From NCBI RefSeq assembly GCF_032118995.1, contig NC_092651.1, positions 21,684,349 through 21,748,348 on the forward strand: DNA of 64,000 nucleotides, written 5' to 3'. Source of the stretch: Asterias amurensis (Eukaryota > Echinodermata > Asteroidea > Forcipulatida > Asteriidae). Shown one piece after another: positions 1 to 64,000 of this stretch. The translations under genes and the position numbers were made by a program. The stretch's first letter is position 1, and each line of letters starts with the position of its first letter. The notes beneath the pieces were generated by a model. It searched no databases and had not been told where the DNA came from. It was given only the letters and a program-made list of their open reading frames with translations.

Positions 1-86
1 TGTCAAACCACCAGTTTTTTTTCAGAGCCAACACTACTCAAAAGAGATTTACACATGGTGCTACCAGTTTCAAATCCTACTATGAG

Positions 87-463
87 TTAAAGACAGTGGA
101 CACTATTGGTAATTGTCAAAGACTAGCCTTCACAGTTGGAGTATCTCAACATATGCATAAAATAACTAACCTGTGAAAATTTGAGCTCAATCGGTCGTCG
201 AAGTTGCGAGATAATATTGAAAAAAAAACACCCTTGTCACACGAAGTTGTGTGCTTTTTGATGGTTGATTTCGAGACCTAAACTTGAGGTCTCAAAATCA
301 AATCCGTGGAAAATTACTTCTTTCTCGAAAACTATGTCACTTCAGAGGGAGCCTTTTCTCACAATGTTTTATACTACCAATCTCTTCCCATTACTTGTTA
401 CCAAGTAAGGTTTTATGCTAATAATTATTTTGAGTAATTACCAATAGTGTCCACTGCCTTTAA
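87..463 (-). mobile_element. TTAA MITE family 1, copy 1
   Basis: The ends are an inverted repeat reading AGGCAGTGGACACTATTGGT (one mismatch here) inside direct TTAA copies at 87-90 and 460-463. It is non-coding and about 377 bp. TTAA duplication is typical of piggyBac-type target choice, so a piggyBac-mobilised MITE is inferred. Eleven near-full copies occur in the window; this one is in the orientation called minus here. Confidence 0.85.
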
Positions 464-718
464 GATAAAATGTTTAATTGTAGTGAGCTCTTGGGGATCT
501 AGGCATCAGAGTGAATGTGTAAGATCTTAAAATTGACATAAACTCACCTGGGCTCAAAACCATGGCTCTACTTACCACCAAATTCTGTTTTTGCTTACTG
601 GGCTGGCGCTGAATTTCTGCACTAGCATGTAAGCAAAGAATGCCAGAAGAATGCCGAAGAGTAGCGTGGAATACGCACGTGCACAAGCAAGAACTCCTTG
701 CTTACCCGTGAGATTCAC

Positions 719-1084
719 TTAAAGCCATTGGACACTTTCGGAACAGAAAAAAAATAAAAGTTCACAGATTTGCATATAACTTTCAGGGTTTACAGAAGGT
801 AATGGTGAAAGACTTCCCTTGAAATATTATTCCATGAAATGCTTTATTGTTTGAGAAAACATTAAAACAATATCAATTCTCGCTATTGAGAATTTCAGAT
901 TTATTTTAAACACATGTCATGACACGGCGAAACATGCGGAAACAAGGGTGGGTTTTCCCGTTATGTTTTCCCGACTCCGATTGAGCCTAAATTTTCACAG
1001 GTTTGTTAGTTTATATATAAGTTGTGATACCCTAAGTATGGGCCTTGGATAATACTGTTTACCGAAAGCGTCCAATGGCTTTAA
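719..1084. mobile_element. TTAA MITE family 3
   Basis: The inverted ends read AGCCATTGGACACTTTCGG and CCGAAAGCGTCCAATGGCT, flanked by TTAA at 719-722 and 1081-1084. About 366 bp, non-coding. The termini resemble family 1 (GGACACT core), so it may be a related subfamily. Confidence 0.8.
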
Positions 1085-1601
1085 AGTAAGCACAGAATTC
1101 ACTGCTTCTGATTCTTTGCTTACGGTAAACATAAAATAACACTGATATAAACACAAAAGAAGCATGCACTAAGTTAAAATGTTTTTGCACAAGTATTGAG
1201 TTGGAAATTTGTTTTTAGTGTAAACATGATTCAACCCTAGCAGAGACTTTCTCAAAGGCTAAATATATTCAAATAAAAAGTAGGAAATTATAGATGCTGT
1301 CTGAATGATTAATAACATTTTTTTTGTTTTTTCTCCCTTTTTCTCAAAATTAACAAACTCCACCTATTTTAATACACTCCTTGCCTACATTCCAAATACC
1401 CCATCTTCTTTTCCTCACCAATTCTCTTTCCTTTATACCCTTTAATGTCTCAATCTTTTCACATCTCTTCTATTTCCCATTTTTCTTCTTTTTGAAATCT
1501 CGGTTATCTTCCAATCTTTTCCTTCTGCTCTTGACTCTACCCTATCCCATCCCCCTATTTCCCCTATTTCCCCTACTCTGCCCACCCTTCCCGACCAACA
1601 G

Positions 1602-3661
1602 CAACGCTACCAAATCTCCCAGATCATGGAGAACGCATCAAACCAAGGACCCGTGAAAAGTAAGGACGGTACCCCAGTCAAACTGGCGCCCGATTTCAAA
1701 GCCTATAACTTTGTTGATTGTGATGTTGACAAGCAACTAGGGTGTGATAATAACTCGGCCGATAGTGGCCAACTAGGCAATGGCGTAGTGGAGAAGAAGC
1801 GTAGCCTGGAGGAACACAACTCTGACGACCAAGTCGCTCTGGACACCTATGTGCCAAAGTACGCAATCATTTTACTGGGAAAATAGAATTAGAATTAGCT
1901 GCTGCAAACTTAATTAATAAAAGGACCTATGGTATAAATGCAAACAATAGTTGGCCTGACGTTTTGAGACTGACTGGGTCCAGCGCAAACGTCAGGCCAG
2001 GCCATTTTTTGAAATATTTTCCTGTGAATAAAAACTGTTTGTGGGTGTACTTGTCTTGCAAGTAATAGAAAATCTAATTCATCAGAGAATTTTTAAAAAA
2101 ATGTTCGTGCTCAATCCCGAGTTCAACTTCTTATTTGAAGAAAGTCACTTTTTCTCTTTGAGGAAATTAAAATACTGAAGAAAACAAATAACAGAATTTG
2201 TTGTTTATTTTTTAATTCAAAGTTTGTGTGCAAAAAATCTTCACGGCTTGATTTTGTTCATATGTATGATTTGCTGTGCAGTGATCTGTTTAAAAATCTT
2301 AGTATTGCAGTGATCATGATTAATAAACAGTTTATGGATAGTTTACTATTATGACTTTAACTTGGGGTGAAAAGGCAACTAACAGTGCTATCATTCTTAT
2401 TTTGAAATGCATTGATCTTTGTAAGCCAAAGTTGAATTATGATAGAGTGAGAGCAGTTTGTACTTGAAGTATTTTGTTAATTGAGAACTGCTCATCTTTT
2501 TTGAGAACTTTGTGCAAAGGTGTTTTTTCCACTGACACCCCAACACTGTATTGAAATAGTGTGCTGTTTTTTGTATGTTCTCCTCATTTATATAACAGGA
2601 TGACATACTTTGACTATATAGAAACATTTTGAATGATATTGACATTTGGTTATAATAGCCCTTGCATCGGCCACCATCGCTGAGGTCAAACAACAGAACG
2701 ATATGTCGCTGTACCTGGCACTAAAAACTCTTAGTCGAAAAGAGATCTTCATTAGCCCTAACATCTGATGTTGATTTCAAGGCCCGTGAATAATGTCAGA
2801 TACCCTGGCCCTTTGTACTTGTCGGTTGGTGCCAGATGTACATTTGACTTTGCATGACACAATACTACCACTGTGTTAAGCGACAGTCTGGAGTGCGTTT
2901 TGGCGACCCCAGCCTAATACTGTTTCGGTTGTTGGTCATTGGTTCTGATGTTCAGACTGAACGATAACTGAGTTGTGAGCTCGGTTACCGTTTTGGTTAT
3001 GATGTCAGAAACAGTTTTTGGTTGGGGTCGCTAAATCGCTAAAAGAGCTTGTGGCCTGGAATGCAACTTAAGGGGTCTAGGTGCAGACAACATTATAGAA
3101 TATCATAAAAACCTGGTAATCTTGCTTAGCAAAAAAACAGGTTACCGGCCAACATTCCATACATTTTACCTTGTTGCGACTGGTACCCTACTTGTTTTTT
3201 GCTTAGCAATAATATTTGCTAAGCAGCATTTTCTGCCAAACGGCTTTATGAAAATGAGCCCTGGTTGGGGTTTTCTGATATTTGTATTATTTTTATCCTA
3301 ACTAATCCTCTCTAACTTCGTTTTACTTCCCAACAGATTAAGCTACGCACCGGATGGTAACACCTACTTAGATCAATCAACAAAATTTCCCGAAACCAAG
3401 AAGAAAAAGAAGAAGAAGTTGAAGAAACACTCATCAGAGGAGATCCCAGATGACAATATTGTATCACCTCACGCCCAATTAGTGTCCCCACCGGAACCAG
3501 ACTACATGGCGTACAATAATAATGCAGGGAGTGGTTACGCGAATTACCCAAGTGCAGATGCTGTGTACCCACCTCTGTCGTATAGTTTAGATTACGCGCC
3601 GCAAGTCCCCAATCCAGTGTATCCACCTCCAACCAATAGCCACCAGAATGCATTCTTCTAA
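1602..3661 (+). CDS. 3' end of an unidentified gene (last two coding exons)
   Basis: Two exons: 1602-1858 and 3337-3661, stop TAA at 3659. The first has an acceptor (ccaacag) at 1595-1601 and a donor gtacgc at 1859; the second follows cccaacag. The frame is continuous across the splice (AA|A Lys) and already open at 1602, so the gene's 5' part lies left of the window; a Met at 1626 could also be an internal or alternative start. The roughly 193 visible residues are hydrophilic with no membrane span: an acidic, Asn-rich part, then a run of seven Lys followed by L-K-K and an acidic stretch, then a Pro/Tyr-rich end with two YPP motifs (DAVYPPL, PVYPPP) and a final NAFF. This looks like a disordered cytoplasmic tail or adaptor end. 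I do not recognise the family and assign no function. Confidence 0.7.
1859..3336 (+). other. Last intron of the unidentified gene
   Basis: GT-AG intron of about 1.48 kb, AT-rich, with no coding signal. A decayed copy of the 'gcttagcaa ... tttatgaaaatgagccc' repeat (the GGGCCC-ended MITE family) lies at about 3110-3264. Confidence 0.6.
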
Positions 3662-4861
3662 AGTCCCATTAACTGGAAACAATCCCTCTGCTGCCCCTTC
3701 CCAGGTTGTATTGTGAGTTGGGTGTGATCCCTGCGTATACACACAGCCATGTTTATGGAGCAGACCGAGGAATTCTCTTTGTTTTCCCATTGTTTGGACA
3801 TTTTTTTCAAAATCTACCGAGGACTGTCCCTGGTGTGACTTTTTCCCGGATCCCTTTTGTTTAAGTCCTCGGATATCAATAGCAGACATGCCCACGTATA
3901 CACAGTTTTATAACACATCAGTGTATGGGTAAATCCGATAAAATAACTACAACTTTAAACAAATATTGTCATACTTGTTGTTGTACAGCTAGCTGTTGTT
4001 TTAATTCCTCGACGTTCACTATTTTTTAAAGCGTTAGAATGGGAACGGAATAATTTTTGTTACAATCCCCCCCCCCCTTGATAGAAGTCAGACACGTTTG
4101 TCGAAATAACCATGTGTGGAAATTGAAATGTTTCACAAAATTTGTTATCATTCCGTTAGAAATGTCAAGACTACAAAATATTTAGAAACATGTCAATAAG
4201 GAAATTAAGAAATAATATGAAATATTTGTCATCGATGTGTTCTTTGATATTTAGTTTTTCTAAGTATGATTTTTATATTTTGATTTACAAATGAAGACGG
4301 GTATTTTCGAAACCTGTTACCTGTAGATTAATTAACTGTTCTCTTCTATTTATTTCTTTTGTATATACTAATTAATCATTGGTCTGTATTTGTACATTTT
4401 GTAGAGTTTTTAAAGATGTAAAGTTTAGAGGCTGAATTTAAGGACTTATAAGATGACTTTGAGATATCTTGGCAGTATGAAATAATGCCGTTTCAGGAAC
4501 TTTAATCTATTTATTGATGTACTATCATAAAAGTTTCTTATAGTTTTGAGGTTTGGGTTTTGGGTTCCTCTTGCAGTACTTGTTTTAGGAATATATTACA
4601 CTTTGATGACGTGCCTTTTAATTGTAAATAAAAGTTGTTAGATTGTATATGTAAATTAATGAGAAGATGATAGAATCTTTCAATCTTGTTAATTCTAGGG
4701 TTGTGTAGCATACTATCTAAAGTCAGTGTCATGTATACTTTTACATGCCCCCTAAAAAAACAAAAAACTAAAAACACAACTTGATGTTATGTACATGATG
4801 TACATACAGCCAGGCAGTGAGAACAATTTATATAAAGTTTACTCATATTTTGGCATTTCGG

Positions 4862-5068
4862 CAGAACATAACTGTTTTAGAACATAGGGGTGTCGAAAAC
4901 ATTTTGGTGTTGGAACATAGGGTATTTTGAACATAGGGGTGTCAGAACATGGGGTAGGTTGAACATAAGGTGATCGGAACATAGGGGTGTCGGAATATGA
5001 GGGTGTCGGAACATAGGGTAGTTTGAACTTTGGGTTATCGGAACATAGGGAAGTGTCGGAATATAGAG
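4862..5068. repeat. Degenerate minisatellite of 'gaacataggg(g)tgtcg' units
   Basis: About ten imperfect repeats of a GGAACATAGGG-type word, alternating with GTGTCG or TAGTTT spacers. Unit length varies (roughly 17-25 bp), and no open frame is conserved through it. Confidence 0.75.
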
Positions 5069-5597
5069 CTGTCCTCTTTGTCTTTAAGCTCCAAGATCTT
5101 CAGACATATCCTACTTGATCCTGACTAATCTTTAGTCATGTGTTAATAGTGCTGTGTGCAATATGTCTTTTTTAATATATTTCATTACATTTATGTGGCA
5201 TTCTGTAAACAATTATCAAACTGTTTTGTATCTTTTTCTTCAGCTGATGCAAGACTTAAACTTGTGTGTGTGAAACTGTTAGAACAGTATTTAATACGGT
5301 CCTTTTGAAACTTAATTTTGTTATAATCATTTGTCTTAGAAATAGACAGGGGGTTGCTTGAAACCTTTTCATGCCTAGTGTCTAAAGGCCATGCCATACG
5401 AGGCAATTTACTGGCAACGAGTTCCAGGCAATCTCCAAGAAGAGAACCCATGCGCATTGGCATGTTCACATTCTCTGGGCTTGTAACGTATCGTTTGGAA
5501 AAAAGGCTTGTGCGTTACCAAAGTGATCCAGTAGTATGCACTGCAGTTGGTTGCCTCCAACAAGTTGCCTGTAAAAATTACCTCGAGTGACAAGGCC

Positions 5598-5973
5598 TTA
5601 AAGACACTGGACACTATTGGTAGTTGTCAAAGACCAGTCTTCTCACTTGGTGTATCTCAACATATGCATGAAACAACAAACCTGTGAAAATTTGAGGTGT
5701 ATTGGTCGTTGAAGTTGCGAGATAATGAAAGACCCTTGTCACCTGAAGTTGTGTGCTTTCAGATGCTTGATTTTGAGATCTCAAAACCTAATTCTGAAGT
5801 CTCAAAATCCACTTCGTAGAAAATTGCTTCTTTCTCGAAAATTAAGTCACTTCAGAGGGAGCCGTTTCTCACAGTGTTTTATACAATTAACCTATCCCCA
5901 TTACTCGTTACCAAGTAAGGTTTTATGCCAATAATTATTTTGAGTAATTACCAATAGTATCCACTGCCCTTAA
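5598..5973 (-). mobile_element. TTAA MITE family 1, copy 2
   Basis: TTAA at 5598-5601 and 5970-5973 enclose the family-1 inverted ends (gacactggacactattgg and its partner). Same internal order as copy 1. Non-coding; the open frame within it is an artefact shared by many copies. Confidence 0.85.
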
Positions 5974-6220
5974 CTGCTTACATTTATATTACTGGTACTA
6001 TTGTATTTTTAATGACAGTCACCCCACAATGTTCTAGAGACCCATAGTTTTGTTACCTTTGAAAGATAAATTCTAGATGTCCGTTGGTTAATTGTCATTC
6101 AAAGTTTTATTCATTCCAGTTTTATTTCTATGTTCTGTGTGCTACTGTTGTACAAATTTAATCTCTCAATATTTAATTTGACATCAATTTGGTTAACCTT
6201 GAAGAAAATTGTTATGAACT

Positions 6221-6440
6221 GGGCCCAAGTTCATAAAGCCTTTAAGCACAAATATGATAGCATGAAATTTCTTCCTCAGTAAAAACAGGATTACCAACCA
6301 AAGTTCCACGTGATTTTCAAAGCAAGCATTAGCTGGAATGCCAGTAATAAGCAACATGCAACACATTTTGGTTGTTATCTTGTTTTTATCAAGGAAGAAA
6401 TTTCATGCTAAGCAAGTTATTGTTTAATGAAATTGGGCCC
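6221..6440. mobile_element. GGGCCC-ended MITE
   Basis: Inverted ends GGGCCCAAGTTCATAAAGC and an approximate partner ending AATGAAATTGGGCCC. A second, truncated relative follows directly (6441 to about 6590). Relatives lie at about 3110-3264, 22612-22783, 24471-24575, 29499-29732 and 50139-50332. Confidence 0.65.
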
Positions 6441-6972
6441 TGGGCCTAATTTCATGAAGCATGTAAGCACAAGAACTTGCTAAGCAGATACATAATAGTA
6501 TTGCTTAGCAGAAACAAGTTACCAGCCAAAATTTTACAGCCACTCTTTTTTTGCTTAGCAAAGAAATTTGTCAAACAGAACTGTCACCTGCCACTACCCT
6601 ATGTTATCTTTCAGAAGATACGTTAATATTTAACTTTATACCATGGCTTGATGATGATCAACCAAGTTACTTTGTTGTTTGTGTGCTCATGAGGTTGTAG
6701 CGTCCAGCAAGATGTATTCTTATTCCTTAATACCGGTACTTCAAGGTTGAAGACCTAAATATCTTTTTATATTGTTTCTAATGTAATACGTGTTTATTAC
6801 ATAAATTATTCTTGTACTAGCTGAAAATGAGCCAGAATAAAAGTTTTTATCAGATTAAGAACTCACTTATCGGTTTGGTTTCATGGCAAAGTGGGACAGA
6901 TTAAAACTGCAGGAAGTTGTAGCGAAATTCCACTAACAGCTGTCAACATGCCTTAAAAAATTGGCGCTTTCA

Positions 6973-7364
6973 TTAAAGGCAATGGACACTTTTCTTTTGG
7001 TAATTATTTGTACTCAAAATATATACAGTATAAGCGTAAAGACCAACTTGGTAGTAGTGAGCAATGGAGAGCTGTTAATAGTGTTAAACATTTTGAAAAA
7101 CATCTCCCTCTGCAGTAACATAGTTTTTGAGAAAGGTCATTCCTCACTAAAATATTTGAAGCCTTTTGTCAGGCATCTAAAAGCACACACAATTGTGCAA
7201 CAAGGTTTTTTCTTCTTTCATTATTCTCTTGCAACTTCAATGACCTAGAGTCCAAAATGTTCACAGATTTGTTCTTTTATGCACATGGTGAGATACACCA
7301 TGGAGGAAAAAATTACACCAAGTGAGAGTCTTTGACCATTTACCAAAGGTGTCCAGGCCTTTAA
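6973..7364 (+). mobile_element. TTAA MITE family 1, copy 3
   Basis: TTAA at 6973-6976 and 7361-7364. More diverged than the other copies (ends read AGGCAATGGACAC and GTGTCCAGGCCT), so probably an older insertion. Confidence 0.75.
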
Positions 7365-8060
7365 GAGACTTGCTATTCCCCTTTGTGGTAGGTGGAATGT
7401 CAACTGTGAATAGCGACATTCTATTTACCTTTGTTAGGGCGAGTCAAAACCACCGAAGTGTAAGTTTAGTTAACTTCTTTTATGCACACCCAAGAGCACA
7501 TTATTCATTTGCTGTATGTTCCTTCAACACGACCATATAAAACACATGGAGACAACAGATATTCTCTCACTCGTCTCCAGCTTGATAGATAGAAGACGCA
7601 TCTAAGGGTCGTCCAACGTGCGCCGCCTGTGTATAGACAAAGGCCAAAGGAAAAACGGGGAAAGGATCTCCATATAGGTAAGGGAAACTTCGGCTTAGGA
7701 ACCACCCCTTGGCCATAACCAAAAGTGAACATTTTTCAAATTACTGGCCAATCAGTAGGCTGGATAAAAAAAGGCCAGAAATTGGTCGCGAGGTCGTAAT
7801 TTTTTACCAGTAGTCTACCACCGGCCACGCCCCCTATTTTATTAAAAACCGCTGCTGCAAGTATCCACGAAACTGTAAGATTAATAAATTTGCTGTTAGG
7901 TCCAACCATGTTTAATGTTTCGGGAAAAGATTTGTAGATTTTGTAGGAAGTTTTAACACCAGTGGATAGAATTTATTCAAAGATTTGAAGAGCATCCATG
8001 GCTCATCCCGATACGATACGATCCCACTAGTCGCGTGTTCTTAGTTGGCTATTGTTTACA

Positions 8061-8068
8061 TCACGTGA
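8061..8068. promoter_or_regulatory. CLEAR-like E-box upstream of GH27-A
   Basis: The palindrome TCACGTGA lies about 1.16 kb upstream of the GH27-A start codon. Just downstream, about 8070-8158 could be the non-coding first exon, ending AAAGAAG before gtaaaa; this would pair with the acceptor at 9211-9213. CACGTG boxes with flanking T and A match the core bound by TFEB/TFE3/MITF at lysosomal genes. Use by this gene is inferred. Confidence 0.5.
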
Positions 8069-8376
8069 TCGATCACATGATCTTTCGTTTTCAACTTCAA
8101 CTTTCTCAGTATGCTGTTTTGCTGCAGGGGACGTAATCCATGATAAGCTCTAAAGAAGGTAAAATACAACTTTGTGTGGTTGACAGGATTTATGATAAAT
8201 TAGTTGAAAATATTGACAAGTTGATGGCATTTACGTCATGTCAGGAATAATTAAAGCTGTGTTTAGAGTAACAAACAAACAAAGGAGGCAGGATTAAATT
8301 TGAAACAAATTAAATTAGTTTTTATGCGCCCGGTAACCGGACACACATTGTTCCATTGTGCCATGGAGGAAGAACA

Positions 8377-8510
8377 TGGATAACTTTCCGTATGGCGCCA
8401 CCACTTTTTCACTCTTTTTTACAAAAAGGGATATCTCATTGAGGTAAATTAGGTACTATATTATTTCATATCGAATGAAAAAGTGGTGGCGCCATACGGA
8501 AACTTTTCCC
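8377..8510. mobile_element. Short palindromic MITE (family 5), copy 1
   Basis: The left arm TTTCCGTATGGCGCCACCAC is mirrored by the right arm GTGGTGGCGCCATACGGAAA about 130 bp apart. A second copy lies at 51985-52125, and a weaker GTGGTGGCAGGATATGGAAA relative at about 42430-42460. Confidence 0.8.
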
Positions 8511-8850
8511 ATCGATCGTTAAACGGTTCTACTTCTAGCTCTATGTTTATTTAATCTTTAATATTTGATTAATAAGTTATTTTGTTTATTTATTTTTCAC
8601 TTTTCTTGCATTCTGGATTTTCTCTTTATAGCTTCCTAGGGCTAGGCTTATGTTTCATGTTTAATGTTATTTGAGTTACATGTATGATGTTTGAATGTGG
8701 ATTTGTGCAGCTTTATATGTTTTCAATAAAAGATGACAGAACAATTCAAGCAAAAGCGATACCAAATGGGCGGGTAAGAGGGTTTTAGAGGTGAATTGGA
8801 TCGAATTACATATTAAAAATATGGTTTGACTGGTATTGTAATGGGCCATA

Positions 8851-9127
8851 TTTTTGACCGCGCGAGGGCGCTCTCAATCACTTCCGGGGGTATATTCATT
8901 CATACCCAAAACAGTTATTAAAGATTGGAACACATTACCACCACAGACATCTAATCCGTCACGGACAATAAGACTGTTAAAGGAGCCGTTATAATCCACC
9001 TCTAAAGCAAATTGAAACTACGGCGCAACACTAGTGACAGAACGCCTATTAATCTGTGCAGGGCGAATCGCGTATACCCCCGGAAGTGATAAAAGTACTA
9101 TTTATAGCGCCCTCGCGCGGTCAAAAA
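8851..9127. mobile_element. Inverted-repeat MITE in the GH27-A 5' intron
   Basis: Ends TTTTTGACCGCGCGAGGGCG and its reverse complement. A second nested inverted pair (cacttccgggggtata / tatacccccggaagtg) lies inside. About 277 bp, GC-rich ends, non-coding. It stops about 100 bp before the GH27-A start codon and 84 bp before the acceptor at 9211-9213. Confidence 0.8.
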
Positions 9128-9228
9128 TAAGGCGCATTAAGTCAAAGAAGGACTGCATTTACCAAGGTACAAATTCCCGCTTGAAATTGACTCATTTTTA
9201 TTGACTTCCCCAGAATTAAACAAGAACA

Positions 9229-12200
9229 ATGTTAGCGCTAGCATTGATGCTGTTGTGTGCAGTGAGTACGCAGGCATTGGACAATGGCCTAGCAAGGACA
9301 CCTCCTATGGGATGGTTGATCTGGGAACGATTCAGATGCAATGTTGACTGTGATAAAGACCCCAAGAATTGTGTCAGGTAAGTGCCATCAGAAAACTTGA
9401 AGGTCGTAACTTGAAAAATTAAACTTGAGTGTGATCCCTGGCAACACGGTAGTCAACAGTTTGCATGGCTTCTTACTGGCACCCCTAACAAAGATAGTGA
9501 CAAAATAGGAAGACCACCAACGTAGGGCCAGAAAGCTCAGTTGGTGGAGCACTGCTGCATTAATCAGGAGGTCGATGGTTCAAATCATGCTCAAATAAAA
9601 GTTTTCTTTTATCAACCCGAATCAAAACATGTGGATTACAGTTACACAATACATTATCTCAGGAGGACTTCCCACATATATTTTTGGCTTGGTAAGTGTT
9701 GTCTTTAAAGGCACTGGGCACTGTTGGTAATTACTCAAAACAATTTTTATCATAAAAAAACTGTTGATCTAGTATAAAACATTGTGAGAAACAGTAGTTT
9801 TTGAGAAAGAGGTAATTCCTCCTTCAAATATTAAAAGACTTCAGGCCTGAAGCCCTTTCATAAGCATCTGAAAGCACACTCATTTGTGCATCAAGGGTGT
9901 TTTTTCCCTTTCATTATTCTCTCACAACCTGGATGACCAACTGAGTCAAAATTTTCAGAGATTTATTACTTGATGCATAGTAAAGTAAAAAACTATGCAT
10001 ATGTTGAGATACACCAAGTTAGAAGACTGGTCTTTGATAATTACCAAAGGTGTCCAGTGCCCTCTAAACAATATAATATCTAGGAGGACTTCCCACTTAA
10101 ATTTGTGGCTTGCTTAGTGTTTCTTTAAACCTTTGCACTCTTGTGAACATTTTATGGAACTATTTCTTTATTCTCAGTGAGACCCTGATGAAGGAAATGG
10201 CACAGCATATAATAACGGATGGGTACAAGGATGCTGGGTACGAGTACGTCAATTTGGATGATTGTTGGATGTCGAAAGAACGTGATTCTCAAGGAAGACT
10301 TCAAGGAGATCCAGTACGCTTCCCGAGTGGAATCAAAGCTTTGGCTGATTATGTAAGTCGAGATAGTCATATCTTCTTCAAAGGGTTTCAGTACTTTTTC
10401 TATGACACAAAACACAAACCTCTACAGATTTTTGTATTTAACTTTTTTTTATAGATAATTATAGTACAAGGTTTCCCTTAAAATATAACTTGCCTAGGTG
10501 CTGTTGTTTTTTTAGAAATGAGCAAAACAATTTCACAAAAACTATTTTTCGTTTCAGTCAGACGAAAATTATTTTAGCATATAAAATGGATTTACGCGGC
10601 TCTCCTAAAAACATTTCACCTTTTTTCTCAAAAACTTGACGACTTATGAAGCTAAAACTTCTGCAGGTAAATTATATTAAATACATCTTCATTCACAGGC
10701 AAAAAACTTAATCTACACAATCAAAACCCTCTGTACGGTGCAATTGACCAATGTTTTAAAAACCATTTATAAATACCTCGGACAGTTTCGCTATTCCTAT
10801 TGGTGGAGAGCGCATCGCGTAGGTGTGTACAAACCTTTGTTTATGACCAGTAAAAAGTGTTAACTCATGGGCGTGACACGCGAGCTTGCACCTGTGACAC
10901 CTGTTCTTTTGAGACAGTTGCTTCATTCCTATTGGTCGAGAGCAACGGCTAACAGTTGTGCCATATCACGCGATACGCGCGACGCGCACAGCATTCCCTT
11001 TATAAGGATTTGTTTACCCGAGCGCGGCGTAGGGCCTTACCATTTCATAGCTGGAGGGGTGTTGTGTTGAAAGAAATCATTGAATAATTATAGTTTTTGC
11101 ATTTATTTTACATTTTGACCAAAAAGTGTTGATGTTTTTGACCGAAAAGGTAATGAATGGGAATCAAAGTGTGGTGAATCTGTTTTCAACTAGTGGTTTA
11201 AACCCGCCGAGGCCTGGTTTTTGATAATTTACCTCGACTTAATCTCGGTAAAATTATCAAGAACCAGGCCTCATTGGGATTAAACCACTAGTTGAAAACC
11301 TCTTCACCACACATTGATTCCCTTAATCAATGCGTATTTCTTGACCCCTCTAAGTTTGTCTCTCAGAGTAGATTTTTAGACATTAGATATTTCTTTCTGC
11401 TCAATCTGACTTTTTGTTTTGAAATACTTCACAGATGCACAGCGGAGGTTTGAAGCTTGGAATCTATGAAGATTACGGAACTCAGACCTGTGGTTTATAC
11501 CCAGGGAGTCTTGGTTACTTGGAGCTAGATGCAAAGACGTTTGCAGAGTGGGGTATTGATATGTTGAAGATGGATGGATGCCATTCAAATGTCTCAACCA
11601 TGAAGAAAGGTACCTTACCCATACATTGATGATTTATGTATCTAGCATCTCAGCCCTTCCATGTTTCCATTTTATATACCTGGGTTGAGAGAAGCAATTA
11701 TGGTTAATAATGATAATAATAACGACCAGTTTTTATATAGCGCTTTTCACACCCTAAGGGTGCTCAAAGCGCTTCCAACATTATTACCCCTGGTCACTGA
11801 GCCTTATTCATTCCTTAAACCATCTCAGCTCCCTGGGGAGTATATAGCCTGTGCAACTAATATGTGCTATTCGGCTAAAACAATCACAAGAACCATCTCT
11901 GCCCTCACTGGTACCCATTTACCCATGGGTGGACAGAGGCAAATTATAGTTAAGTGCCTTGCTCTGAAAGACGCGAGTTCCATGACTGGGAATTAAACCC
12001 ACATTCTGATTATTTAGCCTTCAATGGTATGATATCTTCCTATACTTTAGTCGGATTTCCGATTTTTACACCATGAATACTATTTGAACAAGTATGTCAG
12101 CCCTCGTCGAACAACAAATGTTCCTACTTTTTTCCAAGGAAAAATTATCATGCCTGTCTGCATCAGAATTTAAGTTTATGAATTTGAGTAAAGATACATT

Positions 12201-15200
12201 ACCAACAACTCAAAGTTTGATCAGTAGGCCTATGCTCTGATCGTTGTTTTCAGGAGGATGCTTGACTCTATTGCTGGATGATGCTTTTAAAGGAACACGT
12301 TGCCTTGGATGGGACGAGTTGGTCTATAATAAGCATTTGTAACCGTTTTTTACAAATGCATATGGTTGGAAAGATGTCTTAAAAGTATAATACAATATAC
12401 CACACAAGTTTGCCTCGAAATAGCGTGGTTTTTCTTTTACTGTGCGAACTAACACGGTCGGCCATTTATGGGAGTCAAAAATTTGACTCCCATAAATGGC
12501 CGACCGTGTTAGTCGACAAGGTAAAAGGAAAACCGTGCAATTTCGAGGCATGTTTGTGTGGATCATTGTATTCTACTTTTACAACATCTTTCTACCCATA
12601 TGCATTTTATAACAAACAGGTAAAAAAACTTTTCAAAGACCAACTCGACCTGATCCAAGGCAACGTGTTCCTTTAAGTACTGTCTTGGAGATTAACTGGT
12701 AGTTTAATCATTGAATCTATAAAAAGAGCTGTTCCAAATTTTTTGGTCAAATTGGCAAAAGTTTTGCCCTAGCATCTTTAAGACATTACTGATGTGACTG
12801 GTTGCTACTGCAGGTTATCCTGAGATGACAAAATACCTTAACGCTACCGGCCGACCAATCCTCTTCTCCTGCAGCTGGCCTGACTATGAACGCGGACGTG
12901 GAATTAAGGTATGAACAATAATTATTTTATTATAATAATAAAGACAGTGGCTTATAAACCTCTCAAATCCGCTACTCTGCGATGTTCATGGCACTCAAAC
13001 ATTCAGTATTTATTCTGCAAAGTAATGATTTACAAGGTGTTGTGGCCCAGTAAGCAGCAGATGAAACAAGGAACACCGGCGCAAAATAATTTGTGCTTGT
13101 TTGGTGCTTAGTGAACGTTTTGTGCTTAAAGGCAGTGGATACTATTGGTAATTACTCAAAATAATTGTTTGCACAACAACTTACTTGGTAACGAGCAATT
13201 GAGAGCTGTTGATAGTATAAAACATTCTGAGAAAAGGCTCCCTCTGAAGAAACATAGTTTTGAGAAAGAAGTAATTTTCCACGAATTTGATTTTGAGACC
13301 TCAGAATTAGATTTTGAGGTCTCGAAATCAAGCATCTGAAAGCACACTTGGAAATAAATGTACTGAACTGAACTGAACACAACTTCGTGTGACAAGGGTG
13401 TTTTTTCTTTCCTTATTATCTCGTATCTTTGACAACCAATTTAATTCAAATTTTCACAGGTTTGTTATTTTGTGCATATATTGAGATACACAAAGTGGGA
13501 AGACTGGTCTTTTTTTACCAATGGTGTCCAGTGTCTTTAAGCAGCTTTATGAAATTGGACGTAGGTCTTATCAGTCTGTGTCATTCAATATCTTAGATAA
13601 ACTACACTCTTGTAGCTGAGAATTGTAACATCTGGAGAAACTACAACGATATTCAAGATTCTTGGACTTCCATTCTCGGAATCATTGATTATTACGCATC
13701 ACAACAAGACGTATTGGTCAAAGCTGCAGGACCGGGTCACTTCAATGATCCTGATATGGTAGGAAAATGTCTTTGTTAACATCTTAAAAAAATCTGTCAT
13801 GGTTTTAACAGTGTTGCCAGTCCTGCTACTATTTCTTTGTAACATTTTCCCCCCGTTTTGTTGTTATTTAAAACTTGTTGCCTCCTCCATTACTTTTTAT
13901 CCTGAGTTATAAAAGTACTGTCAATGACTGGGAAACTTCTTTTTTAAATTAAAAAAAAAAACCTTTCTACCATACAATTCAGTTTCATTACTGCGCCACC
14001 CTGTACTCTATTTTATGTCTACATGCAACTCATTAGGAGGCACCAAGTTACCCCATCCATCCAGTTGGATTGATTCTCATGTGTCCAACAACCCTTTCCA
14101 ACTGACATGGAAAACTTTAACATACTTGATTGTTATACCTCGGTAACAAATTGTGAAGTTTGATTGGTCGAGTACCAATAACGTGCTGTGCAGTGCAACA
14201 AATCGCATGTACCACGGCTGCACAGCGCAGCGGGTAACATGAGTGATGTTAACGGGTGTACATCACCTTGATCGTTCTCAGCGTTGGTGGATTTCCAGCG
14301 CTTAGTACGAAAGGGCCGCGTATTCATGGGAACAGTAAAGAATGGTTTCTTATTTGAACAACTGTTCGTCTGCTTTTGCATATTCGTCGTAATTAATGTT
14401 TGAAGATGACCACAGACATTTGAGAAGAGGAATAATCATGTTACCAAGGTATAACAAAACAATTGTTGCACGCTGTGATTTGGGTTCCATGGGTTTTGTA
14501 CACCCTCGGGAAAAAATGGCACCCTCGGCTTTGCCTCGGGTGCCATTTTCCCCCTCAGGTGTACAAAATGCCATGGACCCCGTCACAGCGTGCAACAATT
14601 ATATAATGACAGGCAGGTTCAAGAGTCAATGTAACAACAAGTTTTATGTTTTCAAGAAAAAAATTGATCAATGGATTAAGCCAGAAATTGCTCAGATAGC
14701 ACCACAGAGCATCTAGAATCAAACATAATTTCTGGCCCAGTGTATGTATCTTTGTACATTTAAGTAATTTATCTAGCAATAGTTTTGATTAATGTGGTCT
14801 TTTCATTCCTCAGCTGATTGTAGGTGACTTCTCATTGAGCATAGATCAAGCTAAAACACAGTTTGCCATGTGGGCTATCATGGCTGCTCCACTGCTCATG
14901 TCTAATGACCTTCGAACTATTGATCCCGGTTACCGTGCCATCCTACAAAATAAAGAAGTCATTAAGGTCAACCAAGATCCTCTGGGGATGATGGGAAAGC
15001 GTGTCTTAAAGGTAAGTGCCATGTCATCATTTAAGGGGTTTGGGTTCTTTGTGTGCATCACAAAACAGAAATGATGGTAGAAAGGCTTCCCTTTATATAT
15101 TTCTTGCTGAGGTTCTGTAGTTTTTGAGAAAGGAGTAAACAGTTTCCAAAATATACTTTTCTTTTCAGTGAGACGAAATATATTTTAGCATGTACAACAG

Positions 15201-16399
15201 ATTATTGCTATAAGATTGTCACATTTCTTCTCAAAAACTTGATGACTAATGAGGCCGAAAGACTTACAGGCAAATTATATTACATACGTCTTCATTTACA
15301 GTGAGTAGGGATTCATGTCATGGCCAAAATCTACAAAAGGTTTCATAAAACCCTTTAAGGGCCTTGTCTCATGAGGCAATTTTTACAGGCAACCTGGACG
15401 CAACCAACTTCAGCGCATGCTGCAGGACCACTTTGGTAGCACAGTAGTAATTTTTCAAACAACATCTTATGATCCAAAGAAAAATATTTGAACATTTATA
15501 AGTGCATGCCTGAAACTGGTTGCCTGTAAATTGCCTCATGTGATCTGAGGAAACTTTGAGGCAACCTTGATGAAGAAAAGTCTTATATTTCAATTTTGCC
15601 TTATTTTCTCAACCGGTAGTAAGGCACTGTCTTGTGTTAACTAAGTTAGGGGAAATGCCACTTACTCTTGGGCTGAAACAGTATTGCCCCCTTCACAGTT
15701 CATAAGATGGAGACATGGGTATCATCCACTTGGAGCCTGGCTGTTAGAGCAGAATGCACTACCTTCCAAACTTTTTATGAAGCAATTTTGGTTAAGTGCC
15801 TTGCTCAAATTATTTTGCAACTGTTAAATCCTATTATTAATGGATACTATTGGCCAAATGACCAGGGGTCGATTTCACAAAGAGTTAGGACTCGTCTTAT
15901 CTCGAGTTAGGGCGAGTAACTCGTCCTAACTTAGGATTAATCTTAAGGTCTGCATGCTACAGTGCAGGGTTGGGACTCGTCCTAAGTCCTAAGATTAGTC
16001 CCAAGTTAGGAAGAGCTTGGTGAAATCGACCGCAGGGCACTGATGTAAAGGGCATTGAGACGTTGTGAAATGTGCTACATAAGAACTGCCCTACAGTTCA
16101 TACCTATTCGTTTAGCCTTTGCGATGATTCGATAACCTTCTTTTCAGTTGGCAGATGGTCTGGAGGTCTGGACACGGCCTCTGCAAGACAAATCGTACGC
16201 CATGGTGATAATGAGTCGAAGCACCCGGCAACCAGTCCATTTGAACACCACCCTAGCTGTACTTGGATTCACGCAGAGTGCAGGTTTTAATATAACAGAG
16301 TTATGGGAAGGTAAAGCACTGGGACATTTCAATCCAAATGACTTGTTACCTTTTGTTATCAATCCGAATGGAGCTGAAATCGTTCGATTGACGCCATGA
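9229..16399 (+). CDS. GH27-A: alpha-galactosidase / alpha-N-acetylgalactosaminidase family, 7 exons
   Basis: Exons 9229-9377, 10178-10352, 11435-11609, 12814-12908, 13597-13758, 14814-15011, 16148-16399; all GT-AG; 401 aa, close to human NAGA (411) and GLA (429). Start: an ATG 15 nt after an acceptor (ttccccag), so a non-coding first exon lies upstream. A signal peptide of 16 residues ends STQA before LDNG, the mature N-terminus of vertebrate homologues. A (beta/alpha)8 barrel carries PPMGW, DDCW, nucleophile Asp155 in LKMDGC and acid/base Asp216 in RNYNDIQD; then the C-terminal beta domain from about residue 319. All six paired cysteine positions of the GLA barrel region checked are kept. 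The family removes terminal alpha-galactose or alpha-GalNAc in lysosomes. The specificity loop is S187-W-P-D190-Y: Ser as in NAGA, but Asp where NAGA has Ala and GLA has Leu, so the substrate is uncertain. Single last exon, unlike its neighbour B. Confidence 0.95.
9526..9593 (+). repeat. tRNA-derived SINE head
   Basis: Shows a B-box-like GGTTCAAATC and an A-box-like AGCTCAGTTGG, in intron 1 of GH27-A. It cannot fold as a good tRNA and sits among repeats, so it is read as a SINE fragment and not a tRNA gene. Confidence 0.5.
9705..10067 (+). mobile_element. TTAA MITE family 1, copy 4
   Basis: In intron 1 of GH27-A. Left TTAA at 9705-9708 and left end GGCACTGGGCACTGTTGG; right end GTGTCCAGTGCCCTCTAA, where the TTAA is altered. 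Confidence 0.75.
10376..10735. mobile_element. MITE family 4 relative, close to a splice donor
   Basis: Begins about 24 bp after the exon-2 donor of GH27-A. It contains the family-4 body (ggtttcccttaaaatataacttgcc..., 'ttagcatataaaatgg', 'aaaaacttgacgactta') also seen at 15031-15358 and 36449-36810. Ends are worn, so borders are approximate. Confidence 0.6.
11159..11322. mobile_element. Near-perfect foldback element in GH27-A intron 2
   Basis: Arms starting GGGAATCAAAGTGTGGTGA and ending TCACCACACATTGATTCCC, with a second matching block TTTTCAACTAGTGGTTTAA. The two arms nearly meet, giving a long hairpin. Non-coding. The 300 bp before it (about 10790-11070) contains GC-rich 'attcctattggt' repeats of unclear family. 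Confidence 0.75.
11702..11999 (-). mobile_element. SINE (family A), reverse copy lacking its tRNA head
   Basis: Reverse complement of the body and tail of the full SINE at 30895-31255. Shared blocks include AGCGCTTTTTCACTCC-type tail sequence, 'ctccctggggagtata' and 'tacccatttacccatggg'; a TAATAATGATAATAATAA tail sits at the left end. Located in intron 3 of GH27-A. Confidence 0.8.
12287..12676. mobile_element. TTAA MITE family 2, copy 1
   Basis: TTAA at 12287-12290 and 12673-12676 around ends AGGAACACGTTGCCTTGGAT and its inverse. The centre is itself a palindrome around GGCCATTTATGGGAGTC, so the whole element folds into one hairpin. Other copies: 24639-25028, 53026-53405; fragment at 58544-58615. 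Confidence 0.85.
13126..13540 (+). mobile_element. TTAA MITE family 1, copy 5
   Basis: In intron 4 of GH27-A. TTAA at 13126-13129 and 13537-13540; left end AGGCAGTGGATACTATTGG. It has a short insertion ('actgaactgaactgaac') inside compared with other copies. Confidence 0.8.
14453..14606. mobile_element. Foldback element in GH27-A intron 5
   Basis: Left arm ACAATTGTTGCACGCTGTGA matches right arm TCACAGCGTGCAACAATTAT, with further matching blocks (ccatgg...tgtacacc, ggcaccctcgg) up to the middle. A simple hairpin, non-coding. Confidence 0.75.
15031..15358. mobile_element. TTAA MITE family 4, beside the exon-6 donor of GH27-A
   Basis: TTAA at 15031-15034 and 15355-15358; ends AGGGGTTTGGGTTC and AAACCCTTTAA-type. 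It begins 20 bp after the exon-6 donor at 15012. Its body matches the element at 36449-36810. Confidence 0.7.
15690..15802 (-). mobile_element. SINE (family B) fragment
   Basis: Reverse match to the body at 28212-28420 and 44822-45030; shared words include GGTATCATCCACTTGGAGCC and 'agaatgcactacctt'. In intron 6 of GH27-A. A similar reverse fragment lies at about 44276-44384. Confidence 0.65.
15867..16031. repeat. Foldback repeat with Y/R-rich 'actcgtccta' blocks
   Basis: Outer arms GGTCGATTTCAC and GTGAAATCGACC enclose several direct and inverted copies of ACTCGTCCTAA. A partial relative lies at about 57045-57105. Confidence 0.7.
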
Positions 16400-18235
16400 T
16401 TTCAGTCATTAGTAATGACAGTTAGTTAATAATAATACTGGAGTCTTTCTTTCTAATGGTCGTATAACACAGGCATGGAACTTTTCAGCTAATCAGCTCC
16501 TTTTCTTTTCAAAACAGTGCCATAGAAAATTGAAAAACACTGTACAAAATTTAAGTGTGATCGGCCATTTCCTTTTTTTTTATAGAAAGTTTAATGTCTC
16601 ATGATAACACATGTGTCTACCAATACGGTACCCATGGTGCTTGAACTAAAACAAACATTTTAACACAGGTTTTTATCAAATTTTTGAATTATGCAACTAA
16701 TTTCTGAAGCATCTTATAAAGGTTTACAAGTTGCTGTGGTGGATTTAGCAGCCACTGCCAGAATTATTGGGGCAAACCCTTCTGTTAACGATAAGTGTAA
16801 CTGAGTTCTTTTATCCTACAGCGGAACGTTCCAAAGACAGAGCAATAATGGTTTAAAGTGCTTGCTTACTGACACAAGGTGTCAAAGCTGGGAATAAAAC
16901 CCAAACTCTGCTGATAAGTCTTGTTTGGGCAACAGTATTTAATTAATGCCTGACTGCTGCTAAAAACCTGCTATCAGTCCATGAATACTTCCATCAATAA
17001 ATCAGTCATTTGAAAATTAATGAACAATGTTAAATCAAAGGTGTATTCTAAGAATAATTTGGTTATTTGGTATTTCGAGCAGGGGAGGCCAATAATTCAA
17101 ACTTTGAGATCAAAAAATAAAAATAAAAATAATAATTTGAATCAAACCATTCACTTAGTTATTTGATTTTATTATTTACTTTGATTACAAGGTAAAACTT
17201 ATCCAGTCATTTCAGTAGAAACCTTTTGTAAAATTGTTTACAATTTTTACTTTTATAAGTGTGTTTTTCAATAATGAAATTGAACTTCAAGTTTCATAAA
17301 ATTAAGCACAATATTAGTTTTACTCTTATTTCATTTACTTCTGGAAACAAATTGAAATAACTGGGAAAAAATGATTGGTAATCACAATCAATGAATTGTT
17401 GTTTTGGGGATAAAAAAAAAAACCCGGTTGTAACAACGCAAAAGAACCTAGTATTTTGGTTAAGTTTTTTTTTATGATGAGTGAATCACTGAAAAAAAAA
17501 TGAAACCTAACTTGTTTTTGAGATGAGCTGAGGCCTTAAAACCTTTCCAATTGTATAATTCACAACAAACAAAGAGAGAAGTCTCTGGAATTACAATACA
17601 ATCTACTCTGCGGCAGTGGAATATTAAGTAAAACAAGTTCTCTGTACACATGGTGTTACTGCAAACCAAATATTGATGGAGTAGGTATTAAGTTTACACT
17701 AATACCGGAATTCTGCAATCTTTCAGATATTTGACAACTTTTGGATTGTTTTCTTTATGTTTTATAAATAATTTTCTTTACTAAAAAAAGTTGTATAAAC
17801 TATAAACAAATCAAAGAGATTTAACTTTAACTAAGTAGATACCAACTTTATTATGAGAGAATGTTCTTATGTTTCAATGAACATGTGTGAACTAGTTAAT
17901 TGATTAAGTGCCTGAAAATAAACACTTTTGTACTATTGGATAAACTAGTTTGAAAATCAGTGTTTTTCTTTTAATATTTCAATTTAAAAATTACATAACA
18001 AAAAAAACCTTTATTTATCTATCTTTAAGTTCGTCTCTCAAAGTTGTCTTGACATTTGCCACGACCATCAAGAAACAACCGGTATTTTATAGTCATCAAC
18101 AAAATCACTTTGGGTAGAAAGAAAAACATTGTTTTGAAACCATACATGAGATAAAAACCACAATAAACGTTTTTCAAGTTAACTATGGTTTGGATAAAAT
18201 TATATAAAAAAATTAACAAAACTGAATAAATGCAA
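16400..18235. other. Convergent intergenic region between GH27-A and the GH27-B exon array
   Basis: Very AT-rich. Candidate polyadenylation signals for GH27-A (plus strand AATAAA at about 16890 and 16996) and for the last GH27-B exon (minus strand, plus-strand TTTATT at about 18010). No exon is seen. Confidence 0.55.
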
Positions 18236-18242
18236 AACATTA

Positions 18243-18350
18243 GCAAACTAGCGAAATTTAAGTCAAATTCAGGCTCGACCTAAATTACTTCAACTACTGA
18301 CATACAAGTTATACAACAAAACTCCGCTTTCTGGTACAGCAAAATTATTA
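18243..18350 (-). pseudogene. Partial 'echo' of exon 7h
   Basis: Reads on the minus strand NFAVPESGVLLYNLY then VSS and a stop, the same as the end of exon 7h (NFTVPESGVLLYNLYFSS). It lies about 170 bp downstream of the real exon end and has no upstream half or acceptor. It is a tandem duplication of the exon's 3' end plus its 3' flank. Confidence 0.8.
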
Positions 18351-18453
18351 AACTATGTTTTTGAATTAAATTTGCTTGTCGTATTTTTACAAAATTCAAA
18401 ACTTATCAAATGCAAAATTACAAAAATTTAGTCAAATTCAAACTTAAATTACT

Positions 18454-18714
18454 TTAACTACTGAAGTACAAATTATACAACAAAACCCCACTTTCTGGTA
18501 CAGTAAAATTATAATATTTGATTGTATCAAATACTCCAATAAATTTACCATGATCTAATGCGTCCTCAAACTCAAATCCAGGGTCAAAGGTAAAACCCAG
18601 CTCTTTCAGAGAAATGTTAACCGTTTTAGGTTTGGATCCTTTATTTAGAAACAGCAGGGCGTATTCTTCATAGCCAGCTAGTGTCCGAACCCATATTTCA
18701 ACCGTAGAGTTGCG
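18454..18714 (-). CDS. GH27-B alternative terminal exon 7h
   Basis: Minus strand; acceptor ...ttctatacatccag then 86 codons and TAA at 18456-18454. It begins RNSTVEIWVRTLAGYEEYA and ends VPESGVLLYNLYFSS. It has no early Met, so a Met-first ORF scan does not show it, yet the frame is fully open in the phase required after exon 6. It encodes the GH27 C-terminal beta domain and is the most diverged copy: it has DPGFEFEDALDHG where the others have the GYE-LRE-LTHK type. Joined to exons 1-6 it would give a 404-aa protein. Use is inferred from intactness. Confidence 0.8.
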   Translation of the reverse strand, partial: RNSTVEIWVRTLAGYEEYALLFLNKGSKPKTVNISLKELGFTFDPGFEFEDALDHGKFIGVFDTIKYYNFTVPESGVLLYNLYFSS

Positions 18715-18757
18715 CTGGATGTATAGAAAAATGAAAGAAGGTAAGTGGATCTAATAG

Positions 18758-18830
18758 TTGTGGATAAGACACTGCTCTAGAACTGCAAAGGTTGCGGGTT
18801 CGAATCCCACCTGAGTAATATGCCTGTGAT
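18758..18830 (+). repeat. tRNA-derived SINE fragment
   Basis: Contains a clear B box (GGTTCGAATCC) and GACACTGCTCTAGAA(C/T)TGCAAAGG, also found at 25100-25170. No plausible tRNA cloverleaf. Confidence 0.5.
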
Positions 18831-18835
18831 TGGCT

Positions 18836-18966
18836 TTAGCTGTGTCTGGATTGAGGAGCTTGGCTATGGCTGTGTCTGGATTGGATAGCTTTTGGCTATG
18901 GCCATGATGGCTGTGTCTGGATTGAGGAGCTTGGCTATGGCTGTGTCTGGATTGGATAGCTTTTGG
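18836..18966. repeat. Minisatellite: 'ggctgtgtctggattg' units
   Basis: Four copies of GGCTGTGTCTGGATTG alternately followed by 'aggagcttggctat' and 'gatagcttttgg', so the higher-order period is about 70 bp. In the intron between exons 7g and 7h. Confidence 0.8.
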
Positions 18967-20057
18967 CACTGGCTGTGTGTAGTTTGAGTGGTTTTGATAA
19001 CCACTACTGTAATGGTGTCCATAATGGCTATATGCCCAGGTTAAAAAAAAAATTATTAAATATTTCCAGAGCAGCCAACAGTAACATTAATAGCCCTGCA
19101 CAGGCAAGGCTTCACGCAATAGCAGCTGTAGCCAGAGCCATAAGCCATTGATCCCAACATTTTTAGCAGTGTCCATGTTGATGCTGCACATGATCACCAT
19201 TAATATGGATTGAAAACAGGGCACCAGTGAATTAAAGCAATGAAAGTATCAGTTTCTTACAGCACAGTGAATGATCAAGATGGCTGCTGGGGAAAATCTT
19301 TGAGAGTCAACTTGGAGACAAAGTGGAGTCAGTATTGTCACGAGAGTACTTTCTTTGAATCACAGGTAAAATGCTCATCTTAAATCCGCATGAAATGTGT
19401 TTTGATTTAGTTTTGATCAACTTCCTTTCAAAGATTTGTTTAATTCTTTAACGGCAACAAGCAGCTTATACCCAAACGCCCATAGTGGCCGCACCAAGGT
19501 TTGACCTAATTCCATTCACATAAAGATGTCAAAGTAAAGGTGGTGTCCAGGTGTCCTTTCTCTTTGGTCCAATGTAGTTTGTTAACATTATAAGTATCCC
19601 AATTTCTAAACACAAAACTAAGTTTTCTGTTTCAAGTTATTTATGTTTACATTTTTACTGACAAAATTTGGTTAACAGTAGTTGTAAGCATTGTCTAGGC
19701 ATTTTGTGATAGTTATACATAAATGAATGGTCTCCATAAAGGGTTTAAGGAACTCCTTTGAAATTTCTCATCTCGATCTTTAGGTTGCCAATTAAAGAGC
19801 ATAAAACTACAAAAGTAACAGTGCTAACATCACTGGCTAACACAAATCGGTGGTTGGGTAAAAACCAAATTTAATGTTCTTTATCCCCGATGCAAAATTT
19901 AACATCTCTTAATCTTTATTAGATCCCGAAAAGGGTTATTCAAAATTCAATTCATAAGCTGTGACTTGTAGTTCCAAAAATACGGTACTTTATTTTATTT
20001 TCTGATCCTCATTTGTTTGTAGATAAACCAAAGTCAGGACCTTCCATGGAGCTTTGT

Positions 20058-20315
20058 TTAACTACTGTCGTATAAATACAGCATGAGAGCTCCAGTCGCA
20101 GGTGCGGTGAAGTTGTAGACCTGGTAAGGACCTATATGACCAATCTCCTTATGATTTAAGACGTCTCGTAACTCGTACCCAATGTACGTTAGTCCGAGAT
20201 CTTTGAATCTTAGCGAAATAGTTTGAGGTTTTGTGTCGGTGTTGAGGATCACCACGGCCCATTCTCCGTTCTGGAAATTAAGTGCCCTCAGCCAGACTTG
20301 GACGAACTTTCCAAA
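20058..20315 (-). CDS. GH27-B alternative terminal exon 7g
   Basis: Minus strand; acceptor tggtgtttacag at 20316 onward; 85 codons and TAA. Starts FGKFVQVWLRALNF and ends FTAPATGALMLYLYDSS. An open frame continues upstream of the acceptor, but that part has no homology to GH27 and is intron. Belongs to the FG-type group with 7d, 7e and 7f. AATAAA signals on the minus strand lie about 70 bp downstream (plus-strand TTTATT near 19990). Would give a 403-aa isoform with exons 1-6. Confidence 0.85.
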   Translation of the reverse strand, partial: FGKFVQVWLRALNFQNGEWAVVILNTDTKPQTISLRFKDLGLTYIGYELRDVLNHKEIGHIGPYQVYNFTAPATGALMLYLYDSS

Positions 20316-20838
20316 CTGTAAACACCAAGAAACAAATGAAGGGCCTGGTAAGTCAACTTCCTCTGCAAGATTGGGGATTCGGATTTGAGAATCGCTGTAA
20401 GATGCTCGATAAGACAATAAGGAGTTGAGAGTGGGGAAGGTCATAAGTGAACTCTCCTATACAATTATTTTTCATTCTGTTTTATTTTTCATAACAAGCT
20501 TTGCAACAAAATAAATTTATTCCCAGTGTTCAAACATCATAAACATCAGAAACTTAAGAAATCACAATTATGAATCAATAAAAAAAACAGTCTTTACAAC
20601 TTTAATTTATTTTTAATGTTTTATCCATACACTGATGTATGTAAAATCACTTTCCCAATTCCTGTGAAGAAATTACACAGGTATTTTATCGGGTGGTATT
20701 CAAACTTTGCCATTAAAGAGCAGATGTAATACCACTAGACCACTGAGTTTAAATCCTATATTGTAATTTTGATAGCTCATGTTGTATTGCTCATTGTTTG
20801 AAAAAAAGATTAGTGTTTTTTTTCTTCAAATATTGTTT

Positions 20839-20925
20839 ATTCTAGTGGTAAGTAAGTGCCTTGAGGCTAATTGGCATAAGGCACTATATAAATTCTCTTT
20901 TATTATTATTATTATCTACATGATC
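20839..20925 (+). mobile_element. SINE tail fragment
   Basis: Has 'aagtgccttgaggc ... ggcactatataaatt' followed by (TTA)n, like the 3' ends of the family-A SINE. Truncated. Confidence 0.45.
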
Positions 20926-21117
20926 TATTTTTATATTTATTTTTTCCCAGGGAACCGTGTGGTCATCAATCACTTCACAAAGTCCATTGGTTTTAGACTC
21001 AATTAAGTTGCAAAAACCAGAAGTTCCAGTAACTGATCTATCAATTAGTCTTATTACCGTCTACTGGATAATTATACCAATATGAGATTCTACATAATTC
21101 TTCTAAAGTGTCATGAG

Positions 21118-21375
21118 TTAATAGGTAGGATAAGCGTAGAACATGAGTGCCCCATTGGCAGGGGCTGTGAAGTTGTATGATAACCGAATCCCAAGTTGCC
21201 CAATGTCCGTGTGGGTCAAGACCTCTCGTATGAAGTACCCCATATTGAAGGTGAACCCCAGATCACTGAATTTGAGAGACACCGTTTGGGGCTTTGTGTC
21301 TCGGTTGAGAATGACAACTCCCCATTCTTGCCAAAGAGTTAGAGGCCGAAGCCAGACGTCAACGGTTGTTCCAAA
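21118..21375 (-). CDS. GH27-B alternative terminal exon 7f
   Basis: Minus strand; acceptor gatttgcacacag; 85 codons and TAA. Starts FGTTVDVWLRPLTLW and ends FTAPANGALMFYAYPTY. Closest relative in the window is the broken copy 7c at 25272-25536 (both have DIGQLG and GYxIREVL). Encodes the C-terminal beta domain; would give a 403-aa isoform. Confidence 0.87.
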   Translation of the reverse strand, partial: FGTTVDVWLRPLTLWQEWGVVILNRDTKPQTVSLKFSDLGFTFNMGYFIREVLTHTDIGQLGIRLSYNFTAPANGALMFYAYPTY

Positions 21376-22213
21376 CTGTGTGCAAATCAAGCAAGAGGCA
21401 GGTTTACCTACTTATTCAATCCGCTTCAAGGACAACTGGAATTTTGAACCTAGTTGGGAAACCGGCTCAGCCAACTGAGCATAGTCAAAAGTAATTAAGC
21501 CCAGTTTATGTTTTAACTGGTTTCAACAAAAGGAAAACTGGAACTTCAAACCTATTTGGTGAACCTGAGCTTAATCCAGTTGAACATCAGAACATTATCA
21601 AAAGTAGTTTTTCAACTTTGACCCCAAAAAATTTCTACGGAAAAGGGAAGAATAGAACACTGGCAGGACCCCACAGACCCGATCCTTAAGGTTGTGCGTG
21701 TGCAGGATTTGGTGTGTGTGTGTTTTGGTGAATGAAAGATGAGTGACAAGATTTTGAATGCAGCTAGCTTGAATTGTAGTACCTTCCAAAAAGATTAAAA
21801 TAAACATTTTCCCAATCCATCGTTCTCACCATACGCGTGTGACCTAGGGGGAAGTGACAACTGACTTGCCAAATTTGGGCAAACCAGCGGAGGAAAATCG
21901 AGCACAGCAAGAAGAAAACAAAATGTGCAGAGAAAGCATAACAGACTCTTGACTCGATATTATAAATTTGTACTTATTTTTTAATTATTACTTTTATCTG
22001 TGAACAATTTCGGGTAAAACAATCCCTCTGCCCAAAAGAAATCCCCATACCCTCATATACACCTCATGTTCTGTTGGTATACCATGACTAAGCACCCCAG
22101 GTATGCAAATTATTCAAAATAATCGTAAAATCTGATGATTAAAATGTAAAAATTTTCTTCATTCTCTTTCTTGGACGTCTTCCTTTATAGGGAGAAGATT
22201 CACGACGATGAAT

Positions 22214-22468
22214 TTAACTACTGTTATAAGCGTGATACATGAGCGCCCCCAACGCAGGCACAGTGAAATTCAGCTCTTGATGCCTGTCCACATGACCGAC
22301 TTCCTTATGAGTCAATATCTCCCGTAGTTCGTAACCCATCATGTAAGAAAAACCTAACTGGCTCAGCTTAAGAGTGACTGTTTGGATCTTGGTGTCCTGG
22401 TTGAGGAACACAATCGCCCAGTCTTCAGAATATTGAAGAGGTCGCAGCCAGACTTCTACACTCCCGAA
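22214..22468 (-). CDS. GH27-B alternative terminal exon 7e
   Basis: Minus strand; acceptor ggtttccccccacag; 84 codons and stop. Starts FGSVEVWLRPLQYSEDW and ends FTVPALGALMYHAYNSS. It differs from 7d at four residues (Y/S, E/D, Y/H, D/N), so it is a recent duplicate that has kept its frame. It may lack a canonical AATAAA nearby: the position that is TTTATT (plus strand) after 7d near 23720 is CTTATT here near 21972. Would give a 402-aa isoform. Confidence 0.85.
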   Translation of the reverse strand, partial: FGSVEVWLRPLQYSEDWAIVFLNQDTKIQTVTLKLSQLGFSYMMGYELREILTHKEVGHVDRHQELNFTVPALGALMYHAYNSS

Positions 22469-22611
22469 CTGTGGGGGGAAACCAAGGAGTTGAAGCCGGT
22501 GGTAAGTGTGATAACAAGTCGCTTGTGTAACTTTTTGTTGTTGGTTCAGTTTCTATTTTGAAATGCTGGAAGCAATGTCCATTTATAATGCTGGAAGTAG
22601 TGTCAATCTAG

Positions 22612-22783
22612 AAAATACTGTCTAGCAAATTTCTTTGCTAAGCAAAAAATGAGTGGGGCACCATGACAGTTGCATTAATGTAAACTTTACACATAATTTT
22701 GGCCAGACCAGTGTCTGTTTAGCAAGATTTGTCTGTGCTCAGCAAGTTGTTATGCTTACAGACTTTATAAAATTGGGCCCTGG
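22612..22783. mobile_element. GGGCCC-ended MITE, partial
   Basis: Right end TTTATAAAATTGGGCCC and internal 'tttctttgctaagcaaaaaatgag'. A truncated second copy at 24471-24575 was carried along with the segmental duplication. Confidence 0.6.
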
Positions 22784-23335
22784 TCATTTTTGGTAGCCGA
22801 TAGACCCCTGGCATTGGCTGCCATCACTAATTTCACACATGGAAACATGCACATGTGTACGCACGGTGCACATTTCTCAGCCATTAATTGGTCTTTATTT
22901 ACCCCAGGGTGCTGGTTGGGTCTTGTGATTTCATATGGTTTATTTCTTGGCCCTGGTGGTTTATATGCAAGCTGCCAAGTATGACGGCTTTGTTTATAAA
23001 CCTCCCATGAAACTAACATGATACTATCATGGGATCATGGCGGGATTTAGAACGGGTTGTTTAGAGTGGTTTGCGTAATGTCTTTATCTGATACTTGACC
23101 ACCCTGCTTCCACGATGGTTAGTCAAACTGGGTGCTTTCAAAGAGTAAACCAGAAAATAGACCTTGGTACCTCAACACTGTTATTTAAAATTTGAAGAAA
23201 AAACCCACTTCGCTTACAGAATGATAGTTGATTTACAAATATATTTCTGACACTATTCTATCTCTTGATAGAATTTGAACTGCCTCTAGCTATACTGAGC
23301 AATCTCAAGAGTCTAGTTGGTTTGACACTGCTCTA

Positions 23336-23428
23336 GGTTTGTTATTTTGTTATTTTGTGCATATGTTGAGATACACCAAGTGAGAAGACTGGTCTTTTAC
23401 AATTACCGAAGGTGTCCAGTGTCTTTAA
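23336..23428 (+). mobile_element. TTAA MITE family 1, right-end fragment
   Basis: Matches the last 90 bp of family 1 ('gatacaccaagtgagaagac ... gtgtccagtgtctttaa'). The left part is missing. Confidence 0.75.
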
Positions 23429-23429
23429 G

Positions 23430-24575
23430 GTTGTGCGTGTGCAGGATTTGGTGTGTGTGTGTTTTGTGAGTGGAAAATGCATGACAAGATTTGGAATGCT
23501 TGAGTTGAACCAAAAAAAGGAAAGGTGGAATTTCTGAGTTACACTTCGAACCCAATTCGAGGTCCAATTTTATCTTTCCACTTACAAGGTACAAGTACTT
23601 TCAAAAATTTCCAATGGAGGGGAGAGTGATTGGGTCAACTGCCCTCTCAAATTTAGGCAAAACAGTGGAGAAACTTGGACTCGGCAAGAAGAAAACGAAA
23701 TGGACAGAGAAACAAGCATTTATTTTTACTGGATATTAGAAATGTGTTTGTGTGTTTTAACCACAGAGCTATATAATGGTTTTAACCTATGTATATTTCA
23801 GGCAAATCGACCCCCCCCCCTTATCCAAGAGATTTACCTACGCCCAATTGCTTCTAATGTTGTGTAAATATACTGAGACCACAAGCACCACAGATATGTA
23901 AATTATTTATGATAATCGTAAATTCTGACGATTAATAATAAATTGTCTTCATTCTCTTTCTTGGACGTCTTCCTTTATAGGGAGAAGATTCTCGATGATG
24001 AATTTAACTACTGTCATAAGCGTAATACATGAGCGCCCCCAACGCAGGCACAGTGAAATTCAGCTCTTGATGCCTGTCCACATGACCGACTTCCTTATGA
24101 GTCAAGATCTCTCGTAGTTCGTATCCCATCATGTAAGAAAAACCCAACTGGCTCAGCTTAAGAGTGACTGTTTGGATCTTGGTGTCCTGGTTGAGGAACA
24201 CTATCGCCCACTCTTCATAATATTGAAGAGGTCGCAGCCAGACTTCTACACTCCCGAACTGTGGATGGAAAATCAAGGAGACGAAGCCGGTGGTAAGTGT
24301 GATAACAAGTCGCTCATGTAACTTTTTGTTGTTCAGTTCCTATTTTGACATGTTGGAAGCAAGTCGCTTGTGTAACTTTTTGTTGTTGTTCAGTTTCTAT
24401 TTTGAAATGCTGGAAGCAATGTCCATCTAGAATGCTGGAAGTAGTGTCAATCTAGAAAATACTGTCTAGCAAATTTCTTTGCTAAGCAAAAAATGAGTGG
24501 GGCACCATGACAGTTATAGCAAGATTTTTCTGTGCTCAGCAAGTTTCTATGCTTACAGACTTTACAAATTGGGTG
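23430..24575. repeat. Segmental duplication, unit 2 (carries exon 7d)
   Basis: Partner of 21690-22783. A further short tandem duplication ('aagtcgcttgtgtaactttt' repeated near 24308 and 24361) is private to this unit. Confidence 0.85.
24004..24258 (-). CDS. GH27-B alternative terminal exon 7d
   Basis: Minus strand; acceptor gattttccatccacag; 84 codons and stop. Starts FGSVEVWLRPLQYYEEW, middle GYELREILTHKEVGH, end FTVPALGALMYYAYDSS. Minus-strand AATAAA is available downstream (plus-strand TTTATT near 23720). Encodes the C-terminal beta domain; would give a 402-aa isoform with exons 1-6. Confidence 0.87.
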   Translation of the reverse strand, partial: FGSVEVWLRPLQYYEEWAIVFLNQDTKIQTVTLKLSQLGFSYMMGYELREILTHKEVGHVDRHQELNFTVPALGALMYYAYDSS

Positions 24576-24638
24576 CTTTCACAGAGTAAACATGAGAATA
24601 GACCTTGGTACCTCTTTGCTTACATACTGATAGTTGAT

Positions 24639-25028
24639 TTAAAGGAACACGTTGCCTTGGATTGGACGAGTTGGTCAAAACAAAAGCGTTTGTAACCGTT
24701 TTTTATAAAATGCATATGGTTGGAAAGATGTTTTAAAAGTAGAATACAATGATCCACACAAGTTTGCCTCGAAATTGCGTGGTTTTCCTTCTACTGTGCG
24801 AACTAACATGGTCGGCCATTTATGGGAGTCAAAATTTTGACCCCCATAAATGGCCGACGTGTTAGTCGACAAGGTAAAAGGAAAACCACGCAATTTTGAG
24901 GCATGTTTGTGTGGATCATTGTATTCTACTTTTACAACATCTTTCTACCCATATGCATTTTATAAAAAACGGTTACAAACGCTTTTCAAAGACCAACTCG
25001 ACCGATCCAAGGCAACGTGTTCCTTTAA
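24639..25028. mobile_element. TTAA MITE family 2, copy 2
   Basis: TTAA at 24639-24642 and 25025-25028, ends AGGAACACGTTGCCTTGGAT type, palindromic centre around GGCCATTTATGGG. Lies between exons 7c and 7d. Confidence 0.85.
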
Positions 25029-25094
25029 ATATACATTTCTGACACTTATTCTCTTGATAGAATTTGAACTGCCTCTAGCTACCGCGCAATCTCA

Positions 25095-25170
25095 GTGGTC
25101 TAGTTAGTATGACACTGCTCTAGAATTGCAAAGGTCGTGAGTTTGAATCCCACCCGAGTAATATACCTGT
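25095..25170 (+). repeat. tRNA-derived SINE fragment
   Basis: Same sequence type as 18758-18830 (GACACTGCTCTAGAATTGCA and GTTTGAATCCCACC). Present beside two of the terminal exons, so it may have been duplicated with them. Confidence 0.5.
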
Positions 25171-25271
25171 GATTTTTTTTCACAGAACTCTGATAAAAAC
25201 CAAAATAAATATTCTTTATCCCCGATGCAAATTGAATATCTTTTAATCTTTTGTTATTTCTCAACAGGAAG

Positions 25272-25536
25272 TTAATTCACAAGATAAGCATAAAGCTGGA
25301 TAGCTCACGGTGCAGGGGCTGTGAAGTTGTACGGTAATTCAACTCCAAGTTGCCCAATGTCCATGTTGATCAAGACCTCTCTAATGATCAAGTACCCCAT
25401 CCCAAACGTGAACCCAAGACCTCTGAGTTTGAGAGACACCGTTCTATGCTTTGTGTCTTGGTTGAGAATGACAACGCCCCATTATTGCAAATAATGAGAC
25501 AGAGGCTTAAAGCCAAACATCAACAGAAGTACTAAA
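25272..25536 (-). pseudogene. GH27-B terminal exon 7c, broken copy
   Basis: Minus strand. Acceptor (ttgatcacag) and start FSTSVDVWL are present, but the frame is lost just after, at the position of WLRPL, and must shift to continue. Further in, a TAA replaces the Glu codon before WGVVILNQDTK, one extra Ile codon sits in GYLIIREVL, and a TGA interrupts FTAPAP. The rest (LGFTFGMGY, DIGQLGVELPYNFTAPA) is clearly 7f-like. This is a dead sister of 7f and a useful neutral control for the intact copies. Confidence 0.88.
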
Positions 25537-25767
25537 CTGTGATCAAACCAGGGGAGAATCTATTGGTAAGTTGACATCTGTTTCTCAGAATCCTAGAGAA
25601 GACTTTTTATTCTCTCTCTCCCCCCCCCCCCCCCCCCCCCTTAGTCATCATAACCATGGCCTTCCTAACATCCATTGAGCTCAAGTCAAAATGATTTTTG
25701 TTGGCTATTCATCTTGGCTATTCATGGTTTATTTTGTCAAAAAAGAAACAACAAATCCTGGTGATTC

Positions 25768-25858
25768 AAAGAGACTCTTTGTTCTCTTGGCTTTGTTAAG
25801 AGACTCTTTGTTCTCTTGGCTTTGTTAAGAGACTCTTTGTTCTCTTGGCTTTGTTAAG
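25768..25858. repeat. 29-bp tandem repeat, three copies
   Basis: GAGACTCTTTGTTCTCTTGG plus CTTTGTTAA repeated three times without change, so recent. Confidence 0.9.
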
Positions 25859-26506
25859 ACATGGTTTTCTTAGTGCCTCTCAAAAACAAAATAATTCCAG
25901 CTATTCCGAGAATGATAATCTCATCAGTGAGAAAGGGAAAAATGTAAGATCTCTGGCATTTAATTGGCTACATGTAACTGCTTATCATAATTGAAATGAC
26001 AGTTGCATGCATTTGTGCCTTGTTAAAGTTGGCAATACTTTTGTGACATAAACAAATTAAATTTTTCTCAACAAATATTCTTGTCAATTGTACAAATGAG
26101 TTACGCTGCAAAATGAGTTGCTGATGAGTGCTTTGATGAGAAGTGGCATGAGTTATGAAAGATGAGAAGTTTGATGTAAAATGAAAATTAGTAGTTTGAA
26201 TTTATCAGGAGGGACTGACAGACGCTTGGTAGTGACAAAGAAAACATGTTAGAAAGAACTGGCTGCTGGCATTGGGCATTGGCAGCAATATTGAATAAGT
26301 CTAACTTAGTTTGTTATTAAGGTTCGTCGATAACGTTATGGATATTTAAACTGGTTCCAACATGTAGATGTGGTAGACAGTGGGAAGACAAAGTAAATGG
26401 TGAAATCAAAAAATAAAGACTTGACTATCAAATTAGCATGGGTGTATTAAGTCAAACTCAGTTTAACTTGGTTTTCGATGTCGTCATTCAAGATGCAAAA
26501 ATTTCA

Positions 26507-26665
26507 GAGATACAAGATCCTTGATCCAAAGATACAAGATCTTTGATCCCTGATCCATAGTTACAAGATCATTGATCCTTGATTTCGGAAAAAGATTTTT
26601 GAACCACAAATACAAAATCCTTGATCCCGAGATTCAAGATCCTTGATCCAAAGATCAAAGATGCA
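26507..26665. repeat. Degenerate tandem array of 'acaagatccttgatcc'
   Basis: About seven imperfect units of roughly 20 bp built on AAGATCCTTGATCC, itself close to a palindrome. Confidence 0.7.
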
Positions 26666-28163
26666 TACAAAAACACAACTTCAAGTCATCATAAATTAAA
26701 AAGTACATTTTTTATTACTGAACCAACACCAAATTTAAAGGCATTTATCAAATTGGAATGTGACAGAAGGAATGAACACTCACTAAACCTAGACTGACGG
26801 AATGAAAACTAACCAATCTAAAAATTAAACATATAATAGACCACTGTACTGCTGGTATTACAGTTTGCTTACTGCAAGAATAAGTACTGTAACTGTGTAC
26901 TGAATTTCAGACAATTGAGCAGAGACACACAATGGCCTCCCATTTTTCTGCAAAATGGTAAACAACCTGTGACGTCATCAGTACTAAGATCTATGAAGAG
27001 TAATACTCTAAAATAAAACCTGTACATAAACAAGATTTACATAGTTACTGGTATAAAACTTAGATAATTCTATTGTTGGTTTTTTGTTAATATTTTCCCC
27101 AGATACAGACAACAACAGAAATGTTGTTTACCATTTTCTTAGATGTGGGATCCGTGGTAATCGAGCCATTTTGAATTCCAAACAATCTCTCATTTTGAAA
27201 AAAGATGATGAGAGGAAAGAAAGCTTAACATCTAAGATGTGTGCTTTTATTATCTGATCTCATTCGATATCAGACTTTCCTCCATTTTTGAAGCTTTGGA
27301 TCCCGTGGATAATAATAAACACGGGAGTACACCCATGTTAACTGTTTAACAATACGTGGTTGTACCTGCAAGTTTACAAGCTATACATTTTGTAGTGTTC
27401 CCATATCTGTCACTAAGGATATTGAAGGATTTCATTCAGCACTTTTGCATCTAGCAAATATTTTGACTGAATGTCAATATTGGGTAGCATATGATGATTT
27501 TTGAATAGCAACTAATATAATTTACGTAGCAATTTTCTATGCTACAAGAGAACTGTTGTTACCTGAATTGTATGTGTAGTGTATGTGGTTTTATTCCTTG
27601 AAGGAACATCATAAGTCACATCATTTTTATTTCATTCTTCTTTCAAAGATAATCATTAATTTTTGAGCAGTTTTCTTTCTAAATTAAGGCACTTCTGGAT
27701 TATATAACGCCCAATGGGAACAGCTTAGTGCCATGTGGGCCTATGAGCATCCCATGTCCTGATAAAAATCTCCCAAATCTACTGTTTAACAAATATTTGT
27801 CTAAACATTAACGATAGCGTAAACTATTATTTCCAAAAATCTCCAAAAAGGAGCTAGTAAAAAACAGATTTTAAAGTCATCATGTTGATGACGACTCGCC
27901 TTTCAACAACATGGCAGCACCCAAAACTATTCTTTATTAATTGTAATTAAACTTTAATTAAAAGAAATAAAAACATTTCATTTAGTAGACAAATCTGTTG
28001 CTGCTTAGTCTCCAAATGTGTATTAATTCTATAGTATTTGAGGGAAACTTAATTCTAGTTCTTCTGATGGTTGCTCAAAGAGCCCCCGAACAGACTTTCC
28101 TCCACATACTGCATGTCTTTAAAACACGCATTCTATTTTTATTTGCTATTTCTTTCCTTTCTC

Positions 28164-28425
28164 TTTGTGGCGTGTCATGGCCGAGTGGTTTAGAGCACAC
28201 GTAAAATTGGGGAGGTAGTGCTTTCTGCTCTACCGGCCAGGTTTCGGACTGATGATACCCAAGCCTACATCCGTATGGACTGTAAAAGGGGTAACCCTGT
28301 TTCAGCCCTAGGAGTAGCTGGCAACGGCCTCTGGAAAAAAATAATTGTAGCCCACACCTTGAAGTGGCCTTCAGGCCTTGTGTGTCTGGCGACGTGCATA
28401 AAAAAGAGAGAAAAAAAGGTTTAAA
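28164..28425 (+). mobile_element. SINE (family B) with tRNA head
   Basis: Head TGTCATGGCCGAGTGGTTTA is the A-box end of a Leu/Ser-type tRNA; the body ('ctgatgatacccaagcctaca', 'ggtaaccctgtttcagccc') matches 44822-45030. The antisense open frame across it is a chance product of the repeat. Confidence 0.7.
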
Positions 28426-28651
28426 ACCTCCCAAAGACTTTGTACACACATTCCTTCACCGTCTTTAGAATCCTTTTTTCCTGTTCCTTTCTCAGTAGGT
28501 AGTGAATATCACATCACAATGGTCAACAGGCAACAATGAAATAATACATATTCTATAAAAACTGATATATTTTTCTAAATAACCACATTATTTTGAAGTG
28601 AAATACTTCTCAAAATGCTTTATACTATCGAAACCTGATGTACTTTTAACC

Positions 28652-29032
28652 CATAGAGCTATATATGTTGACTAGAGCGCTAACTTGCTCTGCACTTTGA
28701 AGCCACCCTGGGCGCAGACATGTTTGATGTGTTGCGTGAATTCGGAATTTTAAGAGAAAAAAGTAAACGCGCCCTTTAATCATGGCGCACAGGGTGCTCG
28801 CAGTTTGTGCGCTGATCAGCAGATTGTGCGTTTACATTTGCTGCATTCTTTGCTTCGATGACACACAAAAAAGAACAAACGCACTATCATGCAAATAGCC
28901 GTACAATTGCCGTACAAAATTTCAAGCTTTTGTATTGGTTTGTACATAAACATGGATGCGCCCACACGGCTTCAAAACCTTGGTGCGTGTATAACGGGGT
29001 GTTAGCGCTCTAGTCAATATATATAGCTCTAT
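28652..29032. mobile_element. Inverted-repeat MITE just after exon 7b
   Basis: About 33-bp inverted ends, left CATAGAGCTATATATGTTGA, right matching with two or three differences. 381 bp, non-coding. It ends 148 bp before the exon 7b stop in plus coordinates, i.e. it sits in the likely 3' UTR of that isoform. Confidence 0.85.
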
Positions 29033-29179
29033 GTTTTAACCAAAGTGTTTTATTGCTACCCTTAACTTTAACAGTGATTACCAATCATATACCTTCCCTT
29101 AAAAAAACTAATTAACTAATTAAATTAATTAGCTTTTGCCGAGTTGTTTAAGTAGATTCAGAGAGTTGTGAGAATTGAC

Positions 29180-29437
29180 TTATTGACTCGGGTATGCATA
29201 GTACATAAGAACTCCAACTGCAGGCACATTGTAGTTGTAGCTAGTGCTGATGTTGCGATGTCCAATCTGTGTGTTGGTCAGTACTTCTCGCATCTCATAC
29301 CCAGTCGAAGACTGGAACATTAGTTGTTTTAGTGACATTGGAACTGTAACTGGTTTGGTGGCGCTGTTTAGGAGCACAAAGGCCCACTCATCTGACACAG
29401 CTAGGGGTCGTACCCACACTGCAACTGTCGTTCCGAG
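29180..29437 (-). CDS. GH27-B alternative terminal exon 7b
   Basis: Minus strand; acceptor acttcctacaactag; 85 codons and TAA. Starts LGTTVAVWVRPLAV and ends VPAVGVLMYYAYPSQ. The middle (PMSLKQLMFQSSTGYEMREV) is distinct from the FG-type group. Minus-strand AATAAA is available about 130 bp downstream (plus-strand TTTATT near 29050). Would give a 403-aa isoform. Confidence 0.85.
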   Translation of the reverse strand, partial: LGTTVAVWVRPLAVSDEWAFVLLNSATKPVTVPMSLKQLMFQSSTGYEMREVLTNTQIGHRNISTSYNYNVPAVGVLMYYAYPSQ

Positions 29438-29498
29438 CTAGTTGTAGGAAGTAAAATGGAATGGGAAGCCCAGGCTAGTTTTGTTGCTTAGTTGAGAC

Positions 29499-29732
29499 TG
29501 GGCCAAATTTCAAAGAGCTTTTTGTAAAGCACAAAAAGTAGCTAAGCACAACTAAGTCATGCTTACCAGAATAAGGTTACCAGCCAAAATAATGCCACAT
29601 GTACAATCTGTGACTGGTTCCCTGTGTATTTGTGCCAAGCAAATGGCTGGTAAACCAGTTTCTGTTTTAAAAGTGAGATTTTTCTGTGCATAGCATATTT
29701 TTATGCTCACAGGCTTTATGAAATCGGGCCCA
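29499..29732. mobile_element. GGGCCC-ended MITE
   Basis: Left GGGCCAAATTTC and right TTTATGAAATCGGGCCC inverted ends; begins 62 bp upstream (in transcription sense) of the exon 7b acceptor. Confidence 0.65.
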
Positions 29733-30894
29733 GATTGGTCAAGTTTATTGACGCAACACCACATAGTTAATTCTTACTTTCTAAAAAAAGAAATTGAAAA
29801 CATTTTTCAAATAATTTGTGCCTTTGCAATTTTCACCATAATGGTAATAAATTCATCTTGTCTAATTTAAAAATAACCAAAAATAATATTTATTTTATTT
29901 AGGAGGTTCTAACAGTATTATTTCTCTCATTACTTCTCCAAGTTCTGACTCACTTTAATTCCAAAGGCGAGACACCCTGAAATTTTTTCAAAACCTTCCT
30001 TTATTTTTAAAAATTTCACAGCAACTATTATATTGGCATGCATTTTTTAAAGCAGTGTTAAAGCAGTGTTAGAGAGCTTCATTAATGCATTTAAGTTAAG
30101 TTCAGTTTCTGCAGAACAGATGCATTTGCCAGGCACAGCAAAACTTTGTAGTGTTTTTTCCCCCTTCAATTTCTATGCAACAGCTGAGAAAACACTTAAC
30201 CAAGGAAATCAGCTGATCATCTGAAAGTGTCATGTGTCCGATTGTAACAATATTTTGTTTGTAATTCACAGCTGTTTTATAAGAATAATTTCCATACAAT
30301 AATAATTTAAAATGCCAAGGATGTTTGTTCCATTGTGTTCAAATTGGAGCATCGATAGGTATCTTTAATAACAAAGTAATTTTCAAAATTAACCGAGTGT
30401 GTGTTTGAGTAATTTGCAGAATTAACCATTAATTTGTTTGTGTGTGAATCTGTGAAACTTACTTCCATTTTATAAAGTGATCTGTTAAATTCTGGCTTGT
30501 ATGTAAATCGTGCTTAGACTTTGTATTTAAAAGGGGCATTGTTATTGTTATATGTTTATCTCATGTTTTATCACTTAATGTCGTAAGAATCAGAATTTAC
30601 TTCAATTATGTGATACCCCCTCTGTTTCAATCCTTACCAATCTATGCTCTGACCTAATCAAAGTTGCAATAGAAATCATTTCTGACACAATTTTGTCCAG
30701 GTCAAACCTTAAATTTACACAGATTGAATAGAGTACTCATCTGTTGTCTAACCTTCCCACCCCACTTCTGTCCCTCTGCTTCATTATACATATCTGTTTT
30801 ATAACTCAGTATACGAATTTTGTATTAATATATCAAGGAAATTATAATACAAACCACAGCCATTATTGAAACCACATCTTAGGCTTCAACTTGT

Positions 30895-31255
30895 GGGGTG
30901 TCGTGGCCGAGCGGTTAAGAGCTCCGAATTCAAGCTCTGCTGATTCTGTTCAGCAGAGTTTGAGTTTGAATCCCGGTCGTGACACTTGTGTCCCTGAGCA
31001 AGACACTTAACTATTATTGCTTCTCTCCACCCAGGGGTAAATGGGTACCTGTGAGGGCAGAGTTGGTCCTTGTGATTGATTTAGCCGAGTAGCGCATTTG
31101 TTGCACGAGGCTGTATACTCCCCAGGGAGCTGAGATGGTTTAAGGAGTGAATTAAGTCCCAGTGACCAGGGGTAATATCTTGAAGCGCTTTGAGACACCC
31201 GTTCAGGAGTGAAAAAGCGCTATATCAAAACTCAATATTGATATTATTATATTAA
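30895..31255 (+). mobile_element. SINE (family A), full length
   Basis: tRNA-like head with A box GTCGTGGCCGAGCGGTTAAG and B box GTTTGAATCCC, body with 'ctgagcaagacacttaac', 'ggtaaatgggtacc', 'gtatactccccagggagc', tail 'gaaaaagcgctatatcaaaa' then an ATT-rich end. Head type is Leu/Ser tRNA. Fragments of this family lie at 11702-11999 (reverse), 37880-38015, 43605-43705, 45731-45795 (reverse) and 55155-55266 (reverse). Confidence 0.85.
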
Positions 31256-33347
31256 CTCCAGCATCATCATCCTGTTTTTAAAAAGTGGTATCCCTTATTA
31301 GATTAAAATTACGGGGCATAAAAAACTGTTTAACTTTTTACTTAATCATATTACTTTGAAATGAAATATTTCTCAAAATGCTTTATACTATTGAAAGCTG
31401 CTCTAGCTTTGTCTAGGCTTCTAACCAACGTGTTAGCTAGCGAGCCGTGCACGCCGTGTTAGCACGGCCAGTTGGGCTGAAAACACGGGCAAAAATTTGA
31501 TGCACGGCTTGGGTGAAGCCGTGCTGTCTAATAATTTCAGTGAAAATTACTGAACTTCTTTTATTATTTTGTTGTTGTTGAACAGTTTAAAAACAGCAGT
31601 GAGTAAAATTAGATTTGGTTTTACCAGATTTCCTTCTTCTTTTTGAATCAAAATTTCAACGACGCAACCATAAAACAATCGCTCGAAGTTGCCTCGAAAA
31701 CGCTGACCACATTGCGACCACACAAAACACAAGGCACAAACCACACATTACACAACGCACGTGCAAATTACATTACACAACGCAAGCGAGACACGCAGAC
31801 TTCGTTTCAACAGTCAGTCGTCGTCATCGACCGTCATCAGCAGGCAACATGAACTCCATGCACGCGTGGTATGATAGAGGCAAATTCACACGCGTTTTCG
31901 TTCAGATTATTTTAGGTACCAATCTCATCTCCACGATCCTACAAACCATCGCGCACTGGACTTTTCTACTATGACGTCAGTATCAGTAACTGAGTGACAC
32001 GCGGCGCAGTAAACCTTTTACCGCATACATTCTGCAGTTGCTTTGTAGATTGGTTCCGCAGTTTTTCCCAACTCGACGGCGGCAAACATGACGATCTTTT
32101 TTCCTTCTAGAAATTCAAGGGCACATCGTGTGTTCGTTGTAGAGTTTGTTTGAAACATCGAGACTTTTTTGGATTTCAATGTTTGCATCTCTTGGGTGTT
32201 AATGCAGTTGACAAAACGATGTTTATTTTCCGCTCAAAAGATTAAAAACTGGTTCATGTTTCTTTACAAATCTCAAATCGGTTTTGCTGTAGACCTCCCA
32301 AATTTATTTTTCAATCCATGGTACGTTTTTTGCCCAGTGGAACTACTTAAATGGCACTGTCTTTCGTAACTGTTTGTTCTTTATTCTCCGCAGACTGTTT
32401 ACAAATTGCCTTTGACCCAGTTTCAACAATTAAACAACCTATAAGACTTAAACTTTATGAAATTTAAACAAATACTAAGGAAAATATTAATTACCATAAT
32501 CAGTCAGTTTAAATTAAGCAAACAATTATGGTACATGTAAATCACTCTTGGCATTTTGATTGGCTGCAAATACTTGTGTGAATCATTATTTTACATTAAC
32601 TAATTGATTTGTTTAAAATAAATACAAAAACTATTATCAGCTTCTTGACCTTAGGCCTATAGTTCTGAAATCGAATGGACAAGAATGGATAGAAAATTTA
32701 CATTAGTAAATGATAACTCTTAATTTCTTCAATACCTCTTCATTTTTTTTAGTCTTTAAGCAAAAATTTGTATCAAGAGTAACACATGCCCAAAAATATT
32801 TTGTTGACAGCAAACTTGTACTGCATTATTTGTATCGCTTTTAAATCATTTCAGGCTAAATGGGTCCAAGCTCCATGGTCCAAGTAACTTAGCAGTGCTT
32901 TGAACTTGCCTAAATATTGACCCACAGAAACATTTTATACAGTTTAATAATGTATAGTGGACGTTGATCACGTTTACAATTTTCGAGTTGAAAACAAAAC
33001 AAAAATTAAGTCAATATAGTTTACTTGTAACAGAAATAGATACCACAAATGCATCAGAAACCACCAGAGAGCACCTTCAGTAGCCAGAGCTTCCAGGGCC
33101 CTTAAGGGGGGGGGGGGAGAGACAGACTTGGCGCTGCGCGCTCGTGTTGTGTGCTACGCACAATGTTTTTATTTTTTGTAGTGATTTTAGGTTGCACTCC
33201 CACTTTTTCAGTTTGCACTCCCACTTTCCAAATTCCTGGCTAAGACACTGCTTCTAACCAAGGGTTGTTATTTCCATTAATTGCACGAGTGATTACCAAA
33301 GGTAAACCTTCCCTTTAAGCTGCCCGTAGATAAAGCGCTGTATACAC

Positions 33348-33494
33348 ATTATAAGTTATCACACAAGCGCGAGTGGAATACGGAAAAATATAGCGCTTCT
33401 GCGTCCCATATCCAACGAGGCCGAGTTGGATATGGAACGCAGACGCGCTATATTTTTTCGTATTTCCACGAGCGCGCGTGTGATAACGTATTTA
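33348..33494. mobile_element. Foldback element, GC-rich hairpin
   Basis: Arms GTTATCACACAAGCGCGAGT and its approximate inverse meet near 33425, with inner blocks 'atatagcgcttctgcgtcc' and 'ggaacgcagacgcgctatat'. Confidence 0.75.
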
Positions 33495-33639
33495 TCTTCA
33501 AGCAAACTTGGTGCGTGACATAGAACACACAAGACGCATGTAGTGATATTAGCTGTGCAATATAGGTTTTTATCACCACTCCATTCTGCGAATCTGATTG
33601 GAGGATTAGCGTGTACTTGAAGATAATGGTGTCATATTG

Positions 33640-33880
33640 TATATAGATACATGTATTCAGAACAAATTTACAGACATTTAGAGGTCAATAAAATTAATTT
33701 ACTGCATTTCATTACTTTCATTTATTTCAACAAGCACAGCTCATTAATTGCCTGTATAAATATCCATTTACTATTGTATTTAAAGATATTCAGAACAAAT
33801 TTCCAGACATTTAGAGGTCAAATAATTGTATTTATTCATTTCCATAGACATAGATCATTATTTACTCATGGAGAAAGGGC
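33640..33880 (-). repeat. Two decayed 'echoes' of the 3' end of exon 7a
   Basis: 'ttcagaacaaatttccagac' plus 'atttagaggtc' occurs at about 33655, 33789 and 33977; the last is the flank of the real exon 7a. The middle copy still reads MIYVYGNE and a stop on the minus strand, like MIYAYGNE of exon 7a. Each lacks the upstream part of the exon. Confidence 0.8.
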
Positions 33881-34023
33881 TGTATAAGGGCTGTATGCAT
33901 AACGGCTGTACTTGTCCCGATGCAAATTTCCATCTATAAAGGCTGTATAAGTATTAATCTATTATTGTATTGAGATGTTCAGAACAAATTTCCAGACATT
34001 CAGAGGTCGACAATCAATTGTAT

Positions 34024-34281
34024 TTATTCGTTTCCATAAGCATAGATCATTAACACCCCATCGGCTGGCATTGTGTAATTATGAACTTCACCCGGAGTCC
34101 AATATCCGATAAACTTATGATTGATGATATCTCTCATCTGATACCCATAACCATACATCAAGCCAAGTTGTTCCAATTTGAGGGAGACGGTCTGAGATTG
34201 TGAATCTTGGTTCAGGAATAAGATTGCATAGCCCTCCCAGAAGTCAAGATGTTTTAACCACACCTCTGTCTTAGGTTTCAA
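34024..34281 (-). CDS. GH27-B alternative terminal exon 7a (nearest to exon 6)
   Basis: Minus strand; acceptor tttatttccaaacag; 85 codons, stop TAA. Starts LKPKTEVWLKHLDFWEGYA and ends MPADGVLMIYAYGNE. Only 1.26 kb after exon 6, so this is the default last exon. The stop lies inside AATAAA (GAATAAATA), a possible polyadenylation signal right at the stop, with another repeated downstream in the echo copies. With exons 1-6 gives 403 aa. Confidence 0.9.
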   Translation of the reverse strand: MKPKTEVWLKHLDFWEGYAILFLNQDSQSQTVSLKLEQLGLMYGYGYQMRDIINHKFIGYWTPGEVHNYTMPADGVLMIYAYGNE

Positions 34282-35543
34282 CTGTTTGGAAATAAAAGGA
34301 CAAAGGTGGGGCCTAAATGACTAGTACTAAGAGATAAAGGAACTATTGGTGGGGCCCAAATGACTTAATTTTAGAGGTACAGTGTAAGGGGCCTAATAAA
34401 GGACTGCTTTTGGAGGTAAAATGGCTAAACATTTTTGAGGACTTTAGAAAGGTATAAGTGAACTCATGAGACATTTAAGCAGTGTTGGATTTTAAAATAT
34501 TATTCCAAGCATGACTTCTTAAAGTGATTGTGTCTCCAGCTCATTTGTCTTTTTTTGTTTCATTTTTAGCAGCTCAATTTTGCAATGGGGGCAATTTTGA
34601 AATTGGAATTGAATTCAAACAGATTTGTTAAACTTTTGTGTCGTGAGGGGTTTACTATTTTTACAATAACTGTATAATTTATTTTACAGCAATGTTTAAA
34701 GATTGACAAGGATTTTTTTGTTTGGGGTTTAAGGGGGTGTTTAAGCAGGAAAACTTTATGAATGGAGTACGAGACTTTAATGTGAAAGGGTTTAATTGCT
34801 GGATGTGAACTTGTGTGGATGTGGATGAAAAACCAATCATTTTTTAATGATGTGTGGTGTGCGGTTTGCGGTTAAATGTATGATTAAGATTTTATGATGT
34901 GAAATGAATGATTTGATTTGATTTGACGGATTTTGTATATTGACAATGTTGAGTCTCTGGCCAGTTTGTTGCTGCTGGCTTTTGCGTTTTCCCCATATTT
35001 CTACTAACTTTGTTGTTCCGAGATTGCCCGGTAGCTAGAGGCAGTTCAAATCCTATGTTTTAGCAGCAGGTCTTGCACTGATATAAAAGATGTTAAATTT
35101 GCATTTGGGATAAAGAATTTTTAATTTTTTTTTTTTTTTTTGCAAGTTAACCATCTGTTGTAATTTTGTACTGTATTGATTCCATAAAACTGAATCCTGT
35201 AAAATAGTTAACCATTTTAGATTGAATAACTCATTTTAAATTTAAGGAGTTTATAATGGACCGTCTTAAAAGAGTTTAGCACTAGATGTTTATCAAGTAA
35301 TGGGAAAATGCAGATGCAAGGCACAAAGTTTTGAAGCATTTCTAAAAATGAGTCAAAGGTCATACACTATGAGACCCTCCAATGTTCATCTTGCTACACT
35401 TAAATCAAATATTTAAAAAAAATCCCTTTTTGAATGTTAAAAAGCAAACTCAAAACAACAAACTATACAGAGAAATGAGAATATGATTGAAGTGACAATC
35501 TGGAATGACCCATGATAAAAAAAAATTAAAAAAATTAACTTAC

Positions 35544-38500
35544 CTCCAACATTTTCTTTCCCATCTTGCCAGCTGGATCTTGGTTAATCCGGATGACTTC
35601 CTTGTTCAGTAAGATGTCTCTGTAGACAGGTTGGATATTGCGTAGATCGTTGGACATCAAGAGAGGAGCGGCGAAGATGGCCCACATAGCCATCTGAGCG
35701 TTAGACTGGTTCACATTCAACCCTTTGTTGCCAATAATTAACTGTAAGTAACATCAGTAAATATACTTTGTTTGTAAAATCAAAGAATAGAGATATGTTG
35801 CATTTAACTACTTGAGGTTGAGGCTACTTGAGGTTGAGGCTTAGGCTACTTGAGGTACGACTTGAGGGACTGGTTGAGGTACGATTGCAGGTTGAGGCCT
35901 AGCCTACTTGAGGTACTACTTGAGTTTGAGGCTTAGGCTACTTGAGGTACGACTTGAGGGACTGGTTGAGGTACGACTGCAGGTTGAGGCCTAGCCTACT
36001 TGAGGTACTACTTGAGTTTGAGGCTTAGGCTACTTGAGGTCTGACTTGAGGGACTGGTTGAGGTACGACTTCAGGTTGAGGCCTAACCTACTTGAGGTAC
36101 TACTTGAGGTTGAGGCTTAGAAAGTTGAAACTTGCTGGTCACTGCACCAGGAGGGAATTTTGAAACTTTTTTTTGTCGGAAAATTTCAAACATGAAGCCG
36201 TCACTTGGAAAAACCTACAAATTACTGGTAAATGCCAATGATAAGGCTCTAATTTGTTTTCAGTTACTGATGTACTAAAACCTGAACCTTGTTTTCCAGG
36301 GAAAATGCTGTAAGGTTTTAAGGCTACATAGCACATTAATCTGGAGGTCACATGTTAAAAACCTGTGCTATCATCTCTTTGTTCACCCCAAAATTTCATT
36401 ATAAATGTACCCAGTTAGTTTTCCCTCGTGGTTTATGACTTGTGAGATTTAAAGGATTTGGGTACCTTTACAAAATGTCCATAGATTTACATTAAACTTA
36501 CAGGGTTTGAAGATAATGATAGTGGAAAGCTTCCCTTCAAATTTTACTTACTGAGGTGCTGTAGTTTTTGAGAAATGAGTAAAACAATGTCATGAAAATA
36601 CGTTTGTAAATTATTAAAATAATTTTCGTCTCATGAGACGAAAACTATTTTCATGACATTGTTTTACTCATTTCCCAAAAACTACAGCACCTCAGCACGC
36701 AATATTTTCAGGGAAGCTTTCTACTATCATCATCTTCAAACTGGGTAAGTTTAGTGTAAATCTGCGGACATTGTGTTTTTTGTCCTACAAAAGTTACATA
36801 GACCCTTTAATACTCACCATATCTGGATCGTTGAAGTGTCCAGGACCAGCCACCGGGACAAGTGTCTTCTGATTGTCACCATAATACTTAATGATGCCTG
36901 TTACTGAATCCCAAGAGTCCTGAATGTCGTCGTAGTTACGCCAGATGTTACAGTTATCAGCCACTGAAGTGTAATTGATCTGAAATAAACCAATCAATCA
37001 AAACAATTTATATAGCTAAGTAGGATTTTTAACTAGACAAAGAATCTATTGCATAGAAAATGCTCTTGACTTGAGTACAAATGGGTTTTCAGTCTCTTTT
37101 TGAAAATTTTCACTTTTGGTGAAGTTTTAATGTCCATAGAGAGATCATATAAACATCAAAGAATCAAAGAAATTGAAATCAAAGAATTTTCCAGGACTCG
37201 AATTTCAGGGGGAAATGTACAAGACCACAGGGTCTGTAGCTCAAAATGTTTACAGAAACAACTTTCTTTTCACAAGCTCAGAATCAAAATGAGAAACAAA
37301 ATAATCAATCACAAACTGTTTTGGTTTGAACAAACACTTGAGAAGATCAATCTCATTTGTCTTATGGGTAAGTATTCTTTGATATTCAACAGAATTAAAA
37401 GATATTTATCAAATTTTAGGTAAAACTTTTATCACAAAATCGTCAGATTTGTCCAGTTGTGAGTGAGTTTAGCAGCTTTATGAAATTTGGGTCAGGGCTT
37501 TCTTCCTTACAGGTATATGTGAAGCTCGTTCATAGTCTGGCCAGCTGCAGGAAAAGAGAATTGGACGGCCGGTAGCGTTCAAGTATTTAGTCATCTCTGG
37601 GTATCCTGGAGGAATTACAAAGAATTGGTTGAAATTTAAAAAAGGGAAGAAAAAGTTGTGATTGCTAACTGACGAAAAATTATCTGTGGTACAGACGATG
37701 GTAGAAAAAAAAAGTAAAACTTACAAAATAAACCCACACATTTTTGAGAATGACTCCGCTAACGTCAAATCATGAGACAATCAAGTTTTTTGTTTTTTTT
37801 GCCCTCATACCAATGTGTACTAAGTCCTGAATTACATGTATGAAAAAGCTAGTGCCATACGGCAGCTCAGGACTGTATTATACTTGCAAGGGAGCTGAGA
37901 AAGATTAAAGGAATGTTTTTGGCCCAAGGTCCAGGGTACTAATTATGTAATGTGCATTGAGACCTTATTATGAATTGCGCTACATAAGAACTAACTAGTT
38001 ATTATTATAATTATTCAGATACAACACTACCCAAAGGAGATTTACACCAAGTGCATCCGCAAACCTCACCTCAAGATTTGAAAAACTATCGGATAATTTT
38101 GAATCTCCAAGGAAAGTGTTACCTGTCTTCATGGTTGATACATTAGAATAACATCCATCGAGTTTCAGACTGTCCACACCCCAGCTGGCAAACGTCTGGG
38201 CATCAAGCTCAAGATGATTCAAGCTGCCTGGGTATCCACCACATGTCTTGGTTCCGTAATCACCGTAGATACCAAACTTAAGACCTCTGCTGTGGACCTG
38301 AACAAGATGAAGAGGAAATGATTAAGAATTCTCTTGGCCTGATACTTCAAGGAGGCAACGCAGGCGATTGCTTCCATGCCCCTTGGTCATTGCCTTGGTG
38401 CCCTTGAAAGCTTCAGGAGAAATTTACAATTTCCTCAAAGGGTACCCTTTACCAAGAAGAAAATGCCTTGGTTTCCTTGCACTTTAAAGAACAAAGCATA

Positions 38501-40408
38501 GAGACCTTATATAGATACTTTGAATCCTTTAAAATCCATCTCTTACATTGACTACTGATCCAAATCTGGAGGCATCCTTAACAAGAATTTTACTCGGACT
38601 CTGATGGAATTAGTTTGCCTAACCTTAAAATGTAAACTCAGTTCTTGGTAATAACAGTGTCAATATATCTACTTTGCTGTGAAGATATGTTCCTAGAGAA
38701 CTTGTCTTGCTATTTATTCTACTGTCGCAGAGTAACTCTTGTAGTTTGGGAGACTAAATGTTCAGAAAAGAACCGCCTGCTTATGGGGTGAGTTTTTGAT
38801 TGGTCTCAACCTTTTGCCAGCTTCAGTCATTGTTCTTTGTCTTCTCCCCATTGAGTTCTTGCCTAGTACAGTGACTAGTACAGTGATTAAGTTCGCTATT
38901 CTGAGAGTCCTTGGCTTCAACAACTGGAAATACTCAATGAAATTATCTACATCTGTTGACTTACATAATCAGCCAGAGCTTTGATTCCACTCGGGAAGCG
39001 TACTGGGTCTGACTGAAGTCTTCCTTGAGCATCACGTTGTTTATTACTCCAGCAGTCATCTATGTTGATGTACTCATATCCAGCATCTTTGTAACCATCT
39101 TCAACCAAACGATCTGCCATTTGCTTCACAAGCTTTTCACTGTCAAATATTTAAGAAAAAAGATAAACAAAGTGAAGTCTCTACTTTAAAAATAAAAAAA
39201 CATTTTTTCTTAAAGCAGAACTTTTTTTTTATCAACTCATGACTAGCAAAATGACATTGAAATGTCAAAACAAAATTAAAGTAATGAAAAATCCTGAGAA
39301 TAAAATTACTGGAATTTTATAAACTATTAGTTAAAAACTTAAAATTGGTTTACACATTATATGTTATTATTTCGATAGACCGTTTTCTTACTCCTATAAA
39401 ATGTACTTTAAAATGTTCTTGAAGGTTTTGTTTGTTCTATGCAATTTTTATGGCAATATTAACCCCGGTAACTAGAGTGCTGCTCTCCTTTTTTCTTTAT
39501 TTATTAATTTGGTGTTACTTGTATGACCCAAAACATTTTTTTTAAAGGAGTACATGTCTGAATAAACAATAAAAGGAACTGATGGAGGCATTCCTTTGGA
39601 AAATAAATAAATAAAAAGCTGGTCAAATCAAGGGGTGGGTAGATTCTATTTTATTTACATGAAAGATTTAAGCAGGTGTTATAATGGTAAATCAAAGTTA
39701 GGTTTAGATTGTGCTCCCATTTGTTGTTGGAATAACATATTGATATGAAGTACAAAGTCCAGGCAGATTAGTTATCTTATCTTTTAGTTGATGCACTTCT
39801 AGATCTTGATAACCAGTAAGCAGATAAGGTAGCACGAAGGGAGGATATACCTCTGGTAATTACTAAAAAAAATTATGACCATCAAACTTTACTTATTACT
39901 TGGTATTACAGAAGCACTGCAGCTGTTGATAATGTAACATTTTGGGGAAAAAATTCCCTTCAAAGGAACGTGGTTTCGGAGAGAGGGATTAAAATCGATC
40001 CAAGCACAGATTTTTCGCCTGCGTGGACATAAACAGCTCCAGATTTCCATGTGAAATTGGTCCATAATTATAGGTAATTTATATTGGAATTGTGGGAAGG
40101 GTAGGAGGTTTGTAAACCACCCTTTTCCTTCCTACCGTGCCCTATGGTAGTTCAGCAAAATCAGTCACGGGGTAATCGAGTTAAGGTCTTTGGATGTAAT
40201 GAAAGAGAGACAAGAAATATAAAAAAATGACACAACAAATGTGGTTGTAAAATAACTACCTGACACAATTGTAGGGATCATTCTTGCAGTCGGTATTGCA
40301 ACGGAATCGTTCCCATGTCATCCATCCCATAGGAGGCGTCCTTCCGAGGCCATTGTCCAATGCCTGGGTACTCACTGCACACAACATCAACAGAGCAACT
40401 GCCAACAT
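35544..40408 (-). CDS. GH27-B: shared exons 1-6 of a galactosidase-family gene with multiple last exons
   Basis: Exons in order of transcription: 40408-40260, 39139-38965, 38297-38123, 37605-37511, 36979-36818, 35741-35544 (149, 175, 175, 95, 162, 198 nt), identical in length to GH27-A and all GT-AG. Start: an ATG 12 nt after an acceptor (ttgtttacag). 318 codons: signal peptide [16 protein letters not shown] then [17 protein letters not shown]; nucleophile Asp155 in LKLDGC; specificity loop S187-W-P-D190-Y; acid/base Asp216 in [17 protein letters not shown]; and [14 protein letters not shown] at the exon-6 end in phase 0. It has no C-terminal domain of its own; that must come from one of exons 7a-7h. 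A secreted or lysosomal retaining alpha-glycosidase is expected from the family; the exact sugar is uncertain for the same reason as A. Head-to-head with GH27-C, convergent with GH27-A. Confidence 0.95.
35836..36120. repeat. 92-bp minisatellite, three copies, in GH27-B intron 5
   Basis: GAGGCTTAGG recurs at 35836, 35928, 36020 and 36112, an exact 92-bp period. Inside are smaller 'ctacttgaggtac' subunits. Copies are nearly identical, so young and probably variable in copy number. Confidence 0.9.
36449..36810. mobile_element. TTAA MITE family 4, abutting the exon-5 donor of GH27-B
   Basis: TTAA at 36449-36452 and 36807-36810, ends AGGATTTGGGTACCTTT and a worn partner. The inner arms (GAAAACTATTTTCATGACAT and its inverse) make a strong hairpin. 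The minus-strand donor of exon 5 (gtgagta) occupies 36817-36811, so the element starts directly after the seven donor bases. Confidence 0.85.
37880..38015 (+). mobile_element. SINE tail fragment in GH27-B intron 3
   Basis: 'gggagctgagaaagattaaa', 'gtgcattgagacctt', 'gcgctacataagaac' and an ATT-rich end, as in the family-A SINE tail. Confidence 0.5.
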
Positions 40409-41240
40409 GTTGACTTGTATCTGTAAACAAAAGAAAGTGTCAAAATGCATTCTCCTGAAGACGAGCAGAGTATACTGTTCGAAACGTCGAGACCCAACTG
40501 GCTCTTTTCAGAGCCAACACTCGCCCTACTAAGAGATTTACACATGGTTGTACCCGCAAGTTAACTATTTATTCATAGTTTCTTCTTATTTCTCCACACC
40601 ATGCAAAGCTTCAAACACATACTGTCAAAATGATGTTGGCAGGCTAGGTTGTGCCTACATACAGCTAAGGACTTTGGTTTATTTTTGACAAAAATCAACA
40701 AGAAGCAAAGCAAGTTACAATTGTAAACAACCTATATATTTATAATTACAAATTACAAAACTCAATTTCCTTCAAAAATACAAATGCGAGCAATGCAGTC
40801 TGCAATAACACACTTCCCAAATTAGGAAGGGTTAAAATCATACAGCTTTTTATTTTATTTTATTTTTTAGCACTCATGTTTTGATGTGTAAACCAACCGA
40901 AAACAAACAAAACAAACAATCGTACACCGAACAGAGGCGGGACACAAAAAAACGAGTTCAGTAAATAAAACGGCAGTAAACACCGAAAATCAAATCGAAT
41001 CAAATCAATCATAAATAAATACCGTTTGTTTGCCGACGCAATACTGAAAATATCAAGCCACACATATATATACTTGCTTTCCCCTGGCTGAGCAAATGGA
41101 GGCAATTCCCTTCAGTAGAGAAGTAAATTTCCCGTCAAAATACTTGCCTTTTATGTACCCCCGTCTGCTTGTTGTGAAGATCGCAGCTATAGCTAGCTAG
41201 CTCTCGAGAGGTCATGGACAAACTATTCAGCTAGCAGTAA

Positions 41241-41271
41241 CACGTGACTTTGGTCTTGTGTTTATCACGTG
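41241..41271. promoter_or_regulatory. Two CACGTG boxes between GH27-B and GH27-C
   Basis: CACGTG at 41241-41246 (minus strand GTCACGTGTT, 9 of 10 to the CLEAR consensus GTCACGTGAC) and at 41266-41271 (ATCACGTGGT). They lie about 0.83 kb upstream of the GH27-B start codon and 2.0 kb upstream of GH27-C, in the divergent spacer. GH27-B needs a non-coding exon 1 upstream of the acceptor at 40421, so the transcription start is plausibly near 41.1-41.2 kb. Confidence 0.55.
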
Positions 41272-41810
41272 GTCAGTCATATGACACAAACCCAGTACTC
41301 TTTAACGGACAGACTCCCAGACGTATGTAACGCATAATTAATGTACCCAATGATGGCAATCTGTCCATCTACCAGAAAATCAACATGACAACGCGGGCAT
41401 TGAAGCGTGCACTTACTGCGATGAACCATCCTTTCTCCATGGATGAACGGATAAGGCTGAAAACATCAAGTTTCAGTTTCTTTTTATGAGATGTGTTTAT
41501 TAACCAGCTTTATAAACAGCCAAGGCAAGTTACAGTCTGACACTGTGTGTGAGACTGTGAGTCACTGAGCTGAGACTGAGAGTGAGAGTGTCATGTTTTT
41601 GCTAACTTTTGTCCATGAACATGATGGAGCTCTATGGTTTTATTAACCTAATGGCATGCACTGCAAGTTCCTAATTTTATTTGATTGCACTGCGATTTGC
41701 AGTCGCACTGCTGCACATGATGCACAATGACAAATGCATTACAAAAACACCGTCTGTCATTTGTATTGTATTGTATGCATGGGTTTTGTTGTAAGATGAG
41801 TGCCCGTCTG

Positions 41811-42213
41811 TATCCTTGCCGATTAGTTGCGATAACAGAACCCTCCGCCCGACTGCCGAGGAGGCTGGAGGGTTACGAACATGATCTTAGAATTGGTGGT
41901 AAAAATGGGGCAAATCTGGTGATAGTTGCGAAGCCGGAGGGGTTATATGAGCTATTTTTTAATCGTACAGGGTGAAATGGTCAAACACGTACAATTTCGA
42001 CAGCTAGTCAACAGATTTGCTCCATTTTTACCACTTTCAAAAATCCTGACGCAAATTCTAGGCACACAAACTTAATCATCAATGTCTACTGAATCCTTTC
42101 ATCTCAAAACACCATTGAGAAAACAATTTGAAGAAAAAGGACAAAAACTTACCAGATCCCGGAGCAAAACAGTCAGGAGGGTTATTTTAATCGCAACTAC
42201 TTGCCGATAGGAC
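41811..42213. mobile_element. Possible MITE with short inverted ends
   Basis: Blocks TAGTTGCGAT and AACCCTCC at the left recur inverted at the right, with imperfect spacing. No target duplication could be made out. Confidence 0.4.
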
Positions 42214-42731
42214 AGGGGAACACCAAGAATCCAAGGTTTTTTAAAATGCTATACTGATTTTCTTATATATTTATGTAAATACTTAGATATTTATGCATCT
42301 AGTTAAAATCCTGCCACCATGTTTGCATTCTTTATGAAATAAATTAACAAAATTGTTGTGATATAATTTGGAATTTAATTAACGATTTACTCAAAAAAGA
42401 GAAATTTCTTATATTAATTAGAATAAGTGAAAAAGTGGTGGCAGGATATGGAAATCTTTCCGAAAATATTGATGTGAATATTCAAGATTTGTGAATACTA
42501 CAGGAATATATATGTCCGATGCTGCTAGACCCAGTAACTTTGACGCTGTCTCCCTTTTTGCTTTGGTCTTACTACTACTAGTACTGGTCAATGATCTCGA
42601 ACTGGTCGAATGACTTTACTAACCAATAGTTTAAAGATAAAATTTTTTAAAAAGGACAACTGCATGCGGTTGTTAAAATTTTGAGACAAAATTAGCTGCA
42701 GATGTCAAAAAGGACTCGAGTACAGTGCCCC

Positions 42732-43091
42732 TTAAAAACACTGGAACTATTGGTAATTGTCAAAGACTAGTCCTCCACTTGGTGTATCTCAACATATGCA
42801 TAAAATAACAAACCTGTAAAAGTTTGAGCTCAATTGGTTGTCGAAGTTGCGAGATAATAATGAAAGAAAAAACACCCTTGTCACACAAAGTTGTATGCTT
42901 TCAGATGCTTGATTCAAAATCAAATTACTTCTTTCTCAAAAACTACTTCTTTCTCAAAAACTACATTACTTCAGAGGGAGCCGTTTCTCACAATGTTTTA
43001 GAATTATCAACCTCTCCCCATTACTCAATACAAATAAGGTTTCATGCTAATAATTATTTTGAGTATTACCAATAGTGTCCACTGCCTTTAA
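42732..43091 (-). mobile_element. TTAA MITE family 1, copy 6
   Basis: TTAA at 42732-42735 and 43088-43091. About 200 bp upstream of the GH27-C start codon, hence in its 5' intron or promoter. Contains a small internal tandem duplication ('ctacttctttctcaaaaa'). Confidence 0.8.
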
Positions 43092-43292
43092 CCCAGTTAC
43101 TGGGTCTAGTTCAATGCCGCCATATAAAACATATCATTTAAGTGTTCAAAAAGTCAAACACTAACAAAGACAACAACAGGCCCCCACACTTGTCTTGCTT
43201 TTATTAATTAAGACCAGAATCTTTTTGTGAGCAATTGAGACTCGTCTTGAATTGACAAATAACCGATTCACTTTTTGCCTTCCAGATCGAAT

Positions 43293-46200
43293 ATGTTTCA
43301 GGAACCACTTCTGATGTTTGTAGCTTTTGCTTTGCTCTGCACCAGCATCAGTAACGCATTGGACAATGGACTTGCAAGAACACCACCTATGGGCTGGCTG
43401 ACGTGGGAACGATTTCACTGCAATCAAAATTGTAAAAAGAATCCAAAGACTTGTATCAGGTAGTTATAATTTAAACTATGTGCAATATTCATTTTGTTTC
43501 ACTGTATTTAAAGGTAAAATATTTTGATTGACCTAGAAAACTCTACTGTAAGGACAGTGGAAAAACAGCAATGCTAACATTTCCTTTCTGATTTCCTTTT
43601 CCCAAAAATGAAATTGGTGGACAAGAGGTGAAGGGCATCAAACTCGAGCTCTGTTGTTTCTGAACAGAGTGTGGGTTGAGTCCCAGCCGTGGCACTTATT
43701 ATCCAGATATTCTAGTAAGATTGTAGTAGGATTGGAAGTGCAGGTAAAAGAACCCAGAACACTTATCGAGGAAGAGTATGGGTTCACCCCTGCGTTTCTG
43801 GTTCACATAGCAAGCCCCTTGTTTCCAGGTTTCCTCCGGCTTGCAAGTTACAGTGATTAAGTTCACTTATGAGGCTTTCTTGGTTTCTTCATTTTATCAC
43901 TTGCTGATAAATACATAATTTAATGAATGGACACTCACAGCCGTTGTGGTGCCACCTTGGCTAGTTTTGTCATGTTGGGTGGGCTTTTCAAATCATGTCC
44001 AGTTGGTCTCTTTGTGACCATGCACATTTCCCAGGTCGAGTCTGGGGACCTTTTTTATGCAAATTGGCAAGGCACCTTTCCTCAACCAACCAGGTGCAGT
44101 TATGTAAAACAAAATAATCAGCACGCTGCATCTGAGCTTGAACCTCACTTTGTTTCAGCTTTCAACCGCGTCAACAGCAAGTGACCAGTAATACAGTAAT
44201 AATGTAGTAATACAATATTACAAGTTTTCTTTTTCACTTTTTTACTGAATTTCATTATAAATCTCCATTGTTATACAGCGAGATACGGATACCGATGTAG
44301 GCATGAGTATCATCCACTTGGAGCCTGGCTAGTAGAACAGAATGCACTACCTTCCCAACTGTTTACGAAGCAATTATGGTTAATTAACACAAGTGACAAC
44401 CAGGGAACCATTATAAACCTCCATTTTTATACGTTGAGAATTTAATGATGGAGATGGATGGCTGATCGGATTAAAAATTCTCTTTTTAACTTGTTTACTG
44501 AATTTCATTATAAAATCTCTGTTTTTAAACAGTGAGAATTTAATGATGGACATGGCAGATCGGATGGCAGCGGATGGATACAGGGATGCTGGGTACGAGT
44601 ACGTCAATCTGGATGATTGTTGGAGCGCTAAGGAACGTGACACAGAGGGCAGGCTTCAAGGAGATCTAGAACGCTTCCCCAGTGGAATGAAAGCTCTCGC
44701 TGATTATGTAAGATTATGTCAAGCGTGTGATTTTGCAGGGTTTTCACAAAATCTTTTTGAACCTCTCCGAATCCCTGGTTGGCACTTGTGTCACTGAACC
44801 ATAATTGTTTCGTAAAAAGTTGGGAAGGTAGTGCATTCTGCTTTACCAACTAGGCTCCAAGTGGCTGATACCCATGCCTACATTCTTACGAACTGTGAAG
44901 GGGGTAACCCGGTTTCAGCCCCAGGAGTAGGCAGCAACATGCCCTTGGTGACAGTGGGCTTCTGGGTCAACAGCCCATATCAGTTAAGTGTAGCCCTCAC
45001 CTTGAAGTCGCCATCAGGGCCCAACTTCATGGCTCTGCTTACTGTAAGCACAGAATCTGCGCTTACGGAAGCAGGGAATTCTGTGCTTACGGCAAGCGTA
45101 TTTCACGGGTGAGCGGCGAATTTGGGCTTCTGCGCGTGCGTACTCCACATTACTAGGCATTCTACGCTTACAAGGCTAGCGCAGAAATTCGGCGCTTGCA
45201 CGTGAGCGGGGGAATCACAGAACTAAGTGTACAGTGCTAATTTGTTTAAGGGTAAACACAAGTTATGTTGTTTATCCCAAATGCTAAAAAAACAAATAAC
45301 ATCTATTTAATTTAGACTTTGAAATAAATGTAAATGCTTTTCTTGACTTTCAGATCCACAGCAGAGGTTTGAAGTTTGGTATCTATGGTGATTACGGGAC
45401 CAAGACTTGTTCTGGTTTTCCAGGAAGTTGGGGTCATTTTGAGCTGGATGCGCAGACATTTGCTGACTGGGGCGTGGACATGCTCAAGTTAGACAGCTGC
45501 AGCTCTAATATAACTACATATAGTAAAGGTAAAAACAACAGTTGATCACATCTTAATGTTATTCATTGCTCTAAATTTGGATAAAACATGTGTAGGAAAG
45601 AAACAATAAACAAAAAGTAGTATCGCACCAAAATCACATGGAACCTACAGCTTTACTTCTCATTCTTCCGAAGGATGAAGCACTAATGGTTAAATTTCTA
45701 GCTTAAGAAAGACGGGTACTCAAACCCACACTCTGCTGATCAGAAACATCAGAGCTTGAATCCAGTGCACTTTGCTGTTCGGCCACAACACGCCAGAATA
45801 GAACGATATACTTTGCCTCAATAATGCTTAAAGGCAGTGGACACTATTGGTAATTACTCAACATAATTATTAGCGTAAAACCTTTCTTGGTAACGAGTAA
45901 TGGGGAGAGGTTGATAGTATAAAACATTGTGAGAAACAGCTCCCTCTGAAGTAGCGTAGTTTTTGAGAAAGAAGTAATTTTCCATGAATTTGATTTCAAG
46001 ACCTCAGATTTAGAATTTGAGGTCTCGAAATAAAGCATCTGAAAGCACACAACTTCGTGTGACAAGGGTGTTTTTTCTTTTATTGTTATCTCGCAACCTC
46101 AACGACCGATTGAGCTCAAATTTTCACAGGTTTGTTATTTTATGCATACGTTGAGATACACCAACTGTGAAGGCTAGTCTTTGACAACTAACAATAGTGT

Positions 46201-49200
46201 CCAGTGTCTTTAAGGCTGTGTTGATTATTATTACAAAGATTGAATATTTGATTTTGGTGTGCTTTGTTTCTATACAGGCTACCCAGAGATGACCAGAGCA
46301 TTGAATGCGACTGGTAGACCCATTCTATTCAACTGTAAATGGCCAAATGAATTACGACACTACGGCATGAAGGTAACGAGAACTAACAGAATTTTATTAC
46401 TAAACATGATGAAAATGCATTAAGTTAATTTTTTTGTTAAAGGGAAGGTACACGTTTGGTAATAACTCAAAACAAATATTAACTTAAAAACTGACTTGGT
46501 AACAAGCATTGTAGAGCTGTTGATCGTATAAAACATCGTGAGAAAGGGCTCCCTCTGAAATTTTGAGAAAGGGGTAATTTCTCATTAAAATAATAAAAGA
46601 CTTCTAGCCAGGTAAGTCTTTTATTCCTATCTGAAAGCACACAAATTCGTCCAGTTGGGGCGTTTTTTCTCTCATCATTTTCTCGCAACTTCGATGACCA
46701 ATTTATTCTCAAATTTTCACAGGTTTGTTATTTTATGCTTATGTTGGGATACACCAAGTAAGAAGACTGGTCTTTGACAATTACAAAACGTGTACCTTCC
46801 CTTAAAGTATTCAAGTTACTTATCTCCTAAAATTGATTTAAACTTCTTAGACAGAGTGGTACGGTACTTTTTTTAAAACTGAATAGAACAATTTAACAAT
46901 CACTCCTTATGTCTCACACTCTTCAGTCTCCTGACAATGACTAGAGCAAGCTAGTCCAAATGTTGACAGCAAATAAGAAGTCACTTCGCACAGTGAAGTT
47001 AGCAGCGAAATGTCCCCTCCATCCACTTAGCGAAAGTGGTAGTCCCAGCTGATTCCTGCTGTCGCCCAGGTAGTAGTTAATAAGTATGAAATTTCTTTTT
47101 TAGTACTTAGTAGCCTTCTGAATTTTGAAATCTACTCCGCGGAAAAGGAATTTTAAAAAAAGACCTTGTTCTCAAAGAACCAAATCTACACAGTAGAAAG
47201 TAGATATTTCACGGAGAAACAATTAGAATCTAACTTTTGCTCCATGGATACACCCATGGTTTTAACGCAAACCAAATATATATTTGTATATGTACTATAT
47301 GTACATTGATACCACACCATGCAATGCTTCAAAAACTATACGCTCTTTTTTTGAAACTACAGATAAACTACACTCTGATTGCCGAGTACTGTAACACATG
47401 GAGAGCTTATATGGATATACACGAGACGTGGGCGTCCGTTCTTTCTATAATTGATTACTTTATACTGAGTCAAGATGCAATGATACCTGTTTCAAGACCA
47501 GGCAGTTTCAATGACCCAGACATGGTAAGTCAATATAAGAAAGCTTCATCAATAAAATATTTGCCATACTTCATTGTTTTCATCAAAAGGCTTCAATTTT
47601 TTTTTAAAGCAATTCTATAAAAAAAATTAAGAAAGCATAAAGGATCTTAAGAAGTCAACATTTACTGTTTTCTAGCATGTGTGGCGGCATTAAGTGTGCG
47701 CCACAGCACTTTGTAAACAGTTACAAGGTGCTGCAAGTGTAAACATAAATGTACAATGGTTCTTGTAATTCCAAACACAGCTCCTCTGCATACATGTAGA
47801 ATTTATTTTGAGCACTTCGAGATGCCATTCCAGTGTGAAAAGTGCTATATAAATGCTTTATAAGAACTGCGTATAATTACTACTATTATAATAATTAATT
47901 GATTTGTTGTTCACAGCTTGTTGTTGGAGACAATGGTCTGACAGTCAACCAGTCCCAGGCCCATTTTGCAATGTGGTCAATCTTGGCTGCTCCGCTGTTA
48001 ATGGCAAATGATCTTCGGAATATCTCGACTCAGTCTCGAGAGATTTTACTCAACAAGGAAGTGATAGCTGTCAATCAAGACCCTCTTGGTGCAATGGGAA
48101 AACTTGTACTCAGGGTAAGAAAATCAAACATTAATTTCTATATGCATCTTCTGATCAGCAAATATTTTCTTTCAACGGATTAAAAAAAAAACATTATTTG
48201 AGTTTACTTAGGGCAAAGTTCAATGATGTTTGATATATTACACATGAGTTTGTACCCTCAGTTGTTTTGATCTCGCTAAATTTGTGTACAAAATTGTGAA
48301 TTGACTGAATTGATGTTTAGTATCGGGATACAAAGTATTATTTGCTTTTACCCATTCTATGATGTGTGTAAAACACTATTTACTCCACTTCCTGATTCCT
48401 GTGGAAAAAAATCCAAAGCCATATAACTCGTGTGGGATTCTAACTGTTATCGTTGCCATTCTAGCGCTTCTGTCTTGCCAATAAACCACTGAGCTTGTCA
48501 GAAATAGTTAGCGATATGTGTAGTTTGAATCCTTTATTCTAGCAGTGTTAAGGCCGAGTCACACTGCAGCGATAACGAAAATGATAACGATCACGACGCA
48601 AAGAGAACGCATTTTATTGGTTGAATTGCTCCACGCAGAATATGCACACACTCATTCAACCAATAGAATGTGTTCTCTTTGCATCGTGATCGTTTTGGTT
48701 TTGTTATCGCTGCAGTGTGACTCTGCCTTAAGCACCTTCCTGAGTTCTGGGAAAGAAAATCTCAAGGCATTTGATTGAATTACATCACGTTCAAAATCAC
48801 AAAAAATCACAAAAATTATTTTGAAATTCTATCTGCAGAACTTTTTAATCAATATGTAAGGTTGACAGATGAAAATGTAAAATTTCTAAATGAATAATTC
48901 AGAAGAGGGTTCCTTTTTAAAGTAAAATTTGAATATAAGAATAATGCTGACACAAATTTAAATGAGGTACAATTATTTCCTTTTCATTCATTTCACAGTT
49001 GATAAATAAATGTTTTGAAGTTCTATCTTCTTTAGAACTAAAAAGAAGTTAGACAGATAAATCATTGCAAAACTGTAAAATTTCTAATTGAAAAGTTCAG
49101 AGGAGGGTACATTTCTAAAGTTTGATTTGATTGTGAAGAATCCTGTGGACACAAATGTAAATTAGCTCCAATTATTTCCTTTTCGTTCATTCCACTTCAG

Positions 49201-49452
49201 ATTGGATCAGCAGTTGATGTGTGGGTGAAGCCGCTCTCTGAGAAACAACAATCAGCCATTGTGTTTCTAAACCGGTTACCATCACCTACAACGGTGTCCG
49301 TCTCTTTACAACAACTGGCTGTGAAATGCTTTGATAAGTGCTTCCTGCGGGATATTATACAACACACTGATATCGGTTACAGGGAGACAGGGAAACCGTA
49401 TGACTACTGGATACCGGGTACTGGGGCTTTGATGTTTCATGTGCAACCTTGA
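43293..49452 (+). CDS. GH27-C: diverged galactosidase-family enzyme, 7 exons
   Basis: Exons 43293-43459, 44533-44707, 45354-45528, 46278-46372, 47363-47524, 47917-48114, 49201-49452; GT-AG; 407 aa. Start: ATG 7 nt after an acceptor (tgccttccag), as in A and B. Signal peptide of about 22 residues ends SNA before LDNG. Nucleophile Asp161 is kept but sits in LKLDSC (Ser for the usual Gly); acid/base Asp222 is kept in RAYMDIHET (Ala for the usual Asn, and DIHETW for DIxDSW). The specificity loop is NCK193-W-P-N196-E197 in place of SCSWPAY (NAGA) or SCEWPLY (GLA). PGSFNDPDM and NQDPLG are intact, and the barrel cysteines are kept. Likely an active retaining alpha-glycosidase with altered sugar preference, or a weakened enzyme; the intact frame and splice sites argue against a pseudogene. 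Confidence 0.94.
44411..44475 (+). pseudogene. Partial 'echo' of GH27-C exon 2 start
   Basis: 'gagaatttaatgatggagatgg' type sequence preceded by a decayed acceptor region lies about 95 bp upstream of the real exon 2, which starts TGAGAATTTAATGATGGAC. Upstream flank 'tttactgaatttcattataa' is duplicated as well (44241 and 44494). Ends after about 45 bp, with no open continuation. Confidence 0.7.
44822..45030 (+). mobile_element. SINE (family B) body
   Basis: Matches 28212-28420 (GGTAACCC(G/T)GTTTCAGCCC, 'cttgaagt(c/g)gcc'). In intron 2 of GH27-C. Confidence 0.65.
45828..46213 (+). mobile_element. TTAA MITE family 1, copy 7
   Basis: TTAA at 45828-45831 and 46210-46213; left end AGGCAGTGGACACTATTGGT. 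In GH27-C intron 3, 65 bp before exon 4. Confidence 0.88.
46437..46805 (+). mobile_element. TTAA MITE family 1, variant copy 8
   Basis: TTAA at 46437-46440 and 46802-46805. Its ends differ from the other copies (AGGGAAGGTACACGTTTGG), the body is family 1: a subfamily. In GH27-C intron 4. Confidence 0.82.
48548..48731. mobile_element. Short TTAA foldback MITE
   Basis: TTAA at 48548-48551 and 48728-48731; arms CACACTGCAGCGATAACGAA and inverse, inner block 'gcaaagagaacgcattttat'. 184 bp, in GH27-C intron 6. Confidence 0.85.
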
Positions 49453-49516
49453 TATCACTGATAGAAATCGACGAGACCCAAACCTATCAAAATTTGGGAT
49501 ATTTCTATCCTTGCTA

Positions 49517-49907
49517 TTAAAGATGTGTAGAGATGGCAAAACTGATACACCTTCCAAGTGTAGAGAGGTGTGCGGATTTATCAGTGTGAATTGCCCCCCC
49601 CCTTTTTTCGGAACATGAATCATAGCCTACTCTAACCATGTTGCATCCAAAAACATTACAGGTACATGTTTATAAATAGTTACGGCAAGGAAGAGTAGAT
49701 CCCCATATCTTCTAAAAGCCAACTTTTCAAGTTGCTTTTAAGGGAATTGTAGATTTGTGTGTGTCCCTCTGCAAAAAAAACCAAAAATAATACATTTTCT
49801 CTCAAGTTTGATCGTCTTGTGTAAAGATGAATCAGGTAAAAAGATTATAAAGTGCAGACAGATCTAACTTGGAATGTGTATCAGTTTTGCCATCTCTACA
49901 GATGTTC
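49517..49907. mobile_element. Inverted-repeat MITE in the GH27-C 3' UTR
   Basis: Arms GTAGAGATGGCAAAACTGAT and inverse about 340 bp apart; left TTAA at 49517-49520. Starts 64 bp after the stop codon, so it is probably transcribed. Confidence 0.75.
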
Positions 49908-50138
49908 ATTTCATCATTCAATTCAGAAACTGTATTAGAGTTAAAGGCTTGAACTGAGCCTTTTTGTTGTTCAAACATTTTCCAGTCTATGAGAGGGGTG
50001 GGAGGGCATCCCTCATCAGACTCCCCCCCCCCCCACCCCCTGCATCACTGCGTGACAGGCGGCACTAACAGGCCACTGACATTATTTCTTTCATATTCAT
50101 CCCCCCAAGAATGAAATCAAAACTTTCCTGGCTACCTC

Positions 50139-50332
50139 AACCCAATTTCAAAAAGCTTGTAAAGCATAAAAACTTGCTAAGCACATCAAAATCTGGTCTA
50201 ACAGAAACTGGTCCCCTGCTAAAATCCCATAAAAAATTACACTGTTGCAACTGGTGCCCCACTCATTTTTTGCTCAGCAAAGAAAATTTGCTTAGCATTC
50301 TTTTCTGCTTAACAACTTTATGAAATTGGGCC
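50139..50332. mobile_element. GGGCCC-ended MITE, worn
   Basis: Left CCCAATTTCAAAAAGCTTGT and right TTTATGAAATTGGGCC. Internal 'tttgctcagcaaagaaaatt' matches the other copies. Confidence 0.65.
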
Positions 50333-50927
50333 ATAAACGATATACATTCCAGGATCTTTCATCAACATTCTTTTATTAGAGTAAATAAATTGTATGTCTA
50401 TAAATGATCACTGATGTTTTTTAACAGGGTACTTCTATGCAAGTCACTTTTTAGAGTTGTATTCCAGTGGCTTTCCAAACTTACCAAATCGTCTAGATAA
50501 ATTGTTAAAGTGTAAATTTCTTTTTTTGGTAAGTAAGAATGCTTGTTATTTTTGTTAAGAAAAATAAATAGTTAGAGCCTAGAGAGCGGCAGATAAATTT
50601 GGAGGTATCATAGAGATCCAATGCAGTGAAGCACTTTGGATTAAACAAAATATTACAAAGCTTTTTTGGGGGCACATTTCAATAAAAATGTTGAACTTAA
50701 AACCTATGTATATTTTGGCGAGAAATAAATAATTATTTTATAAGTGTATTTTAAATTATTTCTGTGTGTGTAAGATGTGATTGATTGACTCTGTTTTTGA
50801 AGTGCATTCCGCATCTTCATCTGAATTTTCTTATTAATCTTTGCAAAGCGCAAATCCTGACCCTAACCTAGCCCTATATAGGACTCTTCATTGTGATGTT
50901 CACTACAAAAGGCTGCCAGGGCTAACC

Positions 50928-50999
50928 CTACTCCTAGAACTATGCGGTTTCGTTACGGGAGACGATAGCGGAACGAAACCGCATAGTTCTAGGAGTAGG
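50928..50999. repeat. Perfect 72-bp hairpin
   Basis: CCTACTCCTAGAACTATGCG and its inverse, with a second pair of GGTTTCGTT blocks and a short loop. One arm and part of the loop recur at 52189-52233, so this is a small mobile hairpin. Confidence 0.85.
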
Positions 51000-51984
51000 C
51001 TAACCCTAACCCAGTCCTGACCCTAACCCCAACCCTATATGACCCTATAGGCTATTGCTCTATAGGCCTAAGCCCCAAGCCTAATTCCAAGCCAATTCCA
51101 GGCCTGTATGCCGAGTTTTAGAAAAGGCAAGGGCACCTATTGTAGATTTCTACTATGGAGCATTTCAACACCAAGGCAATGAACAGGGGGCACGGAGGTA
51201 ATCGCCTCTGTTGGTTGCATCTGGATCTAGATCGATACTGCAATCAATCTCACAATGTAGGGATGTATAGGTTGCAGGTGTGTGGTGGTGAGGACTCTAA
51301 TTATTATAATGCGCTCTACTTTTGATATTTAACAGGTTTGTGATGAATCGGGCCTGCAATTCTACAATGTTCAAAAGAAAAATTTGCAATATAATAGGAG
51401 AGGCGTTGAAGTTGAACTTATGATATACCCCGCCTCAAGTGTTGATAAAAAAAGACAGCGCAATCTCCAGGAAATAACTTTTAAGTTCATTGCCCCTTTT
51501 CAAAGTTCGTTGCTCCTCCTGTATAAACTTTGTTTTCATTGAGGTAAACTTGGCCAAAAGGTGGCGCCCTTCCTATATTTTTTTAGACAATATACATGGC
51601 GGAGTTCGTACATACGGTAACTTTGTTGAGGATCGTTGGAAAAAACAGGTTAGCAAACATAGAAGATGATTTTATTTCAGGTATTGCTGTGCAGGGGTCG
51701 TTAGGAAAAACATTGCTATCGACTCAAATATTTTGTTTAGTAACTTTATGCCACACAAGTCTGAATGTTTTGAGAAATAGTCGAGTCCGGTTGCCTGTCC
51801 ATGCCCATGATGATGCCACTCACACTGTCAGTGTCACCATGCCACTGGGGCACTGGTCATACACTCAGATCAGGTGCTCAGTGTCCAGTGACACTAGTAG
51901 ACACAGACTGCACTGATGACATGACTGACTACTGCCGAGTCGAGTGCTGGTGTCGTGCCAAAAAGTGCCTGCTACTACACTAAA

Positions 51985-52125
51985 AGGATAACTTTCCGTA
52001 TGGCGCCACCACTTTTTTACTCATTTTTACAAAAAAAAAAGCAAAAGGGATTGAGGTAAATTAGATACTATATTATTATTTCATATCGTATGAAAAAGTG
52101 GTGGCGCTATACCGAAATTTTTCCG
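51985..52125. mobile_element. Short palindromic MITE (family 5), copy 2
   Basis: TTTCCGTATGGCGCCACCAC on the left and its near-inverse on the right, as at 8377-8510. Confidence 0.8.
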
Positions 52126-52862
52126 TGGTGACTGCTCACAAGCAGCAATGATGAGTCTTTTTTACTTGCACTTTGTTTGTACAAACGTACTCCTAGAACT
52201 ATGTGGTTTCGTTCCGCTATCGTCTCCCGTAACCTCAAATAGGTTTACATCCCTCACGCCAATAACGAGTCTGCTTTTTTTCTGATTCTTTTATAAAGTT
52301 TTAATTTTGTTAACGCAAATCTCTTTTCTTTTTTAATCTCGCCAAAATTAGGCTCAATGTGACGATTTTATTTTTTAGCAGTGGACACTTTATGACATGA
52401 CACCGGTGTCAAAGAGGTCCTAGGGAATTTGTCCTCCGGAGATTCAGTTACCATACAGGAAATTAGGGAGCTTTCGATTCGGGACAGGAGGAGGGAGGGA
52501 ACTGTAAGGAAGCGGAAAAATCGACTTCCCACAATGTTTACTGATCTGAGCATGGCCATTTTGGATTGACCCCGATCATGCATATTAAATCATCACGACC
52601 TCTTTGGTTGGCCCTATGTTGGCCAATAAGAGGCTTCCAATGCAATGGTCAATTTATGTATCTGCTCCACCCACATCCCGGCCAAAGTTCAACAATTTAC
52701 AAACTCTATTATTTCCTTGAATCCTTGAAGATTTCATTTTAGAACATAAATATGAAAACCTAACATTTGTCTTACTTTCTTAATTGAATTTTCAAGCGAA
52801 AAGTCATCAACTGTAAGGTGGATCACTGTTGACCCTTCCGGCTGCTGAATTGAAAGATTGAA

Positions 52863-55800
52863 ATGAAAGACTCTGGGAGTGATGTGTCTCCGTGTGGGAA
52901 GCAGAAGGTTGTCAACATCGCCCGTGTGTCTGCTCCCACTAAGGAAGAGTTCCTTACCAACTACTTCCAGAAAGGTATAAACATGTTAATAAATAAAGTG
53001 GCCTTGAAATAACCCGTGGCACGCATTAAAGGAACACGTTGCCTTGGATCGGTCGAGTTGGTCTTTGTGTAACCGTTTGTTATGAAATGCACATGGGTAA
53101 AAAGATGTTGTAAAAGTAGAATACAATGATCCACACAAACATGCCTCGAAATTGCACAGTTTTCCTTTTACCTCGTCGACTAACACGGTCGGCCATTTAT
53201 GGGAGTCAAAATTTTGACTCCCATAATTGGCCGACCGACTTGGTTCGCACAGTAAAAGGCAAACCTCGCAATTTCGAGGCAAACTTGTGTGGATCATTGT
53301 ATTCTACTTTTAAAACATCTTTCTAACCATATGCATTTTATAAAAAATGGTTACAAACGTTTTTTATAGACCAACTCGTCCGATCCAGGGCAACGTGTTG
53401 CTTTATCTTAGCACCCACAGCAATTGCAGTGGTGCCCTGTGTTTTTTCTGTGGGGCCCTGTGCAAGGTTCCTATACACATTTTCATTTACCTCATAGTGG
53501 TGCACCTTACCAGAGGGAAATTGCTGTGCCGTCTCAAAAGTGAAGGTTCATGGCCTTGAGGATGATCTGAACATACTTCACAAATCTTTTCTCTTGAAAT
53601 CTTAACCATGATTTACCAACATTTTTTTTTTTAAAGAGTTTGCTGTTTAGTTCAGCTGAAAGTGTGACAAAGTTCTTCCCTATTTTTTAATTTCTTTCTC
53701 CAATAACAAAAAACAGGCCTGGAATCACACAGGCCTAGAATCACACAGAGGCTACTGTGCTGTTGCCCCGATGCCTATTCATAAAGTTCGAATAGACCTT
53801 ACAGGCATTACACTTTTCCTACATTAGTCTGATTTTCGCTTCTTCTAGTGTTCTAAAGCTTTCACCATGTACATGTAGGTCAGCCCTTCTACTCAATAAA
53901 ATCATCGTTCTTTTTTTTCCAAGGGCTAAATATTATGCCTGACCTTAAAATTTGTCAATAGAAAAGGCTTGGCTCGGCTTGGTCATATTTAGATCATCAA
54001 GCGGGTTGTTTGGGTACCATGATGGATGCCTCTGCTGTCGGGGATCGCCACTGTTCTCTGTCCTCTGTCCTACGTGCAGGACAGCAATGTTTTGACCTGT
54101 CCAGTCTCGGATGCCAGACCAAGACTTCCTTTGTCCTCCTCTCCCTCACTTGCCCCTTAAAGGCAGTGGACACTATTGGTAATTACTCAAAATAATTATT
54201 AGCATAAAACCTTAATTGGTAAGTAGTAGTAGAGAGAGGTTGATAGTATAAAACCTTGTGAGAAACGGCTCCCTCTGAAGTGATGTAGTTTTCGATAAAG
54301 AAGTAATTTTCCGCGAATTTGATTTCGAGACCTCAAGTTTAGAACTTGAGGTCTCGAAATCAAGCATCTGAAAGTAAACAACTTCGTGTGACAAGGGTGT
54401 TTTTTTCTTTCATAGTTATCTCGCAACTTCGACAACCAATTGAGCTCAAATTTTAACAGGTTTGTTATGTTATGTACATGTTGAGATACACCAAATGAGA
54501 AGACTGGATTTTGACAATTACCAATAGTGTCCACTGCCTTTAAATAAAAAGACTCTGCTCTTTCTCAAAGACGAACTTCCTGGCCTAAAAACGCCTAATA
54601 CATGTTTTGTGCTTGACAGATACTCCAGTGATAATCACTGATGTTGCAAGCGATTGGCCAGCGGCGTCCTGGAGCCTTGAGTCCATCAAAGAGAGAGCTG
54701 GTCATAATAAAGCTTTCATCAGACAGAACACCAGTAAACAGGATTATAAGGTAACAGACAATAAGCCATTTGCGAGTTAGATTTTAATAATGTCCGGTAC
54801 AATGACTTGATTAGTTAGTTACAATGCACCGCTTACATTTGAATACCTCAGACTATCGAGATAGTTGCTACGCCACGTAGTTTCGTAAGAGATGGTGAAA
54901 ACCCATACACAGTTCTGATAGGATGTGTATTGCACAATGGTACCAGGGTTTACTTATCCTGGAGGTTGCTATACAAAAGCTAGCCCCTAATTACGTGGCG
55001 TAGCAACTGTCTCGATAGTCTGAGGATTTCAAATGTAAGCGTTGCATTGTAACCAAGCGAGTCATTGTACCAGACATTATTCAAATCTGACTCGCAACTG
55101 GCTTATTAGTATAAATGGTTTATTGCTTTAATTGCAACTGGAATAATGGTCAAGTGTCTTGTTGGAGGACACAAGTGTCACGACTTGAGCTCAAACCCAC
55201 ACTTGCTGAACAGAAACACGAGAGCTTGAGTCTGGTACTCTTATCCGCTCGACCATGACACCCCTTAATAAATGGTTTTTTATTTTTGCTAAAACAAAAT
55301 GGGCATTTCTGTTATTTTTTTCCCCCATTCCCATGGAGAATTTAACTCACCTATAGGTAAAGAATTTCAGAAAACCTATCAAACTTTCACGCTGAGTTTG
55401 ATTTGGAACGACCTTGATAAAGGGCAAAAGTTTCAGCCCCTCAAAAAAATAGTAAAATAAATAATATATGCCGTGACTTTTTGTTATCAGCCCTCACTTA
55501 AAATGGTTTTTATTAACGAATGATGTTTGATACAAGTCTTTAATTCAAATACAGATCGGCAAAGCATACAACATACGGGAGAGTTCATTAGGAGATTACA
55601 TCAGTGATTTGGAAGTAGGAAACGCCCGATCCCGGAATTCTTACCTGGCTGTGCAGAACATCAAGAGTACATTCCCAGAGCTGGAGGTTGTTCATTTATT
55701 CATTTTTCATTTTCTATTTAAAGACACTGGACACTATTGGTAATTGTCAAAGACCAGTCATCTCACATGCTGTATCTCATTATATGCATAAAGTAACAAA

Positions 55801-58800
55801 CCTGTGGAAGTTTGAGCTCAATTGGTTGTCGAAGTTGCGAGATAATAATGAGAGAAAAAACACCCTTGTCACACAAAGTTGTGTGCTTTCAGATGCTTGA
55901 TTTCGAGACCTCAAAATCTAATTTTGAGGTCTTGAAATCAAATTTGTGGAAAATTACTTCTTTCTCGAAAACTATGTCATTTCAGAGGGAGCCATTTCTC
56001 ACAATGTTTTATACTAACAACAGCTCCCCTTTACTCGTTACCAAGTAAGGTTTTATGCTAATAATTATTTTGAGTAATTACCAATAGTGTCCACTGCCTT
56101 TAAAGGGTTTGGTACCTTTTTTAGATCAACTTTTAGGCCAAGAAATAAATCCTTACTCACTGCATGAAGATGTATATAATTATAATTTACCTGTAGAAGT
56201 TTCAGCTTCATTAGTTTTCACTAGGTTTTTTTAGAAAATAAGATTAAATCACCGTTTTTTCAGGAGAGTCGCGTAAAAAAAAGAGTGTACATTTTGGTCT
56301 CAAAAATCTTTTAGTGAATATGCATGAAAGCAGATAATGCGCCTATAATTAAGGTCTGCAATTATATACCCTTTCAAATTATAAATCACATACACCATGT
56401 CCATGACCAGATAACTTGTCGATTCACGAATCCATCACCTTTTTCACTGGTCAATATTTCAAATGAAATAGGGATGTTTTTCAACACTGGAGTAGCCAGT
56501 CTGACCACTTTGAGTGAATTTTGACTTGTCCCCTCTGATGTTTTAACTGTTGGCCAGCAGACCGGTGTTAAGAGAGATGGCTGAAATGTTGTACATGCCA
56601 GCTTCTGAGCCGGAAGTAGCCAAACCTTGTGGAGACAGCGGATATGCATGTATGTGACATATACTGACTTACCAACAGAATTAGGACTGTTGGTTGCTCT
56701 ACTCTAAGCACACTCTCAAGTATGGCAGCCGGCCAAAAAGGCATGCCTCATAGAGCAACTGGTCCCCTATCTGTCTTCATTTAGCTTGTAACAAGTTTAA
56801 CTGGGTGACTGCAGAAAATAATTCTAAAGATTATTTGAAGGGATTCACATCAAAATAGTTGCAGTTGTAGATTACTGATAAAGACTGTTTGACCCCCTAC
56901 CCACATTCTTTCCCCAGGATGATGTTCCAATGCCAGACTACATCGGCAAGATACACATGGGCCCTTACTTATGGATAGCAGTCAATGGACACTATGGTAA
57001 GACACAGCCAAGACTTCATGAGTTATTTAAAAAACTTAGGCTAGTTCTAAGTTAGGACGAGTAACTCGAGATAAGACTAGTCCACCTTTTGTGAAACCAC
57101 CCCAGAACGCCCCTATAAATAGACCAACATGTCTCACATTTTTGGTTCAATTATGAACTCAGTCTGCAGCAGTGAAGTTAAAGGCAGTGGATACTATTGG
57201 TAATTGTCAAAGACTAGCCTTCACAGTTAGTGTATCTCAACATATGCATAATATAACAAACCTGTGAAAATTTGAGCTCAATCGGTCATCGAACTTGCGA
57301 GATAATAATGAAAGAAAAAAACACCCTTGTCACACGAAGTTGTGTGCGTTTAGATGGTTGATTTCGAGACCTCAAGTTCTAAATCTGAGGTCTCGAAATC
57401 AAATTCATGGAAAATTACTTCTTTCTCGAAAACTATGGCACTTCAGAGGGAGCCGTTTCTCACAATGTTTTATACCATCAACCTCTCCCCATTACCGGTC
57501 ACCAAGAAATGTTTTATGCTAATAATTATTTTGAGTAATTACTAATAGTGTCCACTGTCTTTAATAGCAGGAAGTCCCCTTGATCCACTAAAATTATAAT
57601 CTACACAGTAATACACATGTTGTTACTGCAAACCAAATAATGCATTATTTCTATTTGTGTTCAGAATATTGCCACTTCGATCCAGACGATGGACTCTTGG
57701 TGATCCTGACCGGGCACAAGAGAGTCCGTCTGTATGGGTGCAGCCCCGCTCCCCTCTACCCTAACCCACTGGGGTCAAAGGGGCGTACCATACAGGCCCA
57801 GGTCAACTGTAATGAACCGGACCTGGAGGAGCATCCATGTTTTGAGGTGTCGACGTGTCACTGTGGAGAGGTTAACCCTGGAGAAATGTGAGTGAAATCT
57901 TGTGACTTTGGGGTTGAACAAAGATAAATTGACTAGAGTGGGACTCGAACCAACGACCTCCGGATTAATGTACCAGCTGAGCCATCTAGCCCTATGTTGA
58001 CAGTCTCCCCCTTTTTTTGTCTAAACCTTTCCTTTGTGCACTGTGACGTTAACTACTGTTTATATGCCAATAGGCTAGATTCCAATCCGACACTTAAACC
58101 AACATTCGCAATATGGCATACACGTTTATTGTGTGCAATTCTTATTTATCCAAATTAATACGTCCCACATACATTGTAGGTGGCTTGTTTACTCATTAAT
58201 TTCAAAACATAGTATTATCAGATCAATTTACATTTTATAAAATATAACCCCTTGCACAATGCTGAATGCAAGGGGGGGGGCTCTCATTTTTTGTTTGAAC
58301 ATTTTGACTCCCAAAATGGGGTCCCCTTGTCAGTGCGCTGCACATTGTAAAATGGGTCAACAACGCCATCTATGGGTTTTTGATACATGTCTTAATTTCA
58401 GGTTATATATTCCTGCTTTCTGGTGGCATCAAGTGACATCAGTTGAAACATCTATTTCTGTGAACTTCTTCTTTGGTGATGCCGGTGAGAACAACTTCAT
58501 CACAAAAGCCATGGTAAGAAACAAAAATTTCTATCTTTGATGTGGCATAAAGGAACGCGTTGCCTTTGGAGTCTACATGTACTTCTAAAACATCTTTCAA
58601 GCATATTCATTTTCATATTAATTTTGGTGATGTGCAGTGAGTTTTGTCTCCGTCTTTTTTTTTAATGTTTTTTATTTTATTGTGTACTTTGAAACTGCTT
58701 TATTGTACCTAAGTTGCATTATTTTTTACAGTATTATGGCGTTCATGCACCTTTTTTGTCAATAAGGCTTTGATTTCTATTTTGCTTATTTTCACTAGTG

Positions 58801-60484
58801 GACTTTTTCTTTTAAAACTATTTTTTACTATTATGCGCCCTCAAACAGGTTGGTCAATATATTCAATAAATTATTACTAGTATTTATTTATAACAAAAAT
58901 ACCTTTTATAGCCCAAAGTGCCCAACTCGAGGACAATGTGTATTTGGGGGTAATGGGTCTTTGACGTTGCACAGTCAGAGTATGTTATGGGAAATGTACT
59001 TGGCTAAGTATAGGGCTATAGATTTGAACTGTAGTTTTGAAAGTACAAATCAGCGATGGCCCTACAATCCAATATCTTTCTCATGACATAGTCTGTCTGT
59101 GTGCCAAATGACATGCTTGTATCCCCAAAGGTGCAGTCCCATCACTTTACTCATTACTGAATACCAAACACATTTTGTTTTCATCGTATCTTCAAAACCC
59201 AGTTTGAGTTTGAGTTATATTTAACACCGTATTAATAAACCCTCTTTTCGCCATTCTTTGGCCCGTTTCAGATGCTCTTCACACAAGCTACTTATTGAAA
59301 TAGGAAGATATATTGGGTTAGAGTCAAGCCAAAGAATTTACCCGCATTGTCACCATGATGTTGAAACAGAAATCCATTTTCTGCTAGATTGCCCAATATA
59401 CAAAGACCTTAGGAATAATGTTGGTTTATGTTATTAATCAAGACAACAACTTTGAAATTCTTGGTAGGGAAGATAGATTCAAGTTTTTTAAAGACCATCC
59501 TGATGAAGCTATCATTAATGAATTGCAAAATATGTCTTTTTATTTACCGTTTTAAAAGGAAATCTAACGGTGTGATTAGGCTTTACCAATATATGTTTTT
59601 GTTCAAAGTTAACACTCCGTTCCGTATGACTTCTTCATTAATTGTTATTTATTATTATACTGATGCTACCCTCCCCAGGGTTATGGGGTCTGTTCCAGTT
59701 TTGGAACAAAGTGAAATACAATACAAAACAATGATCTTATAGTTCTAAGCAAACTTCTATGTTCTACTCTTCTTTCTTTTTCACTTAAGAGCATCACAAA
59801 GTGGGATGCCTTCTCCCACTGGCTCTTCAACATCAGTGAGCAGAACTGGGGCAATAACACCCTTTTTTGGTTTCACTCTTTAGACAATGCCATTACTCAA
59901 TGTATCCCGAAAGTAACATCAAAACGACCTTCATTTTCTGTTCTTTTTTAAATTTTTTATTTTAAGAGCATCTCAAAGTGGGATTCCTTCTCTCACTTGC
60001 TCCTCGACATCATTGAGCATAACCAGGTCTATGACAACATTTGTTCGTTTCACTTTTTACACCATGCCATTACTTGATGTCCTTTAAGTCCTTTAAAGTG
60101 CCTTTAAGTGCTACAACAACATTCCTTGTTTCAAAGTACTCATCTTAAGTTACATCAGAACTACCTTCATACTCTGTTTTTTTGTTCTTCTCTTTTTCTC
60201 TCAAGAGCATCACAAAGTGGGATGCCTTCTCCCACTGGCTCCTCAACATCATTGAGCAGAACCGAAGCTTTGACAGCCTCCAATTAGTCCTCGCCCATCT
60301 CCCCGATTCCTTAGCCTCGTTCCTCTTCAAGGAATGGAAGGACAAAGCCTCCCGGGAACAGATCGAGATCCTCGTCCAACTCGTTATGGACTACCTCCAG
60401 TTGGACTCCTTACCCACGGATGAAGACAGGACGAGTAAAAATCCACCTCCGATTAAGATCAGGGGACTGCTGTGGAGGAAGTAG
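52863..60484 (+). CDS. JmjC (cupin-8) Fe(II)/2-oxoglutarate hydroxylase, HIF1AN/TYW5-like, 7 exons
   Basis: Exons 52863-52974, 54620-54750, 55555-55686, 56918-56996, 57665-57887, 58402-58513, 60206-60484; 355 aa; a stop lies in frame just upstream of the ATG. Domains: N-terminal DTPVIITDVASDWPAASW, the usual opening of cupin-8 JmjC proteins; then the double-stranded beta-helix with iron ligands His155 and Asp157 (CHFDPDD) and distal His235 in LYIPAFWWHQV; Lys in the TGHKRVRLYG strand probably contacts 2-oxoglutarate. The spacing and the LYPNP...QVN.NEPDLE part resemble human HIF1AN and TYW5; a helical C-terminal tail follows. The family hydroxylates protein or tRNA side chains; the substrate cannot be told here. 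No signal peptide; cytosol or nucleus likely. The exon-3 donor (gttgtt) is weak. Intron 6 carries a LINE fragment and two echoes of exon 7. Confidence 0.92.
53026..53405. mobile_element. TTAA MITE family 2, copy 3
   Basis: In intron 1 of the JmjC gene, 51 bp after the donor. TTAA at 53026-53029; right end worn (CAACGTGTTGCTTTA). Palindromic centre as in the other copies. Confidence 0.82.
54157..54543 (+). mobile_element. TTAA MITE family 1, copy 9
   Basis: TTAA at 54157-54160 and 54540-54543 with perfect ends AGGCAGTGGACACTATTGGT and inverse. In JmjC intron 1, 76 bp before exon 2. Confidence 0.9.
54760..55107. mobile_element. Long-armed foldback element beside the JmjC exon-2 donor
   Basis: Arms of about 110-120 bp: outer AATAAGCCA and inverse, then GTACAATGACT and inverse, then CAGACTATCGAGA and inverse. 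Begins 9 bp after the exon-2 donor. Confidence 0.8.
55718..56103 (-). mobile_element. TTAA MITE family 1, copy 10
   Basis: TTAA at 55718-55721 and 56100-56103; 31 bp after the exon-3 donor of the JmjC gene. A truncated family-4 element (AGGGTTTGGTACCTTTTT, about 56100-56290) follows directly and shares its TTAA. Confidence 0.88.
57178..57564 (-). mobile_element. TTAA MITE family 1, copy 11
   Basis: TTAA at 57178-57181 and 57561-57564; in JmjC intron 4, 100 bp before exon 5. Confidence 0.88.
57930..57999 (-). repeat. tRNA-like SINE head
   Basis: Read on the minus strand: GGCTCAGCTGGTACATTAAT, then GGTCGTTGGTTCGAGTCCC. A and B boxes are good, but the ends do not pair as an acceptor stem and it lies in an intron next to the exon-5 donor, so a SINE piece is more likely than a tRNA gene. 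Confidence 0.5.
59240..59590 (+). mobile_element. LINE fragment (C-terminal end of a reverse-transcriptase protein)
   Basis: From about 59240 the frame reads ARFRCSSHKLLIEIGRY, then HCHHDVETEIHFLLDCPIY, the conserved Cys/His tail of many non-LTR retrotransposon proteins in aquatic animals. A frame change near 59430 leads into NQDNNFEILGREDRFKFF and a stop near 59555. Heavily truncated at the 5' side. In JmjC intron 6. Confidence 0.7.
59788..60070 (+). pseudogene. Two decayed 'echoes' of the start of JmjC exon 7
   Basis: At about 59790 (SITKWDAFSHWLFNISEQN) and 59968 (SISKWDSFSHLLLDIIEHN), each after a TTTAAG/CTTAAG acceptor-like end and each ending after some 25-35 codons. The real exon 7 at 60206 starts SITKWDAFSHWLLNIIEQN. 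The first copy is closer to the real exon than the second. Either could be spliced as a decoy, but both soon run into stops. Confidence 0.85.
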
Positions 60485-60720
60485 TGCTGAATATGCATGA
60501 ATGGACTCATGAATATGAATGAGATAAATTTTGTGACCGCCTCCTCTTAAGATCAGGGGGTTGCTGTGGAGGAAGTAAAGATGAATAATGCAAGAATGGA
60601 CTCGTGCATTTTAATGAGATCAGTTTTGTGACCGCCTCCTCTTAAGATCAGGGGCTTGCTGTGGAGGAAGTAAAGATGAATAATGCATTGAACATAGTCA
60701 TGATTATGAATGAGGAGAAG
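60441..60720 (+). repeat. Triplicated 3' end of JmjC exon 7
   Basis: The block around TTAAGATCAGGGG...CTGTGGAGGAAGTA, containing the final codons and stop, recurs at 60549 and 60644 (periods 94 and 95 bp). The last two copies are in the 3' UTR. Confidence 0.88.
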
Positions 60721-62439
60721 ATGAGAGACACAGGGATTTGTCTTACAGGCCTAATGATTTTATCGGATAAAAAAGGTGTGACGAAAGCTTTTCTTTTTAT
60801 CTGTGTTTTATGATTAGTCTGAGCTGATGTACTGTCAGCCTGCATTTTTGATCATTTGCATGCAGCATACATGGGCATAATGTTGTGTACATCATGAAGC
60901 GTTGTTTATTCATGTTAATGTACATTGACTGCAAATCATTGTGTAAAATTAATGCAACGTCAACCAAGTCAACCAACGTACATCTGGCCATATCCGGCCT
61001 AGCTGGTATCTGGCGTTGTTCGCGAGCCTCGAGGTGTGAAATCAGATGTTCTGGCTAGGTCGATGCATGGTGGACAAGGTTGGTAATGGTGTCTGCATGG
61101 AGGGATTATAAGGAGCTGCGCCCTACACCTTGTGATTATGCTATCCGATAATTATTCATATTTCACTCAAATGCCTCCAATATTTGTATAAAAAGGAACC
61201 TATTGATGACTTGAAATTAGAGCTACAGTCTTGCAACTTTAAACTTGTTTTTGAAAGTCAAAGACAAATTTTACTGTAAAGTTTGATATACAATTCTCAT
61301 AATTGAAAATGTCTCCGTTTTGTGAGATAGAACTCCTCGAGAGTAAACAGTTAAAAAGGAAGTAAAAGTGAGGAGCAGCAAGCATACATTGTGTTGCAGT
61401 TTGTTTATATTTTTACCAAGTGTGGTTGAGCTAATAAGTGATACATTTGGGGTACCTAGCTTTATTCATATTGTCATAGTTTTCACTTTAACTAACCACA
61501 CAGGAGAAAACAGACACTTTTTAAAACGGCAGTTTTAAAATTATTTTATTGTTGAAAATCAAAACTGGTAACATTGTTGGACAGCTGAAATCTGAAATTA
61601 CATGTAAGTTTGTGGATTTGTTTATTTAGTATCCTGTGCATTGCCATATTGAGTTTACATGTTCATCAGTTTTACTTGTATCATAGTATTGTATACTTCC
61701 TATTTTTAAGTGGAGACCTACTTCAATCTTTATGAGTTAACTCATGCGGCCTTTCCAGACTCTCTTTGTTCTCTAGTCTTGGTGCAAGAAGTTTTTGTTG
61801 AGTTAGTAAAACCATAAAACCATTTGCTGCACACATTGCAACTTGTTTGATGTGCAGTGTGGAGCAGGGAATCGTGATAATTGAGTGATAATGAACAACA
61901 ACGTCTTGCACCAAGACTACTTAGTATCCAGCCTGTAGCCTGACCAGTGTGACCAATTGTAAACAATATAGCAACAAAGAAGCAAAATTTTACAATTTTG
62001 TATGGGAAATGCAATAAAGTGGCCTTTGTCTTCAAAAGTAAGCCAAAATAAACTGAAACTGAGTAATTTGAAAACAAAAGGGTAAATTTAAAGTTCCGCT
62101 ACAAACCATCTCTTCAACAACCCATGGTTCCCAGATTTTTCAAACCAGCAACAGTAAAAACAATATTTTGTCTGGGGAAAAAAATGTTAATAAATCAGCC
62201 CTTCTGTGAATGATATTTTGCAACAAAAATCGACAGAAGCTCGTGTAAATTAGAAGTTTAAGATCATGTAAATTATATAAATTCCCTGCAATTATTATAC
62301 TTGTTTTAAAGTTATTCCAGAACGAAATAAAACGTACATTATTAATACATAAAAAAAAAGTCTGAAGTTGTGGAATATTATTTTGTGAGTATATTTTTGG
62401 GGCTCTGAAACAATTAAATTTTAATTTACATTGTAAAAG

Positions 62440-62538
62440 CTCTGGAAGTAATTCAGAACTATCCTGATTGCCTCGCACCCGTACTGCCGCAAATAATCCT
62501 AAAGACAACAATAAACCGCAGACCGGTGTCAGATGCAT
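62440..62538 (-). CDS. Possible first exon of a small secreted protein
   Basis: On the minus strand an ATG at 62538 gives MHLTPVCGLLLSLGLFAAVR then VRGNQDSSELLPELLQ; the first 23 residues have the polar-hydrophobic-small pattern of a signal peptide. A possible donor (CAAT|gtaaat) follows at about 62431; the frame continues beyond it without any clear protein character. No second exon is found to the left. Could be chance. Confidence 0.25.
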
Positions 62539-62699
62539 GCACCAAACCTACGTAAATGCAGCATGAATATTCACGTATTTTATGATTGCAGCGAATACGC
62601 AACGGCCGAACATTTCCCATGTCATTCATGACATGCACTTAGCTTGTAAAGAATGGCGAACGTGTTTTGTCAACCAAGGGTGTTTAATTTACTGCAAGA

Positions 62700-62850
62700 A
62701 CGGTTTTGCACGGGGCGGACACAACTGCATGTGCAAATATGTCCGCCCGGACACATTTGCATCATGCAGCAGCGTCCGGGCGGACACGATTGCGTATGCA
62801 AAACCGTCCGGCGGACATTATTGCATACGCAATAATGCACTCCGCATAGT
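62700..62850. repeat. GC-rich repeats of the palindrome GTCCGCCCGGAC
   Basis: About four units, each a (GG)TCCG/CGGAC core joined by 'acacatttgcatc' or 'cacgattgcgtatgc' linkers of about 30 bp. Open in several frames because stops are rare, not because of coding. Confidence 0.75.
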
Positions 62851-64000
62851 ATTACATAAAGGACATAATTGCACGCGACACCGGCTACCTCAGTGGCTAC
62901 GACTGTTGCTGGGGTGTTGCTGAGGACATCCCATACTTCAACACACAATGATGCAGCGAACCAGATGTAGCCACAGACAGTGTCTGTCAGACACTAACTC
63001 AGACACGGCTTTACAATTTTACAATTCCACCACAAAACACAAAAGCCTTTGATTATACATTGTTATGCAGATTCGGTCTAGGAAACCAAGCAACCAGACT
63101 ATCACCATTAAGAAATCGTACGTAAAACGCAACTGCGTACAGAGTAATTGAATAACGGGATTCAAGATGGAACCTGGGCATTCCTGCAAGAAGCACAACT
63201 TCTACCTCCATGATCCGACCGACTACTTCTAAGCCGGGACTGTTTAATCTGCTGAATGTATGTACACTTTTCATAACATTCCTCTCAAGAAAATTAGTAG
63301 CTAAAACAATGTTTATTGACAGTTTAAAAAGAAAACCAGACCAACGCATGGCGGGAACTCAAGTGCACTCTTGCCCAAAAGGAACAGAAGTCACTAGGCC
63401 TAAAGCGTTGTCAGGATCTTCTTCCGGTTTCTGCGCCGAATTTTAAAACAACTAAAATTGACCTATTTGTTGGCTTGTTTTTTCATGACATTAGTACTTT
63501 GTGTTCTTTAAGTTCAAATGTCCCGGTCATACTTTCCTCCAATCTATTCCGGACTGATTAGGATATAGGCTCTGTAATTAGAATTTAAAGGGACATAAAG
63601 TGGCAGTCAGATATGGTTGGGAATCACGTCACTACATCCAAGATACTGGTACACATGCTACCCAGACTCCTTCTATGACTTGCCTTTAAGATGCAACTCA
63701 GATGCATTTGCGACGTGCTTATTAATAGACGATTCTTTAGGAGCTGTTTGTTCACAACATTACTAATTACAGCCCTAGATGATTATTTTTCACGGGGCTC
63801 GCGGGAGGGTCGGTGTATAAAAACGAATGCTTTATCCCCGTTTATATGTATGCTTTATCCCCGATGCAAACGTTCCACTTGATTCGAGATATTAATTTTA
63901 AAACTTATTGTTGAATAAGCAAAACATTTGGCACTTTTAAGGCTTGGTACAAATTTTTAACACCCTGCAAATTATTATAATAACCACACCATACCATAAA

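Follow-up and report, generated by a model that had tools for sequence, protein, structure and literature searches.

One catalytic core and seven intact candidate last exons in a putative tail-swapping GH27 gene of the starfish Asterias amurensis

GH27-B of A. amurensis is very probably a single gene in which one splice donor (35543) serves seven intact last exons, one per transcript. It lies on the minus strand of the window, the 64,000-nucleotide stretch of DNA analyzed here, to which all positions refer. Exons 1-6 (40408-35544) are intact and encode a core of 318 codons. Exon 1 (40260..40408) carries the signal peptide and the mature N-terminus and is followed by exon 2 (38965..39139), by exon 3 (38123..38297), which contains the catalytic nucleophile motif KLDGC (role per PMC5445309), by exon 4 (37511..37605) with the recognition loop SCSWPDY, and by exon 5 (36818..36979). 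Exon 6 (35544..35741) ends in phase 0 at the donor G/GTAAGT (35544/35543), and this junction, TTGGAG/GTAAGT, is common to all last exons.

Downstream of the core, eight copies of the last exon follow on the same strand, each acceptor preceded by AG and located where a first-pass annotation of this DNA had placed it. Seven have open frames of 84-86 codons, a phase-0 acceptor and their own stop, again as that annotation had read them: 7a (34024..34281, 85 codons plus stop), 7b (29180..29437, 85), 7d (24004..24258, 84), 7e (22214..22468, 84, a recent duplicate of 7d), 7f (21118..21375, 85), 7g (20058..20315, 85) and 7h (18454..18714, 86), the last two with a Melibiase_C domain. The eighth, 7c (25270..25536), is broken: its frame closes after 9 codons, and compared with 7f it carries an insertion that shifts the frame. 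A ninth copy survives as an 18-residue fragment of a 7h-like tail (18293..18346, minus strand, tblastn). The intact copies match each other at tblastn E values of about 1e-13 to 1e-53, far above chance. One donor, several same-phase acceptors and a stop in every intact exon make up the layout of alternative last exons. Internal mutually exclusive exons chosen by docking-selector RNA pairing were considered and rejected, since that scheme calls for a shared downstream exon, whereas copies and models terminate at their own stops. AATAAA or ATTAAA occurs within 450 nt after all seven stops; these signals are uninformative because 70% of random local stretches have them too.

Support for joining the core to different ends comes from automatic database models and one cDNA-sized contig. 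In A. amurensis itself, isoforms X2 and X5 are exactly the core plus 7b and the core plus 7f (85/85 end residues each). In A. rubens, X4 joins the core to an end identical to 7d (84/84) and X5 to a 7b-type end (82/85 residues). Patiria miniata has a 7a orthologue in X3 (66/85 residues; tree clade 100/99), and 7h has orthologues in Patiria X1 (55/86) and Acanthaster X2 (53/86), in a clade with support of 100/100. The Patiria models with 7a-like and 7h-like ends show no core differences at all. P0006, a full 403-residue product with a 7d-like end (76/84), is encoded on an NCBI contig of 2,205 bases, which is probably cDNA because exons spread as in the window would not fit that length unspliced. 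Altogether the asteroid models cover five of the seven intact tail types, and none ending in 7e or 7g was seen among the database proteins compared. When the 7g tail was used as query in a region-limited protein search, 25 candidates came up, none significant; this probably reflects a limit of the word search, since it missed P0002, whose tail shares about 59% identity with 7g. The earlier proposal that the gene swaps its C-terminus by last-exon choice thus draws support from the exact 7b and 7f models, the orthologous 7a, 7b, 7d and 7h models, the cDNA-sized contig and purifying constraint on the copies.

As judged from codon changes, the array copies evolve under such constraint, with synonymous sites near saturation and nonsynonymous sites not: pS is 0.70-0.90 against a pN of 0.25-0.42 in 20 of 21 copy pairs. 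An IQ-TREE comparison of MGK with MGK{1.0} favoured constraint by 71.8 log units, provided that the fixed parameter is omega. The recent pair 7d/7e differs by 4 nonsynonymous changes and 5 synonymous ones (p 0.024); with gaps disregarded, its identity is 96.5% in the exon, against 88.6% on the upstream side and 75.3% on the downstream side. Differences between 7f and 7g by codon position number 21, 21 and 49, whereas those between 7c and 7f are nearly even (20, 15, 24). The comparison called for by the first-pass annotation, dN/dS among the exons and against 7c, finds the intact copies constrained, with per-exon values that are rough because synonymous sites are saturated.

Could the distal copies nevertheless be unused, decaying tandem duplicates, with one copy spliced and the isoform models mere annotation noise? 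Decay does occur in this array, as broken 7c (one copy of eight) and the ninth fragment indicate. Moreover, 7c retains an old third-position bias (30/23/51 against 7d, 27/23/45 against 7g), as expected after late breakage, so that such bias alone is no proof of present-day use. Even so, we regard this reading as highly improbable: frames have stayed open despite saturated synonymous change, the 7d/7e exon is conserved above its flanks, orthologous 7a and 7h have been retained since the Asterias-Patiria split, and decay would not account for the exact core-plus-7b and core-plus-7f models or the contig with a 7d-like end. It is barely credible that the distal exons are parts of other transcripts, with their own promoters or unseen upstream exons, yielding stand-alone beta-sandwich proteins. 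The 16 kb span of the array leaves room for other starts, but no exon 1-6 match lies between the copies, each copy has a phase-0 acceptor and no ATG at its start, and all eight asteroid models with array-type ends (P0001-P0008) carry the full core. A third reading, rather unlikely, accepts that the tails are used and holds them to be near-neutral and interchangeable as domains, regulation or 3' UTR choice being what matters. It would suit the scaffold that all copies share, with 13 of 87 columns of the alignment unchanged, and the like folds of the two modelled tails. Against it, the tail types have stayed distinct from one echinoderm class to another, and Patiria has an orthologue of 7a as well as one of 7h, which argues for differing roles of the tails.

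Decayed whole-gene duplicates had already been set aside on the ground that no copies of exons 1-6 lie among the last exons, and this holds: tblastn of the window with the core (E up to 0.01) found genes A, B and C only, and nothing in 16.4-35.5 kb. We therefore reject the idea of whole-gene duplicates that lost exons 1-6, as no core remnant was found among the array copies. An assembly error, named earlier as a possible refutation, is made unlikely by A. rubens, where models with orthologous ends lie on another contig; the array is thus not an error peculiar to the A. amurensis genome. A genome-wide search found one GH27 locus, D (C4:1.61 Mb), besides the three of the window, A, B and C; it also found 11 last-exon-like places, eight of them in the GH27-B array. 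Gene D has SCEW in its recognition loop, like alpha-galactosidase A, and its last-exon match was weak in one search (E 2.74) and clearer in another (E 2e-6). Downstream of genes A, C and D no last-exon array was found, one last exon being present in each case; for D, the queries were the array exons and the B core only.

From its sequence, the GH27-B product is predicted to be an alpha-N-acetylgalactosaminidase-type (NAGA-like) enzyme. The core contains the Melibiase_2 catalytic domain PF16499 (484.7 bits). Compared with S172 and A175 of NAGA (PMC5445309 numbering), the loop SCSWPDY keeps S and has D in place of A, and this D is invariant in 25 aligned proteins (gene C left out). PF17801 scores above its cut-off with ends 7b, 7d, 7f, 7g and the 7h of the window; the 7a-type end of Patiria X3 reaches 21.5 against a cut-off of 22.9, and no hit is listed for Patiria X1 (7h type). 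The last exon had been said to encode the C-terminal beta-sandwich domain. Predicted models bear this out nearly in full, each intact copy encoding almost the whole domain and the first of its eight strands beginning at the end of exon 6. In AF2 models with the 7f tail and a 7h-type tail, the tail has a pLDDT of at least 93 per ten residues except the last few, and the two tails are predicted to fold alike. The fold of human and chicken NAGA is recovered along the length of the model that combines the Patiria core with the 7h-type tail (TM 0.92), and there are sequence matches to chicken 1ktb and human 3h53.

A starfish enzyme described in the literature invites comparison. The N-terminus of alpha-GalNAcase II equals that of mature GH27-B in 20 of 20 residues; there is agreement at F100 too, and at F232 once its numbering is shifted by one residue. 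E41, K78, Q163, G171 and A173, reported for form II, are absent from GH27-B. Because five of the ten internal substitutions listed there disagree, we hold back from equating GH27-B with alpha-GalNAcase II. The N-terminus given for form I matches none of genes A, B, C and D. The source animal is named there as Asterina amurensis, which taxonomy separates from Asterias.

Multiple ends on one core are not confined to starfish. The array was to be sought in related echinoderms, and multi-end models are indeed known from asteroids, crinoid, brittle star and sea cucumber, and from amphioxus. In these models, the crinoid Antedon has five ends on one identical core, and the brittle star Amphiura has six, its exon 3 region being alternative too. 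One tail type also occurs in a hemichordate. This survey of swapped ends covered deuterostome isoforms, and not, for example, crustacean ones, as collected before a third protein search; that search added 37 proteins, three of them from hemichordates and none named as echinoderm. A tree of ends was built from 55 sequences (7 array isoforms and 48 chosen from 120 listed proteins), of which 49 were used after leaving out Lpic_X2 (too short) and Aamu_X5, Aamu_X2, Arub_X4, Bhyb_X4 and Amph_X8 (repeated ends); the core tree comprised 32 of the 55. Clades of one tail type span echinoderm classes, and the alternative that ends group by species was rejected. Tail choice is therefore probably older than crown echinoderms, and it is this age that goes beyond the first-pass annotation.

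During expression, donor 35543 of the pre-mRNA would be spliced to one of the seven last-exon acceptors. With each last exon would come nearly all of the beta-sandwich together with a separate stop and 3' UTR; the choice of acceptor and poly(A) site would thus make one barrel with different tails. All seven tails may be used and the choice regulated, and the tails may alter oligomer state, stability, location or glycan partners; the benefit proposed earlier, through enzyme surface, dimer contacts or glycan binding, is possible. Tentatively, and with slightly less than even confidence, we propose that the ancestor of living echinoderms already had a tail-swapping alpha-N-acetylgalactosaminidase gene with three or more tail types. 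The gene would have persisted for some 500 million years as a combinatorial enzyme system, because each tail directs or tunes one barrel to different glycans, partners or compartments.

Vertebrate NAGA and GLA share the catalytic core and C-terminal beta-sandwich with GH27-B and, to our knowledge, their genes have one last exon each. Drosophila lola and mod(mdg4) have common 5' exons that are combined with numerous alternative 3' terminal exons, one at a time; they differ from GH27-B in being transcription factors and partly trans-spliced. Insect serpin-1 likewise combines constant upstream exons with tandem alternative exons for the C-terminal part: Manduca sexta MsSRPN1 has 14 exon 9 copies, and the 16 putative isoforms of Pteromalus PpSPI1 differ in exon 8 (PMC5691223). 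There, a short inhibitory loop region of a protease inhibitor is swapped, whereas in GH27-B the last exon would exchange nearly a whole structural domain, and the protein is a catalytic enzyme. The first-pass view that no such GH27 array had been described stands insofar as no published description of GH27 tail-swapping isoforms was found among the literature matches listed; the isoforms themselves, however, already exist as automatic NCBI models.

If the proposal is true, nature would have maintained in GH27-B, over a long time, a domain-swapping enzyme gene with one active site and many C-terminal domains picked at the RNA level. Natural variants would then allow a direct test of what the GH27 C-terminal domain does, a domain also present in the enzymes of human Fabry and Schindler disease. 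A further implication would be that a metabolic enzyme can have a choice of isoforms that predates the echinoderm classes.

The array that follows GH27-B, a NAGA-like gene of the starfish Asterias amurensis on the minus strand, is well supported as a set of alternative last exons of one gene, as the first-pass annotation had proposed: database models join one core to five of the seven tail types, and the copies are constrained. Exons 1–6 (40408 to 35544, minus strand) have GT/AG splice sites and encode an intact core of 318 codons. Eight copies of exon 7 lie after exon 6 on the same strand, with acceptors where that annotation had placed them, at 34281 (7a), 29437 (7b), 25536 (7c), 24258 (7d), 22468 (7e), 21375 (7f), 20315 (7g) and 18714 (7h). 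Seven are open for 84–86 codons in a phase that fits exon 6, and 7c is broken by a stop after 9 codons. The first-pass annotation's further claim, that no copies of exons 1–6 lie among the last exons, was borne out by tblastn, which found none inside the array. A whole-genome search returned four GH27 loci. Of the 11 last-exon-like places in the genome, eight belong to the array. One last exon each was seen for gene A (9.2–16.4 kb, plus strand), gene C (43.3–49.4 kb, plus strand) and the fourth locus, gene D, where the match was weak (E 2.74 in one search, 2e-6 in another). A ninth copy, a fragment, lies slightly downstream of 7h at 18293–18346.

Several local features accompany this structure. 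The 7-mer ACTTACC stands 32–40 bases upstream of five of the eight array acceptors (7c, 7d, 7e, 7g and 7h, at 25571, 24298, 22507, 20353 and 18746, minus strand) and is absent at 17 acceptors elsewhere in genes A, B and C (p 0.001; a few of the 17 are placed only approximately). It is probably a common branch point (CTTAC), and at the same time it complements the exon 6 donor G|GTAAGT exactly. Intron 5 of GH27-B contains a 92-base tandem repeat (35824–36120; 3.2 copies, 96% matches). Between 7c and 7d, at about 24650–25025, a sequence starting AAAGGAACACGTTGCCTTGGATCGG recurs, by eye, as a near reverse complement, a foldback resembling a small inverted-repeat element.

Nonsynonymous change was well below synonymous change in 20 of the 21 pairs of open copies (pN 0.25–0.42 vs. 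pS 0.70–0.90, the latter at or near saturation), in agreement with the use of these exons that the first-pass annotation had envisaged. The pair 7d/7e is young, with 5 synonymous and 4 nonsynonymous changes (p 0.024); its identity, gaps left out, is 96.5% in the exon, 88.6% in the upstream 400 bases and 75.3% in the downstream 700 bases. The broken 7c served as control for a codon-position test. Its differences from 7f, the nearest copy, are spread nearly evenly over the three positions (20, 15, 24), whereas those between 7f and 7g fall mostly on the third (21, 21, 49). The third-position bias persists when 7c is compared with the more distant 7d (30, 23, 51) and 7g (27, 23, 45), as expected for a copy broken late. 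Saturated synonymous against limited nonsynonymous change, together with this control, thus indicates that the intact copies have long been under protein-coding selection. Since no exons 1–6 go with them, the simple way for them to stay under it is to be spliced to GH27-B.

Isoform models show which tails are joined. In A. amurensis, X2 is exactly the GH27-B core with 7b and X5 the core with 7f; in A. rubens, the X4 end matches 7d (84/84) and the X5 end 7b (82/85). Patiria miniata X3 carries the 7a orthologue and X1 that of 7h, with no core differences, and Acanthaster X2 also ends in the 7h orthologue. No model with a 7e or 7g end was seen among database proteins, where 90% clusters may hide close isoforms. 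These models are automatic NCBI annotation, in which extra isoforms usually require transcript support. Stronger support for core-tail joining comes from the database protein P0006, complete with 403 residues, in which an asteriid-like core (276/302 residues, 91%) continues into a 7d-like end (76/84). Its contig is possibly a retrocopy but most likely a cDNA, because it measures only 2,205 bases and, in the window, the stretch from exon 1 through 7d exceeds 16 kb.

A Pfam scan covered ends 7b, 7d, 7f, 7g and window 7h, together with the 7a-type and 7h-type ends of Patiria. Melibiase_C, the C-terminal beta-sandwich domain, scored over cut-off in the first five; the Patiria 7a-type end fell slightly under it, and the Patiria 7h-type end was absent from the match list. 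AlphaFold2 gave the A. amurensis core with 7f a mean pLDDT of 91.9 (pTM 0.90) and the Patiria core with its 7h-type end 91.4 (pTM 0.89). Both models show the same tail of eight strands, the first of which begins at residue 314, just within exon 6, and the Patiria model matches human (4do4) and chicken (1ktb) NAGA along its full length (TM 0.92, rmsd 1.5). As modeled, the combinations therefore look like complete enzymes. Only 13 of the 87 columns of the tail alignment are invariant among the seven copies.

In other echinoderms too, protein models (of starfish, crinoid, brittle star and sea cucumber) join one core to several ends. The crinoid Antedon mediterranea has five models with identical cores and ends mutually 20–59% identical, the brittle star Amphiura filiformis seven models with six different ends, and the sea cucumber Apostichopus two ends, their cores differing at 1 position. 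In a Branchiostoma hybrid, X9 and X4 share identical cores and have ends 38% identical. In a tree of 49 ends, those of Antedon and Amphiura are scattered over several clades common to other classes, including crinoid + brittle star + sea cucumber + sea urchin (97/95) and crinoid + brittle star + starfish + hemichordate Glandiceps (97/94). Patiria, Acanthaster, gene C and one Amphiura end are interspersed among the array ends. The deep branches of this tree are uncertain, as only 87 columns are informative. Species-wise grouping of the ends was rejected (AU test: Antedon, p 0.0007; Amphiura, p 1.8e-5; Apostichopus, p 0.006), as was a separate clade of the seven array ends (p 1.2e-5). The core tree shows a different pattern: it unites the 20 echinoderm cores in one clade (100/97) and the starfish B cores in another (100/99), and brings genes A, B and C of starfish together weakly (78/90); its outer part is untrustworthy because sponge and bird fall with amphioxus.

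On these sequence comparisons, the simplest reading would be that several alternative tails were already present in one ancestral gene before the crinoid split, about half a billion years ago, and that starfish gene A retained a canonical tail while B retained and multiplied another type. In the end tree, the last exon of A (A. amurensis model) falls with canonical ends, and those of B and C (C from A. rubens and Patiria models) are of the type that the array has multiplied, as though the ancestral tails had been shared out among the paralogues. The Amphiura models also show two versions of the exon 3 region (P0010, P0016 and P0019 vs. P0017, P0029, P0031 and P0034), and either version can occur with a shared end or with different ones; X18 and X8 have a common end and differing exon 3 regions. 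This gene thus looks combinatorial.

The first-pass remark that no described GH27 gene with such an array was known agrees with our literature search, in which no matching tail-swapping arrangement appeared among the matches listed, judged by title and abstract start; a term search of the two A. amurensis genome papers found galactosaminidase nowhere mentioned. Of the described architectures found, that of insect serpin-1 comes closest: Manduca has 14 alternative exons 9, and for Pteromalus 16 putative isoforms are given (PMC5691223); PMC12758981 also treats serpin splicing.

According to PMC5445309, the digestive organ of a starfish, there named Asterina amurensis, yields two alpha-GalNAcases, of which form II is monomeric and without alpha-galactosidase activity. 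The mature N-terminus of GH27-B equals that published for form II in 20 of 20 residues, and those of genes A, C and D differ from it. Five of the ten substitutions listed there for form II (E41, K78, Q163, G171, A173) do not occur in GH27-B; the identity is therefore exact at the N-terminus and unproven beyond it. The NAGA specificity loop (exon at 37511–37605) reads SCSWPDY, with Asp in place of the Ala that is regarded as defining NAGA specificity; this Asp is invariant in an alignment of 25 proteins, and gene C, outside that alignment, reads otherwise. Our preferred inference is that the tails act on a single enzyme, digestive or lysosomal, by tuning its oligomer state and its binding of glycans or partners. 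If GH27-B is form II, which tail the purified enzyme carried becomes an answerable question.
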